DNA from: Pseudonocardia alni
Lineage (GTDB): Bacteria > Actinomycetota > Actinomycetes > Mycobacteriales > Pseudonocardiaceae
Assembly: GCF_002813375.1 (NCBI RefSeq)
Contig: NZ_PHUJ01000003.1
Location: forward strand, 62,001-126,000
Direction: 5' to 3'
DNA: 64,000 nucleotides
Shown: one piece after another, positions 1 through 64,000 of the stretch
Layout of the letters: each line of letters opens with the position of its first letter
Position numbering within the stretch: the stretch's first letter is position 1
The notes under the pieces: model-generated
The model's database searches: none
Told to the model about the DNA's origin: nothing
What the model saw: the letters and a program-made list of their open reading frames with translations, nothing else
Position numbers and translations under genes: made by a program

Positions 1-524
1 CCTCCCTGAGGGCGTACCGCACGGACGCCCGCGGGCGGAGCGTGGCATGGTCGGGTGCGGTTGCGTCAAGGGCCGCCCACGGGCGTCCGCGCGGTCGGTC
101 TGACGACAGGTCGACGGGATGGCACTCGGAAGGCGCAGGGGGCGGGCTTGCCCCCGGGCAACCCCCGGGAATCAACGGCAGAAGCCGATGACGGACCGTC
201 GCCCGTGGAAGACGCGACAGCGAGTTCGTGCAGCGCACGGGGGTAACGGCGAACGTCGAGCGTCGCCGGAAGTAGTGGATCTTGTCTCCGCGGATTCAGG
301 GTGCACGTGATGGCGGAGCTGCTTGACCAACCGCCTGACAGCGGCCCCTGCCTGAGGAATCGTCTAGCGGACGTCTACGGACTCGACGATGCCGCCCATC
401 TGGGCATCGTCGCCTGTCGAGCCGGAGTCACGGTTGCTTCGGGACGAACGAGCCCCCTGCCGCCCGTCCTGCCTGGGTGTCACGCGCTCGCAGCCAGCTT
501 GATCAGACAGATAGCCTGCCGCGC
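1..524. other. Left-edge region without a supportable gene
   Basis: No open frame here has protein-like composition; the short frames are typical GC-rich shadow frames. The stretch from 272 holds one copy of a diverged repeat whose partner lies behind the TetR gene at 3754. The window edge may cut a gene ending in the first 150 bases, but I cannot support a call. Confidence 0.5.
272..345 (+). repeat. Diverged direct repeat, copy A
   Basis: The first 30 bases match 3754-3783 at 26 positions by eye. After a small gap the similarity resumes around the shared CTGCTYGACCAACYGCCTGAC. The likeness continues weakly to about 450 (shared CGGTTGCTTC, also at 3905). The copies enclose Mrr, the tRNA fragment, the integrase relic, the hydrolase-like gene and the TetR gene. 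It may be a duplicated intergenic segment or the end of a lost element. Confidence 0.5.
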
Positions 525-1466
525 ATGGTTGACGCTCCGCAGCCCGTCAGCGAGATGCCGACGTGGGACGGCTTCTTGCTGCCCGTCCTTCAGGTCCTCA
601 GCGACGGGGAGACGGTCCAGGCTCGCGAGGTTCAGGATCGCGTCGCTGACCATGTCAAGCTCACCGATGCCCAACGAGACGAGGTCCTCGATTCCGGGCA
701 GCAGCGGTTCCGAAACCGCGTCGGTTGGGCAGTCTCCTCGCTGGCCCGAGCCGGAGCGCTCGACCGTCCGCGACGTGGGTCGTACACCGTGACCGATGTG
801 GGGCGGCGCCTGCTCGCCGAGCACCCGCACCGGCTGGACGAGGTCGATCTGAGACAGATTCCGGCGTACCGCGACCATGTCCCGGCCCGGCGTGTGCAGG
901 TCCCGTCGAACAACACACCACCGGTCCAAGAGAACCAGTACAACTCTGAGCTTGATCCGATCGAGCAGATCGAGGCCGGCACCGCCCGGCTCCGAGCGGA
1001 GGTCAGCACACAGCTGCTCGAACGGTTGCGCTCCGCCAGCCCTGATTTCCTCGAGCAATCGGTCCTCGACGTGTTGGTCGCGATGGGTTACGGAGGGGTC
1101 GAGCAGCGCGCCCGTCGCATCGGCGGTAGCGGAGATGGCGGGGTCGACGGCGTCATCGACCAAGATCCTCTCGGTCTGGCTCGCATCTACGTCCAGGCCA
1201 AGCGGTATGCACCGGACACGGTTGTCGGTCGACCGCAGGTACAGGGGTTCGTCGGCGCCCTTCATGGTCAACAAGCCACTCAAGGTGTCTTCATCACCAC
1301 GAGCACCTTCTCCCGGGAGGCTGTCGAATACGCACGCTCTGTCAACGCGAGCGTGATCCTCATCAATGGGGAACGGTTCGCGAACCTCATGATCGATCGC
1401 GGGGTCGGCGTACAGGCAGTGCAGACGTACACGATCGTCAAGCTTGACGAGGACTACTTCGAGTAG
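525..1466 (+). CDS. Mrr-type (type IV) restriction endonuclease
   Basis: A 313-residue protein with the two-part layout of Mrr nucleases. An N-terminal winged-helix-like DNA-binding domain (about residues 12-95) is joined by a polar linker to a PD-(D/E)XK Mrr_cat domain (about 172-300). Visible catalytic elements are the Glu of FLEQSV (about 176), the Asp of GDGGVDG (about 202-208) and the QAKRY lysine (about 224). Such enzymes cut DNA carrying foreign methylation. I chose the ATG at 525 over an in-frame GTG at 477, because the extra 16 residues look non-conserved. It lies just outside the tRNA fragment, so it may belong to an older insertion at the same site. The family call is firm; target specificity cannot be read. 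Confidence 0.85.
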   Translation: MVDAPQPVSEMPTWDGFLLPVLQVLSDGETVQAREVQDRVADHVKLTDAQRDEVLDSGQQRFRNRVGWAVSSLARAGALDRPRRGSYTVTDVGRRLLAEHPHRLDEVDLRQIPAYRDHVPARRVQVPSNNTPPVQENQYNSELDPIEQIEAGTARLRAEVSTQLLERLRSASPDFLEQSVLDVLVAMGYGGVEQRARRIGGSGDGGVDGVIDQDPLGLARIYVQAKRYAPDTVVGRPQVQGFVGALHGQQATQGVFITTSTFSREAVEYARSVNASVILINGERFANLMIDRGVGVQAVQTYTIVKLDEDYFE

Positions 1467-1651
1467 TCAGCGGACCGGGCGACCTCGGGGAGCCTCTGAT
1501 GCTGCGCCGCGACGACCGGACTCAGCCGGAGCAATCCCGGAGCGGACTGCCAACGATCGCCCAGCACACAGAACGACGCTCCGACACGAACGCCCAGCTC
1601 AGGTCGCACACGACGCCACCAGACGACATGAGCTGGTCGTACGCTACCGCC

Positions 1652-1693
1652 TTCACACCGAAGAGGTCACTGGTTCGATCCCAGTATCGCCCA
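1652..1693 (+). other. 3' fragment of tRNA-Val(CAC), attachment-site-like
   Basis: The segment starts exactly at an anticodon loop TTCACAC (anticodon CAC) and runs through the 3' anticodon strand CGAAG, the variable loop, a T-arm with GGTTCGATCC and the acceptor strand CGCCC plus discriminator A. The bases just before it (ACCGCC) cannot pair with CGAAG, and no D-arm or 5' acceptor strand lies upstream, so this is not an intact tRNA. A fragment running from the anticodon loop to the 3' end is the classic core left by tyrosine-integrase insertion into a tRNA gene. Confidence 0.8.
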
Positions 1694-1699
1694 CAGTCA

Positions 1700-1745
1700 A
1701 AACCCCTGGTCACAGGCTCAGCGAGCCGGATGTGACCAGGGGTTT
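1700..1745. terminator. 15-bp perfect stem-loop behind the tRNA fragment
   Basis: AAACCCCTGGTCACA (1700-1714) is the exact reverse complement of TGTGACCAGGGGTTT (1731-1745), with a 16-base loop. The arms end in AAA and TTT, so it can work as an intrinsic terminator in both directions. It sits between the tRNA fragment and the integrase relic, where it would end the tRNA transcript on one side and the integrase transcript on the other. Confidence 0.7.
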
Positions 1746-1777
1746 CGTCGTTCCCCGGGGTGTTCCCGGAGCATCGC

Positions 1778-1963
1778 TCATTCCGGAGCGACGGACGTTC
1801 CGCGATCGTCCTCGTCGCCGAGGGCCCGGAGGATGCGCTCGCTGTTGTCGGTCCGCCGGGCGTGGAGGTCCAACGTCGTCGAGGACCGCTCGCGGCCCAG
1901 GACCCGCTGCACCATGTTCGGCGGGACGCCGTCGTCGACGAGCCGGCGCTGCCTCCTGCGTGA
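1778..1963 (-). pseudogene. C-terminal relic of a tyrosine site-specific integrase
   Basis: The last 57 or so codons read as the end of a phage-type integrase: LVDDGVPPNMVQRVLG, then STTLDLHARRTDNS and an acidic tail. In active relatives the box is GHE and the catalytic residue is Tyr in LDLYxRR. Here the box reads GRE and the Tyr position is His, so even a complete protein would be dead. No catalytic Arg or core domain can be followed upstream. Its 3' end points at the tRNA-Val fragment 85 bases away, the normal int/att geometry. Confidence 0.65.
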
Positions 1964-2052
1964 GTCGTCTGTGCCGGTAGGCATGCGGTGCAGCCGACAT
2001 CCGCGGAGCCCTCCACAGGGAAACGGGTGGTACGCGGCGGCTCGTCGAAGCT

Positions 2053-3093
2053 TCAGGTCACGGGGTGGCCGGTCCGCATTCGGCCGTACTCGGCTAGTGC
2101 CGAGAAGGCTGCTTTTGGCTCCCACGGCATCCCTGGGTAGGCGTTGCCGGTGCGCCCGTGGGTAAGGGTCTTGACGATCCCGAAGCTCCCCAGGTCGAAG
2201 TCCCGCTCTGGCTGATCGGAGGTCGGCAGGTGTCGAGAGGCGAAGGTGTACACGAACGCCGTGTCCACGCCTCCCGAGTCGTAGAGGTGGAGGAGGTCGA
2301 GGAGGTAGGCGGCTTGTTCGTATTCGTTGCGCTCGACGGTCTCTGTGAGGTGCGTTGCGTGCCCGGTCCGGTCGTCGTAGCCGATGATGTCGCCCCGGCT
2401 ACCCCGATCGGCGGCTCCGGAGAAGGCTGCACAGCCGAACTCGGTCACTGCGAACGGTTTTCCGTGCGAGGTCATGGCGGCGAGGTTCGCGGGAAGGGCG
2501 TCAGCGTTGCCGGCATCGCGGTAACCCGCGTCGGTCGCGATGAAGTCGAACGGCGTCCAGTCCACTCCCTCCAGGGGGAGTGACGCGTAGCCGATGAGGC
2601 CTCCGAATCGCTCGCGTGCCCCCTCGACTGCTCGGGCCAGTAGCGCGTTGGTCCTGTGCTGCACTCCCGGGAGGATCTCGCGAACACGCGCCGCGTCCGT
2701 GAGTACGGCGGATCGTTCGGCCAGCGTCTGCCCGGGCATCAGGCCGATCGTCATGATGCTGATCTCCGAGCCGGTGAGGAACCGGATGTCCGCACCTTCC
2801 TGTCGGATGCGCTCCGCGCGCTCGGCTGCGTCCAGCAGGAATGCCAACAGCTCGTCGGTGGTCAGGTCATGGGTGAACGGGCAGTACCAGACCTCCAGTC
2901 CGACGGCTGCCGCGTGCCGTGCGGCGGTCTCCAGGCGGTCGGCGACTCCGCCGGTGATTCGTACGGCGTCGGCGAGAAGCTCTTCACGGATGATCCGCAT
3001 GTCCTCGGCGACGACCGTGGGGTCGAACGGTTCGTGTGTCGTGCTTCCGCAGTTGGTGAAGCCGGTGTCGTAGGTGACGCCCCATGCGCGCAT
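2053..3093 (-). CDS. TIM-barrel glycoside-hydrolase-like protein
   Basis: A 346-residue protein without signal peptide or membrane segment. It has the feel of a clan-A glycosidase barrel: an early RITGG strand, LEVWYCPF at about residue 70, an acid/base-like TGSEIS near 107 and a nucleophile-like TEFGCAAF near 220. Relatives are sometimes listed in databases as abortive phage infection proteins, but I know of no demonstrated reaction. The start at 3093 is preferred over the in-frame ATG at 3105 because GGAGG lies just upstream of it. It is divergent from a TetR gene across a 58-base region with two palindromes, so it is probably the regulator's target. Substrate unknown. Confidence 0.6.
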   Translation of the reverse strand: MRAWGVTYDTGFTNCGSTTHEPFDPTVVAEDMRIIREELLADAVRITGGVADRLETAARHAAAVGLEVWYCPFTHDLTTDELLAFLLDAAERAERIRQEGADIRFLTGSEISIMTIGLMPGQTLAERSAVLTDAARVREILPGVQHRTNALLARAVEGARERFGGLIGYASLPLEGVDWTPFDFIATDAGYRDAGNADALPANLAAMTSHGKPFAVTEFGCAAFSGAADRGSRGDIIGYDDRTGHATHLTETVERNEYEQAAYLLDLLHLYDSGGVDTAFVYTFASRHLPTSDQPERDFDLGSFGIVKTLTHGRTGNAYPGMPWEPKAAFSALAEYGRMRTGHPVT

Positions 3094-3107
3094 CGCAACC
3101 TCCATAA

Positions 3108-3151
3108 GGTACGAGCAGTACCGTATCAGGTAGGAGGTACGCTCACGTACC
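3108..3151. promoter_or_regulatory. Two GGTAC palindromes in a divergent promoter
   Basis: GGTAC-GAGCA-GTACC (3108-3122) and GGTAC-GCTCAC-GTACC (3136-3151) sit in the 58 bases between the hydrolase-like gene and the TetR gene. Centres are about 28 bases apart. They are good candidates for operators bound by the TetR protein. The second one covers the presumed ribosome-binding GGAGG of the TetR gene, which would give autoregulation. Confidence 0.65.
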
Positions 3152-3757
3152 GTGACAGGGGGGCGGCGGCGCGGTGCGGAACTGGAGCAGGCGATCCTGC
3201 GTGCGGCCGCCGATGAACTCGTTGCATCCGGCTACGCCGGTATGACGATGGACAAGGTCGCTCGGCGCGCCGGCACGAACAAGAACGCGATCTACCGGCG
3301 CTGGCCCGGGCGCGCCGCGCTCGGCGTCGCCGCCTACACCTACGTCGCGGACGCTCGCACTCTGACGCCGGACACGGGCGAACTCCGCGGTGATGCCGTC
3401 GAGCTGCTGCGGCAGGTCAACTCCACCTGGTCCTCGTCTCATGGGGAGATCCTGCGTGATCTCCTGGCCGCGGCCGCCGACGAGCCCGCGCTGCTGGAGC
3501 TGCTGCGCGAGCAGGCCGGAGGGGGCGCGCTGGACGCCGCCTGGGTGGCGATCGTGGACCAGGCAGTGGCACGCGGCGAAGCTCCGCCGGAGGCCGTTCA
3601 TCCGCGGGTGGCGGCGCTCCCCATGACGGTGTTGCGTGGCGAGTACGCCCTGCGCGGTGTTCCAGCCGTACCGGACGAGGTCCTGATGGAGATCATCGAC
3701 GAGCTCTTCATGCCGCTCATCCGTGGACGGGGTCTCTCCGGGTGCGGGCTGACGTAG
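3152..3757 (+). CDS. TetR/AcrR-family transcriptional regulator
   Basis: A 201-residue protein with a standard TetR N-terminal helix-turn-helix: AILRAAADELVASGYAGM, then TMDKVARRAGTNKNAIYRRW (about residues 14-55), followed by a helical ligand-binding domain with a TetR_C-like end. It starts at GTG 3152. It is divergent from the TIM-barrel hydrolase-like gene, and the intergenic region carries two matching palindromes, so it probably represses both itself and that gene. The inducer cannot be guessed. Its stop codon lies inside copy B of the diverged repeat. Confidence 0.85.
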   Translation: MTGGRRRGAELEQAILRAAADELVASGYAGMTMDKVARRAGTNKNAIYRRWPGRAALGVAAYTYVADARTLTPDTGELRGDAVELLRQVNSTWSSSHGEILRDLLAAAADEPALLELLREQAGGGALDAAWVAIVDQAVARGEAPPEAVHPRVAALPMTVLRGEYALRGVPAVPDEVLMEIIDELFMPLIRGRGLSGCGLT

Positions 3758-3830
3758 CGGATCTCGTCTCCCCGGATCCAGGGAGCGGCACCGACGTGAC
3801 CACGGTCTGCTCGACCAACTGCCTGACGGC
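3754..3830 (+). repeat. Diverged direct repeat, copy B
   Basis: Partner of the segment at 272. It begins at the stop codon of the TetR gene (GTAGCGGATCTCGTCTCC) and continues through TGCTCGACCAACTGCCTGAC. Copy A also starts with a TAG trinucleotide, so copy A may mark where a similar gene once ended. Confidence 0.5.
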
Positions 3831-4070
3831 GACTGATCACTACGGCAGCGTCCTGCGGACGCCCGGGGATGAGACGGGCACTACCGCCCGTCTGCTCGAC
3901 GGTCCGGTTGCTTCACACGGAAGGGTCGTGACCGAGAGCCGCAGTGCTCGGAGCGTGCAATTGGCGTGCACCTACCGGCGGTCAACCAGGTCAGCCGCAG
4001 GGGTGTGTAGTCCGCTGTTCTTGCTAGTCGATGACGGAGAACGCCAGTCTTACGAGGCCTTCCAAACTGG

Positions 4071-4235
4071 CTACGGCTGCCCGTCGGACGGGCGCGGCCC
4101 GGCGCTGTCGTACTGGCGGCGTCGGGCTGCCTTGACGACCTCGGTGGCCTGCCCCGGGGCGTGGTCGACGTTGATGGGCGGGTGGAAAGCCCGGATGACA
4201 TCAGCTTCAACGTCCCGGGGGTCGAGTACAACTAG
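4071..4235 (-). pseudogene. Possible C-terminal gene fragment (GIY-YIG-like tail)
   Basis: On the minus strand a 54-codon stretch ending at a TAG reads like a real protein tail: VLDPRDVEADVIRAFHPPIN, followed by VDHAPGQATEVVKAARR. The 'HPPIN-VDH' pattern resembles the C-terminal end of GIY-YIG nuclease-like proteins. No start or catalytic part is visible upstream in frame. The rest of 3758-4410 shows no gene. The call rests on composition alone. Confidence 0.25.
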
Positions 4236-4410
4236 CCCGCGTATCCGGCCATCTGGCCAGGCAGCGGAGTGCGAATCCGCACGTGCCTCGTAGCGAGTCC
4301 CGAATCCCTTGCGCGATTCGAGTGAATCTTCCTCGTCTCGGTGACGGTGTTGTGCTTGCCTTCGATGAGGGGTGTGGCGCTCAGATCGGGCACTTCGGGG
4401 GAGGAAGTCG
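4236..4410 (+). promoter_or_regulatory. Leader region of the SF1 helicase operon with short inverted repeats
   Basis: The region holds GTGCG-aatc-CGCAC (4269-4282) and CGAATC-ccttgcgc-GATTCG (4301-4320), then the ribosome-binding run GGGGGAGGAAG at about 4398-4408. These palindromes are reasonable operator candidates. No clear -10/-35 pair could be picked with confidence. Confidence 0.35.
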
Positions 4411-7400
4411 ATGACGCACGAGCACGACCCGTTGACCAGGGATCGCGTGACACGGTTGATGGGCGTGCTACGGCAGATGGCCGCGGCCCGCTTCGCGCCT
4501 GTGCGAAGCGTCGACCGCTACCACCGGACCTTGTGGCTGCACTACGCCCAGCAGGCGACCACGATCCAGAGCCCGGACGGACCTGGGGCCGAGGTGCTCC
4601 GTGTCTCCCGGGTGCACCGCGATCCCGAACCGGCGGTGTCCCGCGAGCTCAAGCGGTGGCTGGACCGCTCCGTCACCGACGACCTCAGCGAGCCGCGGCT
4701 CAAGGAGCGCGTGGTCGTCCGAGGGCAGGGCGAGGTCCCGATCAACGAGCACCCCCACATCCGCGGGCAGTTCGACGCGTGGCTCGTCGGCTGGCGGGCG
4801 TGGGCGGAGCAGGAGCGGCTGCGGAGGCCTCGTCGCCAGGTCTTCGAGGCGCTGTTCGACATGCACCGGCTCGCACAGGACCAGCCGGAGTCCGTCGAGC
4901 TCGTGCTCGCCTCCGGGCTGTTGCAGACCCCCGGCGTGCGGGTCCACATGATCAGCCAGGCCGTGCGGATCGACCAGGACCTCGAGTCCGGCGACATGAT
5001 CTGCGTCCTCGCCGACGAGTCCGGCCTCCGCCTCGAGGACGACGAGCTCCTGGGCGGGCTGGACTCCTTCGACCTGTCCGGTAGCGCGATCCTGCGGGAC
5101 AAGCTCCTCGAGCGGGCTGTGAGCCCGATCGAACCCGCTCTGCCCGAGTTCCTGAAGGAGTGGGCGGCCCGGGTTCTGCAGGTCGCGCACAAGGTGAGTG
5201 ACGGTTGGGAGCCTGAGCGGACCGAGCACTCCTTGGTGTCGATGAGTCCGGCACTCGTCGCCCGGCCGCGCGGCGCCTACGCGATCAGGGCGTACTACGA
5301 CGCGATCGCCACGTCCCTCGCGGATGAGTCCTCGCCCGTGCCGCTGGGGCTCGCGCAGCTTGTTGAGGCAATCGAGCCTGAGCAGCGCCTCGCCTGGCTG
5401 GAGCGCACCGGCTTCGGCACTGCCACGGCGGGGGAGGCCCCGCTCTTCCCTCTGGCCGCGAACGAGGAACAGTCTCAGATCATCCATCGGCTCGATGCGG
5501 ACAGCGGCGTCGTGGTCGAGGGTCCGCCCGGCACCGGGAAGACCCACACCATCGCCAACCTGGTCAGCGCGCTGCTCGCCCAGGGCAAGCGGGTCCTGGT
5601 CACCGCGGAGAAGGCGCAGGCCCTCCGGGTCCTGCGGGACAAGCTGCCGCCCGAGATGCAGGAGCTGTGCGTGTCGCTCACCGACGCCTCCGCGAAGGGG
5701 AACTCCGACCTCTCGCGCAGCGTGGCGACCCTCGCCGGGCGCAAGACCGACTTCAACCCCTCCCGGGCCGACCGCGAGATCACGGACCTCACCGAGAAGC
5801 GCGAGGCCGTCCGTCGGGACCGCGCGCGGCTCCTGGAGCAGATTCGCGCCGTCCGCGAGGCGGAGACCTTCGAGCACCCCGAGGTGGCCGTCGGCTTCCG
5901 GGGCACGCTCGCCCGGATCGCGGCAGAGCTCGGTCGCACGCAGGAGCGGGACGGCTGGCTGGGGGAGGGCGTCGCGGGCGAGCTCCCGGTGTCGGCCGCC
6001 GAGCTCGGTGAGCTGGTGCGGCTGCTCGGCGAAGAGACCGACGAACGCCGTAGCCGTCGTGACCAGCGGATTCCTACCGGTCTGCTCGACCAGCGCCGCT
6101 TCGGTGAGCTAGCGGAGGCGGTCGCGCTGGGTGAGTCGGTCCGGCGGGGCGACACGTCGCTGTTGGTGGCCACGCTCGAGACTCTCGACGGTGAGCAGCT
6201 CGTCCGGCTGGGTCCCGCCTGCACCGAAGCCGACGAGAGCCTCCTGGCGTTGCGGGACCTGCCCGCGCACCGGGACTGGGCGCGGGACATGACGTCCGCA
6301 CTGCTGGGCGGAACGGGGCCGCACGCCTGGCAGCGCGCAGTGGAGCGTCTGGGGCTGGTGGACGCCGCGGTGCAGCACGACCAGGCGGCCGGGTTCGCGG
6401 ACGTCTCCGTCCACGCCCAGGTCGATCTGGACGCCGCCGCGCACGCCTTCGCTGCGCTCGGCGCCCACCTCGACGGTGGTGGCTCCCTCCGCAAGATGTT
6501 CAAAAGCCCCGAGCAGAAGGCCGTCGCACCGTTCGAGGCGGCCGTGCTCGTGGGCGGACGGCCGGTGGACTCCGCGGCCGCGGCGCACGCTGCAGCCCAT
6601 CACCTGGCGGTCCTCGCGATCGGGCAGCAGATCAACGTGGCCTTCGGGCCCCTTCGCATCGGCGTCGGCCTCGGCGAGCCCCGCGTGGTGCTGATCGACC
6701 TCCTCCAGCAGCTCCGGACGGTGTGCGGGGTGATCGCGCGGGTCCTGGCCGCCACTGACGCCCTCCGCGCGGTGCTCGCCACGTTGCCGCCTGCCGCGAG
6801 GCCCGCGCTGTACGACATCGGGGCCGTAGAGCAGGTCACGGCTGTCGCGGTCCAGGTGACCCACGCCCGGTCGGCCGCGATCGCCCGTGCCGAGCTCGAC
6901 GCCGCTCGCGACGACCTCGTGGCCGCGGTGCCGCTGGAGGTGCGCCCGCACGAGCTGGCACATGCCCTGCGGGCGTTCGAGGCGGCGGACCAGGGCGCCT
7001 ACGCAGAGGCCCTCGCCTCGCTGGCCCGTGCCGCGGACCAGCAGACGGCCCAGCTGCGCTGCGACGAGCTGCTCGACCGCGTCCACGTCGCGGCGCCGCA
7101 CCTCGCCGCGGACCTCCGCGAGCACCCGCTCGACGGCTGGACGGACCGTCTCCGCCGCTGGCCGGAGGCTTGGGCGCGGGCGTGCGCGGCGACCTGGCTG
7201 CAGGTCCAGATCGATCCGGGCCGGGAGCAGCGCCTCGAGGCCGACCTGGCGATCGCGACCAAGGACCTGGCCCGGCTGACCGGCCGCCTGGCCGCCGCCC
7301 GGTCCTGGCGCGCCTGCCTGAGCCGGATGAACGCGACCCAGGTGCAGGCCCTGCAGTCGTACAAGAACAACATGGCGAACGTCGGTAAGGGCACCGGAAA

Positions 7401-9096
7401 GTACGCCGAGCGTTACCGGCAGGCCGCGCGGGACGCCATGCGCGTGGCGCAGGGCGCGGTCCCCGCCTGGGTCATGCCGATCCAGCAGGTCCTGGCCTCG
7501 GTCCCGCCGCGGGCGAACACCTTCGACGTCGTGATCGTCGACGAGGCGAGCCAGGCCGAACTGACGAGCGCGTTCCTGCTGTGGCTCGCGCCGCGGGTGA
7601 TCGTCGTCGGCGACGACAAGCAGTGCACACCGTCCGAGGTCACGAGTGGCTCCTTGCAGCCCATCTTCGACCGCATCGACTCGGAGCTGCACGACATTCC
7701 CCAGTACCTGCGCACGAGCTTCACGCCACGCGACAGCATCTTCTCGCTGCTGCGCAGCCGGTTCGGCCAGGTCATCCGGCTGCGGGAGCACTTCCGGTGC
7801 ATGCCGGAGATCATCAGCTGGTGCTCGAACTCGTTCTACCGGGACGCGCCGCTCGTCCCACTCCGGCAGTTCGGGGCCGACCGGCTCCCGCCGCTGCGCG
7901 CTACCTACGTCGAGGGCGGGTTCACCGAGGGCACGGGCAGCCGGGCGGCCAACGTCGCCGAGGCGGAGGAGATCGCGGCGGCACTGGCCGCATGCCTGGC
8001 GGACGAGGCGTACGACGGGCTGTCGTTCGGGGTCGTAGTCCTCCAGGGACAGGCGCAGGTAGAGATCATCGCCTCCGCGCTGAAGCGGGTGATCGATCCG
8101 GAGGAGTGGGACCGGCGGCGGATCCGAGTCGGCACCCCGCCCGAATTCCAGGGCGACGAGCGCAACGTCGTGTTCCTGTCCATGGTCGTGGCCCCGAAGG
8201 AGCGGGCCGCGTTCCCCTTCACCAAGCGGGACGCGGAGCAGCGTTTCAACGTGGCCGTCTCCCGTGCCCAGGACCAGCTATGGCTGTTCCACTCGGTGAC
8301 CGCTGATCTGCTGCGCCCGACGGACCTGCGGCGGTCGCTGCTGGACCACATGACGTCCGGCGCCGGCGCGGAGCTCCCCCCGGTGCTCGCCGACGTGACC
8401 CGGACCCGCCGCCACGACGCCTTCGACTCGCTCTTCGAGCAGCGGGTCTTCCTTGGCCTTCTCGGTCGCGGCTTCCACGTGACCCCGCAGGTGGAGGCCA
8501 ACGGGCGCTTCATCGACCTGGTCGTCACCGGGGCGGCGGGCAAGCTCGCCGTGGAGTGCGACGGGGACGCGTTCCACACCACGCCGGAACAGCAGCTCGC
8601 GGACCTCCACCGTGAGCAGGAGCTCAAGCGGTGCGGGTGGACGTTCCAGCGGATCCGGCAGTCCGAGTACGTCCTGAACGAGGAGCGCGCCCTGGCCCCG
8701 GTGTGGGCCGAGCTCGACACCCTGGGGATCGGACCGTTGGTGGCGAGCGACGCACCGGCCGAGAGCCCTGAGATGCCCGAGTTCGCCGAGACGGCGGAGG
8801 TGACGGTAGCGCCGGAGCTTATGGAGGACGAGGCCCCCACACCCGTCCTCGGCGTCCCGGTGGTCCTACCACCCGTCGTTGAACAGCCGGACGAGGACCC
8901 CGACGCGGATCGCTCCGGCCTCGTCCTCATGTTGGCCGGCCGAGGCGCGCTGTCGACGAGCCAGGTCGCGGACCTCCTGGCCGTGAGCCTGCCGGAGGCA
9001 CGCTTGATCCTCACCGCGCTCGTGGAAGACGGCCGTCTCGAGAAGGTGGGGCGGACGAAGGGCACCCGCTACGTCCTGCCCGGCACGGCGGATTGA
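4411..9096 (+). CDS. SF1 DNA2/NAM7-like helicase fused to a Vsr-like nuclease
   Basis: A 1561-residue protein. Helicase parts in order: Walker A EGPPGTGKTHTIANL (about 370), a long inserted alpha-rich segment (about 430-1000), Walker B IVDEASQAELTS (about 1042), motif III-like VGDDKQCTPSEV (about 1070), LREHFRCMPE (about 1127), TPPEFQGDERNVVFL (about 1240) and NVAVSRAQDQLWL (about 1280). A PD-(D/E)XK domain of the Vsr/DUF559 kind follows (about 1337-1425: FEQRVFL, GRFIDLVV, LAVECDGDAFH), like the REase_MTES_1575 type known on such helicases. It ends with a winged-helix-like tail. The start at 4411 follows a strong GGGGGAGGAAG; frames further upstream lack it. It is the first gene of a two-gene operon with the DUF262 gene. 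A role as a DNA-unwinding nuclease in defence is inferred from the architecture. Confidence 0.85.
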   Translation: MTHEHDPLTRDRVTRLMGVLRQMAAARFAPVRSVDRYHRTLWLHYAQQATTIQSPDGPGAEVLRVSRVHRDPEPAVSRELKRWLDRSVTDDLSEPRLKERVVVRGQGEVPINEHPHIRGQFDAWLVGWRAWAEQERLRRPRRQVFEALFDMHRLAQDQPESVELVLASGLLQTPGVRVHMISQAVRIDQDLESGDMICVLADESGLRLEDDELLGGLDSFDLSGSAILRDKLLERAVSPIEPALPEFLKEWAARVLQVAHKVSDGWEPERTEHSLVSMSPALVARPRGAYAIRAYYDAIATSLADESSPVPLGLAQLVEAIEPEQRLAWLERTGFGTATAGEAPLFPLAANEEQSQIIHRLDADSGVVVEGPPGTGKTHTIANLVSALLAQGKRVLVTAEKAQALRVLRDKLPPEMQELCVSLTDASAKGNSDLSRSVATLAGRKTDFNPSRADREITDLTEKREAVRRDRARLLEQIRAVREAETFEHPEVAVGFRGTLARIAAELGRTQERDGWLGEGVAGELPVSAAELGELVRLLGEETDERRSRRDQRIPTGLLDQRRFGELAEAVALGESVRRGDTSLLVATLETLDGEQLVRLGPACTEADESLLALRDLPAHRDWARDMTSALLGGTGPHAWQRAVERLGLVDAAVQHDQAAGFADVSVHAQVDLDAAAHAFAALGAHLDGGGSLRKMFKSPEQKAVAPFEAAVLVGGRPVDSAAAAHAAAHHLAVLAIGQQINVAFGPLRIGVGLGEPRVVLIDLLQQLRTVCGVIARVLAATDALRAVLATLPPAARPALYDIGAVEQVTAVAVQVTHARSAAIARAELDAARDDLVAAVPLEVRPHELAHALRAFEAADQGAYAEALASLARAADQQTAQLRCDELLDRVHVAAPHLAADLREHPLDGWTDRLRRWPEAWARACAATWLQVQIDPGREQRLEADLAIATKDLARLTGRLAAARSWRACLSRMNATQVQALQSYKNNMANVGKGTGKYAERYRQAARDAMRVAQGAVPAWVMPIQQVLASVPPRANTFDVVIVDEASQAELTSAFLLWLAPRVIVVGDDKQCTPSEVTSGSLQPIFDRIDSELHDIPQYLRTSFTPRDSIFSLLRSRFGQVIRLREHFRCMPEIISWCSNSFYRDAPLVPLRQFGADRLPPLRATYVEGGFTEGTGSRAANVAEAEEIAAALAACLADEAYDGLSFGVVVLQGQAQVEIIASALKRVIDPEEWDRRRIRVGTPPEFQGDERNVVFLSMVVAPKERAAFPFTKRDAEQRFNVAVSRAQDQLWLFHSVTADLLRPTDLRRSLLDHMTSGAGAELPPVLADVTRTRRHDAFDSLFEQRVFLGLLGRGFHVTPQVEANGRFIDLVVTGAAGKLAVECDGDAFHTTPEQQLADLHREQELKRCGWTFQRIRQSEYVLNEERALAPVWAELDTLGIGPLVASDAPAESPEMPEFAETAEVTVAPELMEDEAPTPVLGVPVVLPPVVEQPDEDPDADRSGLVLMLAGRGALSTSQVADLLAVSLPEARLILTALVEDGRLEKVGRTKGTRYVLPGTAD

Positions 9097-9218
9097 GTCG
9101 CCGACACGATCGGGGTGTCCGATTGGGGCGAGGACGGCAACACGGTCACGTTCGGTACATCATCAACGGGCGCCCTGGGATCGGGAAGGCGCAGCACGGC
9201 GGCAATGGAGGGGCGGAC

Positions 9219-11684
9219 ATGGCGCGGCTCAGCACCATCCTGGATCAGATCGACTCGGGGTCGATGCTGCTCCCGGAGTTCCAGCGCGGCTACGTGTGGA
9301 ACAAGGACCAGATCCGCGGCCTCATGCGGTCGCTCTACAAGGGCTTCCCCGTCGGCGCGCTGCTCGTCTGGGAGGCGGAGGGGCACCAGCAGGCAGTCCG
9401 TGGCGCGGAGGCCGGCAGCGGCACCAAGCAACTCCTCCTCGACGGTCAGCAGCGGATCACCACGCTCTACGGCATCATCCGCGGGCGCCCACCCGCGTTC
9501 TTCGAGGGTGACCCGGCGATTTTCACCCGGCTCTACTTCAACGTGGAGACCGAGGCCTTCCAGTTCCTCGCTCCGTCCACCGCGCGGGCCGACCTGCTGT
9601 GGGTGGACGTCACCGGCCTCTTCAACGCCGACCAGGCCAAGAAGTACGACCAGCTGATCGACGAGCAGTGGATGCGCCCGAACCTCGGCGTGTACCTGTC
9701 CCGGCTGCTGCAGCTCGAGAGCATCCTCGAGCGAGACTTCTTCGTCGACCGGATCACCGGTGCGGACAAGACGGTGGACGTCGTCGTCGACATCTTCAAC
9801 CGGGTCAACTCGGGTGGCACGAGGCTGTCCAAGGGCGACCTGGCGCTCGCGCGGATCTGCGCGGAGTGGGGCGACGCCCGTCCGTCGATGCGCCGGGTGC
9901 TGGAGGGCTGGCGGGCGCGGCAGTTCACGTTCTCGCTGGACTGGCTGCTGCGCAACGTCAACGCGGTGGCCACGGGAAGGGCGCCCTTCGCCGCGTTGGA
10001 GGGGGTGTCCGCGGACGAGTTCCGTACGGCGCTCGACCACGCGTCGCAGAACATCGAGCACTTCCTCGGCCTCGTCGGTGGGCGGCTGGGCATCGACCAC
10101 GACCGCGTGATCAGCAGTGGCCGCTACGCGTTCCCGATCGTCACCCGGCTGCTCCACAACGGACAGGGCCGGTTCGCGGACGGTGCGGAGGCGGACAAGG
10201 CTCTCTACTGGTTCGTCCATGCCGCCCTGCGCGGCCGGTTCGCGGGCTCCGCCGAGACCGCGCTGGCTAAGGACCTCGACATCGTCGACAGGTCCGGTGT
10301 GGATGGACTGATCACTGCGCTCGAACGCTCCCGTCGGGGCGGCCTGACCGTCGAGCCGCAGGATCTCGAGGGGGTCGGCCGCGGGGCGCGCGCCTACGCG
10401 TTGCTCTACATGCTCACCCGGGTCAGCGGTGGGCGGGACCTCGGAACCGGCGGCCTGCTCGACGGCGAGAGCGGCGAGCTGCGGGTGCACGAGATTTTCC
10501 CGAAGGACGCTCTTTACCGGCACGGCTACTCCCGGTCCGAGGCGAACGCCGTCGGGAACCTGGCCTTTGCGGTGCCCGGCACCGCGACCACCTTGAATCG
10601 TCGCAGCCCCCACGAGTACCTGATGTTCTGCTCGGCGGAGGCGTTGGCGAGCCAGTGGATCCCGGCCGACCCCGAGCTGTGGCGCGTCGAGAACTATCGC
10701 GCCTTCCTCGACGCCCGTCGCAAGCTGGTTGCGGCGGATGCGAACGCGTTCCTCGGGCGCCTCGTCGGCGCCGAGGTCGCGTGGACAGAGGGCTTGCCGC
10801 AGGTACGGGTCGCCGAGGACACCGACGAGCGGGACGCCCGCGCGGTGCAGATCCGCGACCTGCTCACCGAGCTGGGGGCGGCCGGGTACGCGAACCCGGC
10901 GTTGGATGCGGAGATCGCCGACCCCGAGACGAGCCGGGCGCTGGCCGTGGCGGAGGCGTACTGGCCCGAGGGACTGCAGGCCGGGCAGGGCTCGCCCGTG
11001 GTGCTGGAGCTGGACCCGGACGAGGCGGACCTGCCCCGGCTCGCCGAGCTGGGCTTCGAGGTCTTCACCTCGGTCGACGCTCTGCGCGGCTTCGTCCAGC
11101 GCCGCAACGAGATTGCGGCGGGGGATCGGGACGACGAGGGCACGGGCGCCCCCGGCGTCGCACTCGTGGAACCCGCACCCGAGGCCGAGCCCGTCGTAGG
11201 CCCGGCTCGGCAGTTGGAGCTCATCGAACCCGAGGTCGCGCAGCTCGAGCTCCCGGAGGTCGAGCAACAGGCTCCCGCGGAGACGCCCGCGGCTGCGGCC
11301 ACGCCGGAGCCCGCTGCCCCGGTCCACGTTCCCGCGCCGAGCGTCGAGCCGGAGCCCGTCGTCGCGCCGGAGACCACGCAGGCCGAGGCCCTTCTGGAAG
11401 CGCGCCTCGTCGAGGTGCTCGATGTCTGCAAGGGCGAGCTGAAGCACAACCCGCGACTGTTCGTGGGGCTGCTCGTCGAATACGGCCCGGTCGACGCGGT
11501 GCGTCGGGCTCTCCGGAAGCCCGCCAACGACACGTTCTCGTTCCTCTGGGAGCGCAGGCGGCTCGATCTCAGCGTCGAGGCCGTCATGCTGGACGAGCGC
11601 TTCCACGACCTGTTCACTGACGAGGAGCGGGCCACGGCGCGCGCTCGGCTGGGGGAGTTCGACTACGAGGCCGCCCGGGCTTGA
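9219..11684 (+). CDS. DUF262-family (GmrS/ParB-like) protein
   Basis: An 821-residue protein. The N-terminal third is a DUF262 domain: LPEFQRGYVWNKDQI (about 19-33), the LLDGQQRITTLYG nucleotide-site signature (about 74) and FNRVNSGGTRLSKGDLALA (about 192). This domain is found in modification-dependent nucleases such as GmrSD and in phosphorothioate sensors. No HNH/DUF1524 nuclease motif is visible, so cutting may be supplied by the upstream helicase-nuclease. A Pro/Ala/Glu-rich linker (about 650-720) leads to a C-terminal helical domain. ATG 9219 is chosen because GGAGGGG precedes it. The 3' end overlaps the converging sigma-factor gene by 22 bases. The family is firm; the function is inferred. 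Confidence 0.8.
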   Translation: MARLSTILDQIDSGSMLLPEFQRGYVWNKDQIRGLMRSLYKGFPVGALLVWEAEGHQQAVRGAEAGSGTKQLLLDGQQRITTLYGIIRGRPPAFFEGDPAIFTRLYFNVETEAFQFLAPSTARADLLWVDVTGLFNADQAKKYDQLIDEQWMRPNLGVYLSRLLQLESILERDFFVDRITGADKTVDVVVDIFNRVNSGGTRLSKGDLALARICAEWGDARPSMRRVLEGWRARQFTFSLDWLLRNVNAVATGRAPFAALEGVSADEFRTALDHASQNIEHFLGLVGGRLGIDHDRVISSGRYAFPIVTRLLHNGQGRFADGAEADKALYWFVHAALRGRFAGSAETALAKDLDIVDRSGVDGLITALERSRRGGLTVEPQDLEGVGRGARAYALLYMLTRVSGGRDLGTGGLLDGESGELRVHEIFPKDALYRHGYSRSEANAVGNLAFAVPGTATTLNRRSPHEYLMFCSAEALASQWIPADPELWRVENYRAFLDARRKLVAADANAFLGRLVGAEVAWTEGLPQVRVAEDTDERDARAVQIRDLLTELGAAGYANPALDAEIADPETSRALAVAEAYWPEGLQAGQGSPVVLELDPDEADLPRLAELGFEVFTSVDALRGFVQRRNEIAAGDRDDEGTGAPGVALVEPAPEAEPVVGPARQLELIEPEVAQLELPEVEQQAPAETPAAAATPEPAAPVHVPAPSVEPEPVVAPETTQAEALLEARLVEVLDVCKGELKHNPRLFVGLLVEYGPVDAVRRALRKPANDTFSFLWERRRLDLSVEAVMLDERFHDLFTDEERATARARLGEFDYEAARA

Positions 11685-12934
11685 CGACGGCGGGCCGCAC
11701 GCAGCTCGGTTTCCAGCTTCCCGAGTGCCTTGCTCTGGATCTGTCGGATGCGCTCGCGGGTCACCCCGAGCTCGCCGCCGATGGTGTCCAACGTCGAGGC
11801 GTCGCCGACGAACCCGAAGCGACGATCGATGATCGTTCGCTCGCGCTCGGACAGGATCGAGAGGGCGGCTGCGATGTCCTCGGCGTCGAATCCCCGCAGG
11901 TCCGGGGCGGGTGGGTCGAGGTGGCGTTCTGCGACGCCCTGCAGGCTCTCCTCACCGAGGGCGTTCTGTGCACTCTCGTACGGCACCGTCGTCGGCAGCG
12001 TGGCGGCCAGCTCGGCCGTGGCGGGATCGTCGTCCGGGTGGGCGCGGCGAGCGAAGGTGTTCAGGCGCTCGACGATGTGTACCGGGTAACGGATGGTGCG
12101 CGACTGGTCGGCGATGGCGCGGGTGATGGCCTGCCGGATCCACCAGGTCGCATACGTCGAGAACTTCGTGCCCTGGGCGATGTCGAACTTCTGCACGGCC
12201 CTGATCAGGCCGAGAGCGCCCTCCTGTACGAGGTCGAGGGCGTCCAGACCCGGAGCTCCGTACCCGCTCGCGATGGAGAGCACGAGTCGGAGGTTGGCCG
12301 TGACGAAACGCTGGTACGCGCCCTCGCCGGCCGCGATCAGCAACCGCAGCGGGAGAGCGGCCGGTGTTGTCTCATCGCTGTTCTCGAGGCGTTCGGCGGC
12401 GAGGAGACCGACCTCGATCGCCCGCGCCAGCGCGACCTCCTCGGCCGCGTCGAGCAGCCCTGCGCGGCCGGTCTCCTGCCGGTACCGCCAGAACGAGTCC
12501 GTGGCCTCCGCGTCCTCGTCGAGGTCCGGGACAGACTCGTCCGGCTCCTCGGTGGCCTCGACCACCGGGGGCGCCGGCAGCCGCTCGACGGGCGGATCCC
12601 ACACCGCTGCTCGGGGGAGGGGGACCCCGTCCCGTGTGGCAACCAGCCCGAGGTCGGCCAGTGAGATCGAGTCGAGATCGAGGGTCGTGTGCTCCGAGAA
12701 CGCCTCAGCCAAAGCCGCCGGGACCGGGACCGAGGCGACCAACGGACGGAGCGGCCTCGGTACCCGGGCACCGTCGTCGACGAGCCGCCGGAGGAGGACG
12801 GCCAAGTCGGCCTCGCTCAGCCCGTGGTCGCGCGCCACCGTCGAGATCGCCACGACCGTGAGCTCACGGGCCCGGAGCGCGCCGTGCGCGAGGTCGACCG
12901 CGCCCGGGACGGGGGCGGATCCGGCGAGGGGCAT
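11663..12934 (-). CDS. RpoD-like sigma-70 family factor inside the helicase operon
   Basis: A 423-residue protein. An unusual N-terminal extension (1-125) and acidic linker (about 125-150) precede recognisable sigma regions: 1.2-like (RQETGRAGLLDAAEEVALAR), region 2 from FVTANLRLVLSIA (about 208) through DLVQEGALGLIRAV to TYATWWIRQAITRAI (about 258), a short region 3, and region 4 from LSERERTIIDRRFG (about 358) with the HTH LGVTRERIRQIQSKAL. These follow primary/HrdB-type sigma factors closely. The start lies 3 bases after the stop of the YprA-helicase gene, so the two are co-transcribed and probably translationally linked. It may direct RNA polymerase to the island's promoters or to invader DNA; both are inferences. 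Confidence 0.85.
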   Translation of the reverse strand: MPLAGSAPVPGAVDLAHGALRARELTVVAISTVARDHGLSEADLAVLLRRLVDDGARVPRPLRPLVASVPVPAALAEAFSEHTTLDLDSISLADLGLVATRDGVPLPRAAVWDPPVERLPAPPVVEATEEPDESVPDLDEDAEATDSFWRYRQETGRAGLLDAAEEVALARAIEVGLLAAERLENSDETTPAALPLRLLIAAGEGAYQRFVTANLRLVLSIASGYGAPGLDALDLVQEGALGLIRAVQKFDIAQGTKFSTYATWWIRQAITRAIADQSRTIRYPVHIVERLNTFARRAHPDDDPATAELAATLPTTVPYESAQNALGEESLQGVAERHLDPPAPDLRGFDAEDIAAALSILSERERTIIDRRFGFVGDASTLDTIGGELGVTRERIRQIQSKALGKLETELRAARRRQARAAS

Positions 12935-12937
12935 CCG

Positions 12938-15900
12938 TCAGACCTCGGGGACCGGGACGAACCTGCCCAGCAGGTTGAGGGCACCCGCTCGGCTGAGCTG
13001 CTCGTGATAGCGCTCATTGCGGAAGGCGCGTAGGCAGCCGTAGCAGCTGGTCTCCGGCCCGCACTCGCACGAGGCCACCCGTCGGACGGCCGCCTCCAGC
13101 ACGGTGGCCAGCTGCCGCGCGATCCGAGGGGTGTTCCCCGCGCCTCCTGGCGTCGTGTCGAAGAGGATCAACGACGGAACGCCGTCTCCACCGTGGTGCA
13201 CGGTGCCGTCGATGTCGTCCCGGCTGATCTCGAGCTCGGCGGCGGCACCCTCCAGGAGGGCGTACACGGTGGATCGCAGCCCCGGCTCGGGAACAACCGT
13301 CGTCGTGTCGGGCGGCAGCTCCAGCTCCACGAAGTCCGTCTGGTACTGGTGCGCCAGGCTCTGCGACCGCATCGGGCCGGCGCACTCGGTCCCCTTGAGC
13401 AGGTGCTTGTGGCTCTTCGCCTTCTTGCGCCCGGCGACCATCGAGGTGCCGAACCCGCACCAGTCGCACAGCTGGTAGCCGCCCCGGTTCGGGCCCTCGT
13501 TGACCACGACGAACTCACCGCGAGCACCGGAGCGCCAGCGCAGCTCCGCTCCGGTGGGAAACCGGACGACGTCCTCCTCGACGTCGGCGTGGGAGTCGAT
13601 GATGTAGGTGGCCCCGGACCAGGAACGACGAGGTGCCTGCCCCGATCCTTGACGGACGCTCTCCGAGGCGACGAACCCGAACTCCGGCACCACGTACGCC
13701 TTTGCGGCCTTGGTCTGGATGGTCTCGCAGGCGGGACACTCGGCTGCGGGCGGTGAGGCATCCTGCCGGTAGTGCCCGCAGGTCTCGCAGACGGTGTAGT
13801 ACTGCCGGAAGAGGTCTTTCCCAGGGAGCCGGTAGACCCCGCCCGAGGTCCATCGGTACCCGCCCGCGATCACCTGGGCACCCGGGGCGTACTCGTTGAT
13901 CGCCATGGTGAGGTCCCGGGTCAGCTCCAGCGGCTTGTCGATGCCACCCTGCAGCCGGTCGGTGCGCAGCTCCACCGTGTCGACCGGGAAGCCGTATTTG
14001 GGGAGCACGTTCCGGTTGGCCAGGTATCCGATCAGCTGGCGGCTGCGCAGGGTGGCGATGACCCGCTTGCACTGGCCCGCGAGGGCGTAGTTCGCCTCGG
14101 CCGCGGCGGTGCGTTCGCGTTCGGTGAAGTCCTCGACATCCTGCGCGAGCTGTTGCCCCGCCTGTTCGACGAGGTCCAGGAGGACCTCGGCCCAGGCGCC
14201 GGACCCGACGTCGATCTCAGCGGCGACGTCCGCGGGCAGGACCTCCAGCAGGCTGTCCCGGACCCGGCGGGGGACGGGGGTGAGGAACCGCCGCAGCTGG
14301 GCGACCGGGCCGACCCAGTCGGGCGGTGTGGGAACAGGCGGCAGGAAGAACTCGCCCGCGGTGGTCCACTCGCGGGCGAACTGCCGCTTCATCGTGCCGA
14401 AGAACGCGGCGATTGCCACGGAGTGGGCGTGCCTCCGGTCGATGCGCACGTTCTCCAGCGGCACGATCGGCGGGCGCATCTCACCCGCGATCATCTTCTC
14501 CGGCTCGGCGAACCGGGTGAGGTCGTGCGACCGACGCTGAGCGTAGGTCAGCACGAGGGCGGCGGAGTCGGAGCGTCGGCCCGCCCGACCGGCGCGCTGG
14601 ACATAGTTGGCGGTTGACGGTGGCATGTTGCGCAGCACCACCGCCTGCAGCTCGCCGACGTCCACGCCGAGCTCGAAGGTCGTCGAGCAGGAGAGCGCGT
14701 TGACCTCGCCCCTGACGAACTGCCCCTGGATCTCGGCGGCCTTCTGGCTCGTCCATTGGGCGGTGTGCTCCATGACTTTCATGGGCACCGGCTTGGCGTC
14801 AAGGTAGAGGTGCCGGTAATGGTCGCGCTCCTCCGCGGCGCGGGGCCGGACCCACGGCTCGAGCATGCCGTCGCAGCGCAGCGTGGGGCAGACCCCGCGC
14901 ACGGACACCCCGGCCATCCGACGGCACCGTTCGCACCGGAAGAGCTGCTCCTGTTCCTCGACCGGTCGGATTCGGAACCGTAGGTGGTTGAGCCTGCGCA
15001 CGGGGCCGAGGTCCTTGGGCGAGACGACCGAGAACCAGCTGTGCGGACCCTCCTTGCCCGGTGTGCCGACGGGGTCGAGCGCCATCCAGACCGCATCGAG
15101 CAGCGCGCGCGGCGCCGCCGTCGATCCCACGGACTCGAGCACACGGGTGAGGTAGTCGATCCGCCGGTTGGTACCCGTCGTCGGGAGCCAGCTCAGCACC
15201 TTCCGCTTGGCGTCGGAGCCGTCGCCGCGGACGTAGATGGGGCCGGTGCGCGGTTCGAAGATCGGCGAGTTGGGCGGCACCTCCTCAGGCATGTCGATGG
15301 CGCCCTGGAACCGTAGGGTGCGGACTAGCTCCTGCAGGAGGTTCCAGCCCTCCTCGTCGGTCATGCCGAGGCCGGCCAGGCAGCCCGGCAGCGCCCATGT
15401 GGCCTTGTGGACCATCTCGACGCGCATCAGCCCGACACCTTCGAGCGACTGGCGGTCGTCGAAGCTGATCACCTCGTGGACCGTCCACTCGAGGGCCTCG
15501 CGGCGGGCGACGACGGAGGAGGCGTCCTCGTCGAAGACCCCCTCCCGCTTGGCGGCCAGGTAGGCATAGTGGGCGAGGCCGTCGAGCTTCGCCGGTTCTC
15601 GCTCCATCCGCTGGTGGTCGGCCAGCGCCATCGTGAGGATCCGGCGCTGTGCGAGCTTGCGGTGGGTGTCCTCCAGGTAGGGCGCGAAGTAGGCGGCCGT
15701 CTGCCTGCTGTCGCTGAAGAACAGGAGCTTCCGACCGTTGCCGGGCAGATCCGACGAGGGCCCGTCCGCGGCGGGGAGTGCCTGATAGAGCGCGGAGCCG
15801 AGTACCGACGCCGAGGCCTCGCCGCCGCTCTCCAGGAGCCGGATCAACCGGGTGCCCCGCGCCCCGCACGCAGCACAGGAGCCGAGGGCCGCGGACTCGG

Positions 15901-17644
15901 ACGACAGCAGCTGGACCGTCCGGAAGTCGCCGGCGGTGCAGTCGCCCGCACCGCAGTTCAGCGGCTGGTCGAGGTGCACGGCTCCGCAGCCGGTGCAGAG
16001 GTAACGCCGGTCGCCCTCGGTGGCCTTCTCCTCCTCGAGTGCGGCGTCGTCCTCGTCGTGGGGCGTGCGATCGGTGCTGTCGCCGTCCTCCAGCAGCAGC
16101 CAGGCGTGGCGTCGGTGCCCGCCCGCCTTCCACGGGACGTGGCGGGGGACCGGGCCGCTGTCGTCGAGCGCGCCGTGCAGGTGGGCGGCACCGCAGCGCT
16201 GGCAGCCACCGAGCTCGAAGACGACCCGCTCGCACGTCTCGCAGCGTTCCCGACGGCTCAACCCGAGGTGAGGGCCGTCCGGGCCGAGGCAACTGAATGC
16301 GCCCTCGGTGGCCCGCACGAAGAGGTGGAACCGCGACGAGAGCGCCGGGGACCGGTCGGGGGCCCGTAGCGCCCCCGCCAGGCGGACGAGGTCGGTCAGG
16401 TGCCGCTCCTGCTCGACGTCCTCACCGAAGACCGTGCGGGCGACGTCGGCGAACGGGCGTGGTCCCGTGGACAGCGCGGTGCGGAACGCGGTCAGCCGGG
16501 ACTCCGAGCGGAGGGCGGCGACCGCGTCATCGGGCCCGTCCCAGCCGTGGTCGCGGGCGGCCTTCAGCACGTCGGTGTGATCGACGTGCGCACCCAGCCG
16601 GGCGTAGTCGCCGGCAGGGAGCGGCCCCCACGTCGGTCGGTCCGGGGCCGCGACGACGGTCGAGGTCACGAGGTCCTGCCTGCCCGGTGTGTCGTCGTTC
16701 CACTCGAAGGGCAGGTCGAAGAGGTCGGTCGCGAAGCGGGTCACCGCGGCCGGGGAGTCCTTGGCCCCGACCGTCGCGCTCGTCGCGATCGCCTGCAGGT
16801 CCCGGCCCGACGACACCCGGTCGCGGAGCCTGCGCAGGAGCATCGCGAGCTCCGCCCCCTTGGCTCCGTCGTAGACGTGGGCCTCGTCGACGACGACGAA
16901 CCGCCACTGCCCGGCGTGGTCGCCCTCGAAGAGATCGAGGTCCTTCGGCCGGAGCAGGAGGTACTCGAGCATCGCGTAGTTGGTCAGCAGGATGTGCGGC
17001 GGCGTGGCGCGCATCTCGGCGCGGCTGAGCAGCTCGTTGGGCAGCCGGCGTTCGTGTGGATGGAGCTGGGCGAAGGTCGCCTCCGCGTCCCGCACAGAGT
17101 CACGGGTCTCGCCGGTGTAGCGGCCGAAGGTGATCTCCGGCGAGTCCGCGAGCAGGTGCCGGAGCCGCTTCATCTGGTCGTTGGCCAGCGCGTTCATGGG
17201 GTAGAGCAGCAGCGCTCGCACACCCGGCCCGAGCCGACCGGCGGCGGACTCCTCGGCGAGGTGGCCGAGGATCGGCAGCAGGAAGCTCTCGGTTTTGCCC
17301 GAGCCGGTGCCGGTGGCGACCACGACGTTGCGTCCGGCCCGGACCTTGCGGATCGCCTGCTCCTGATGCCGGTAGAGCGGGCGGTCCGCGGGGAGCTCGG
17401 GCCCGGTGAGGGATAGGAACCTCTCCGGGAGCACTCCCTCGGCCACGAGCTCCGCGAGGGTCGCGCCGGGCATATAGGCGGGCGTCGCCTCCAGCAGCGG
17501 TCCCTTGGTCAGCAGCGGGCTCGTGTCGATCATGTGCTCCAGCGCCGAGGCCAGGGAGGCGTCGCGCAGGGGAAGCAGGGAACGCAGGTATCGGCGGTAG
17601 CCGAGGGTGATCTCCCGGCTGGACTCCAGCGGATCGAACGTCAC
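12938..17644 (-). CDS. YprA/MrfA-family DEAH helicase with DUF1998 end
   Basis: A 1568-residue SF2 helicase. Walker [13 protein letters not shown] lies at about 106, [12 protein letters not shown] follows, then TNYAMLEYLLLRP and Walker B VVDEAHVYDGAKGAEL (about 250). Internal Cys clusters (CxxC pairs at about 470-620) precede the second RecA lobe, with FELGVDVGELQAVVLRNMP and YVQRAGRAGR (about 985-1020). The C-terminal DUF1998 zinc site CECGPETSCYGCLRAF is at about 1527. This is the family of DrmA/DrmB, DruE and DpdJ defence helicases and of the repair helicase MrfA. It lies 18 bases downstream of the 950-residue protein gene and 3 bases upstream of the sigma gene. It probably translocates on DNA as the motor of set A. 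Confidence 0.9.
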   Translation of the reverse strand: MTFDPLESSREITLGYRRYLRSLLPLRDASLASALEHMIDTSPLLTKGPLLEATPAYMPGATLAELVAEGVLPERFLSLTGPELPADRPLYRHQEQAIRKVRAGRNVVVATGTGSGKTESFLLPILGHLAEESAAGRLGPGVRALLLYPMNALANDQMKRLRHLLADSPEITFGRYTGETRDSVRDAEATFAQLHPHERRLPNELLSRAEMRATPPHILLTNYAMLEYLLLRPKDLDLFEGDHAGQWRFVVVDEAHVYDGAKGAELAMLLRRLRDRVSSGRDLQAIATSATVGAKDSPAAVTRFATDLFDLPFEWNDDTPGRQDLVTSTVVAAPDRPTWGPLPAGDYARLGAHVDHTDVLKAARDHGWDGPDDAVAALRSESRLTAFRTALSTGPRPFADVARTVFGEDVEQERHLTDLVRLAGALRAPDRSPALSSRFHLFVRATEGAFSCLGPDGPHLGLSRRERCETCERVVFELGGCQRCGAAHLHGALDDSGPVPRHVPWKAGGHRRHAWLLLEDGDSTDRTPHDEDDAALEEEKATEGDRRYLCTGCGAVHLDQPLNCGAGDCTAGDFRTVQLLSSESAALGSCAACGARGTRLIRLLESGGEASASVLGSALYQALPAADGPSSDLPGNGRKLLFFSDSRQTAAYFAPYLEDTHRKLAQRRILTMALADHQRMEREPAKLDGLAHYAYLAAKREGVFDEDASSVVARREALEWTVHEVISFDDRQSLEGVGLMRVEMVHKATWALPGCLAGLGMTDEEGWNLLQELVRTLRFQGAIDMPEEVPPNSPIFEPRTGPIYVRGDGSDAKRKVLSWLPTTGTNRRIDYLTRVLESVGSTAAPRALLDAVWMALDPVGTPGKEGPHSWFSVVSPKDLGPVRRLNHLRFRIRPVEEQEQLFRCERCRRMAGVSVRGVCPTLRCDGMLEPWVRPRAAEERDHYRHLYLDAKPVPMKVMEHTAQWTSQKAAEIQGQFVRGEVNALSCSTTFELGVDVGELQAVVLRNMPPSTANYVQRAGRAGRRSDSAALVLTYAQRRSHDLTRFAEPEKMIAGEMRPPIVPLENVRIDRRHAHSVAIAAFFGTMKRQFAREWTTAGEFFLPPVPTPPDWVGPVAQLRRFLTPVPRRVRDSLLEVLPADVAAEIDVGSGAWAEVLLDLVEQAGQQLAQDVEDFTERERTAAAEANYALAGQCKRVIATLRSRQLIGYLANRNVLPKYGFPVDTVELRTDRLQGGIDKPLELTRDLTMAINEYAPGAQVIAGGYRWTSGGVYRLPGKDLFRQYYTVCETCGHYRQDASPPAAECPACETIQTKAAKAYVVPEFGFVASESVRQGSGQAPRRSWSGATYIIDSHADVEEDVVRFPTGAELRWRSGARGEFVVVNEGPNRGGYQLCDWCGFGTSMVAGRKKAKSHKHLLKGTECAGPMRSQSLAHQYQTDFVELELPPDTTTVVPEPGLRSTVYALLEGAAAELEISRDDIDGTVHHGGDGVPSLILFDTTPGGAGNTPRIARQLATVLEAAVRRVASCECGPETSCYGCLRAFRNERYHEQLSRAGALNLLGRFVPVPEV

Positions 17645-17662
17645 CGTTGCTCCTTCGCGGTG

Positions 17663-20515
17663 TCAGGCACGGTGGGCGTGCCAGTGGGAGACGAGGTACT
17701 CGGCCAGGGCGAGGTCGGAGGCGGCCGTGCCGGGGTCGGCGGCGACGACGGCGAGCCAGGCGACACGCAGGCCGGGCTCGGCCTCCGCCGCGTCCGGGTC
17801 CCCGTGCGCGGCGAGCCGGGCGACGATCGCGAATCCGAGCGAGACCTCCCGTGGGGAGGAGGCTCCGGGTGCGCGCACGTGCGTGAGCACCGAGAACAGC
17901 TCGCCGAACGCTGAGGCGTGCGCGAACGCGCGCAGCTCGTCCAGACCGGTGAGCGCGGTGGTGGCGGCAGGAGATGGAGCGTCCGTCACGTCGAGAAGCG
18001 GCTGCGGGGGCACGGGCCCGTCCCACCGTCGCTCGCCGGTCAGGATGTCCAACCCCGCGGGACTGGCATATCGTTCCGCGGCGTCGAGGAGCAGGGCCTC
18101 CTCCGTGCTCAGCTCAGCGGGAGACCAGTCCACGGCTCCGCTGCGGTAGGGCAGCAGCGGCGAGGTGAGGAGCAGCGACAGCAGGGGGCTGCTCTCCCAG
18201 AGCAGCGTGATCGTCTCGGGCCGGTCGACCCGGGCGAACCGGTGGGCGGCGAGCCCGGAGCGGACCAGGATGGGCACGGTTCGGTGCGCGGGCATCGCCG
18301 TACGGGCCCCGGCGACCAGCGCGGCGTACGGACGCTCGCCGAGGACCGCGGCGCACTCCTGGGTGACGAGCGCTCGGCTGCCCGCGTCGGTCGCGGGTCC
18401 GCCTGCGTCCGCGGCCGCCCAGAGGAGGCGGTAGGCGGCGATCCCGGTGGGCGGGGGCGCCTGGCCGGCCAGGTAAGCAGCCGCCTGGAATTCCACTCCG
18501 GACAGGGCGGTCGGCACCCGGTTCGGGTCGCCGATGCGGAAGGACCGGTCTGTCCGGCTGGCGAGGTGGGGTGCGCCAACCCGGACGTCCAGCAGCCCAC
18601 CGTGGACATAACCCGGGCCGAGCGGCACGGCGGACTCGCCGGGCGCGACGGTGACCTCCCACGGCCGGAGCCATGGCGTGAGCGGCGACGTCACCCGCAC
18701 GACGAGCTCCGGTGCGGGGTCCCGGTCGACCAGACGCAGCTCGTCGCCGCGGCGGAGCACCGCCTCGGCCACGGCGGAACCGCGGATCCGGGCGACCTGC
18801 GCGGTGAAGCCGTCGCCGAGCACGAGCGAGAGCGCGAGGCTGCCGTCGGAGCGCACAGAGTCGAGCAGCTCGGCGAGCCGGTACCGGTACACGCCGTCGG
18901 CCACTCGGGCTCCGCGGACCAGCTGGTCACGGCCGCCCGCGGGATCGGTGGCGACCAGCGCGGGGACGTGACCGAGCGCCTCGCGGAGGCGGGCGGGCAG
19001 CTGCACGTCGAGGCATGCGCCGTGGGCAAGGTCGTCGAGGGTGAAGGCCTCGGGCCGGACGCCCCAGACTCCGTTCTCGCCCGCCACCCGGCGCCGCAGC
19101 GCGCAGTGGGGGAGTTCGACCACGGCGTCCAGGCGGTGCGTCGAGTCCGCGGCACGGATCGTCACCGACGTCCGCATCTCGATCGACTTCAGCGACACGA
19201 CGGAGGGGACCAGCACCCCGGCAGGGGCGCTGAGCCTGACGTCGGCGGAGGTGAGTCCGCCGCTCTCACGAAGCAGCCGCAGCCGGCGCTTCGTCGTCAG
19301 CGTGACGCCCTGGGCGAGGGTTACCGATGCCCGCACCGGCGAATGCCCCGGCGCCGAGGCGGCGACACGGAACCGCCCCACCAACGGCCCCGTCGACCCG
19401 TCCGCGAGTGAGACGACGGCACCACCGAAGGCGGTCCACCGCCGGGGGAGCGCCGCGCCGTCGCGGAGCAGCTCGACGGTCCAGGTCTGGCTCGCGCCTC
19501 CGGGCAGACGGAGCCGCGGGGGCTCCCCGTGGACCGGCTCGCCGTCCGGCCCCAGGAGCCCCTCGATGGGTTCGCCGAGCAGCAGGTCGGCTCGTTCGGT
19601 GCTCTGCACCGGCCGCCAAGGACCCGGCGGCGGCCCGAAGTCCACCGCCGAGCGGATGGCAGCCGCGCCGGCGAGCGACACCCGCGCGAGCCACCACCGG
19701 GACCACCCGACGGGCGGCGTCGCGTGCTCCAGGACCTGCCAGGTCCCGTCGACCGCGTCCGCCGTGGGGGTACCGAGGTGGAGAACCCAGACCTCGCCTG
19801 CGGGTAGGGCGGCACCGGCGGGCAGCCGGGATCCTGTCTCGTCGAAAATGATGAGCGGGTCCGTGATGTCGACGACGTCGACGACGTGGACGCCACTGAG
19901 CACGTCCGTGCAGGTTGCGATCCGCGAAGGCCGCGCCAGCAGGAACCCGTTACCGGCGCGAGGACACTCGCCCCCGCCCACCAGGACGGAAGCCCCGTGG
20001 CGTTCGTCGGGGAAGGCGACGACGAGTGCACCTCGTTCGAGATCGAGCCGCAGGAGTGGCGCAGCCACCACCGACCCGACGGCGCCGCTGGCCCGCACAG
20101 CAGCGGTCAGGCCCGGTGAGTGAATGTGGCCTCGCAGTTCCGGGTGCATGGCCCATGCGTGAGCCCATCCTGCGAGCCAACCGGTCGCCGGACCGCCGAG
20201 CACCGCCGCCAGGGAGGCCGTGAGATCCTCAGCGCGCCGGGCCAGCCACGCCGTCGCGATGAGGGTGCAGGCGGGCCACTTGGCGAAGACCGTGCCAGGA
20301 TCGGAATCGGGCGCCTCGCGGAGACGGAGCCGCTCGTACGCCGCGAGCGCTTGGAGGAGAAGCTCACGGCGGTGGGCTTCGCCCGGGTCGGGATCGGCGC
20401 CGATCGCGTCGACGAGATCCCCGTCGTACAGGCGCTCTGAGTCGTCGAGCAGATCACGAGGCCGAACGGACGCGGACGTGGGCGGTTCGTCATCACGGAG
20501 CGTCGGCAGCCTCAT
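17663..20515 (-). CDS. Unrecognised 950-residue operon partner of the YprA helicase
   Basis: I do not recognise this family. The 950-residue protein has no signal peptide, membrane span, Walker motif, Cys cluster or clear nuclease triad. The first 100 residues are helical (LLLQALAAYERLRL). The middle (about 150-650) is rich in beta strands and reads like tandem beta-sandwich modules. The last 300 are helical. I chose ATG 20515 because GCGAGGGGGA precedes it; longer in-frame starts up to 20725 would overlap the EVE-like gene. It follows the EVE-like gene by 23 bases and precedes the helicase by 18, so it is an operon member. A large scaffold or DNA/protein-recognition role, as in other helicase-based defence operons, is speculation. 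Confidence 0.75.
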   Translation of the reverse strand: MRLPTLRDDEPPTSASVRPRDLLDDSERLYDGDLVDAIGADPDPGEAHRRELLLQALAAYERLRLREAPDSDPGTVFAKWPACTLIATAWLARRAEDLTASLAAVLGGPATGWLAGWAHAWAMHPELRGHIHSPGLTAAVRASGAVGSVVAAPLLRLDLERGALVVAFPDERHGASVLVGGGECPRAGNGFLLARPSRIATCTDVLSGVHVVDVVDITDPLIIFDETGSRLPAGAALPAGEVWVLHLGTPTADAVDGTWQVLEHATPPVGWSRWWLARVSLAGAAAIRSAVDFGPPPGPWRPVQSTERADLLLGEPIEGLLGPDGEPVHGEPPRLRLPGGASQTWTVELLRDGAALPRRWTAFGGAVVSLADGSTGPLVGRFRVAASAPGHSPVRASVTLAQGVTLTTKRRLRLLRESGGLTSADVRLSAPAGVLVPSVVSLKSIEMRTSVTIRAADSTHRLDAVVELPHCALRRRVAGENGVWGVRPEAFTLDDLAHGACLDVQLPARLREALGHVPALVATDPAGGRDQLVRGARVADGVYRYRLAELLDSVRSDGSLALSLVLGDGFTAQVARIRGSAVAEAVLRRGDELRLVDRDPAPELVVRVTSPLTPWLRPWEVTVAPGESAVPLGPGYVHGGLLDVRVGAPHLASRTDRSFRIGDPNRVPTALSGVEFQAAAYLAGQAPPPTGIAAYRLLWAAADAGGPATDAGSRALVTQECAAVLGERPYAALVAGARTAMPAHRTVPILVRSGLAAHRFARVDRPETITLLWESSPLLSLLLTSPLLPYRSGAVDWSPAELSTEEALLLDAAERYASPAGLDILTGERRWDGPVPPQPLLDVTDAPSPAATTALTGLDELRAFAHASAFGELFSVLTHVRAPGASSPREVSLGFAIVARLAAHGDPDAAEAEPGLRVAWLAVVAADPGTAASDLALAEYLVSHWHAHRA

Positions 20516-20538
20516 GCCCGTCCCCCTCGCCCTTACCC

Positions 20539-21009
20539 CTACCGCGCCACGCATGATCGATCCAGCGCGGACGCGCGGCGGAGTGTGATCGTTCCACCCC
20601 TGCGGGTGACGGTGTTGCGCAGGGGCCATACGAGAACGGCGAGCCCTCGACGAGGGACCGCGTCCCACTGTTGTGCGCTGAGCCGAACTGGCTCCGAGGG
20701 CGAGAGCCCCGACCATCGACGCCACGGGACGTCGGGGACCTCACGGACTGGGTTCGGCCACTCGAACCGCGTGACGATGTCGGACCGGCAGGCTTAGGCA
20801 CCGACGGGACTCCACAAGGGCCGCGGCTCCGAACGAACCGAGAGGATCCCGAGAATGCTCTCCCGCCCGGGGCTATACAGCAGGGCGAGATCACCGACGC
20901 GGGTGCTCGGCTCGGAACACCACTCGCCTGCGGGCAGCGAGGCGCTCCGCGGTCGCTCCCCGCCCTGATAGCCGGGGGCGGGAGTGATCCAGTGCCAGCG
21001 GGTGGTCAT
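20539..21009 (-). pseudogene. EVE/PUA-like protein interrupted by one in-frame TAA
   Basis: Read through its single internal stop (TAA at 20794-20796, codon 72), this frame gives 156 residues that look like an EVE (PUA-fold) domain. It has WCSEPSTRVGDLALLYSPG near 30-48, then SVRSEP. After the stop come ACRSDIVTRFEWPNPV and WRRWSGLSPSEPVRLSAQQW, matching the 'ACDYRV-F-P' half of EVE domains. No further stop occurs until TAG 20541. EVE domains bind modified cytosines. The start ATG 21009 overlaps the stop of the DUF4352-type gene (TGATG). It could be a recent nonsense mutation or a sequencing error; the second half has no start of its own. Confidence 0.65.
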
Positions 21010-21749
21010 CAGTCGACCTCGACAACGGTGGGGGAGAGTCCGTAGGACGTCTTCGACGAGTCGGCGAACGACCATGTTGTGATCGTGGCGGCCGTCGGAA
21101 CACGGTAGAGGTAGGTCATGTTCGTCTCGAAGCCCGGTTGGAGGTTGTCGTTGCAGTCAGGATTGACCTGCATCCGGTAGAGGTCGTCGATCGAGTCGTA
21201 GCGGCGGCCCTTGTCGTCGATCAGGAAGTCCGCGACAGGGAGCGCGCAAGTGAGGTCGATGCTCGCCGTCGTGTCGTTGAACAGGCGAGTAGATACCGCG
21301 AAGTACTTCGCTCCGTCGCCTGGCTCTCTTGGCGTGTACGGCTCGTAACCGGATCCCCGCGTGGTGCTTGTCTCGTTGACGAGGATCGATGGCACTTCCG
21401 AGGCAGAAGTGACGGTCACGGCGATTCCGCCGTTTGTCACGGTCTCGCCGATCTGGGCGGTCGCGGGCGGCGGGCTGTCTGCTCGGTTTGTGGCCTGCGC
21501 AGAGCCGGTCCCCGTCGACTGAGAGCCGGGTCTAGCGGTCGCGATACCGGGCGCGGACGGCACGGTGGTGGAGCCGATGGCGACCGCAAGCAGGGACGCC
21601 GATAGGGCGCCTGCGACGAATCCTGCGAGTACGAGTAGCAGCGGCCACCGACGCGGGCGCAGCGACACCGGCTTGGGAACACTCGGCGCCGTCGTCACGT
21701 ACCCCGCGACGAACGAGTCGGTGGAAGGCGGCTGCGTGGTCTCGGACAT
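21009..21749 (-). CDS. Membrane-anchored DUF4352-type protein
   Basis: A 246-residue protein with a short cytoplasmic N-terminus, one membrane helix (about 33-60: PLLLVLAGFVAGALSASLL), a Ser/Thr/Pro/Ala linker, and an extracytoplasmic domain from about 95. The domain begins IGETVTNGGIAVTVTSAS and ends with YLYRVP-TITTWSF, the pattern of DUF4352 immunoglobulin-like domains. GAGGAG precedes the start. Its stop overlaps the start of the EVE-like gene, so it is the first gene of the sigma/YprA operon. In a defence operon it may be a surface sensor or a passenger; nothing in it tells which. Confidence 0.7.
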   Translation of the reverse strand: MSETTQPPSTDSFVAGYVTTAPSVPKPVSLRPRRWPLLLVLAGFVAGALSASLLAVAIGSTTVPSAPGIATARPGSQSTGTGSAQATNRADSPPPATAQIGETVTNGGIAVTVTSASEVPSILVNETSTTRGSGYEPYTPREPGDGAKYFAVSTRLFNDTTASIDLTCALPVADFLIDDKGRRYDSIDDLYRMQVNPDCNDNLQPGFETNMTYLYRVPTAATITTWSFADSSKTSYGLSPTVVEVD

Positions 21750-22023
21750 CCCGTGCTCCTCGGGCCTGACGGCCGGATGTGCTGCGGCCGAACGGCCGAT
21801 TCACCTCCGTGTCGGGGGAGGGCGTTCGCCCGTTTCGCCTGATCCTCAAAACAGATGACGAGGACTCGATAAGTGAACCGTGCGACGACCCGCACTTCCG
21901 GTGGTGGCAGGTACCGCGGCGCCGACTACGAGGCGGCGGAACCTCTCCGCGCAGTCCGTGCCGAGTTGGTCCAGGGCGCCTCCCATCGACGCCGCCGGAC
22001 TCTTCGAAGCTCCGTAGACCGGC
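21750..22023. other. 274-base gap between set B and set A operons
   Basis: This gap separates the 62-residue ORF from the DUF4352-type gene. It probably holds the promoter for the set A minus-strand operon, but I see no convincing -10/-35 pair. There is a small palindromic GCGGCCGAACGGCCG near 21783-21797. No terminator with a T-run is visible, so read-through from set B is possible. Confidence 0.4.
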
Positions 22024-22212
22024 TCAGGCGGAGACGAACACGTTCTCCCGGTGCCGGACGAAGTAGGCGGCGTTCTCCGGGCGATGGGCGCTGCACTTCC
22101 TGCCGCGCAGCGGCTGCAACCTGTCGATCTGCTGCCAGAGGAGTCGCGCCAGGTCCGTGTCGTCGGCCCGCCATGATCGACGGACATCGCTCCTCAGCGG
22201 CTGCGGGCTCAC
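22024..22212 (-). CDS. Small 62-residue ORF coupled to the UvrD-like gene
   Basis: A GTG at 22212 overlaps the TGA of the UvrD-like gene (GTGA), the same junction type used at other places in this operon. The 62-residue product has no Cys motif or membrane segment. Its C-terminal half (LLWQQIDRLQPLRGRKCSAH followed by RPENAAYFVRHRENVFVSA) has protein-like composition. No family recognised. The overlap and composition are the only evidence; it could be a small accessory or antitoxin-like protein. Confidence 0.45.
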   Translation of the reverse strand: MSPQPLRSDVRRSWRADDTDLARLLWQQIDRLQPLRGRKCSAHRPENAAYFVRHRENVFVSA

Positions 22213-24413
22213 GTCCGGCCACTCGACGACCGTTGGATCACCGACAGTTCGTCGCGGGCTCGGGTGGCGGCGACGTAGATCAGGGAGCGGGTGCGGAGTT
22301 CGGCATCGTGGCGGCCGGACTCGTCGAGGACGGCAAGGCGGGCGGTTTCAGCGGCAGTGCGTTGCCCGACGTCCGCGAGGACGACCTTGATGAACTCCAT
22401 GCCCTTGGCCCGGTGCATGGTCATGACCAGCGGCTTTCCCGCGGTCGGCTGCTCGCGGTCCACGGCGCGGACCGGGACGCCGCGTTCGGCGAGGCCGGTG
22501 ACCACGCGTTCGCGCTGGAAGCGGTCCTGGACCAGGACCGCGATGGTCTCGGGGGCCTCGCCGGCCTCGAGCCAGCCTGTCAACCGGGCGGCGATCGTGT
22601 CGAGCTCGCCGGTCAGTGAGGTGACCGGCTCGATCCGCGGGTTCGGGCCGGAGCGGGCCGACCGGTAGCCCGTCGCCTCAGGTTCCTCCTCTAGGTCCAC
22701 ATAGGAACCGCCGTCGAGGATCGAGAGCGCGTAGTGCAGGTTCTGGGCGGTCGTGCGGTAGTTGAGTGTGAGCCGCCGGGAGCGGCCGACGATCTTGATG
22801 CCGTAGTGGCTCAGCACAGTCCGCGGGCCGTAGATGCGCTGGTGGGAGTCCTCCGCGATGAACAGATCGTCCGTGCCGTCGGCCGCGAGGGCGCGGAGCA
22901 GCTGCCAGTGGGCGGGGGAGAGGTCCTGGCCCTCGTCGACCAGGACGTGGTCGGCGAGCGGGCCGGTCTCTCGCAACCGCGCGGCGGCGACGGCGGCGGC
23001 CTCGCCGAAGTCCAACGTCCCGTCGATGCGGTTCTGGGCTCGGTAGGCGGAGATCAACGCCCACACGGCGGCGCGCTTGCCCCGGTCGAGTGCGACGCCG
23101 CGGCCGGGGCGCCGGACGCGGAGGTACTCGGCCTCGGTGCGCACGGCGTGCGGCAGGACGATCAGCGCGTACTCGGTGGCCAGGAACGTCTCGTTGGCGA
23201 TCTCGGGCGGCAGGTCGGTGCCCGCCGTGTCGAGGACGGCCCGCCAGCGGGTGCCGGGGACGCGGCCGTTCGGGCTCGACCGCTCCTCACCCAGCACCGA
23301 CTGCACGGCCTTCGCCACGTCGACGCCGCGGATCACCGCGGCGGCGAGAGCATCGACGCCCGCGACGAACACACCGGGATCGCCGAGCTTCGCGGCCTGT
23401 GGCACCCGCGGGTCGAGCTGCGCCAGGCTTTCGCGGAGAGCGTCGGCAAGGTTCGTGGTGAACGTCGTCAGAACGATGCGGGCCTGCGGGTTCTGCCGAG
23501 CCAGCCGCCGCGCGCGGTGGACGAGCACGACCGTCTTGCCGGTCCCCGCGCCGCCGGACAGCCGGAACGGCCCGTTGTAGTCCTTCGTGACGTAGGTGCG
23601 CTGCTCGGGATGCAGGAACACCCGCCACGCGCCGAAGTCCCCGTCCTCGATGACCCGACGCAGCTCGTCCTGGTCGTCGATGAAGGCGAACTGCGCGGCG
23701 GCGGCCGGCTTGCGGAGTGAGACGAGGAGCTGGTCGTCCTCGGTGCCGGTCGTCGGCGCCGGGTCGTCCAACTGGAGCTTGTCGTGGATCTCGTCGATCG
23801 AGTCCGTGCTGGTCAGGTCAACGAGTAGGAGCCCAATCCAGCCCTCGTGCCGCTGTGCGAGGGCGAGGACGGCGTCCTCATCCGGCGCGGCGAGGGCCGC
23901 GTCGGCGATCTCCTCGGGCAGGCCGAGCCGGTCAACGAGCGCGGTCCGCGTCCGCCCGCGCCGGGCCAGCAGCGGCTTATCGACGACCGGTTCGCCCGCC
24001 TGCACGACGGCCTCCGGTTCGGCGACAACAGTGGCGCCCGGCTCCGGCACCGTCGGTTCGGGCACGGCGGGTGTGTCCGTCCCTGCGGGCGTCTCCTCGA
24101 TCTGCGGTAGCCCGTTGATCGGGTTGACCTTCAGCCGGACGCGTTCGGCGACCTTGTTCGCCTCGTCGTGTGGCCAGACGCCGTGAATGACGTAGTGCCG
24201 CTCCCCGTCGCCGTCGAGGCGGAACATGACCGCGCGCCAGAAATCGTCGACCCGGCCGGTGCGCACCCGCGGGTCCGCGGACCCCTGGATCGGCTCGACG
24301 TGCAGCCCCGGGACGGTGTCGTCCGCCGACAGCTTCTGCAGGAAGGCCATCGCCTTCGATCGCACCGAGCCGTCGAGCTTCTTCGGCCATTTAGTCATGA
24401 TGAGCGTGGGCAC
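22209..24413 (-). CDS. RelE-like domain fused to a UvrD-type helicase
   Basis: A 734-residue protein. Residues 1-100 look like a RelE/ParE-fold domain (AMAFLQKLSADD; GRVDDFWRAVMFRLDGDGE; YVIHGVWPHDEANKVAERVR). A Pro/Glu linker precedes an SF1A UvrD core: Walker A LSGGAGTGKTVVLVHRARRL (about 284), VLVDEGQDLSPAHWQLL (about 486), TMHRAKGMEFIKVVLADV (about 655) and the last motif YVAATRARDEL. Similar RelE-UvrD fusions occur in other actinobacteria and proteobacteria; their role is not settled. GTG 24413 directly follows the upstream stop and has GGGGAGG in front. It is the fourth gene of set B. Confidence 0.85.
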   Translation of the reverse strand: MPTLIMTKWPKKLDGSVRSKAMAFLQKLSADDTVPGLHVEPIQGSADPRVRTGRVDDFWRAVMFRLDGDGERHYVIHGVWPHDEANKVAERVRLKVNPINGLPQIEETPAGTDTPAVPEPTVPEPGATVVAEPEAVVQAGEPVVDKPLLARRGRTRTALVDRLGLPEEIADAALAAPDEDAVLALAQRHEGWIGLLLVDLTSTDSIDEIHDKLQLDDPAPTTGTEDDQLLVSLRKPAAAAQFAFIDDQDELRRVIEDGDFGAWRVFLHPEQRTYVTKDYNGPFRLSGGAGTGKTVVLVHRARRLARQNPQARIVLTTFTTNLADALRESLAQLDPRVPQAAKLGDPGVFVAGVDALAAAVIRGVDVAKAVQSVLGEERSSPNGRVPGTRWRAVLDTAGTDLPPEIANETFLATEYALIVLPHAVRTEAEYLRVRRPGRGVALDRGKRAAVWALISAYRAQNRIDGTLDFGEAAAVAAARLRETGPLADHVLVDEGQDLSPAHWQLLRALAADGTDDLFIAEDSHQRIYGPRTVLSHYGIKIVGRSRRLTLNYRTTAQNLHYALSILDGGSYVDLEEEPEATGYRSARSGPNPRIEPVTSLTGELDTIAARLTGWLEAGEAPETIAVLVQDRFQRERVVTGLAERGVPVRAVDREQPTAGKPLVMTMHRAKGMEFIKVVLADVGQRTAAETARLAVLDESGRHDAELRTRSLIYVAATRARDELSVIQRSSSGRT

Positions 24414-27400
24414 TTACGCCTCCCCGGCCTTGCTGAGCTGCGCGATGATCTCCGCCGGATCGGGCGGGACGACGACCCAACCGGCTGCCGCCAGGTCCGT
24501 GCGGTCCTCGGCGGGCATGTCCTGGGTCTCGACGACGAGGTTCAGGCTCGGCCAGGCGACGTCGATCATGATCCCCTCAGGGCTCTCCCCGCCGATCGCG
24601 GGCGCCAGCGGGGCGCCCGCCGCGGCGAGGGCGAGCACGAGCTCACGCTCGGACCCTGGGCGCGCCTGATCGACCACCTGCGCCCAGTCTTCGGGAAGCT
24701 CCGGAGGATCGGCCACCGCTGAAATCGCGGGCGCAGTCACCGGGACGGCAACGGGCGTGGCTCCGAGCGTCGTCGTCGAGACGGCCGTCGGCCAGTCGCG
24801 CAGGGCGAGCGCGTTCGAGAGCTGCAGCCACTCCCGCCACGAGTCGCCGTGCGCGGAGTCCAGCACCTCGGGGCGGTCGTCGAGGACGAGTGCGGTGCCG
24901 ACGAGCGGGCCGTCCAGCTCGATGGCGACCGCACAGGACCCGGAACGCCAGACCATCGCCTTGCGTGGACCTGAGGACGCCGCGTCCGTGCCCAACAGCA
25001 CCCTCCGGGCTGCCTCGGAGAGCTCGGCCTCCGCCGGGAGCAGGACGACCGTGGTCTGGGCCAGCAGAAACATCGGCACCGCCCGCGCCACCGACCGAAC
25101 GTGCACCGGCTCGGGGGAGGACACCCAGCCGAGCAGCCAGTCGACCGGGCCCGAGCGCAGCGCCTGGTAGGCGGCGGGCGAGGCCATGAACTGCACGTTC
25201 GCCATGAGCTGTCCGACGGGGGCGTCCGAGTACCAGGCCGGTGCGGTCACAGAGCACTCTTCCGCCGCGACCACGTCCCGCGCCGACACCGAGACCACCA
25301 CCCGCCCGGTGTCCCGCAGGATCTGCCGCTTGGCGGCGTCGTCGGCGAGCCGGTTGTGCGTCACCGTCGCGTGGAACGTGAGCCCGTCGGTGAAGATCGC
25401 GACCGCGGGCACCGAGGCGTCGTTGGTCTCCAGCACGAAGTCCGGGCGCGAGTTTTCGACGTTCACCTGCGGCGTCAGCGTCCACTGCCGCGGCTGCCCC
25501 GGGATCGTGAACCGCACGGAGTTGCCGAACGGGCCGGGGACTTCTTGGGTCGCTGCGCCGATCTTCTTGAGCCGCTCCACGAACACCTTCCGGAAGCGCT
25601 GTTCGAGGTGGGACTCGGGGTCCTCGGCCGGCGGGACCTCCGTGATCGTCCAAGCCGGCACGTCTTCGAGGCTGGAATCGTCAGGCCGGAACCCGAGCAG
25701 CGTGCGCAGGTGCCGTTCCGCCGACGCCCGGGATGCCCGTCGGACCTGGCCGGGCGCGACGAACGGGAGCAGGCAGCGGTGGCAGGCCAGACGAGGCTCG
25801 GTGCGGCACCCGCAGTCCCGCACCCGCTCCCACGCCGTCGCCAGCAGCGATCGCAGCACGTCAGACTGGACGAGCTCCGCCAGGTAGCCGGTCCCACCGG
25901 GGACTGCGTCGTGCAGCAGGATCGCCTCGTGGTTGTCCGAGCCGTCGCTGAGCGTCGGGTCGACGACATGCTCCACCCGGATGTGGTCGGGATGCCCGCC
26001 CAGCTGCTCCCGCAGCCCGAGCAGCAGCGCGGCGGCCAGGCTGGGCGCGGCGAAGTCGTCCCCGATGGTCACCGCGCTGGGTAGCCGCAGCAGCAGGCCC
26101 TGCGTCCGTAGCGTCCGGGAGAGCGCGACGGTGGTGGTGTGCTCGTCCGTCGAGGTTCGGTGCCGACACCACGGCCGGTGCTCGTGGGCCTTGTTCTGGC
26201 CCGCGTCCGTGTCCAGCTTCCCGCAGCCCTCGCACACCCGGAACAGCGCGCCGGAGATGTCCTCTCCGGCGATCGTCCGAGTGGCGCCGTGCCCGGCGGT
26301 GCCGAGGTTGACCCAGCGGATCGTCAGCGCTTTCAGATACGTGCAGCCGAGCCCCACGTCCTCGGCGAACCATCGGTCTCCGAAGTCCGCCGGGTCCACG
26401 TCCGCCGCCGTGACGACCTGGAAGTAGCGGTTGTCCCGCTGATCGCGCCGGTCGGTGATCGTCGCCTCGTCGCGGCGGATCTCCGCGGTGACGTGCGCCA
26501 GCTCGACGACCCCGAGCCGCTGCCCCATGTCGCCGACCCCGCTGCTCCCGCACCGCGGGCACGTCGGCACAGACTTGGTCTTGCCCTCCGCGTCGACGTC
26601 CACGGCGTAGCCGCAGGCCGGGCAGAACACCCACGGCCGGATCGCCACCCCGTCCACCCCGAGGTCGACGGCGTCGATGGTGATCTCCAGCCCTCGCGCG
26701 TAGAAGCGGGCGCCGGGCGCGAACTCCCGGATGGCCTGCGCGGAGCCGCGCTGGATCCGGGCGTGGTCGGTCTGGAACTCCTTCGAGTCCGGGTTCATCC
26801 AGCTCAGCCCGACGTCGAGGGTGACGTTGTCGTCCAGCAAGGTGTAGTTGGGCAGCAGGCCGTACTCCTCGAGCACCCCGATCCAGTACTCGCCCTGCAG
26901 GTGCGCGAGCTGCCCGGAGGTCAGCTTCCGCGCGGTCTCGGCGGAGCGTTGGGCACGGCGGTCGTCCTCGGTGGCGGCGGTGGACTGGGCCTGTGCGATG
27001 AGGGTGGGCAGGGCGTCGTCGATCGCCTGCTGCCGGTGCTTCAGCTCCTCGACGGTGCTCTGCCAGCGGCCGCTCGCGGCGTGCACCTGGGCGGCGAACG
27101 CGCTGGTCCCGGGCCCGCCGGGCACGGCCAGCCACGCCCGGAGGCCACCGACGACATCGTCGGACAGCGCGCTGAACACGCCGAGGAAGCGGTCGAGATG
27201 GGCCGACGCGTGGGTCTCGGCGTGGCTGATCAGGTCGCCGAGGAACGTGCCGGGCTGGCTGGAGCCGATGGCGCTGCGGGCGCGACGCGGGTGGGGTCGG
27301 GTCTCGTCGCGGGCGAACTCGTCCGCGAGGTGCGCGGTGTACTGGCGGCGCAGGATCTCCTCGGCGCGCAGGTAGGTCGCGGGCGGCCGGACCTCGCCGT

Positions 27401-30400
27401 TGATCACCGAGAGCGGGTCGCCGAGCTTGGGCAGCTGCTCACCGCGCCCGGTGATGAACGCGAGGTTGAGCGCGTTGCCGGTGAGCCGGCCCGCGCGGCC
27501 GACGCGCTGCAGGTAGGAGGCGACGGTGCGGGGGAGCGAGGCCAGGACGACGGCGGAGAGGTCGCCGATGTCGATGCCCATCTCCAACGTCGGCGTGGCG
27601 ACGAGGACGTTCGGCGCGGCCGGGCTGTCCTGCGCGCCCTTGAACCCGTTCTCGTAGGCAAGCCGGACCTCGTCCTCCAGCAGGCTCGTGTGCTCCCGCG
27701 CGACGACCCGCCGCATGTCCGGGGAGGCGTAGAGCCGCTGGTAGAAGTTCTCCGCGAGTGGGCTCGCCTGCAGCCGTCCGGTGCAGCTCACGAGCATGCA
27801 CGGGGCGCCGGTGAGCTGCGTGACGGTGGTCGTCGAGCCGGTGACCGGGGCCCGGCAGGTGCCGCAGACCAGCAGGTTCCGGCCTGCGGCGAGGTCCGCC
27901 GCGGACGTCGGGCTGACGACGACGCCGCCCGCCGGGATGGCGAACACCGCGGCCCCGGAGGTGCTGGTGATCGAGGTGAGCACGCCGTCGCGGGTCAGCT
28001 GTTCGAGCAGCAGCCGGGCCAGCCGGCCGCCGTCGGTGGGGCTGACGTCGAGCACCCGGGAGGTCCACTGCGCGTACCAGGACTTGGGCGGGGTGACCGG
28101 CTCCAGGCCCTCGCCCGCGGGGTCCCCGCTCCCGCCGATTCGGGGGTAGCCGGGTGCCGGGCGGCCCTTGGGGAAGGTGGGCATGCCTTCGGAACGGGGA
28201 GGCCGGCCGCCGGTGACGAACCAGCGGTTGCCGTCCTCCTGGCGGTAGCGCTCGAACCACGGGTGCTCGATGGCGCCGAGCGACCGCATCCGGTCCAGCA
28301 GCCCGCGCACCCACTGCAGCAGCTCGTCGTCCGGCTGTTCGCCGTCCGCGGTGTCCGATCGGGTCTGGACGGCGACGCCGGACAGCACCTTCCGCGCCGC
28401 AGCGATCATCTTGGGCGGCTGCCCGGCCTCGACGCCGACGGCCGCGGAGCCGGTGAGCTCCAGGGTGCGGCCGGTGCGTGAGTTGAGCCCGAACTCCAGC
28501 ATCGCGTCCAGCGCGAGCCGCTTCTGCACCCGCGACCGCACGGCGATCGGGATCTGACGGTACTTCTCGGCCGTCCAGAACGGGGTGAACGATTCGCGAT
28601 CCGCGCAGTCCGGCGCGAGGAGGCGGTAGCGGGCCGAGGCCTTGTCTCCTGCGCTGCGCATGACCTCGTCGACCAGACCGTCCAGCGTGAGCGGCCCGTC
28701 CGCGACGGCCTCGCGCAGCACCGCGCGCAGGGTCAGGGTGTGCGAGCGGGCCTGCACGAACCCGGCGCGGTGCGCGGCGTCCTGCACGGAGTCGGTGAAG
28801 ACCAGCGCCTTCTTCTCCCCGGGGGCCACCCGCGCGGACCCGAACAGGGTGGACAGGGACACGGACAGCAGCGTCGCGATCGCGCTGCCCAGGAACCGGA
28901 TCCCGTCTTCCTGCCCGCAGGCGGGGCAGGTGTCCTTGCGGGAGTCCTCGTCCGCCTCCTGCCCGGCGTGGGTGAGCACGGGCAGCACCCAGCCGTCGCG
29001 CAGGTCGGGATCGTCCTCGGCCGGGGTGGCGGTGAGCAGCTCACGGGTGCGGACCGAGAACCAGGCCAGTCCCGACGCGGGCGCCTCACCTCCGAACACG
29101 GCGTCGGCTTCCGTGGCCGCGGACATGAGCGGCCGGAAGCGGCCTTCGCGGCTGGCGTGGTCGCGGCGGATGGAGTCGTCGTTCACGGCGAGGCTGCCGC
29201 CGACCGGCGCCAGCCCGATGCCCCAGCCGGACCGCCCGCACCGCCGGCAGTACAGCGCGGGGAACGACGGCCGGACGTCCTCGGCGTCGTGCACCCCAGT
29301 CGGCGGGCCGTCGTCTCCCCACCGGAACACGGCGGTCGGGTCCGCCGCGCGGTCGATGCGGGTCAGCTCGCGCACCCACAGGTGCGCCTCGACGGACAGC
29401 GCGTCTCGCCCCATCGCGGCCCGGACGTGCCCGAGCGCGGCGACGACGCGGGACAGCAGGCTCTCCCACGCCGGGTCGCGCCCGGTCGCGGCGAGGCTCG
29501 GCGTCGCGGTCGGCCCCACGACCCGCTCGACGAGTGCGCTCAGACTGAGTGCGTCCCCGGACTCGCGCGCCATGGCCGCGACGAGGGGATGGGCCTGACT
29601 CAGCCGCAGCAGCAGGTCCGCGTCCGCGGTGGCGAAGTCGCCGGGCTGCTTGCCGTAGAGCAGCGCGAACACATCCCGCGCGAGCTCGGCGCCGTCGGGA
29701 TCCTCGCCGAGCAGGTCGAGCGCGGTGTTGATCTCGGCGACACGCAGCTCGGAGATCGGGGTGGGGGGGTAGCCCATCGCGCCGACCACCGCGGTCGAGT
29801 CTTCGGCCCACTCGTCCTGGGTGAGCCGCGACTCCGTGACCACCGCGTCCGGCCCGAACGGCTCCCCGAACACGGTCTCGGCGAACCCGAGCATGACGTC
29901 GGGATCGCCCTTGTCTCCCAATGTCGCGGAGGTGGCGACGGGCGTGATCCGGCCGAGCGGCCGCGCCCGGTCCGCATCGGATAGTCGGGGGTCGGTGTCG
30001 CTCCAGTAGCTCTTGAGCGTCATCCCGAGCCGCCGCAGCAGCATCGCGACATCCGTGCCTTGCGCGCCGTCGTAGGTGTGGAACTCGTCGAGGACGAGGT
30101 AGCGCAGGCTCGTCGCGGACGCGCGCCAGATGTTGCGGTCCGCGTGCCGCAGCAGGAGCTGGTCGAGCATCTTGTAGTTGGTGAGCAGGATGTCCGGCGG
30201 CTCGTCCTGGATGATCCCGCGGTCGGTGATCAGTCCGTCCTCGGTGACCATCGTGCGGGGCGCGTCCTTCTGCCCGGTGTAGAGCGCGGCGGTGACCGAG
30301 CGCAGCGCCGAGTTCTGGGTGATGAAGCTGGTGAGGCGGGCGGCCTGGTCGTTGGCCAGGGCGTTCATCGGGTAGAGGATCAGCGCCTTCGTCCCGGTCA

Positions 30401-30788
30401 CGCCCTCGCGCTTCGCCCGCAGCACGTGGTCGAGGAGTGGGTAGAGGAACGCCTCCGTCTTGCCGGACCCGGTTCCGGTGGTGACGAGCGTGGGCAGTGG
30501 TCTGTCGTTGACGAGCGAGGAGAGCCGCGCGAACGCCGCCGCCTGATGCCCGTACGGCGTGTGCCCCTCGTACCACTCCAGGCTCTGCCGCCAGCCCTTG
30601 TCGGCGGGCCGGAAGGGCAGCCGCAGTCGCACGTACGGCCCCTTGAACATCCCGGACTCGGGATCGCCGAGGAAGCGATCGAGGGCGTCGCGCGCGCCGG
30701 GATCGGTGAGTCCGAACGTCGTGGTCAGGTAGTCGACCAGGCTGTGCCGGATGCTCCCGGCCTGGATCGTTGGAAGGAGCTCACTCAT
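24414..30788 (-). CDS. Giant YprA/DUF1998 helicase with PD-(D/E)XK-like domain
   Basis: A 2124-residue SF2 helicase. Walker [18 protein letters not shown] (about 100), [17 protein letters not shown], and motif II as [20 protein letters not shown] (about 232), with DEFH instead of DEAH. The second lobe has [20 protein letters not shown] and [13 protein letters not shown] (about 1090). The DUF1998 zinc residues [18 protein letters not shown] are at about 1660. After the usual helicase end come [25 protein letters not shown] and [14 protein letters not shown] (about 1725-1800), which resemble a DUF559/Vsr-like nuclease, then 280 more residues. The size and single-chain layout recall Druantia DruE; DISARM splits this into DrmA and DrmB. 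Its ATG overlaps the methyltransferase stop (ATGA). Confidence 0.85.
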
Positions 30789-33700
30789 GAACGCTCCGCA
30801 AGCCGCCGCTCGAACTCCGCATACGCGACCCGCATGTCGTGCTCACGGTCGAGAGTCTGGAAGGGGAGTTCGTAGACGTAGGTGTTGCCCGCCTGGTTCG
30901 TAGCGGTGCGCTCCTCCTCGGAGATCCGCTCGCCCTTCTTGCGCCAGACAGTGAGCACGGAGTTCGGGACCAAACGGCCGTTCGCGTCGTAGAAGTACGT
31001 GTTGCGGTCGTAGCCGTAGAGCACCGCGAACTGGGTGCGATAGATGGTGCACAGCTCGTCGGCGGTGAGGCCGAGCATCAGCGCAACAAGGGCATCGATC
31101 TCGACAAGCGCTTGGCGACGATCTGAGGCGATCCGCAGCGGTGAGTCGGGCGTCCAGGACTCCTCGAAGTCGGACAGTCGCGGGCGACTCGGGTATTCAA
31201 TGCCGCCGCTCCACTTACTTACTCGTGGAAGTTGTGAAACAGACTCTTCCCAGATGTCGGCGTAGGCGGACGTCACGCAGTTTAGACGGAGCGCGCGAAT
31301 GCATAGCTCGGCCGTCAGGTAGACGTTGCGAGCGTAAGGAATCCGATTGATGATGCTCTTGGGTAGACTAGATTTCGGTGCGGCGCGTACAAATAGATCG
31401 GCTACCAGGCTGCTGAGCCAGCCAGTCGCCTCGACTAGAGCTATTCGCGGTCCGCCTGGAAATCCAGCGGAGTACACGCTCTGCGTCAGGTGCATGGCCC
31501 CCGGGGGGATCAGTGCTGGCGCTAGCGTTCGCTCGCCGGTTGGTGCCGCCATGCTTCGCCAGGCGACCCGATAGAATGAGGCTGTAGGATTTCGGGAACC
31601 TCCGATCTCCCAGTTTGGGTATGCAGGAAGTAGCTCGCTAAGGTTCCGTGCGATTTTGTAGATCGTCTCTGGCAAGAATTCTGTCGGGATCGACTCAAGA
31701 TCCGTCTCTTGCCAGTCTTGATTGTGGAGCATGCTTGCGTTCGGTCGCTTGTACATCGGATTTGAAACGTAAAGATGGGGTCCCTGAAGAATTGCCGTGC
31801 GCCACGAGTGGGGTGCTCCCCATTCGGCTTCCAGGAGGCCCTTCTTGCGTGCGGCTGTCTCGTCCCAGCCAAGCGAGAACTGCAGCCCTAGGTCCTTGAT
31901 TCGTGTGCGCTGGGAGATCTTGTCGAGCACGTCTGCGGTTGTGCGGTTCACTGTGTACAGCATTCGTGTGTGTCGAACGGGCGTATCAGGACTTTCCAGT
32001 GCCTCGTGCCATGTCTCTAGCATCCTCTCGGTCACCTGGGTTATTCGTCCCTTGTGTGGCCGAAGATCCCACTTTCCGGCCTCATTCTTCATGCCCGGCT
32101 CTGCGCCGCAGCCATCGTGGATGAGCGATCGGGTGGCGGTATCCGGGTGATACAGCCAGCACGCCTGCAAGAATGCAGGCGCGGCGTTTCGTTGCCCGTG
32201 GATGGTGACGCCGAACATCTTCTCGTCTTTGATCTCGAACAGATTTAGCTTGTTCTGAAAATGCCAATGGCGACGAAGGCGGAGATAGATCTCCGACCGA
32301 TAGTGCCCTGCCTTTTCGTCCGTAAAGTGTGACTCAAGATGGATCATGCCAATTGTGCCACACGACGAGTTGTGCTGCCACATCTTCTCCATGAAGCATC
32401 TATAGAGGTCAGGACGTAGGCCAGCCAGGTGTGGAAACTGGGCTAACGAGCCGACGAACTCGGCCATGGCGGCCGTTTCGGTGGTTCCGTTGATAACGAC
32501 GTCAGCTACTCCACCAAGCGCCAGTGTTTCCTCGCGTTTTGCCGCAATTGTGGATTGGCTGGGCCTCGTGGACAGCTTCCACCATGGGTCAGCCTCGGCC
32601 ATCAAGGCGTCAACGTCGACGTCTGGTCGAACCCATGGTGGGTTTCCTGCCTGCAAATCGAAGCCGCCACGCGTGGCAAATACCGTGGCGAAGTCGAGGT
32701 TCCAGTGGAAGAAGCCTTGCTGCTGCGAGACTCGCTCGCACACCACCAACCACGGATGCTCAATCAGCAGCGCCTTGATCGGGCGGGCGCCGGCGAAGTC
32801 CAGGGCCAGCTCTTCAGTCTCGCCCAGCTCCTCCCAGCTCGTCGCCTCACCCAACGAGATCTGGCCGGCCGTCTTCACAGCCTTCTTTGTGTGCTCCTTG
32901 CCGAACTCCGGATTGCGGCCGAGCAGAGCCTGCAGCCCCGCGACCCACTGGTCCACAGTGGGCGGTTCGGCTCGAACCCCGTCGACCGTCACGGCGGCGT
33001 CGGTGAGGGGCCAGAACCACAGTGCGGTCCAGGCGTCCATGACCCGCCGCAACCGCCGGTAGGCGCCGGACTCGTCCTCCAGCGACTGCTCGATCTCCTC
33101 GCGCGTCACCTCACCGCCCGCGGGGAGCGAGCCTGCGCCCCAGACCGGAATGGACCGGCGGATCTGCTGCTCGGCGATGTGCAGGCGTCGGTAGCTGATC
33201 TGCCACAACGCCTCCACACGGTTCGCCAGCTCCGCCAGGGCCGCGACCTGCGCCTTGGACGGCTTGGTCTTCGTGGAGCCGCGCCAGGTCTTGAGCTTCT
33301 TCACCGCGTCCGGGACCAGGCTCGCGGCCTCCTTCGCATCGGCGGCCGCGCCCCAGCCGTCGGCAGGGAGGAGGAAGTGGTGGATGCCGTCGCCGAGGTC
33401 GGAGGCGATCCGGCCCGCCTCGATGTCCGTGGGCAGCGAGGTGATCGGGAGGTCGACAGGCACCGCGGAGAGCCAGCTCTTGTCGGCGACCTGGCTGCGC
33501 CGGTACACCGCGCGGCGGGCGCCGATGAGCGAGTTGCCGCGCTTGAGGTGCAGGCCGAACCACGGGGCGGAGAGTCCGGAGACCATGGTGTCCAGCCACA
33601 ACGAGATCTCGGCGAGCTCGACCGCGGTGGCGTTGAGGTCCACGCCGTAGACGTTGTGCAGGGCCAGGTATGCCTTGACCTCCTGCAACCGGCGTGGGTA

Positions 33701-35545
33701 TTCGTCCGGGTCGATGCGCTCGCCGAGTTCCTCCTGCCGGCGCTTGAGGTACTGCTCCGCGAGCTGCCGCACCGCTTCGATGGCGAATGCGCCCGAGCCC
33801 AGCGCGGGCTCGCACACCGTGAGGCCGAGGATCTCCTCGGCGCTGGTGCGCGAACCGTCCTGGTCGAGCAGCTCTTCGAGGGCCTGCCCGACGGTGAACC
33901 GGGTCAGCACCTCGGGGGTGTAGTAGGAGGCGGACTGCTGGCGCTCCCGGCCCGCGAGCCGGAACACGAACGACCCGGCCTGGTGCAGGACCGGCTTCTT
34001 CTCGCCCGTCCGCGGATCCTCGGCCTTCACGAAGTCCGCGGCGGCGATGCCCTCGGACCGGCTCACCGGTACGACCCACGAGCCCTTGCTGCTGTCCCCG
34101 CCCTTCGCGACCTCGTAGAGATCGGTCTCGGCGAAGAAGCCGGTGTAGGACATCAGGCCCTCGTACACCGCGCCGAGCTGGTTGATGCCGAGCTCGGCGT
34201 AGGAGATGAAGCCGCGGTCCTTTCCGCTGCGCTCCTTGCTCAACAGGAGATGCGCGAGCACCTTCTGCAGCGCCGCGTTCCCCAGCCCGACGGCGTCGAT
34301 GAACCGCGTGGCCTTGGGCAGGAAGAGGTCCGCGCGCAGGGCGTTGAAGTAAAGCCCGTCGGAGGGGCCGGCCCCGTCCTCGTCGTCGGCCTCGGACGTG
34401 ACCACCGCGGGCGCGTGCCCGGTGTCGACCAGCCCGAACAGCACCGCCAGCGACTCGTAGAGGTGCGTGCCCGCCTGCGCCCGTGGGGTGGCGAGCTCGA
34501 CCTGCACCAGCTCGCGGAGGCGGTCGAGGCTATAGCCGGCGTCGTACTCTGCGGCGCCCGCGGGCAGCACGCCCAGCTCGGGGGAGGCCTCGGCGTAGAG
34601 CAGGAACAGCACGCGGTAGAGGAACCGCAGGGACTGCTTGGCCAGCTCGTTGGCCTCCGCACCCGGCAGCGGGTCGAGACCCTGCGCCTTGCGCCGGGCC
34701 ACCACCTCGTTCGCGATGATCTCGATGGAGAGCCGCACGCCCTCGCGGAGGTCCTTGGACACCCCGACGGTGTGCTTGACCGACTTCTCGAGGGTCTCCA
34801 GCCACCAGAGCTTCCCGGCGGCGTCCGGCGCGACGGACTCGGCGGACAGGCAGGTCAGCGCGCGGTCGATCTCCCCGCCGCGCTTGGTCTCGTTGCGCTC
34901 GCAGATGAGCTGCAGGTCCACGGCGAGGTAGCGGCCCTCGGCCCAGCGCTCCTGCTCGGCGAGGATGATCCACCGCCCGGCCAGGATCAGGGCGAGGTCC
35001 GGGGCGGCGGACTCGTCGACGAACAGCGCCGACACCAGCCGCGCGGCGGACGTGAACTCCGGCCCGTCCTCCTCCAGCGCGAGCGGCTCCAGCAGCGTGG
35101 GCTGGTCCTTCGCCAGGGCGTCCTCGTGCGTGACGGCGGGGCGGGCGAGCACCACGGCCAGCGGCGCCCGCTCGGTGATGCCCGCCGCGGAGATCCGCCA
35201 CAGCGGCCCGGTCTCGACGACCTGCAGGCCGTGCTGGCGTAGCTCCAGGACCTGCACGATCTCCGTGTAGACCTCGCGGGTGGCCTTGGCGACGGTCTCG
35301 TCGTCCTGCATCACGGCGGACTCGCGGTCGGCGAGCTCGGCCAGCGCGGCGAGGTCGACCTCCAGCTTCTGCCGGACCTTCGTGAACCGGGTGCGCGGGG
35401 TGGGGCGGTCGGCCTTCTCCTCGGCGTCCCACGTCTTGCGCCGCGCCAGGACCTCGGCGTGGAACGACTGGGAGGCGGCCTCGGAGCTGAAGTAGTGCTC
35501 GGAGATCCAGCTCTCGCCGACGAGGATCGCGTCCGACCCGCTCAC
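30785..35545 (-). CDS. Eco57I/PglX-like N6-adenine DNA methyltransferase
   Basis: A 1586-residue class I methyltransferase. After a large N-terminal domain come the AdoMet motif [18 protein letters not shown] (about 575), [19 protein letters not shown] (about 632) and the catalytic motif [10 protein letters not shown] (about 965). The C-terminal third (about 990-1450) should hold target recognition; its DNA (about 31150-32600) has much lower GC than the rest. It starts at GTG 35545, whose GTGA overlaps the stop of the SNF2 gene. Together with that gene it resembles the DrmD-DrmMI pair of class 1 DISARM. It probably marks host DNA as self; no fused nuclease motif was found, so restriction likely comes from partners. 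Confidence 0.88.
31150..32600. other. Low-GC segment inside the methyltransferase specificity region
   Basis: Hand counts of 60-base blocks give 50% GC at 31741-31800 and 45% at 32221-32280, against 78% at 33301-33360 in the same gene. Codons ending in A/T become common here and fade back toward the gene ends. The reading frame stays open across the change. This is the signature of an imported target-recognition segment. Confidence 0.75.
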
Positions 35546-38394
35546 TGCTGCGCTCCGTTCTCGGGGACCACGACCAGCAGCGGCCGCACCAGCTGCCGGT
35601 CCGGTCGCATCGCCTCCACCAGTTCCTTCTCCTGCGCCACCGTGACCCGGCGCTGCTTCATGCCCGCGTTCTGGGTGGCCTTCTCCGCCTCGGCGTCCCA
35701 GCGGTCGAGGCGCTGGGACCACGAGTCCACCCGGCGGGCGACGTCCGCTTCATTGGCGGCCACCAGCGACCCCATCTGCGCCTGCGCCTTCTCGACGGCG
35801 GGAGGCACGAGCCGCTGCAGGTCCCCGACGTCTGGAACCCCACCGGGGTTGTCGCGCCTGCGGTCCCAGCCGACCGCCGCGAGCATCGCCGCCGCGGACT
35901 CGTGCGGGGTGAGCAGCGCGAGGTCCGGCATCGGGAACGCCACGCTCAACCAGGTCGCGGCCACGATCTCGCCTCCGCGGTTGGTGAGCGTGCCGAGCAG
36001 CAGCACCGTCGGGTCGTCGACCTCCCCGCGGACGGCGAAGATCTCGTTGCGCCCCAACGACGACAGCGCCCGGTCCGCGGCCCAGCCGAGGACGGGGTGC
36101 AGCGGGCTGAGGTAGTGGGCGTCCGGCCAGTTCGAGCCGGTCTCGTCCTTGAGAGCGGCGGCCAGCCGGTCCTTCCCGCGGGAGGTCGTCGTCGCCAACA
36201 TGAGCTGCGAGGTGACCTTGCGGTCGGTGAGGTAGGTCTGGGGGAGGACCTCCAGACGTTGGGCGAGGTCGTCCGGCGGGACGAGGGACGCCGTGCCGAA
36301 GCCGGTATTCGGCCGCCACTCCACGCCGTCGTTCGAGACGGGGTTCGTGGGATCGGTGAACGCGGCGGCGAGGGCGGTGTCGAGGTAGGTGAAGTCGTCC
36401 TCGAAGAGGCCGGTGCCCGCGGTGGGCGGCGCGGCCGGGGTCGGCTCGGGCGCGGGGTCGGCGTTGCTGAGCTGGGCGAACAGGCTGGAGAGGTCGGTGC
36501 CGGCCTGGACCTGCGCGGGGGTGCGGACGACGTCGTCGAGAGACTTCTCCTGCGCCAGCACGCTGCGGATCTGCTCCTCCTCGGCCTTCACGTCGTAGGA
36601 GCCCATGAGGGAGGCGGCGTCGCCGAGGGCGGTGTGCGCCTCACTCTCCTTCTCCATGAGGCTGCGCAGGATGCGGACGTCCCCCGCGAAGCGCTCGCTC
36701 GCCGGATCGAGGAGCAGGGCGGTGATCCGCGGCGGGTGTTTCTGGCCGTAGCGGTCGATGCGGCCGTTGCGCTGCTCGATGCGGATCAGGCTCCACGGGA
36801 TGTCGTAGTGAACCAGCTCGTGGCACTGGGCATGCAGGTTCACGCCCTCCGACGCGACGTCGCCGGTCACCAGGATCCGGACCTTCGCGCTCTCCTGCTT
36901 GAACTCCCGGACCACGCGCTGCTGCTCGTCGTCCGCCAGGCCGCCGTGCATGATCTCGACAGCGATCGGGTCGAGGCCGAGGTCCTTGGGGAGCTTTTCG
37001 GCGAGCCAACGCAGGGTCTTGACGCGCTCGGCGAACACCACGGCCCGCTTCGGGGAATTCTTGCCGACGCCGGTGCCCTTCAGTTGCTCGACGAGTGCCG
37101 TGTACTTCGCCGACGGCTGCGCGAGGGCGTCCTCGGTGAGATCCATGAGGCGCTGCAGTGCCGCGCGTTCGACGTCCGCATCCGGGCCAAGACGGTTCGT
37201 GCGCTCCTTGATCGACTCCTGCAGCGCCGCGGGGGAGGAGAGGAACGCCTTCGCCAGGGTCCAGGGGAACAGCGCGGAGTTCTTGCCGGAGTAGGGGCTC
37301 GCGCCTTTCTCGGGCCACAGCCACACGTCCTCGAGCTCGCGGGCGATCGCGTTCTCGGCGGGGTTCGCCGGCACCAGGACGTTGTGCGGGGGCTGCCGCT
37401 CGGCCCAGTCCGCCCCGACGACCGACTCCACCTCGGGGCTGTGCCGGTGGCGTCGGATGACGAGGTGCTCGATCTCCTTGGCGTTCAGCTCGCCGGACGG
37501 CGGCACCGCGGACGGGTCCAGCAGGCGGATGAGCTCGGCGAACGACTCGGCCTTGCCGTTGTGCGGGGTGGCGGAGGCGAGGATCAGTGCCTCGGCGTTG
37601 CGGGCCAGGATGCGGGCGAGCCGGTTGTTCTGCGTGGCGTTGTTGGCGAGGTTGTGGGACTCGTCGATCACGACGGCGTCCCAGCGCTGCTTCTTGAGGC
37701 TCGCGAGGTAGCGGTCCGACTTGAGCGTGTCGATGGAGATGATCACGCGCTTGAAGTAGGTGAACGGGTTGCGCGTGGCGGGCAGCTTCTGGCGCACCCG
37801 CTGGATGCCCGCGGAATCGAGGCGGACGAAGGGCAGCGCGAACCGCGTCCACATCTCGTGCTGCATCTGCTCCAGCACGTGCCGCGGGGTGACGATCAGG
37901 ATCCGCTCGCCCCGCCCGCGTCGGACCAGCTCGGAGAGGATCATCCCGATCTCGAGGGTCTTCCCGAGCCCGACGGCGTCCGTCAGCAGGATGCGCGGGC
38001 GGAGGTTCTCCGGGTCGAGGGCGCGGCGCACCGCGGCCTGCTGGTAGCTCAGCGCATCCGCGAGGCCCTGCGTCGCGACGGTCAGGGAGCGGTCGCCGAG
38101 CGGGATGGGGGTCTTGCGGAAGGTGGACTCCACCCAGAGCCGCGCGGTGCGGTAGTGCGGGCTCGCGTCCGCCACGACCCGCGCGTGGGCGGGGTCGAGG
38201 GGCTCGATCGTGTCGAGGCTCGCGTAGAAGCTGGCGGTGGTGTCCCGCACCAGCTCGGTGAGCCCGCGCACGTGGACCAGGAGCCCGTCCGCGGTCTGCT
38301 CGGTGGACTGGACGAACCAGTCCTCGTCCCGCACGACCACCACGGAACCGGGCGCGAGCGCCTGCCGGACCTGGGACTCACTGGTCGCTGTGAT
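35542..38394 (-). CDS. SNF2/HepA-type ATPase, DrmD-like, probable ATC start
   Basis: About 950 residues. Motifs (numbered from GTG 38343): [14 protein letters not shown] (about 122), [14 protein letters not shown], a DESH box in [12 protein letters not shown] (about 223), [12 protein letters not shown], and the second lobe with [19 protein letters not shown] and [14 protein letters not shown] (about 500-540). No ATG/GTG/TTG precedes GTG 38343 in frame, and that codon lacks a ribosome site and would delete the start of a VVVVRDEDW strand. An ATC at 38394 lies 6 bases after AGGGGGA and adds 17 residues typical of the family's N-terminus. The true start is therefore uncertain. First gene of set B; likely a DNA translocase, as DrmD in DISARM. 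Confidence 0.85.
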
Positions 38395-38570
38395 GGCGGC
38401 TCCCCCTTCGTGCGGCGAGACTTCTGGCGGGATACACCACCGAGCCCCCCAAGATCGGGCGTGTCCAACTTAGTGGGGTCGTCACGTGATGCTCACGCGG
38501 GCTCACGATCGGGTGAACTCCACTCGTCGAGCGGAGTGACTTCCCCAGCGCCGGGCCGAATTCTGGACGA
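38395..38570. promoter_or_regulatory. Divergent promoter region between set B and the HhH-SNF2 pair
   Basis: It holds the palindrome TCACGTGA (38482-38489), two GCTCACG repeats 10 bases apart (38491-38497 and 38501-38507) and CACTC...GAGTG (near 38521-38538). Repeats on one helical turn suggest a regulator site serving both directions. The ribosome-binding run AGGGGGA for the minus-strand gene lies at 38401-38407. Confidence 0.4.
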
Positions 38571-39290
38571 ATGGGGGGAAGCAGACATCTATGTGGGGCG
38601 AAGAATCGGACGATCCCGGGGCACTGCACTAGACCGGTGGTCGAGTCCTGGGATCGGTGCTATCAGCACGAGACGCCGTGTTCGCGGCTGTGGGCCGAGT
38701 ACCGCAGTGGTCGGGCCGAGCGGCAGCGTGAGCGCTTGGCCGTCGCGCGCATTCCGCGACCTCGGGAGCCCGCTCCGACCGGTCGGCTGACCGAGCGGCA
38801 GAAGGCAGAGATCGCGCGGTCCGTGCTCACCGTCGGCTGGCGGCGGACGGTCGCTGAGCAGCTCGCCACGGCGCTGAACGACGACGTGTGGCGGTCCGCC
38901 CCGCAGTGGCGGGTCGGCCGCGTCGACTGCTCGATCCTCGCCGAGCTCGCGAACGAGGTGGACGCGGCGAAGAAGACCGTCCACGACGCCGTCGGGAAGG
39001 TCGCTGCGCGAGCGGCGGAGCGACTGGGTCGGCGCTCGCTCGAACAGCAGATCCTGGCGGCGTTCGCCCGCCGGTTCCCGCTGCCCGGGGACGAGCAGGC
39101 GGACGCGGTCGTCCACGGGCTGCGGGTGACGGGGGTCTTCGTGTGCCTGGTGGGGAACGGAGAGGTCCTCTCCTGCCCGTGTTTTCGGGCGTTGGCGAAG
39201 GACCGGACGAAGCAGGAGCTCACCGAGCTGCTGGAGCGGCGGCTGGACGAGATCGTGGCCGAGCACCGAACCCGGTGGCAGCAGCAATGA
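38571..39290 (+). CDS. Hypothetical protein with N-terminal Cys3His motif
   Basis: A 239-residue protein. The N-terminus has a zinc-type spacing C8-x10-C19-x10-C30-x2-H33, the sort of small knuckle found in phage and actinobacterial hypothetical proteins. A basic helix and an alpha-rich middle follow, then a small C-terminal beta segment (VFVCLVGNGEVLSCPCFRAL). Function unknown. It lies 50 bases upstream of the HhH-SNF2 gene on the same strand and is divergent from set B, so it may work with either. No good ribosome site precedes ATG 38571, so a start slightly elsewhere or a leaderless mRNA is possible. Confidence 0.65.
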   Translation: MGGSRHLCGAKNRTIPGHCTRPVVESWDRCYQHETPCSRLWAEYRSGRAERQRERLAVARIPRPREPAPTGRLTERQKAEIARSVLTVGWRRTVAEQLATALNDDVWRSAPQWRVGRVDCSILAELANEVDAAKKTVHDAVGKVAARAAERLGRRSLEQQILAAFARRFPLPGDEQADAVVHGLRVTGVFVCLVGNGEVLSCPCFRALAKDRTKQELTELLERRLDEIVAEHRTRWQQQ

Positions 39291-39340
39291 CCCGAGTTCT
39301 GCGAAGATCGAGGGGTCGGTGATCGTCTGAGGGGGAGCTG

Positions 39341-41452
39341 ATGGCGGACGCTCGGACCACGGTGGCGGCCGCCCGCGACCTGGCCGCTCGCGGCACCGCC
39401 CTGTTGGGTCGGGTCGAGGAACTCCGTGCCCGCGCCTCGCGCCAACTCGACGCCCTGAAGGCGGACGAGGTGCAGCGGCGGCTGCAGGCCATGCCGGTGT
39501 CCGCGCTCAAGGAGGCGGCCGGTCGGGGCGTGCGATGGGCCGCGATCGAGCAGGCCGGCCTGCGGAGCGTCGCCGACGTGCAGAACACGCGCCGGCTCGT
39601 CGGAGTGCCCGGCGTGGGGGAGCGCACCGCGGAGCAGGTGACGCGGGCCGCGCGGGCGGCGGCGGTCGCGGTCCGGAGCGAGACCCGGTTCCGGTTCGAT
39701 CCCGACCGGGCCACGCGGGCACAGGCCGAGCTCCTGGTCACCCTCGCCGCCTTGCGGGCCGCCGAGGAGGCGCAGACGCTCCGGCCGCACCTGGGTCGGC
39801 TGCTGGACCGCACCGAGCCGCTCGCCGACCAGGCCGCGCTGCTCGGCAGCTGGTGGAAGCGGAACCTGGCCGGGCGGCGGCGGCGCGCCGAGGCCCAGCG
39901 TGCGCTCGACGACCTGGCGGGCCTCCTCGCCGAACCCTCGACGAGCGCGGTGGTCGCGGGCATCGCGGAGCACGAGCAGCGTGTGGATCCAGGCGCCTAC
40001 CGGCAGCGGCAGCTGTGGGCGGACTACGGGCGGGAGGCCGCGGCCGTCAACGCGCTGCTGTCCACGATGGACGACCGCGTGGACGAGGCGTCTGCGCAGG
40101 GGTTCGTGCCGGACGAGCTGCGGCAGCGGATCGTCGCGGTGCCGCTGGACACCTCGCTCCTGCGTGCGACCCTGCGCGGCTACCAGCAGTTCGGCGCCCA
40201 GTACGCCCTGCATCAGCAGCGGTCGATGCTCGGTGACGAGATGGGCCTCGGCAAGACGCTGCAGGCCCTGGCGACGATGTGTCACCTCGCCGCGAACCGG
40301 CAGCGCCGGTTCCTGGTCGTCTGCCCGGCCAGCGTGCTGGTCAACTGGCTCAAGGAGACCGAGCGGTTCACGACGCTGTCCGCGTACGTGCTGCACGGGC
40401 CCGAGCGGGAAGACGCGGGTGCCCGCTGGCTGCGGGACGGCGGGATCGGAGTGACGACGTTCGGCACCCTGGCCCGGCTGCCCGAGGCGGTGCGGGACGC
40501 CGAGACTGCCCTCCTCGTGGTCGACGAGGCGCACTACGCGAAGAACCCCGCCGCGGCACGTACCCAGGCGATCGCAGCCGCTGCGGGCCGCGCCCAGCGC
40601 GCCCTGTTCCTCACCGGCACCCCGATGGAGAACCGGGTCGAGGAGTTCCGGGCGCTCGTCGGGCACCTGCAGCCGCGGCTCGCCGCACGGATCGACGCCC
40701 GGGACGCGCTCGCCGGCGCCACGGCCTTCCGCCGTGCGGTCGCGGACGTCTACCTCCGACGCAACCAGGACGATGTCCTCGACGAGCTGCCGGAGCGCAT
40801 CGAGACCGAGGCGTGGGTGCAGCTGACGACGGACGACGCCGCGCGCTACCGAGCCGCGGTCGCCGCGGGCAACGTGATGGCGATGCGACGGGCCGCCCTG
40901 GAGTCGGCCGACTCGGCGAAGCTCGAGCGGATCAAAGAGATCGTGGCCGAGGCGGCGGACGACGGGATGAAGGTCCTCGTGTTCAGCACGTTCCTGCCGG
41001 TGCTGGACCTACTGGTTCGGGAGCTGCCCTCGGTGTGCGGCCGCATCGACGGCTCGGTGGCGCCTGCATCGCGCCAGGAGCTCGTCCAGGACTTCGCCGA
41101 CCGCGAGGACCACGCCGTCCTGCTCAGCCAGATCGAGGCCGGCGGGGTGGGCCTGAACATCCAGGCCGCGTCCGTCGTCGTTCTGGCAGAGCCGCACTGG
41201 AAGCCGAGCGTGGAGGAACAGGCGATCGCGCGCGCCCACCGGATGGGCCAGGTCCGGCCCGTCCATGTACACCGCATCCTGGCCAAGGACTCCATCGACG
41301 AGCGGATCGTCGAGATCCAGCAGGGCAAGACCCAGCTGTTCGATGCCTTCGCTCGGCGCAGCGAGGCCAAGGAGCGCGACGCTCGTGCGATCGACCCCGG
41401 CTCAGTGGAACGGCAGGTCGTAGCCGCTGAGCGGGAGCGTCTGAGTCTGTAG
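39341..41452 (+). CDS. SNF2-family helicase with N-terminal helix-hairpin-helix
   Basis: A 703-residue protein. A helix-hairpin-helix lies at about 75-108 (TRRLVGVPGVGERTAEQVTR), then an alpha-rich stretch and a complete SNF2 core: DEMGLGKTLQALATM (about 298), VVDEAHYAKNPAAART (about 393), LTGTPMENRVEEFRALVG, VFSTFLPVLDLLVREL and EEQAIARAHRMGQVRPVHV (about 625). ATG 39341 follows GAGGGGGAG at good spacing. It is the second gene after the Cys/His protein. HhH-SNF2 proteins bind and remodel DNA; in this position a defence role is likely but not proven. The island's coherent part ends after this gene. Confidence 0.85.
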   Translation: MADARTTVAAARDLAARGTALLGRVEELRARASRQLDALKADEVQRRLQAMPVSALKEAAGRGVRWAAIEQAGLRSVADVQNTRRLVGVPGVGERTAEQVTRAARAAAVAVRSETRFRFDPDRATRAQAELLVTLAALRAAEEAQTLRPHLGRLLDRTEPLADQAALLGSWWKRNLAGRRRRAEAQRALDDLAGLLAEPSTSAVVAGIAEHEQRVDPGAYRQRQLWADYGREAAAVNALLSTMDDRVDEASAQGFVPDELRQRIVAVPLDTSLLRATLRGYQQFGAQYALHQQRSMLGDEMGLGKTLQALATMCHLAANRQRRFLVVCPASVLVNWLKETERFTTLSAYVLHGPEREDAGARWLRDGGIGVTTFGTLARLPEAVRDAETALLVVDEAHYAKNPAAARTQAIAAAAGRAQRALFLTGTPMENRVEEFRALVGHLQPRLAARIDARDALAGATAFRRAVADVYLRRNQDDVLDELPERIETEAWVQLTTDDAARYRAAVAAGNVMAMRRAALESADSAKLERIKEIVAEAADDGMKVLVFSTFLPVLDLLVRELPSVCGRIDGSVAPASRQELVQDFADREDHAVLLSQIEAGGVGLNIQAASVVVLAEPHWKPSVEEQAIARAHRMGQVRPVHVHRILAKDSIDERIVEIQQGKTQLFDAFARRSEAKERDARAIDPGSVERQVVAAERERLSL

Positions 41453-41578
41453 GTGGTGACCGGTAGTCGTCCGGTCGATCAGGTCCGCCAAGAGAGCCTC
41501 CGCTTCATCGAGCGGGCGAGGCCGCTCAGTGTGGCCATCTCCGCAAGCGGACCTCCTTCAGGGGCTGGCGGCCGCCGA

Positions 41579-41810
41579 ATGGGCATGCAGTATGACCCGG
41601 AGCCCCCGTTCGACGCCGGCACCCCGGACATGGCGCCCCCGGAGGTGCTGGCCCGGGCGCGGGAGGCCCAGGGGGACCTCACCGCGCGCCGGGTCGCGGA
41701 GCGGTTCGGTGTCCGGCCCGTTCCGGCGGCCGGGGCCCGTCCGGCACCGGGGGCTGAACCGCGCCCGGTCGCGGGAAACCGCTGGCCGACCATCCGCGGC
41801 CCGCACTACC
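41579..41810 (+). pseudogene. C-terminal fragment of a DJ-1/PfpI-family gene
   Basis: The stretch MGMQYDPEPPFDAGTPDMAP, then EVLARAREAQGDLTARRVAE, looks like the tail of DJ-1/PfpI family proteins, where a 'QYDPxPPFDAGSP' element is common. The preceding residues in frame do not resemble the family, and no Cys-nucleophile domain lies upstream. It was probably beheaded when the island or neighbouring DNA was inserted, so it marks the right junction. Confidence 0.5.
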
Positions 41811-41849
41811 GTTCCCGTAGCAGTGCGCCGAACCGAGGAGGTGGGACCC

Positions 41850-41903
41850 GTGACCGCAGCAGACAGCCGGGTGCTCCCCTCCGGGGACACGGCCGGGCGG
41901 TAG
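41850..41903 (+). CDS. Possible 17-residue leader ORF
   Basis: GTG 41850 follows GAGGAGGTGGGACCC and opens a 17-codon frame ending at TAG 41903, 36 bases before the alpha/beta hydrolase start. It may be a short upstream ORF controlling that gene, or chance. Confidence 0.2.
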   Translation: MTAADSRVLPSGDTAGR

Positions 41904-41939
41904 GTCGCCCGGGAGCGCCCTCTCCCGAAGGGTACGACC

Positions 41940-42767
41940 ATGCGACTCCGCACCGAACAGCGCCACGACGACCTGGTCGAGACGGCGTTCTCCCTCGACG
42001 ACGTCCCCGGCATCCTCTGGACGCCGACCACCCCGGCCGCCGCGACCACCCCGTCCCCGCTGGTCCTCCTCGGCCACCCCGGCGACCTGAGCCGGATGCA
42101 TCCCCGGCTGCTGGCCCGGGCCCGATCCTGCGTGGCGGCCGGATTCGCCGCGGCGACCCTCGAGCTCCCGGGAACCGGTGAGCGGCCCCGCCACCCCGGA
42201 GTCGACCGGGCCCGGGCAGACCTGCGACGCGCGGTACGGGCCGGTGAGCCGGTGCCCGACGACGTCGTCGACCGGCTCGTCCTCCCGTTGGTCGAGCAGG
42301 CGGCCCCGGAGTGGCGGGCCGCGCTGGACGCGCTGCTCGCCCGGCCGGACCTGTGTGGGCCGGTCGCCTGGTCGGGCGGGAACATCTCGCTCGGCGTCCG
42401 GATGGCCGTGGTCGAGCCGCGCATCGCGGCCGCGGTCCTGTTCGCCGGAAGCTACGTGCCCCGCGCGATCGTCGAGGAGGCCCGGACGGTCACCGTCCCG
42501 ATGCTGGTGCTGCTGCAGTGGGACGACGAGGGCAACGATCGGCAGCAGGCACTGGGCCTGTTCGAGGCCCTCGGCAGCCGCGAGAAGACGCTGCACGCCA
42601 ACATCGGTGGGCACACCGGCGTCCCCGCCTTCGAGGGCGACGACGCCGCCCGATTCCTCATCCGGCACCTGAGACCCGCGGCTGAGGTGAGCAGTCAGCC
42701 TATCTCGCCGGGGGACCGGCCGGTCACCCGCCGGAACGCCTCGGCGAACGCGCCGGGCTTGCGGTAG
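41940..42767 (+). CDS. Alpha/beta hydrolase (dienelactone-hydrolase-like)
   Basis: A 275-residue alpha/beta fold protein. LVLLGHPGDLSRMHP (about 40-55) sits where the oxyanion strand belongs. The nucleophile elbow is WSGGNISLGVRMA (about 143), with the fold motif shifted to S-G-G-N. The acid is in LLQWDDEGND and the His in IGGHTGVPAFEGDDAA (about 223). The natural end was probably near residue 245. The last 30 residues read through the 3' end of the converging AraC relic (73-base overlap) and look non-conserved, suggesting loss of the original stop. Substrate unknown; cytoplasmic. Confidence 0.75.
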   Translation: MRLRTEQRHDDLVETAFSLDDVPGILWTPTTPAAATTPSPLVLLGHPGDLSRMHPRLLARARSCVAAGFAAATLELPGTGERPRHPGVDRARADLRRAVRAGEPVPDDVVDRLVLPLVEQAAPEWRAALDALLARPDLCGPVAWSGGNISLGVRMAVVEPRIAAAVLFAGSYVPRAIVEEARTVTVPMLVLLQWDDEGNDRQQALGLFEALGSREKTLHANIGGHTGVPAFEGDDAARFLIRHLRPAAEVSSQPISPGDRPVTRRNASANAPGLR

Positions 42768-43190
42768 CCGACCGCCCGGGCCGTCGCGCCGACCGGCGTG
42801 CCGTTCGTGAGCAGGATCAGCGCGTGTGCGGGCGTGGGTGCGCCACTGCGCGAAGGTCATGCCCGTCTCCGCCTGGAACAGCCGGGTCAGCGTACGGACG
42901 CCGGCGGCGACGTGGTCGGCCCAGGCAGCCAGGTCGCGTCCGTCCGAGGAGTCGGCGACCAGGGCGTCGGTGATGGTCCGCAGCCGTGGGTCGGTGGGGA
43001 CGGGCAGGGTGAGCGTGGTGCTCGGGACGGATTCGAGCAGGTCGACGAGCAGCTGCTCGGCCTGTCTCCGGGCGGGGGAGTGGGCCGTGCCCAGGGGCAC
43101 GATCAGCTCCTGGACCAGCGGGGTGACGAGCACGCCCGTCGGCTCGGTCCACGGCGTCGTCCCGGTCGGGACCACCCCGTAGCCAGGCCC
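42695..43190 (-). pseudogene. AraC-family regulator, truncated and frameshifted
   Basis: The minus strand encodes an AraC C-terminal half: LVTPLVQELIVPLG, PTDPRLRTITDALVADSSDG, then the DNA-binding part AAGVRTLTRLFQAETGMTFA (about 42855-42920). Near 42825 the frame shifts, and the rest (ALILLTNGTPVGATARAVGY, then AFAEAFRRVTGRSPG) continues in another frame to TGA 42697. The sensing domain beyond about 43190 is replaced by an antisense flavoprotein relic. At least one frameshift and a missing N-terminus make it non-functional. Confidence 0.7.
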
Positions 43191-43206
43191 GGCGAGGGCG
43201 TGTCCA

Positions 43207-43335
43207 TGCTGTTCCTGCTCCCCGGCCGCGGCGAGACCCTTCCGGTGCAATGGGACCGCGGAGGGAACCTTCCACAGCCGGGTGCAGGTCCGGCTGACCG
43301 AGGGCTACCTCCACTGCGCACGCCGCGTGCTGCGC
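43207..43335 (+). pseudogene. Tail fragment of a PPOX-type flavoprotein
   Basis: MLFLLPGRGETLPVQW (frame from 43207) and LTEGYLHCARRVLRSEL (another frame, about 43297-43350) correspond to consecutive elements of FMN-dependent pyridoxamine-phosphate-oxidase-like proteins, in the right order but out of frame and with missing sequence between. It is a short relic next to a larger PPOX pseudogene, perhaps from a tandem pair. Confidence 0.5.
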
Positions 43336-43388
43336 TCCGAGCTGTCGACGGTGGTGCCCGACCCAGTCGCCGTCACACGTCCGGGGGC

Positions 43389-43978
43389 GGTGCGCTCGCC
43401 GCGCCGGCGGTGGCGGGGTTCCTCGCGACCTCGCCGTTCGCAGTGGTCACCTCCCACGACGGCGACGACGACGGCGACGGCCACGGCGATACCAGCCCGC
43501 GGGGCGACCGGCCGGGCCTGCTGCGGTGCTCGACGGGCACACCGTCGCGTTCGCCGAGCGCCGCGGGGACCGACGGGCCGACACCCTGCAACAAGTTGGT
43601 GCCCTGCCCCGAGGTGTCGGTGTTCGCCGTCGTACCGGGCCGCGGCGACGCCGTCCGGCTCGCCGGCACCGCCCGGTCGACGTGCACCCGGCGCTGCTCG
43701 CGACGACGGCGCTGCGCGACACGGCGCCCGACGCCGCCGTCGTGCCGGAGGTCGGGAGCGCCGAGCTCGTGCGGTGCCCGACCATCGACGCGCTCCGGGT
43801 GGAACCGGTGGGTCCGGTACCGGACCTGACCGCGATCGGCGCCGCCCACCTGGCCGCCCGGGGCGGACGTGCGATGCGGGCGCTCGCTCGCGGCCTGGCC
43901 ACCGCCACGAACGGGCTCACCCGCCGCGCGACGAACGCGAGCTACCGCTTCGCGCTGCGCGACGACGGCTACGAGTAG
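43389..43978 (+). pseudogene. PPOX-family flavoprotein gene with three frameshifts
   Basis: Successive pieces of one protein lie in alternating frames: AGFLATSPFAVVTSHDG and TSPRGDRPGLLR; after a shift near 43522, VLDGHTVAFAERRGDRRADT; after another near 43590, CPEVSVFAVVPGRGDAVRLA; after a third near 43683, VHPALLATTALRDTAPDAAV through to RFALRDDGYE. These match the strand order of pyridoxamine 5'-phosphate oxidase-like FMN proteins. Each shift can be mended by one base. Three shifts within 170 bases point to decay, or less likely to a poorly assembled GC-rich patch. Confidence 0.65.
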
Positions 43979-43992
43979 ACCCGCGGGCCGGG

Positions 43993-44916
43993 TCAGCCGA
44001 CCCGGGGGATCCCCAGGATCCGGCGGCGCAGCGCGTCCCGGTCGCCGTCGGCCGGTGCGGTCCCGTCGACGAAGTCCCGCAGCAGCCCCACGAACCGGTC
44101 CGGCTGCTCGGCGTGCGGGAAGTGCCCCGCACCGTCGAACACCTCCAGTCGGCTGTCGGGCAGCCGGTCGTGTGCGGCGAGGGTGTGGGCGAGCGGGATG
44201 ACCCGGTCGCGGTTCCCCCCGACCAGGAGTACGGGCACCTCCTCGAGCAGGTGCAGGCGCTGCGCCCCGTCGAGGCGCTGGCCGGACGGCTCCAGCGCAC
44301 CCCGCGCGGTCTGGACGAACGCGCCGCGGGTGCCGCGGTCGGCGAAGGTCTCCAGTGCGGTGTGCACACCGTCGATGTCCGAGCGCGGTGCGGCGCCGAC
44401 CCGGTGGGCCAGCCGGTGCGCGGCGCGGCGCATCCACGGCGGGGTCAGCGACGCCGCCGAGCGGAGCACCAGCTCGGTGCCCGGCAGGCTCGCCGCGCGC
44501 AGCGCGAGGGTCAGGTCGTGGCCGAGACCGCCGGAGGACACGAGCACGACCCGCTCGGTGAACTCGGGGAACTGGTGCGCGAACTGCATCGCGATGCCGC
44601 CGCCGAACGAGTGCCCCACGATCGTCGCCCGCTCGACGTCGAGCGCGGCCAGCAGGTCCCGCAGCCCGGTCGCGTAGCCGCCGAGGGAGTAGTCGCCGCT
44701 GCGCGGGGCTTCGCTGGCACCGTGGCCGAGCAGGTCCGGCGCGATCACGTGCAGCCCGCCGCCCAGCGCGTCGAACACCGGGGCCCAGGTGCGTGAGCTC
44801 GCGGCGAGACCGTGCACGAGCAGGACCGTCGGGCCCTCGCCGCGGCCGGTCTCGCGGTAGCTCACACGCTGTCCGTGCAGCAGGATCTCGCGCTCCTGGG
44901 GGGACTGGTCCACCAC
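43993..44916 (-). CDS. Alpha/beta hydrolase
   Basis: A 307-residue alpha/beta hydrolase with LLVHGLAASSRTWAPVFDAL (about 32-51), PDLLGHGASEAP, the nucleophile elbow IVGHSFGGGIAMQFAHQFPE (about 99), LLVGGNRDRVIPLAH for the acid, and GAGHFPHAEQPDRFV (about 263) for the catalytic His. GTG 44916 has GGAGG six bases upstream, which decides the start. It is a stand-alone gene. Many relatives are esterases, epoxide hydrolases or haloperoxidase-like; nothing here settles the substrate. Confidence 0.85.
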   Translation of the reverse strand: MVDQSPQEREILLHGQRVSYRETGRGEGPTVLLVHGLAASSRTWAPVFDALGGGLHVIAPDLLGHGASEAPRSGDYSLGGYATGLRDLLAALDVERATIVGHSFGGGIAMQFAHQFPEFTERVVLVSSGGLGHDLTLALRAASLPGTELVLRSAASLTPPWMRRAAHRLAHRVGAAPRSDIDGVHTALETFADRGTRGAFVQTARGALEPSGQRLDGAQRLHLLEEVPVLLVGGNRDRVIPLAHTLAAHDRLPDSRLEVFDGAGHFPHAEQPDRFVGLLRDFVDGTAPADGDRDALRRRILGIPRVG

Positions 44917-45014
44917 TGGGCACCTCCGTACGTCGACGTCTCCATGATCCCCTCCGGACGGGCCCCCGGCGGTGGGGTCCGCCGGTGTCCTGGAGGCGTC
45001 GGCGAGGGGGGTTG

Positions 45015-45965
45015 TCAGGGGGTGGCCGCGCCGTCGAACGACACCCCGGCCCGCTGCTGCGACAGGTCCCACACCCGGCGGGCGGCGCCGGCGTCGCGCA
45101 GTGGGCGGTAGAGCTCCTGCTCGGCGGGTGGTCCGCCCACCCGGCCCGGACCCTTCGGCCCGTAGAACACGGCGTGCCCGGCGTCCGGTGCGGTCGCGGC
45201 GAGCAGCGCGGGCAGCCCCGCCGAGTCGGCGGTCCCGACCAGCAGACCGGCCCGGGACAGCGCCCCGATCACCCGTCGCCCGGCGGACCGCCGTTCCCGG
45301 CCGAGATCGGGCCGGGCGTTCAGGAGGTTGGTCGGCGCGACGCCCGGGTGCGACAGGTTCGCGGTGACGCCCCAGCCCGCGGCGCGGCTGCGCCGGTCCA
45401 GCTCCAGGCCGAACAGCCCGAACGCGATCTTCGAGTGCCGGTAGGCGGCCATGCCGTCGTAGGACCGCTCGGAGTCCGGGTCGTCCCACAGGACCGTGCC
45501 GCGGGCCGCGGCGACGCTGATCTGGCAGACCACCCGGGCGCGGCCCTCGCGCAGCAGCGGCAGCAGGTGCGCGACGAGCGCGACGTGGCCGAGGTGGTTG
45601 GTGCCGAACTGCAGCTCGAACCCGTCGGCGGTGGTGCGCCGCTCCGGCGGGGTCATCACGCCGGCGTTGTTGATCAGCAGGTGGACGGGGCGTCCCTCCG
45701 CGCGCAGGGTCTCCCCGAGCGCGGCGACCGAGGACAGCGAGGACAGGTCGAGCTCGCGCAGCGAGACGGCGGCACCGGGGTGCCGGTCGCGGATCCGGTC
45801 GGCGGCGGCGGCGCCCTTCGCGGCGTTGCGGACGGGCAGCACGACCTCGGCACCGGCGGCGGCGAGCCGGTCGGCGATGCCGAGCCCGACGCCGTCGCTG
45901 CCGCCGGTGACGACGGCGCGGCGCCCGGTCAGGTCGGGGAGGGTGAGGTCAGGGGTGCGTGGCAT
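45015..45965 (-). CDS. Short-chain dehydrogenase/reductase
   Basis: A 316-residue SDR. The NAD(P) loop [15 protein letters not shown] is at about residues 19-33, NNAGV at about 101, the catalytic Tyr-Lys pair in [13 protein letters not shown] (about 167-180), and [13 protein letters not shown] downstream. The length and sequence fit the retinol-dehydrogenase/WW-oxidoreductase-like group that acts on small hydrophobic alcohols. It starts at ATG 45965; upstream codons look non-coding. It is followed, after about 100 bases, by the alpha/beta hydrolase on the same strand, and they may be co-transcribed. Cofactor choice is uncertain. Confidence 0.85.
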
Positions 45966-46298
45966 GGGGTCCAGCCTGGCCGGGTCGCGGCGCGGTATCC
46001 ACGGATCGTCGATCCGTGGTTGCGGGCGCGGCGCGCGCGGTAGGACCGTCGGGAAGCCGCGGTCGCTGTCGGTGGCCGGGGACCGCGCGACACCGCGCTG
46101 CGGCCCCGACCGTTCGCAGCCGCGAACGTCGGCAGACCTCCTCCGGGGTGCTGCGCGGACCCGCCGTACCCCGTTGTCACCTGCGGCAACACCTGTGGCG
46201 ACAGGAGTCACACGTTAGGTGTGTGATCATGTCCCCCGATCGACGTGATACCGGCAACGTCGGTTGCAGAGGGTCCCTGCCTCGGTAGCGTTCGGACC

Positions 46299-47609
46299 GT
46301 GTCCACTCCGATCAGCCCGCGCAGTCGTCGTCGCGTCCTGCTCCCCGTCGCGAGGACGGCGACGTCGCTGTTCGTCGTCGGCGCGGTCGCCGCGGCCGGG
46401 TGCGTGGGCGCGGTGGGGGCCACGGCGACGCCGGTCGCACACGCCGCCTCCACGTCGGTCCCGGCGGCGGGCCTGTCCGTCGCGGCGACGGTGACCATCG
46501 ACGGCACGCAGTACCCGAACCCGCTGCGCCTGCTCGACGGCACCGGGGTCACCGACGTGGCCCGGTGGGAGGGCACCCGGCGCGCGGAGCTGCTCACGGC
46601 CTTCCGCGAGAACGTCTACGGGCAGCCGTTGCCCAGGCCGACGAAGCAGACCGCCGACGTGCAGACCACCGAGGACGGCGACGTGGTCAGCAAGAAGGTC
46701 ACGATCGGCATCACCGGTCCGGAGGGCACCGGGTCCTTCCCACTGCGGCTGTTCGTGCCGAAGGGCCAGACCCCGCGCGGCACCTTCCTGATGATCGACC
46801 ACCGGGGCTCGGTCTCCGACGACCCGGGGCAGTCCTCGGACTACGCGCCGGTCTCGACGATCACGAAGGCCGGGTACGCCTTCGCCCAGATCGACGCCAA
46901 CGACATCGCCCCGGACGACAGCGGCAGCTACCGCAGCAAGATGATCAACCTGTTCCACCCGTCCGGGAGCGACCTGCCCGACGACGCCGGCCGGGCCGTC
47001 GCCGCCTGGGCCTGGGGCGCGAGCCGGGCGATGGACTATCTCCAGACCGACAAGGACATCGATCCGTCGAAGATCGCGGTCATCGGGCACTCCCGCAGCG
47101 GCAAGGCCGCGCTCTGGGCCGGCGCCCAGGACCCGCGCTTCGCCGCGGTCATCTCCAACAACTCGGGGTCGACCGGTGCGAAGCTCGCCCGCCGCGGCGA
47201 CGGGGGAGTGGGCGCCGAGACGGTGTCGCGGGTCAACAGCTCCTTCCCGTACTGGTTCCCGAAGACCTACCAGGCCTACGGGGACAAGGTCGACGAGCTG
47301 CCCGTCGACCAGCACGAGCTGATGGGGCTGGTCGCGCCGCGCAAGCTGGTGATCGCCAGCGCCAGCGACGACTCCAACGCCGACCCGGAGGGCGAGTTCC
47401 TCGCCTACGAGGCGGCGAGCGAGATCTACGACCTGTACGGCCTCGGCGACAACGGACTGGGCACGACGGGCTGGAAGCCCGCCACCGACACGGCCTTCTC
47501 CGGGCCGGCGATGAGCTACCACCTGCGTTCCGGTGGGCACGGCCTCAAGGCGGCCGACTGGAACATCTACCTGAAGGGCGATCTGTTCACGCAGGCGTCG
47601 CCGCGCTGA
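46299..47609 (+). CDS. Secreted CE15-like glucuronoyl esterase
   Basis: A 436-residue protein. After a twin-Arg-like basic start (PRSRRRVLLP) and a hydrophobic segment with AHAAS, a signal peptide likely ends near residue 55. The mature part has the alpha/beta layout of carbohydrate esterase family 15: FLMIDHRGSVSDDP, the nucleophile motif GHSRSGKAALWAGAQDPRF (Ser about 265), NNSGSTGAKLARR, and the His in SYHLRSGGHGLKAADW (about 413). CE15 enzymes split ester links between lignin and glucuronoxylan. GTG 46299 is preferred to ATG 46245 because the longer leader is not signal-like. It stands alone; a role in plant-material use is inferred from the family. Confidence 0.8.
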   Translation: MSTPISPRSRRRVLLPVARTATSLFVVGAVAAAGCVGAVGATATPVAHAASTSVPAAGLSVAATVTIDGTQYPNPLRLLDGTGVTDVARWEGTRRAELLTAFRENVYGQPLPRPTKQTADVQTTEDGDVVSKKVTIGITGPEGTGSFPLRLFVPKGQTPRGTFLMIDHRGSVSDDPGQSSDYAPVSTITKAGYAFAQIDANDIAPDDSGSYRSKMINLFHPSGSDLPDDAGRAVAAWAWGASRAMDYLQTDKDIDPSKIAVIGHSRSGKAALWAGAQDPRFAAVISNNSGSTGAKLARRGDGGVGAETVSRVNSSFPYWFPKTYQAYGDKVDELPVDQHELMGLVAPRKLVIASASDDSNADPEGEFLAYEAASEIYDLYGLGDNGLGTTGWKPATDTAFSGPAMSYHLRSGGHGLKAADWNIYLKGDLFTQASPR

Positions 47610-48382
47610 CCGCCCATGATTGGTACGCCCGTACGTGAATGACCGTTTCAGGCGATCCTCCTGGAATGCACACGTCGAGCGTTTGACGCCCTGAGGGAGC
47701 GCGCCGTCGTCCCCGGAGGCGGGACGGTCGGGCCGCGATCCCGCGGTTCCGCAGGTGGAGCGCACGCCGGCGGTGTCCGCGCCCCGTTTCCGATGCGATC
47801 TCGGTGCATTCTTCAGAATTACCGGATAACGGGTCCGTGCGCTGTCGGATTCGGTGTCCCGGGGCTCGGTGGTTGTCGTCGCGATACCGACGGACATTCC
47901 GCGGGAAGACAGGCGGGAAATGCGCGCGGACGGTGGTTTCTTGCGCGACGGGTGGTCCCGCGTCGTGGCGATCCGGTTCCACGACGTGGGACGGTGCCCG
48001 ACTCGCCGTCCGGTGTCGGTGCGTTTCCGTGAGGTGCCGTTGCTGCTCACGGGCTCGGACTGACTCGTAGATGTGGTACTCGTCACATACTCGACCGGCT
48101 AATTGCGATGCGCAATGCAATGTTGCGTAGCGGAAGAATGCACCGGAATGCGTCCGACCTGCGCCGATGTGTTTTCCGTGAGGATCGGGCCGGACGGGAC
48201 GTCGCGATCCGCTCACCGACCGTCGCGCGCAATTCCGTGTTGCTCGGCGCAATGGCGGCGGACGCAATGGATTCGTAACCGGAGAACCGCGATGCTGTGG
48301 TTACCGTGCGACCCACCACCGAACCGCACCGGCCGCCTGCACACCACGCGGGGAGCGGCCGTCCCGGACAGACAGGACTCTG
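47610..48382. other. 773-base non-coding region upstream of the Opp operon
   Basis: I see no gene; the open frames here lack protein-like composition. GC is clearly lower than in the flanking genes, especially 47780-47900 and 48060-48280, as in promoter regions. It carries palindromes near 48072-48133 and is the only place for the peptide-transporter promoter. Confidence 0.5.
48072..48116. promoter_or_regulatory. Operator-like palindromes ahead of the Opp operon
   Basis: ATTGCG-atg-CGCAAT (48102-48116) is a perfect 6-base-arm palindrome and is followed by GCAATGCAATGTTGC, an overlapping imperfect one. ATGTG-gtactcgt-CACAT lies just upstream (48071-48088). They sit about 270 bases before the start of the substrate-binding gene and may bind a nutrient regulator. 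Confidence 0.4.
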
Positions 48383-49993
48383 ATGCGATCACCTCGAGTC
48401 GCGGCGCTGCTCGCGCTCTCCCTGACCTCCGCGCTGGTGCTCAGCGCCTGTGGCGGCGGGGGAGGCGGCACCACGGGCGACGCCCAGGGCGCCCCCACGA
48501 TCTCGGTCTACGGCACCGAGCCGGAGAACGCCCTGCTGCCGGGCAACACCCGTGAGGTCGGCGGCAGCAAGATCCTGGATGCGCTGTGGTCCGGCCTGGT
48601 CGACTACAACCAGCAGGGCGAGCCGGAGAACAAGGTCGCCGAGTCCATCGAGTCCCCCGACTCGCAGAACTGGACGATCCGCCTGAAGGAGGGCTGGACC
48701 TTCCACGACGGCACGCCCGTCACAGCGACGAGCTTCGTCGACGCGTGGAACTACGTGGCCCTGAAGACCAACGCGCAGTCCAGCTCGGAGTTCTTCTCCA
48801 ACATCGCCGGGTTCGACCAGGTCAACCCGGACGAGGGTGAGCCCACGGCGCAGGCGATGTCGGGTCTGCAGGTCGTCGACGACCGTACCTTCACCGTCGC
48901 GCTGACCGCGCCGTCGCCGATCTTCGTGAACACCCTCGGCGACGTGGCGTTCTACCCGATGCCCGAGTCGTTCTTCGCCGACCCGGCCGCGTTCGAGGCG
49001 AACCCCGTCGGCAACGGCCCGTTCCGCTTCGAGGCCCGCGTCCCCGATCAGAACGTGACCGTGACCCGCTACGAGCAGTGGGGCGGCGAGCAGCCGGTCT
49101 CCGTCGGCGGCGTCGAGTTCCGCTTCTACGCCGACAGCGAGGCCGCCTATCAGGACGTCGTCAGCGGCAACCTGGACTTCCTCGAGTCGATCCCGGGCTC
49201 GTTCCTGATCGACAACCTGTACCAGCAGGACCTGGCCGACCGGAACGGCAACCAGCCCTACGCCGGCATCAACACGATGACCTTCCCGATCTACGACCAG
49301 CGCTACGCCGACCCGCAGCTGCGGCAGGCGATCTCCATGGCCGTCGACCGGCAGGCGATCATCGACAACGTCTACAACGGACTCGTCCAGCCGGCCACCG
49401 GGTTCATCCCGGAGGGCGTGCCCGGCAAGGTCGACGACCAGTGCGGCGAGCTGTGCACCTTCTCCCCGGAGCGGGCCAAGCAGCAGTTCGACGCCTCCGG
49501 CTTCACCGGCCCGATCGAGCTGATCTCGAACGTCGACTCGGCGATCAACCGCGAGTGGATGCAGGCCGCCTGCGTCAGCATCAGCAACACCCTCGGCGTG
49601 CCCTGCAACTTCGTCCCGGTCCCGACCTTCTCGGAGTTCCTGGACCAGCGCCGGGCCGAGAACCTGACCGGGATCTTCCGCTCCGGCTGGGTCGCCTCGA
49701 CCCCGACGATGGAGTACGTGCTGCGCCCGCAGTACACGACGGGAGCGGCGAACAACAACAGCGGCTACACCAACCCGCGCTTCGACGCCCTGGTGAACCA
49801 GGGTTCGACCGCGGCCACCGCCGAGGAGGCCTACGCGCTGTGGGCCGAGGCCGAGCGCGTCCTCATCCAGGACATGCCCGCCGTCGCGATCAACGACCAG
49901 TCCGCGCAGTTCGGCTGGTCGCCGCGTCTGCAGAACGTCGAGCTGACCTACGGTCGTGAGCTGGACCTGGAGAGCGTGACCGTCCAGGAGTGA
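48383..49993 (+). CDS. Peptide ABC transporter substrate-binding lipoprotein (OppA/DppA-like)
   Basis: A 536-residue family 5 extracellular solute-binding protein. The lipoprotein signal has basic MRSPR, a hydrophobic stretch and lipobox LSAC with Cys23, then a Gly-rich tether. Family landmarks include ISVYGTEPENALLPGNT, WTIRLKEGWTFHDGTPVTA (about 95), NPVGNGPFRFEAR, LRQAISMAVDRQAIIDNVYN and the C-terminal YALWAEAERVLIQDMPAVAI. It binds oligopeptides outside the membrane and hands them to the permeases encoded downstream. First gene of a five-gene operon; a strong hairpin follows it and could raise its mRNA level over that of the other genes. Confidence 0.92.
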   Translation: MRSPRVAALLALSLTSALVLSACGGGGGGTTGDAQGAPTISVYGTEPENALLPGNTREVGGSKILDALWSGLVDYNQQGEPENKVAESIESPDSQNWTIRLKEGWTFHDGTPVTATSFVDAWNYVALKTNAQSSSEFFSNIAGFDQVNPDEGEPTAQAMSGLQVVDDRTFTVALTAPSPIFVNTLGDVAFYPMPESFFADPAAFEANPVGNGPFRFEARVPDQNVTVTRYEQWGGEQPVSVGGVEFRFYADSEAAYQDVVSGNLDFLESIPGSFLIDNLYQQDLADRNGNQPYAGINTMTFPIYDQRYADPQLRQAISMAVDRQAIIDNVYNGLVQPATGFIPEGVPGKVDDQCGELCTFSPERAKQQFDASGFTGPIELISNVDSAINREWMQAACVSISNTLGVPCNFVPVPTFSEFLDQRRAENLTGIFRSGWVASTPTMEYVLRPQYTTGAANNNSGYTNPRFDALVNQGSTAATAEEAYALWAEAERVLIQDMPAVAINDQSAQFGWSPRLQNVELTYGRELDLESVTVQE

Positions 49994-50009
49994 CGCCGTC
50001 CCACCACCA

Positions 50010-50042
50010 CACCGGCGGCCGGGCGACCCCCGGCCGCCGGTG
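50010..50042 (+). terminator. 14-bp GC hairpin after the binding-protein gene
   Basis: CACCGGCGGCCGGG (50010-50023) and CCCGGCCGCCGGTG (50029-50042) are exact reverse complements around a 5-base loop. No T-run follows, so it is more likely an mRNA-stabilising or attenuating element within the operon than a full terminator. Confidence 0.6.
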
Positions 50043-50088
50043 CACGTGCCCGGCGCGAACCGCCGGACCCCGAACCCGGAGGTGACCC

Positions 50089-51015
50089 GTGGGGCGCTAT
50101 GTCCTGCGACGACTCCTGCAACTCGTGCCGGTGTTCCTCGGCACCACGTTCCTCATCTACTTCATGGTCTGGGCGCTGCCCGGCGACCCGCTCGCCGGCA
50201 AGTGCGGTGACCAGGCCTGCCCGCCCGCGTTCATCGAGCGCATGCGCGAGGAGTACGGGCTCGACCAGTCGATCTTCGTCCAGTACGTCACGTACCTGGG
50301 TAACCTGCTGCAGGGCGACTTCGGCGAGAACTTCCGCGGCCAGGAGGTCGCGACGCTGATCGCGAACGCCTACCCGGTCACGATCAAGCTCGCGGTCGTC
50401 GCGCTGGTCATCCAGGCGATCATCGGCCTGACCGCGGGCGTGCTCACCGGGCTGCGGCCCGGCGGGTTCCTCGACAACGTCGTGCTCACCGCGACGCTGT
50501 TCCTGGTCGCCGTGCCGGTCTTCGTGACCGGCTACGTGCTGCAGTCGGTCCTCGGGCTGCGGCTGGGCCTGATCCCGCCGACCGTCCCGGCGGACCCGGG
50601 GTTCCTGGACCTCGTCGTGCCCGGCTACGTGCTCGGCAGCCTGTCGCTGGCCTACGTGGCCCGGCTGACCCGGACGTCGATCGCGGAGAACCTGCGGGCC
50701 GACTACGTCCGTACGGCGACCGCGAAGGGCCTGACCCGGCGACGTGTCGTCGGGGTCCACCTGACCCGCAACTCGGCGATCCCGGTGATCACCTTCCTCG
50801 GCGCGGACTTCGGCACGCTCATGGGCGGAGCGATCGTCACCGAGGGCATCTTCAACATCCGCGGGATCGGTGGGCTCATCTTCGGCTCCATCCAACGGCT
50901 CGACGGGGTGGTCGTCACCGGCGTCGTCGTCCTGCTGGTGATCGTCTACCTGCTCGCGAACCTCGTCGTGGACGTCACCTACGCGCTGCTCGACCCGAGG
51001 ATCCGCCTTGACTGA
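50089..51015 (+). CDS. Peptide ABC transporter permease (OppB/DppB-like)
   Basis: A 308-residue membrane protein with about six spans, beginning RYVLRRLLQLVPVFLGTTFL as usual for this family. The periplasmic loop has GLDQSIFVQYVTYLGNLLQG and the cytoplasmic EAA-type motif is DYVRTATAKGLTRRRVVGVH (about 204-223). GTG 50089 has GGAGG in front. It pairs with the next permease to form the membrane channel. Its 3' end overlaps the next gene's start by 8 bases. Confidence 0.92.
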   Translation: MGRYVLRRLLQLVPVFLGTTFLIYFMVWALPGDPLAGKCGDQACPPAFIERMREEYGLDQSIFVQYVTYLGNLLQGDFGENFRGQEVATLIANAYPVTIKLAVVALVIQAIIGLTAGVLTGLRPGGFLDNVVLTATLFLVAVPVFVTGYVLQSVLGLRLGLIPPTVPADPGFLDLVVPGYVLGSLSLAYVARLTRTSIAENLRADYVRTATAKGLTRRRVVGVHLTRNSAIPVITFLGADFGTLMGGAIVTEGIFNIRGIGGLIFGSIQRLDGVVVTGVVVLLVIVYLLANLVVDVTYALLDPRIRLD

Positions 51016-51946
51016 CCCCACCACTGCCACCACCGACTCGCCCGTCGCCGCCGCCGGTCGCGCCGAGGTGACGGCCCCTACCCGCAGCCTCAGCGGGGAC
51101 GCCTGGCACGACCTGCGCCGTCGCCCGCTGTTTCTCGTCGCGGCGGGCCTCATCACGTTCCTGCTGGTCATGGCCGCGTTCCCGCAGCTGTTCACCTCGG
51201 TCGACCCCACCCTCGGGGACCTGTCCCGGGCCCGCGAGGACCCGTCGGCCCAGGCCTGGTTCGGCTACGACCACCTCGGCCGCGACGTCTACGCGCGCAC
51301 CGTCTACGGCACCCGCGTCTCGATCGTCGTCGGGGTGCTGGCGACGACGGCGGTCGTGGGAGTCGGCGCCGTCATGGGCCTGGTCGCCGGGTTCGCCGGC
51401 GGCTGGGTCGACTCGCTGCTCGCCCGCGTCGCCGACGTCTTCTTCGGCGTGCCGTTCATCCTCGGCGCGATCGTCGTGCTCTCCACCTTCCGGGCGTCGG
51501 TCGGGCAGAGCGTGATCGGCATCAGCGGCCTGGTGATCGGCACGATCGGGCTGCTGTCCTGGCCGATCGTCATGCGGATCATGCGGTCCGCCGCGATCGC
51601 CGCCCGCAGCCAGGACTACGTCAAGGCCGCCCGCGCGCTCGGTGCGAGCCCGTGGCGGATCATCCGGCGGCACATGCTGCCCAACACCATCGCCCCGGTG
51701 ATGGTGTACGCGACGATCGCGCTCGGTGCGTTCATCGGGGCCGAGGCCACGTTGTCGTTCCTCGGCGTCGGCCTGCGCGACCCCGTCGTCTCGTGGGGCG
51801 TGATGATCAGCGAGGCGCAGAGCTATCTGCGGACCTCGCCGCACCTGCTCCTGTTCCCCGGCGCGTTCCTCGTCGTCACCGTGCTGGCCTTCGTGCTGCT
51901 CGGCGACGCGGTGCGCGACGCGTTCGACCCGAAGGGCCGGTCATGA
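51008..51946 (+). CDS. Peptide ABC transporter permease (OppC/DppC-like)
   Basis: A 312-residue membrane protein with a polar N-terminus, a first span at about 40-60, the FGYDHLGRDVYARTVYGTRV element that marks OppC-type permeases (about 81-100), several further spans and the EAA loop DYVKAARALGASPWRIIRRH (about 203-222). The start is a TTG at 51008 overlapping the previous stop. Partner of the OppB-like permease; its stop overlaps the ATPase start (ATGA). Confidence 0.92.
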   Translation: MTDPTTATTDSPVAAAGRAEVTAPTRSLSGDAWHDLRRRPLFLVAAGLITFLLVMAAFPQLFTSVDPTLGDLSRAREDPSAQAWFGYDHLGRDVYARTVYGTRVSIVVGVLATTAVVGVGAVMGLVAGFAGGWVDSLLARVADVFFGVPFILGAIVVLSTFRASVGQSVIGISGLVIGTIGLLSWPIVMRIMRSAAIAARSQDYVKAARALGASPWRIIRRHMLPNTIAPVMVYATIALGAFIGAEATLSFLGVGLRDPVVSWGVMISEAQSYLRTSPHLLLFPGAFLVVTVLAFVLLGDAVRDAFDPKGRS

Positions 51947-52917
51947 CCCCGCTGCTCGAGGTGGAGGACCTGCACGTCGAGTTCGGCACCCGCGACGGCG
52001 TCGCCCGGGTGCTGAACGGCGTCGGCTACCAGGTGCACGCGGGGGAGACCCTCGCCGTCCTGGGGGAATCGGGGTCGGGGAAGTCGGTCACCGCGAACAC
52101 GGTGATGGGCATCCTGCCTACCCCGCCCGCGACCGTCACCGCGGGCTCGGTCCGCTACCGCGGCGAGGAGCTGCTCACCGCGACCGAGGAACGGCGCCGT
52201 GAGCTGCGCGGCGAGAACGTCGCGATGATCTTCCAGGACGCGCTGTCGGCGTTGAACCCGGTGTTCACCGTCGGGTTCCAGATCGGGGAGCAGCTGCGGA
52301 CGCGGCGTGGGATGAGCAAGCGCGACGCGCGGGCCCGCGCCGTCGAGCTGCTCGACCTCGTCGGGATCCCCGGGGCGGCGCAGCGGGTCACGAACTTCCC
52401 GCACGAGTTCTCCGGCGGGATGCGCCAGCGCGTCATGATCGCGATGTCGCTGGCGCTGGACCCGGACGTGCTCATCGCCGACGAGCCGACGACCGCGCTC
52501 GACGTCACCGTGCAGGCCCAGATCATGGACCTGCTCGCCGAGATCCAGCGCGAACGGGAGATGGGACTGGTCCTCATCACCCACGACCTCGGCGTCGTCG
52601 CGGAGGTCGCCGACCGGATCGCGGTGATGTACGCGGGCCGCATCGTCGAGCAGGGCGACGTGCACCAGCTCTTCGCGAACCCGGCCCACCCGTACACCGA
52701 GGCGCTGCTCGCGTCGATCCCGCGGCTCGACAGCAAGGGCACCGAGCTGCGCGCGATCACCGGGCTCCCGCCGACGCTCACCGCCATCCCCGACGGCTGC
52801 CCGTTCCACCCGCGCTGCCCGCGCGCGGTGGAGCGCTGCCTCGGCACCGACCCGCCGCTGATCCCGCTGCCCGGAGCGCGGGCGTCGGCGTGCCTGTTCG
52901 CGGAGGACCTCGTATGA
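51943..52917 (+). CDS. Peptide ABC transporter ATPase (OppD/DppD-like)
   Basis: A 324-residue ATPase: Walker [16 protein letters not shown] (about 40), Q-loop [11 protein letters not shown], signature [17 protein letters not shown] (about 157), Walker [14 protein letters not shown] (about 180) and the H-loop [13 protein letters not shown]. The C-terminal Cys-rich oligopeptide extension ([14 protein letters not shown]) is typical of OppD. It couples ATP hydrolysis to uptake together with the next gene's product. ATGA overlaps lie at both ends. Confidence 0.92.
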
Positions 52918-53918
52918 GCGAGCCCGTTCTCGAGGTCGACGACCTCGTCAAGCACTTCCCGGTGAAGGTCGGCGCGGTCGTCAAGCGCACCGTCGGCCAC
53001 GTGCGCGCCGTCGACGGCGTCTCGTTCGCGCTGAACAAGGGCGAGACGCTGGGCATCGTCGGCGAGTCCGGCTGCGGGAAGTCGACCCTGGCCCAGGTGC
53101 TGATGCGGCTGGAGCCGCCGACGTCGGGCTCGGTGCGCTTCCACGGCGAGGACATCTTCGCCCGTCGAGGAGCGGAGCTGCGGGCGCTGCGCCGGCAGAT
53201 GCAGATCGTGCTGCAGGACCCGTACACCTCGCTGAACCCGAGGATGACGGTCGCCGACATCGTCGGGGAGCCGTTCGAGATCCACCCCGAGGTCGCGCCG
53301 AAGGGGGAGCGACGGGCGAAGGTGCAGGAGCTGCTCGACGTCGTCGGGCTCAACCCCGACTTCGTCAACCGCTACCCGCACCAGTTCTCCGGCGGGCAGC
53401 GGCAGCGTATCGGGATCGCCCGCGCGCTCGCGCTGCGCCCGGAGATCATCGTGTGCGACGAGCCGGTGTCCGCGCTCGACGTGTCCATCCAGGCGCAGGT
53501 GATGAACCTGCTCGGGAACCTGCAGCGCGAGTTCGGGTTGTCCTACATCTTCATCGCCCACGACCTGTCCGTCGTGCGGCACCTGTCGGACCGGGTCGGC
53601 GTGATGTACCTGGGCAAGATGGTGGAGCTCGGGACCGAGCAGGAGATCTACACCCGGGCGTCGCACCCGTACACCCAGGCGCTGCTCTCCGCGGTGCCGG
53701 TGCCCGACCCGTCGGTCCGGGAGGGACGCACGCGGATCCGGCTCACCGGTGACGTCCCGAGCCCGGTGGACCCGCCGAGCGGCTGCCGGTTCCGGACGCG
53801 CTGCTGGAAGGCCACCGACATCTGCGCGACCGAGGAGCCGCCCCTGGTGACGCGGCCGGGTGGGCACCATCCGAGCGCGTGCCACCACGCCAGCGAGGAG
53901 TACCTGCTGCCGACCTGA
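52914..53918 (+). CDS. Peptide ABC transporter ATPase (OppF/DppF-like)
   Basis: A 334-residue ATPase: Walker [21 protein letters not shown] (about 50), [13 protein letters not shown], signature [20 protein letters not shown], Walker [18 protein letters not shown]-loop [14 protein letters not shown], and the C-terminal Cys element [14 protein letters not shown]. Second ATPase of the transporter and last gene of the operon. ATG 52914 overlaps the previous stop and is preferred over an upstream frame start at 52890. A GC-rich inverted repeat follows. Confidence 0.92.
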
Positions 53919-53928
53919 GACGCCGGAC

Positions 53929-53977
53929 GGAGCGGCACTCGGCCCGGCGGACGGCCCGAGGTCCGCCCGGCCGCTCC
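53929..53977. terminator. Hairpin between convergent transporter and zinc-ribbon genes
   Basis: GGAGCGGC (53929-53936) pairs with GCCGCTCC (53970-53977), and the inner CGGCGGAC pairs partly with GTCCGCC. It lies exactly between two converging genes and probably ends both transcripts, without a clear T-run. Confidence 0.5.
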
Positions 53978-54214
53978 TCAGACCCGCGCGCCGTACCGGC
54001 GGGCGTCGTCGCGGGACAGGGTCCGCCCCGCCCCGCACACGGGACACCGCATCTCGTAGCGGCTGCGCAGCGGCAGCACCGGCACGAAGAACAGCGTGAA
54101 CCGGGTCCTGCGGTGCACCGCGGGCTGCGGACCTGCGTGACCGCAGGTCCCGCAGCCCAGCGCGACCAGGCCCAGCGGGCGCTCCTTGCGGGACAGCCCG
54201 AAGATGACCAGCAC
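53978..54214 (-). CDS. Small zinc-ribbon protein
   Basis: A 78-residue protein with two CxxC knuckles, CGTCGH (about 21-26) and CPVCGAG (about 57-63), around a hydrophobic TLFFVPVLPL segment. This is the pattern of zinc-ribbon family proteins of unknown function common in actinobacteria. It lies 9 bases downstream of the thioredoxin-reductase-like gene and is probably co-transcribed. Confidence 0.75.
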   Translation of the reverse strand: MLVIFGLSRKERPLGLVALGCGTCGHAGPQPAVHRRTRFTLFFVPVLPLRSRYEMRCPVCGAGRTLSRDDARRYGARV

Positions 54215-54223
54215 ACCCCCAGG

Positions 54224-55168
54224 TTAGAGGTGTGCCACCTCCCGCAGCGCGGCGAGCGCCCCGGCCTCGACGAGGTCGGCGTTGATCGCGGCCCCCGCGA
54301 ACGCCCCCGCGGCCGCCGCGGCCCCCACCTGCGCGCTCAGGTCGGTGATGTTGCCCGCGACCCACACGCCCTCGACCGTGCTGCGGCCCGTCGCGTCGGC
54401 GACGAGGTGCTGCCCCATCCCGCTCGGGTGCTCGGCTGGGACCAGGCCCAGCTCGGCGAGGAAGCCGGCGCGGGCCTCCATCCGGGGCGCCACCGCGACG
54501 ACCTCGCGCGCCAGCACGCCGGTCGGCGTGACCAGCCCGGTGATGGCGCCGCCGGACCGCACGACCTCGCTCACCGGCCCGTCGACGACGGCGATGCCGA
54601 GCGCGGCGAAGCGTTCCCGCTGCTCCGCGGTCGGCCCCGTCGAGTGCGACACGTAGACCACGTCCGCACTGAGCTGCCGGAACAGCAGCGCCTGGTGCGC
54701 GGAGCCGGGGGCGGTCCCGAGCACCGCGATCGGGCGGTCGCGCACCTCGTAGCCGTGGCAGTAGGGACAGTGGACGACGTCGGCGCCCCACCCCTGCGCG
54801 AGTCCCGGCACGTCGGGCAGCACGTCGACCAGCCCGGTCGTGACGAGCAGCCGCCGGGCGTCGAGGGTGGTGCCGTCGGCGAGGGTCACGGTGAAGCCGT
54901 CGCCGGTGCGGCGGGCGCCGACGACCTCACCGTCGACGAGCGTGCCGCCGTAGCGGCGGACCTCCTCACGGCCGGTCGCGAGCAGCTCGGCCGGGGCGAC
55001 GCCGTCGCGGGCGAACAGGCCGTGCGCGGCGGCGGCCGGGGCGTTGCGGGGCGAGCCGGAGTCGACGACGACCACCGACCGCAGGGAGCGGGCGAGCATC
55101 ATGGCCCCGTTGAGTCCGGCCGGGCCGCCGCCGATCACGACGACGTCGTGGCGCTGTGCTGTGTCCAT
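54224..55168 (-). CDS. Thioredoxin-reductase-like FAD/NAD(P) oxidoreductase
   Basis: A 314-residue flavoprotein with VVVIGGGPAGLNGAMMLAR for FAD (about 9-27), a redox pair in the CPYCHGYEVRD motif (about 135), IAVLGTAPGSAHQALLFRQL for the nucleotide and the final VEGVWVAGNITDLSAQVGAA element. Actinobacterial proteins of this type, often next to an HTH gene, are related to thioredoxin reductase but lack a known partner. The start at 55168 is the first ATG before the VVVIGGG strand. It is divergent from the alpha/beta hydrolase. Confidence 0.88.
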   Translation of the reverse strand: MDTAQRHDVVVIGGGPAGLNGAMMLARSLRSVVVVDSGSPRNAPAAAAHGLFARDGVAPAELLATGREEVRRYGGTLVDGEVVGARRTGDGFTVTLADGTTLDARRLLVTTGLVDVLPDVPGLAQGWGADVVHCPYCHGYEVRDRPIAVLGTAPGSAHQALLFRQLSADVVYVSHSTGPTAEQRERFAALGIAVVDGPVSEVVRSGGAITGLVTPTGVLAREVVAVAPRMEARAGFLAELGLVPAEHPSGMGQHLVADATGRSTVEGVWVAGNITDLSAQVGAAAAAGAFAGAAINADLVEAGALAALREVAHL

Positions 55169-55242
55169 GTCCCCAGCCTGACGAGCAGCCGCACGCAACG
55201 GCAAGTTTCCTTGCTGAAACGGCAAACGTGCAGAATGGGTGC
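55169..55242. promoter_or_regulatory. Divergent promoter with AACGGCAA repeats
   Basis: AACGGCAA occurs at 55197-55204 and 55218-55225, 21 bases apart (two helical turns), and GCAAG-tttc-CTTGC (55201-55214) is palindromic. This is a good binding-site layout for a regulator of both divergent genes, perhaps the AraC protein encoded at 56001. Confidence 0.45.
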
Positions 55243-56004
55243 ATGTCCCTGTACGTGCACCACGCCGGCGACCCCGCCGGGCCGCCGGTCCTCGCGGTCC
55301 ATGGCGTGACCGGCCACGGTCTGCGCTGGCGGCCGCTGTTCGCGGCGCTGCCCCGGCTGCGCTGGATCGCCGTCGACGTCCGCGGGCACGGGCGGTCGCC
55401 GTGGGCGCCGCCGTGGAACCTGGAACGCCACGTCGCCGACCTGGTGGAGGTGCTGGACGCCGAGGGGGTCGGGCGCGCCGCCGTCGTCGGGCACTCCTTC
55501 GGCGGCGCCGTCGCCACGCACCTCGCGCGCACCGTTCCCGACCGCGTCGACCGGCTCGCGCTGCTCGACCCCGCACTCGGGCTGGACCCGCAGGACATGC
55601 TCGACGCGTCCGAGGACACCCGCGCCGACGTCACGTTCCCGACCCGCGACGCCGCCCGCGCGGCCAAGGCCGAGAGCTGGGCCGACGTCCCCGGCGTGCT
55701 CGTCGACGCCGAGGTGGACGAGCACCTCGAACAGCGCGACGGCGCCTGGCGCTGGCGCCTGAGCCAGGCGTCCCTGGTGGCCGCGTGGGCGGAGATGGCG
55801 CGCCCGGCGGTCGTCCCACCGGCGGGTCTGCCGACGCTGGTCGTCCCCGCCGGCCGGGCCGACTACGTCTCCGACGACTGGCTCGCCGCCTGCCGCGACG
55901 CGCTCGGGGCGGACCTGACCGTCGCCCCCGTCGACGCGGGCCACATGGTCTACCTGGAACGCCCGGCCGAGGTGGCGGCGCTGCTGCGGGAGTTCCTCGG
56001 GTGA
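55243..56004 (+). CDS. Alpha/beta hydrolase
   Basis: A 253-residue compact alpha/beta hydrolase: VLAVHGVTGHGLRWRPLF (about 15-32), VDVRGHGRSPWAP, the nucleophile elbow VVGHSFGGAVATHLARTVPD (about 82), LLDPALGLDP, and the His in DAGHMVYLERPAEVAALLRE (about 234). Its stop overlaps the start of the AraC gene (GTGA), so the two are co-expressed. Substrate unknown; the coupling with a regulator suggests a small inducible detoxification unit. Confidence 0.87.
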   Translation: MSLYVHHAGDPAGPPVLAVHGVTGHGLRWRPLFAALPRLRWIAVDVRGHGRSPWAPPWNLERHVADLVEVLDAEGVGRAAVVGHSFGGAVATHLARTVPDRVDRLALLDPALGLDPQDMLDASEDTRADVTFPTRDAARAAKAESWADVPGVLVDAEVDEHLEQRDGAWRWRLSQASLVAAWAEMARPAVVPPAGLPTLVVPAGRADYVSDDWLAACRDALGADLTVAPVDAGHMVYLERPAEVAALLREFLG

Positions 56005-56444
56005 GCGACCGCGACGACGGGCACCTGCGCGAGCTCGTCCGGCTCCGCCGGGTCCGGGACCGGATCGACCGCGAGTACGCGCGTCCGCTCGACGTCGCCG
56101 AGCTCGCCCGCGCCGAGCACGTGTCGGCCGGGCACCTGTCGCGGGCGTTCCGCAGGGCCTACGGCGAGTCGCCCTACAGCTACCTCATGACCCGGCGGAT
56201 CGAACGTGCCATGGCGCTGCTGCGACGCGGCGACCTCACCGTCACCGAGGTCTGCTTCGCCGTCGGCTGCTCCTCGCTCGGCACGTTCAGCACCCGCTTC
56301 AGCGAGCTCGTCGGGATGCCGCCGTCGGCGTACAAGCGCGCCGCCCGGGACGGCACACAGGGGCTCCCGGCGTGCGTCGCCAAACAGGTCACCCGACCGG
56401 TCAGGAATCGAGAAGCACCGGGACCCGCGACCTCCCTAGCGTGA
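56001..56444 (+). CDS. AraC-family regulator, single DNA-binding domain
   Basis: A 147-residue protein consisting of little more than the AraC double HTH: LDVAELARAEHVSAGHLSRA and LTVTEVCFAVGCSSLGTFST, with FSELVGMPPSAYKR ending the domain, then a 30-residue tail. There is no sensing domain. The GTG start overlaps the hydrolase stop. It precedes a VOC gene by 5 bases; stand-alone AraC plus glyoxalase-like pairs are common in actinobacteria and respond to small toxic compounds. Confidence 0.87.
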   Translation: MSDRDDGHLRELVRLRRVRDRIDREYARPLDVAELARAEHVSAGHLSRAFRRAYGESPYSYLMTRRIERAMALLRRGDLTVTEVCFAVGCSSLGTFSTRFSELVGMPPSAYKRAARDGTQGLPACVAKQVTRPVRNREAPGPATSLA

Positions 56445-56449
56445 GCGTC

Positions 56450-56869
56450 ATGACCGGACCCGCCATCACCATCCACGCCGGATTCCTCCCGCACACCGAC
56501 CCCGAGGCATCCCTCGCCTTCTACCGCGACGGCCTGGGCTTCGAGGTCCGCCTCGACGTCGGCCAGGGCACCATGCGCTGGCTCACCGTCGGCCCGCCCG
56601 ACCAGCCCGACGTCTCGATCGTCCTCGCCCCGCCCGCGGTGGACCCCGGCGTCACCGACGACGAGCGCCGCACCATCACCGAGATGATGGCCAAGGGCAC
56701 CTACACCGCCGTGCTGCTCGCCAGTAACGACCTCGACGCCGCGTTCGACAGGCTCCAGGCGAGCGGGGCCGAGGTCGTCCAGGAACCGGTCGACCAGCCG
56801 TACGGGGTGCGCGACTGTGCCTTCCGCGACCCCGCGGGCACGATGGTCCGCATCCAGCAGCGGCCCTGA
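56450..56869 (+). CDS. VOC/glyoxalase-family protein
   Basis: A 139-residue protein with one full VOC module: ITIHAGFLPHTDPEASLAFY and YRDGLGFEVRLDVGQGTM, then ASNDLDAAFDRLQASGAEVV and VRDCAFRDPAGTMVRIQQ. This fold binds metal or antibiotics in glyoxalases, dioxygenases and resistance proteins. ATG 56450 is used; an in-frame GTG at 56441 is possible. It follows the AraC gene and precedes the UvrA-like gene, which supports a protective role against a genotoxic small molecule (inference). Confidence 0.87.
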   Translation: MTGPAITIHAGFLPHTDPEASLAFYRDGLGFEVRLDVGQGTMRWLTVGPPDQPDVSIVLAPPAVDPGVTDDERRTITEMMAKGTYTAVLLASNDLDAAFDRLQASGAEVVQEPVDQPYGVRDCAFRDPAGTMVRIQQRP

Positions 56870-56893
56870 GACGGGCCGGACGGGGGATCCACC

Positions 56894-59231
<2,338 letters not shown>

Positions 59232-59245
<14 letters not shown>

Positions 59246-60212
59246 GGACGACCCACGGCACGAGGTCGCGGTGCTGGTCCGCCCCGGGGTGCGGCCGATG
59301 GAGCTCGGCCTGGTGCACCAGATCCTCGGCGGTGCCCGGTCGGCCGACGGGGAGCCGCTCTACCGGGTGCGCACCTGCGCTCTGCACCCCGGGACGGTGC
59401 CGACCGACGCGGACTTCCGCGTCGTGGTCGAGCACGGGCCGGAGCTGCTGGCCCGAGCCGCCACCGTGGTCGTGCTCGCGACGCAGGACGACCACGAGCC
59501 GTCGGTCGTCGCCGACCCCGGTCTCGGCACGGCCCTGGCGTCGCTGCGTCCCGGCACCCGGCTGGCGTCGATCTGCACGGCCGCGTTCCCGCTGGCGGAG
59601 GCCGGGCTGCTCGACGGTCGTCGCGCCACCACGCACTGGCTGTCCGCGGAGGCGTTCCGATGCCGGTTCCCGCGGGTCGACCTGGACCCCGCGGTGCTCT
59701 ACGTCGACGAGGGCGAGGTGCTCACCGCGGCTGGCGAGGCGTCGGGCATCGACCTGTGCCTCTACCTGGTCCGGCGCGATTTCGGCGCCGCCGTCGCCAA
59801 CGACGTCGCCCGCCGGACCGTGGTCCCGCCCTACCGGGAGGGCGGCCAGGCGCAGTACATCGCCCGGCCGGTCGCGGACGACGGACCCGGCACCGGCACC
59901 GCCGCGGCCCGCGAGCGGATGCTCGCCGACCTCGCCCGGCCCTGGACGCTGGCCGAGCTGGCCGCATCGCTGCACGTCGGCGTGCGGACACTGACCCGCC
60001 GGTTCCGGGAGGAGACCGGGCAGAGCCCGCTCGGGTGGCTGCTGCGCCGGCGCGTTGAGCGGGCCCGGGAGCTGCTCGAGACCACCGACCTCCCGGTCGG
60101 CCGGATCGCCGACGAGGTCGGGTTCGGCACGGCGACGGCGCTGCGCCGCCACGTGTGCCGCGAGCTCGGCGTGCCCCCACTGCACTACCGGCGTACCTTC
60201 CGCGGCGGCTGA
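59232..60212 (+). CDS. GlxA-type AraC regulator with DJ-1/PfpI-like domain
   Basis: A 326-residue regulator with an N-terminal DJ-1/PfpI-like domain (VAVLVRPGVRPMELGLVHQI; LASICTAAFPLAEAGLLDGR around the elbow Cys; THWLSAEAFRCRFP) and a C-terminal AraC double HTH (WTLAELAASLHVGVRTLTRR; LPVGRIADEVGFGTATALRR). The start overlaps the UvrA-like gene, so it is co-transcribed. The 3' end overlaps the next minus-strand gene by 28 bases. Confidence 0.88.
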
Positions 60213-60532
60213 GCCCGCCGGACGAGCAGGGGAGCGGCGAGCAGCGCCGCGGCGACGACCGCGGCGACCAGCGGCACCGCGCCGGGCCCCAGGGCGGCCG
60301 CCGCGACGAGCGGCCCGCCGAGGAGCGCGACGGCGACCGCGGCGGCCCGCACCGCGACCGTCCGCGGCGGCACGGTCAGCGCGAGCGGCCCCACGAGCCG
60401 GGCCGCCCCGACCGCGACGGCGACGGCCACCGCACCGACGACCAGCGCGGCGGTCGGCGGGACGTTCACGACGACGAGCAGCGCGCCGACCGCGACGACG
60501 ACGGCGGCACAGGGGAAGGTCGGAGAGGACAT
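60185..60532 (-). CDS. Small hydrophobic membrane protein
   Basis: A 115-residue protein made almost entirely of hydrophobic segments (about four spans: AAVVVAVGALLVVVNV, AALVVGAVAVAVAVGA, AVRAAAVAVALLGGPLV, VPLVAAVVAAALLAAPLL), ending in the basic RRAQPPRKVRR. Function unknown. ATG 60532 is preferred to an upstream in-frame codon at 60604, since the extra residues are not membrane-like. High GC makes Ala/Val-rich frames common by chance, so this call is moderate. Confidence 0.5.
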   Translation of the reverse strand: MSSPTFPCAAVVVAVGALLVVVNVPPTAALVVGAVAVAVAVGAARLVGPLALTVPPRTVAVRAAAVAVALLGGPLVAAAALGPGAVPLVAAVVAAALLAAPLLVRRAQPPRKVRR

Positions 60533-60610
60533 GCCCCGATGCTCGGCCGGGTCCGGCCGGAGCGGGAGTGGCCCGCGGGCCACCTCGCGAACGGATCGGG
60601 CCATCCGGGG

Positions 60611-60880
60611 TCAGCCCCCGGTGCGTGCCCCGTTCCCCAACGCGTCCCGGATCTCGCGCAGCACCGCGGTCTGCTCCTGCACCGCGGAGATCAGCACCGC
60701 GAGCTGGTCGTCGCCGTGGCGCATCTCCTGGTACAGCGCGCTCACCGCGTAGGCGGTGGCGGCGGTGTGGCCGTCGGTCGCCTGGGGGTAGTCCTGCGCC
60801 TTGTCGGCCGCCTCGAGGAGGTCGAGCGCGTGCTCGATGACGTGCTGCCCGCTCTCGCGGTGGCTGTGCGGTTCCGGCAT
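60611..60880 (-). CDS. Small helical hypothetical protein
   Basis: An 89-residue soluble, alpha-rich protein: SGQHVIEHALDLLEAADKAQ, TAATAYAVSALYQEMRHGDD, then a heptad-like LISAVQEQTAVLREIRDAL that may form a coiled coil. No family is recognised. The His-rich start (MPEPHSHRESGQH) is notable. It lies alone on the minus strand, divergent from the sensor kinase. Confidence 0.7.
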   Translation of the reverse strand: MPEPHSHRESGQHVIEHALDLLEAADKAQDYPQATDGHTAATAYAVSALYQEMRHGDDQLAVLISAVQEQTAVLREIRDALGNGARTGG

Positions 60881-61071
60881 GTCCGAATCGTACTCATTCC
60901 GGGTGACGCGGCCCGGCGACTTCGGTCGCGCTGCGCACGACCTTCGGCGGGTGCGCCACCGTCGCGCCGCCCGGCAGTCTGACGGTCGATCCCGGGGGGT
61001 CGGGAGACGGGAGGGGACCGGTGGCCGTCCCGTTCGAGCGGAGACCTGCTGGACGGCGCCGGTCCGCCCCC

Positions 61072-61083
61072 TATGGTCGACGT
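61072..61083 (+). promoter_or_regulatory. -10 element for a leaderless sensor-kinase mRNA
   Basis: TATGGT (61072-61077) lies 6 bases before GTG 61084, the spacing of leaderless actinobacterial transcripts. There is no ribosome-binding run before this GTG, which supports that reading and decides the start. Confidence 0.5.
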
Positions 61084-62211
61084 GTGCCGGTCCGCCCCGC
61101 CGTGATCTCCGCCGTGCTGGTGGTCGCGGTGTTCACCGCCGGGCTCACCGTCGCCGAGACGCAGGCCACCGCCGGGGTGCTGCAGTGGACGCTGCTCGTC
61201 GTCGGGCTCGCGATGATCGGCTCGATCGCGGTGCGCTACCGGTCGCCGCGGGTGTTCGCGGTGCTGGCCGTACTCGGCCCGCTCGTCTCGCCCGTCGCCA
61301 CCTACCTGCCGCTGGTCGGGGTGTTCGTGATCGCGACCCGGCGCCGCGCGGTCGAGACGCTGCCGGTGCTGGCCCTGGCGGTCGGGACCGCCGCGGTCAC
61401 GCTGTACCGCAACGTCCCCGACGGGCCGACGGTGCTCGTGCTGCTCGGCGGGGCCGTCGCGTTCCAGGCCATCTCGGTGACCGCGGGCCTGCTGACCGGG
61501 ATCCGCCGCGCGATGGTCGACGACCTGCGCGAGCGGCTCGCCCGCGCCGAGGCCGAGCGCGCGGTGCGCGAGGAGCAGGCCCGCGCCGACGAGCGGCGGA
61601 GGATCGCCGGGGAGATGCACGACCGGCTCGGACACCGGCTGTCGTTGCTGTCGGTGCACGCCGGGGCGCTCGCGCTGCGCGGGGACCTGCCCGCCCGCAC
61701 CGTCCGCGAGACCGCGCGGGTGCTGCGCGAGACCACCCACCGCGCGATGGAGGACCTGCGCACGATCGTCCAGGTGCTGCACGAGCCCACCGGCGACGTA
61801 CCCGACGAGGTCGACGACCTCGGTGCGGTCGAGGAGCTCGTCGCCGAGGCCCGCGCCGTCGGCGCGGACGTCCGCCTCCGGTCGACGGCGCTGTTGACGG
61901 TGTCCCCGCCGGGGCGCCCGCTGGCCGGCGTCGTGCACCGGGTGGTGCGCGAGGGCCTGACCAACGCCGCCCGGCACGCACCCGGGGCCCGGGTCGAGGT
62001 CGCCCTCGACGGGCGGCCCGGCCGGGACCTCACCGTCACCGTCACCTCCGGGCCGTCCGCGGCCGGTCCGACTCCCGAGGGTGCCGGGACCGGCCTGGTC
62101 GGGCTGCGCGAGCGCGTCGAGACCCTCGCCGGCGGGACGCTGACCCACGGCCCGACGCCGTCGGGGCACCTGCTGCGCGCGGTGCTGCCGTGGCGGGAGG
62201 AGACGGGATGA
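61084..62211 (+). CDS. NarL-type sensor histidine kinase
   Basis: A 375-residue kinase. The N-terminal 140 residues form about four to five membrane spans (ISAVLVVAVFTAGLTVAE onward). A coiled-coil stretch leads to the HisKA_3 box ERRRIAGEMHDRLGHRLSLL, with His at about 179. The HATPase part has REGLTNAARHAPGARVEVAL and GTGLVGLRERVETLAGGTL. The start at GTG 61084 fits a leaderless mRNA; an in-frame GTG at 61021 is less likely. Its stop overlaps the response-regulator start (GATGA). The signal is unknown. Confidence 0.88.
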   Translation: MPVRPAVISAVLVVAVFTAGLTVAETQATAGVLQWTLLVVGLAMIGSIAVRYRSPRVFAVLAVLGPLVSPVATYLPLVGVFVIATRRRAVETLPVLALAVGTAAVTLYRNVPDGPTVLVLLGGAVAFQAISVTAGLLTGIRRAMVDDLRERLARAEAERAVREEQARADERRRIAGEMHDRLGHRLSLLSVHAGALALRGDLPARTVRETARVLRETTHRAMEDLRTIVQVLHEPTGDVPDEVDDLGAVEELVAEARAVGADVRLRSTALLTVSPPGRPLAGVVHRVVREGLTNAARHAPGARVEVALDGRPGRDLTVTVTSGPSAAGPTPEGAGTGLVGLRERVETLAGGTLTHGPTPSGHLLRAVLPWREETG

Positions 62212-62903
62212 CCGCGACCGCGATCCGGGTGCTGCTCGTCGACGACGACCCGCTCGTCCGCTCCGGGCTGCGGGTGATGCTCGACGGGCACGCGCTGCCC
62301 GGCGACGGCACCGGACCGGTACGGCGCATCCAGGTGGTCGGCGACGCCGGTGACGGTGACGAGGTGCCCGCCGCCGTCGCCGCGGGTCGGCCGCACGTGG
62401 TGCTGATGGACCTGAGGATGCGCCGCGTCGACGGCGTCGCCGCGACCCGGGAGGTGACCTCGCGGCCCGACGCCCCGACCGTCGTCGTGCTGACCACGTT
62501 CGACGCCGACGAGCACGTCGTGCGGGCGCTGCGCGCCGGGGCGAGCGGGTTCCTGCTCAAGGACGCCGCGCCCGAGGGGATCGTGGAGGCCGTCCGTGCC
62601 GCCGCCGACGGCGACGCCGTGCTGTCCCCGGCGATCACCCGGCGGCTGATCGGCATCGTCCGCGGCGACGGCGCCGGGCCGGTCGACCGCAGGCGCGCCG
62701 CCCGGGCCCGGCTCGACCGGCTCGCCGACCGCGAGCGCGACGTCGCCGAGGCCGTCGCCCGCGGCGGCTCCAACGCCGACATCGCCGCCGAGCTGCACAT
62801 GTCGGTGGCGACGGTGAAGTCCTACGTGTCCCGGCTGCTGCGCGAGCTGGGCCTGGACAACCGGGTGCAGATCGCACTGCTCGTCCGCGACGCGACGGAC
62901 TGA
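62208..62903 (+). CDS. NarL/LuxR-type response regulator
   Basis: A 231-residue regulator: receiver with VLLVDDDPLVRSGLRVML (about 8-25), phospho-acceptor Asp in VVLMDLRMRRVDGVAATR (about 68), LTTFDADEHVVRALRAGASG and FLLKDAAPEGIVEAV, then a LuxR HTH (LADRERDVAEAVARGGSNAD; SVATVKSYVSRLLRELGLDN). The receiver carries a Gly/Pro insert after the first helix (HALPGDGTGPVRRIQ). Partner of the upstream kinase. Confidence 0.92.
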   Translation: MTATAIRVLLVDDDPLVRSGLRVMLDGHALPGDGTGPVRRIQVVGDAGDGDEVPAAVAAGRPHVVLMDLRMRRVDGVAATREVTSRPDAPTVVVLTTFDADEHVVRALRAGASGFLLKDAAPEGIVEAVRAAADGDAVLSPAITRRLIGIVRGDGAGPVDRRRAARARLDRLADRERDVAEAVARGGSNADIAAELHMSVATVKSYVSRLLRELGLDNRVQIALLVRDATD

Positions 62904-62931
62904 CCCGCCCGGGCGGACTAGCGTGGCCGGT

Positions 62932-64000
62932 GTGACGACGAGCGAGACGGTCGCCGCGGCGATGGCGGACGCGGCCGCGGCCTGGCTGGACACCCTGGAC
63001 GACGACCGGCTCGCGACCGCCCGCGGCGACGGCCCGTCCGGCGACTCCCGGTCCGACGCCGAGCGTCGTCGCTGGTTCTACACCCCCACCGACCACGGCG
63101 GGCTGACGCTGCACGCGCAGACCCCGGTCCAGCAGCAGCGCGCGATGCGGCTGGTCGCGTCCGGTCTGTCCGAGGCCGGCTACGCCACCGTGGCGACGGT
63201 CATGGGGCTGGAGAACGTCCTGGACCGGGCGCAGGACTGGCCCACCCGGCCGCACCGGGAGCGGTTCCGGGACCCGGCGCTCTACCACCTGCGGGTCTTC
63301 GGTGACCCGGGCGCGCCCACCTGGGGCTGGCGCTTCGGCGGGCACCACGTGTCGGTGAACGCACTCGTCGTCGACGGGCGGGTGGCCGCGGCCACGCCCT
63401 GCTTCCTCGGCGCGAACCCGGCGACGACGCCGCTGCTCGGCGGGGGTGTCGCGCGCCCGCTCGGGCCGACCGAGGACCTGGCCCGGGAGATCGTCCGCGG
63501 GCTCCCGCCCGAGCTCGCCGGGGTCGCGGTCCTGTCCGCCGGGGCGCCGCCGGACCTGGTGACGGCGAACCGGCCGCTGGTCGCGCCGGGCGACCGGCCG
63601 CTGCCGACCTCGGCGATCCGGCGGGAGAGCCCGCCCGGGCCGGTGGACCCGGTCGAGGGCACCGAGGCCGTCGCGCTCACCGGCGCGCCGCGCGGTGTCC
63701 CGGCGAGCGCGCTCGAGGACCGTGGCCGCGACCTGCTGCGCCGCCTGCTCTCGGCCTACCTGGACCGGGCACCGGCCGGGGTCTCACCCGCGGCCCGGTA
63801 CGACGACGACGCCGCCCTCGACGAGGTGCACCTGGCCTGGGCAGGGTCGCTGGAGGCGGGGGAGCCGCACTACCACCGGCTGCAGGGGCCGCGGCTGCTG
63901 CTGGAGTGGGACAACACCCAGGACGGCGCGGACCACGCCCACTCGGTGTGGCGCGACCCGGAGAACGACTTCGGCGTGGACCTGCTCGACGACCACCACC
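62932..64000 (+). CDS. DUF3500-family protein (partial, runs off the window)
   Basis: At least 356 residues, open to the window edge. RRWFYTPTDHGGLTLHAQTP (about 43), VQQQRAMRLVASGLSEAGYA, MGLENVLDRAQDW and WGWRFGGHHVSVNALVVDGR are marks of DUF3500 proteins, which lack an assigned function. A TAGCGT about 7 bases before GTG 62932 suggests a leaderless mRNA. The C-terminus is missing here. Confidence 0.82.
   Translation, partial: MTTSETVAAAMADAAAAWLDTLDDDRLATARGDGPSGDSRSDAERRRWFYTPTDHGGLTLHAQTPVQQQRAMRLVASGLSEAGYATVATVMGLENVLDRAQDWPTRPHRERFRDPALYHLRVFGDPGAPTWGWRFGGHHVSVNALVVDGRVAAATPCFLGANPATTPLLGGGVARPLGPTEDLAREIVRGLPPELAGVAVLSAGAPPDLVTANRPLVAPGDRPLPTSAIRRESPPGPVDPVEGTEAVALTGAPRGVPASALEDRGRDLLRRLLSAYLDRAPAGVSPAARYDDDAALDEVHLAWAGSLEAGEPHYHRLQGPRLLLEWDNTQDGADHAHSVWRDPENDFGVDLLDDHH

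Follow-up and report, generated by a model that had tools for sequence, protein, structure and literature searches.

What is the 950-residue protein that Pseudonocardia alni encodes immediately upstream of a YprA-family helicase? The sequence-only reading of the window (the whole stretch of 64,000 nucleotides analysed here) took it for an unrecognised protein with the size and place of a core recognition or scaffold subunit, one that may define a family of systems of its own. Our analysis indicates that it is probably (probability about 0.72) a DruH, part of an anti-phage system of the Druantia III-like (III-B) type whose genes stand in the order DruH-DruE-sigma. The three genes of this system are as follows.

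17663..20515, - strand: DruH-like protein, 950 aa, short form without the HAGIP segment
12938..17644, - strand: DruE-type YprA helicase, 1568 aa, with DEAD, Helicase_C and MZB domains, several CxxC pairs and no C-terminal nuclease
11663..12934, - strand: 423-aa factor of the sigma-70 family; ~residues 11-67 form an N-terminal helical domain specific to the lineage, and the protein bears the motif LDLDSISLADLG

The target gene and its helicase neighbor

The target gene is real and lies on the - strand, which the sequence-only reading did not give. It runs from an ATG at 20515 to a stop codon at 17663-17665 and encodes 950 aa. The longest mechanical open reading frame begins further upstream, at a GTG at 20725, and would encode 1020 aa; this start was dropped. 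In the 950-aa version, alignments with homologues begin near residue 15, and GC by codon position resembles that of a gene only from 20515 onward (0.79/0.57/0.87, versus 0.71/0.71/0.69 in the 20515-20725 extension), so 20515, the start already chosen from the sequence, is the better one. The homologues in Pseudonocardiaceae are full-length at 37-44% identity, and their conservation is that of a coding gene.

Searches of Pfam (E<=1), NCBIfam (E<=0.1) and PADLOC (E<=0.1) with the target gave no match, in keeping with the earlier remark that it bears no known motif. The AlphaFold2 model has helices at residues 19-142, strands at ~154-660 and helices at 673-949, the same helical ends and beta-rich middle that had been read from the sequence, at a mean pLDDT of 45. 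Because the input consisted of two sequences alone (that of the window and that of Pseudonocardia asaccharolytica), the models are too poor for fold comparison. Relatives of the target were found on none of the plasmids searched, and viral contigs yielded no match when scanned with the target, the helicase, a long DruH and an alignment.

The helicase gene begins 18 bp downstream of the target on the same strand. Its product carries the motifs GTGSGKT (Walker A), DEAH, SAT and QRAGRAGR, matches the PADLOC models DruE1 (E=2e-185) and DruE3 (1.5e-175), and has the DEAD, Helicase_C and MZB/DUF1998 domains of a YprA-family DruE. The C-terminal PLD-type nuclease, a trait of Druantia III-A, is absent: in the clade described below DruE ends only 33-70 residues after its last CxxC pair, whereas the corresponding tail of E. 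coli DruE measures ~418 residues. In the III-like branch DruE is most often found without the nuclease, and the Druantia III-B/III-like systems of Bell et al. have such a helicase, as here (PMC12458937). With no nuclease domain in the DruE proteins of the clade, any cutting would have to come from DruH or from host enzymes.

The tight linkage to the helicase noted at this locus extends to its relatives. A longer sister family, mostly of 1083-1255 aa and 18-28% identical to the target, occurs across Mycobacteriales (in 17/258 genomes of one genus). A neighbor count, which had been proposed as a check, finds a DruE-like YprA helicase directly downstream of the DruH-like gene in 45 of 52 testable genes, each gene being counted once where the downstream flank was readable and truncated loci being left out. 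Seven DruH-like genes in two other genera have no YprA neighbor within ~1.4 kb (L092:10425-14063 in G704, L091:9539-13048 in G787, and those at L048, L049, L051, L053 and L055). The gene in G704, the one exception whose wider neighborhood was inspected, adjoins a chromosomal SMC gene.

Relationship to canonical DruH

Druantia III pairs DruE with DruH, and a recognition role for the target, as first suggested, fits what is published on it (PMC13192584, PMC13316683). E. coli DruH is reported to sense infection, to contain Ig-like and baseplate-J-like domains and to have a nuclease activity that depends on dimers (PMC13192584). In Mycobacterium smegmatis, a minor tail protein activates DruH-DruE, which blocks circularisation and replication of phage DNA (PMC13316683).

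Is the actinobacterial family related to these proteins? It could instead have no kinship with them and simply occupy the position next to DruE, and three negative results speak for that reading: none of 25 scanned DruH-like family members matched the PADLOC DruH models (PDLC00038-50), single-sequence comparison between the family and canonical DruH gave no match, and a search with the family profile did not find PDB 9tud, the E. coli-type DruH. The PADLOC models do recover E. coli DruH at E=0, and the profile of the canonical set, which includes an E. coli DruH, finds the 9tud chain named DruH. Profile-profile comparison, however, aligns the family with nine canonical DruH at a score of 57.5 (E 3.8e-5; columns 445-643 versus 409-593). 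With the short clade excluded, the long family alone scores 44.7, whereas the best of 30 column-shuffled controls reaches 22.2 and the reversed profile 15.8. The N-terminal regions give another match, collinear with the first (score of 27.1, versus 11.7 when reversed), in which HAGIP of the actinobacterial proteins is aligned with the EGGLP motif of the E. coli protein. The hhalign probabilities of the family versus E. coli DruH are 7-71% across the two collinear matches. As both matches exceed their shuffled and reversed controls, the actinobacterial family is likely to be homologous, if remotely, to canonical DruH.

Other properties argue against an unrelated protein as well. Length class, gene order and the helix-beta-helix layout are common to both families. 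The DruH-like gene precedes DruE on the same strand, which is the placement of druH in Druantia III, and the layout of the low-pLDDT target model is that of the cryo-EM description of DruH; together with the remote collinear profile similarity, these are the features that the window has in common with the E. coli system (PMC13192584; 9tud). A fold search with the target returned tandem chains of the Fn3/Ig type almost exclusively, with no hit at E<=0.001, an outcome that agrees with the Ig-like domains and that we do not count as evidence. MSMEG_1253-1254 of M. smegmatis, adjacent actinobacterial genes for proteins of 1132 and then 1667 aa, have been published as DruH-DruE, and the former is close in size to our long sister family (PMC13316683). 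Mapping of the M. smegmatis DruH mutation sites onto the family places 6/14 at one offset, which is only weakly suggestive, chance being ~0.9% per sequence with 39 sequences tried.

Taken with these results, an unrelated protein in the place of DruH is quite improbable. The target is most likely a DruH, given the helicase directly downstream in most testable genes and the two-region collinear similarity to canonical DruH; the missing PADLOC match reflects a limit of the profiles, which are not what defines the family. The target is thus better read as a DruH that has diverged beyond the reach of existing profiles and belongs to a type of system already described than as an unrecognised protein that defines systems of a new family. 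A large family that escapes standard defence annotation is in this manner placed as actinobacterial DruH, and many Druantia III-like systems are therefore probably under-annotated.

The sigma-bearing clade and its possible working

Two features set the window system apart from the Druantia III systems compared here: a dedicated sigma factor and a shortened DruH. Neither is in the sequence-only reading, and they appear to be what is new at this locus.

The sigma gene starts 3 bp after the DruE stop in the window. A sigma-70 gene directly follows DruH-DruE in all eight clade members, from four genera of Pseudonocardiaceae (G000, G020, G033, G509, G812, G1170, G1100 and G1193; the P. asaccharolytica contig is NZ_AUII01000004.1), and where its start is clear it lies 3-7 bp past the DruE stop or overlaps DruE. 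At sister-clade loci with enough downstream sequence the sigma gene was found in 0/10. Helicases from sigma-bearing loci group together in the DruE tree as a single clade (support 99/100). The distribution of sigma requires one change on that tree, and 0/500 shuffles gave so low a number. The genomes are a sample, in which the sigma-bearing clade is known from Pseudonocardiaceae only.

The same clade has lost part of DruH. About 95 residues around the HAGIP/EGGLP motif are absent from 8/8 clade DruH proteins and kept in the sister proteins. The lost segment corresponds to E. coli DruH around L129-P139, and the part before EGGLP remains. In E. coli DruH the substitutions L129A, T131A/L132A and G136A/G137A abolish defence, and the patch 63-137 is essential (PMC13192584). 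The clade proteins thus have an incomplete counterpart of this N-terminal functional surface (E. coli residues 63-137), a surface whose necessity has been established for E. coli alone and which does not enter others' definitions of the family. Some of the residues that E. coli DruH cannot do without fall in the lost segment, so the mechanism may differ from that of E. coli. In the sample, sigma was gained on the branch on which the HAGIP segment was lost. The clade offers a natural experiment on DruH sensing, in which part of a surface essential in E. coli was deleted and, as far as the sampled genomes show, an obligate sigma factor was gained.

E. coli Druantia III keeps the EGGLP region of DruH and has no sigma factor, whereas the window system lacks the region and has the factor. 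The M. smegmatis genes overlap by 17 bp with no sigma reported (PMC13316683), unlike the 18-bp gap and the sigma gene of the window. For Druantia III-B the text consulted mentions no sigma factor (PMC12458937), whereas every member of our clade combines a shortened DruH with a sigma-70 gene after DruE; nor is such a factor mentioned in any of the papers searched that name Druantia along with ARMADA or helicases. The three-gene DruH-DruE-sigma clade with shortened DruH appears to be new.

The factor itself keeps housekeeping-type residues in regions 2.3-2.4 and 4.2, and its best relatives are HrdB/SigA. The SLADLG motif is conserved among the clade sigma factors. Their N-terminal domain is modeled as helices at a pLDDT of ~61-79 (AlphaFold2, two-sequence input) and is present once per genome in all eight, at the DruH-DruE-sigma locus only. 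Among 299 genomes of the order it occurs at comparable strength in two, both with DruH-DruE; the remaining eight matches are marginal (E 9e-5 to 9e-4).

How might the parts work together? All functions in what follows are inferred from the sequence comparisons and gene linkage. DruH would recognise a phage product, late structural proteins being reported for relatives, and would then license DruE, an ATP-driven 3'-5' helicase, on single-stranded parts of phage DNA, with the consequence that replication is blocked. Any cutting would be supplied by DruH, whose E. coli dimers nick DNA, or by host enzymes. The sigma factor would be an obligate third component. Most likely, it would keep the operon transcribed while the phage takes over host transcription; less likely, it would tie DruH-DruE to transcribed phage DNA. 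If sigma is functional in defence, a helicase-based immune system is linked with transcription.

It is possible, at somewhat under even odds, that the sigma factor is a regulator only, driving the defence operon or a small regulon while DruH-DruE work as in other Druantia III. The housekeeping-type residues, the kinship with HrdB/SigA and the position of the gene at the end of the operon, nearly abutting or overlapping DruE, all fit such a role, and there is a precedent in the sigma gene mzaA of the MZA defence system, although few MZA-like systems of another study have one (PMC9523054). MzaA is also the sole PADLOC match of the window sigma; the match covers the common sigma regions only, at 225 bits versus a curated cut-off of 800, and genes mzaB-E are lacking from the window operon, which is thus not an MZA system. 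A promoter scan upstream of DruH at the eight loci found no sigma-70-like consensus, which weighs against a regulator of the target gene, the expression role in the main reading included, and regulation alone explains neither the N-terminal domain peculiar to the clade nor its coincidence with the deletion in DruH.

That coincidence would be accounted for if the factor were a targeting subunit: the holoenzyme that carries it would bring DruH-DruE to phage DNA under transcription or to open promoter complexes and so stand in for the surface that DruH has lost. Loss and gain on one branch, as far as sampled, and an N-terminal domain unique to the clade sigma factors are consistent with this role. 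One loss and one gain on one branch can also be coincidence, and the AlphaFold models are too poor to bear on contacts of sigma with DruH-DruE; we regard targeting as rather doubtful. The farther-reaching version, in which sigma has taken over recognition from the N-terminus of DruH and is an integral sensor or targeting subunit of a three-component Druantia, with the helicase acting on transcribed phage DNA or upon sigma hijack, is unlikely. If it were true, the immune system would be reading transcription itself.

Region 4 of sigma factors is a known target of phage anti-sigma proteins. The clade factor, with its housekeeping-like regions 2 and 4, could serve as a decoy or guard whose capture by such proteins, or by host-takeover proteins, triggers DruH-DruE. 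The conserved residues look functional, with no sign of lost binding to RNA polymerase or promoters, and a decoy is correspondingly improbable.

The surrounding defence island

On the - strand, in the direction of transcription, the target is preceded by genes for an SNF2 protein, a IIG/PglX-type methyltransferase, a 2124-aa YprA helicase, a UvrD/GajB-type protein and a small membrane protein, and is followed by DruE and the sigma-70 factor. The larger neighbors, together with a convergent gene beyond sigma, are listed here.

35542..38343, - strand: ArmA-like SNF2 helicase, ARMADA type II
30785..35722, - strand: ArmB-like (PglX/IIG type) methyltransferase, ARMADA II
24414..30788, - strand: ArmC-like YprA helicase, 2124 aa, ARMADA II
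22209..24413, - strand: ArmD-like UvrD/GajB-type helicase, 734 aa, ARMADA II
9219..11684, + strand: GmrSD_N (PF03235) protein, 821 aa, convergent with the sigma gene

The first four reproduce, next to the target, the published ARMADA type II order of SNF2, PglX-like methyltransferase, YprA and GajB-like UvrD (PMC12458937). Druantia III has been reported with ARMADA II on the same islands, as here (PMC12458937), and an E. coli plasmid carries ARMADA II in this order next to Druantia III and Zorya II.

The small protein upstream of the target (21009-21749, - strand) is membrane-anchored and without a profile match. In P. asaccharolytica a 263-aa small protein ends ~20 bp before DruH, and both are DUF4352-like by eye.

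The GmrSD_N protein is kept beside the operon in three Pseudonocardia loci, an association that is uncertain; more distant relatives lie near DruH-DruE in G011, G071 and G1100. A - strand reading frame at 9069-11606, considered as a fourth conserved operon gene, was rejected: codon-position GC and the GmrSD_N (PF03235) domain on the opposite strand identify it as an antisense artefact of that gene.

The window holds further defence-related genes, all on the + strand. A type IV methyl-directed restriction enzyme (mREase_IV, E=1.4e-87) is encoded at 477-1466, within the same defence island. The gene at 4372-9096 encodes a 1574-aa AAA_11/AAA_12 helicase with a C-terminal MTES_1575 nuclease, which resembles PDC-S37, Mokosh and Hhe proteins and has a relative upstream of DruH at L093 in G779, from another family of the order. 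At 56894-59245 a 783-aa protein matches two components of the MADS defence system, mad3 (E=4e-67) and mad8. The 703-aa SNF2 protein at 39341-41452 matches one DrmD model (E=4e-187) as well as DpdE models, and its relatives, at 47-59%, are found near DruH-DruE loci in G011 and G1100.
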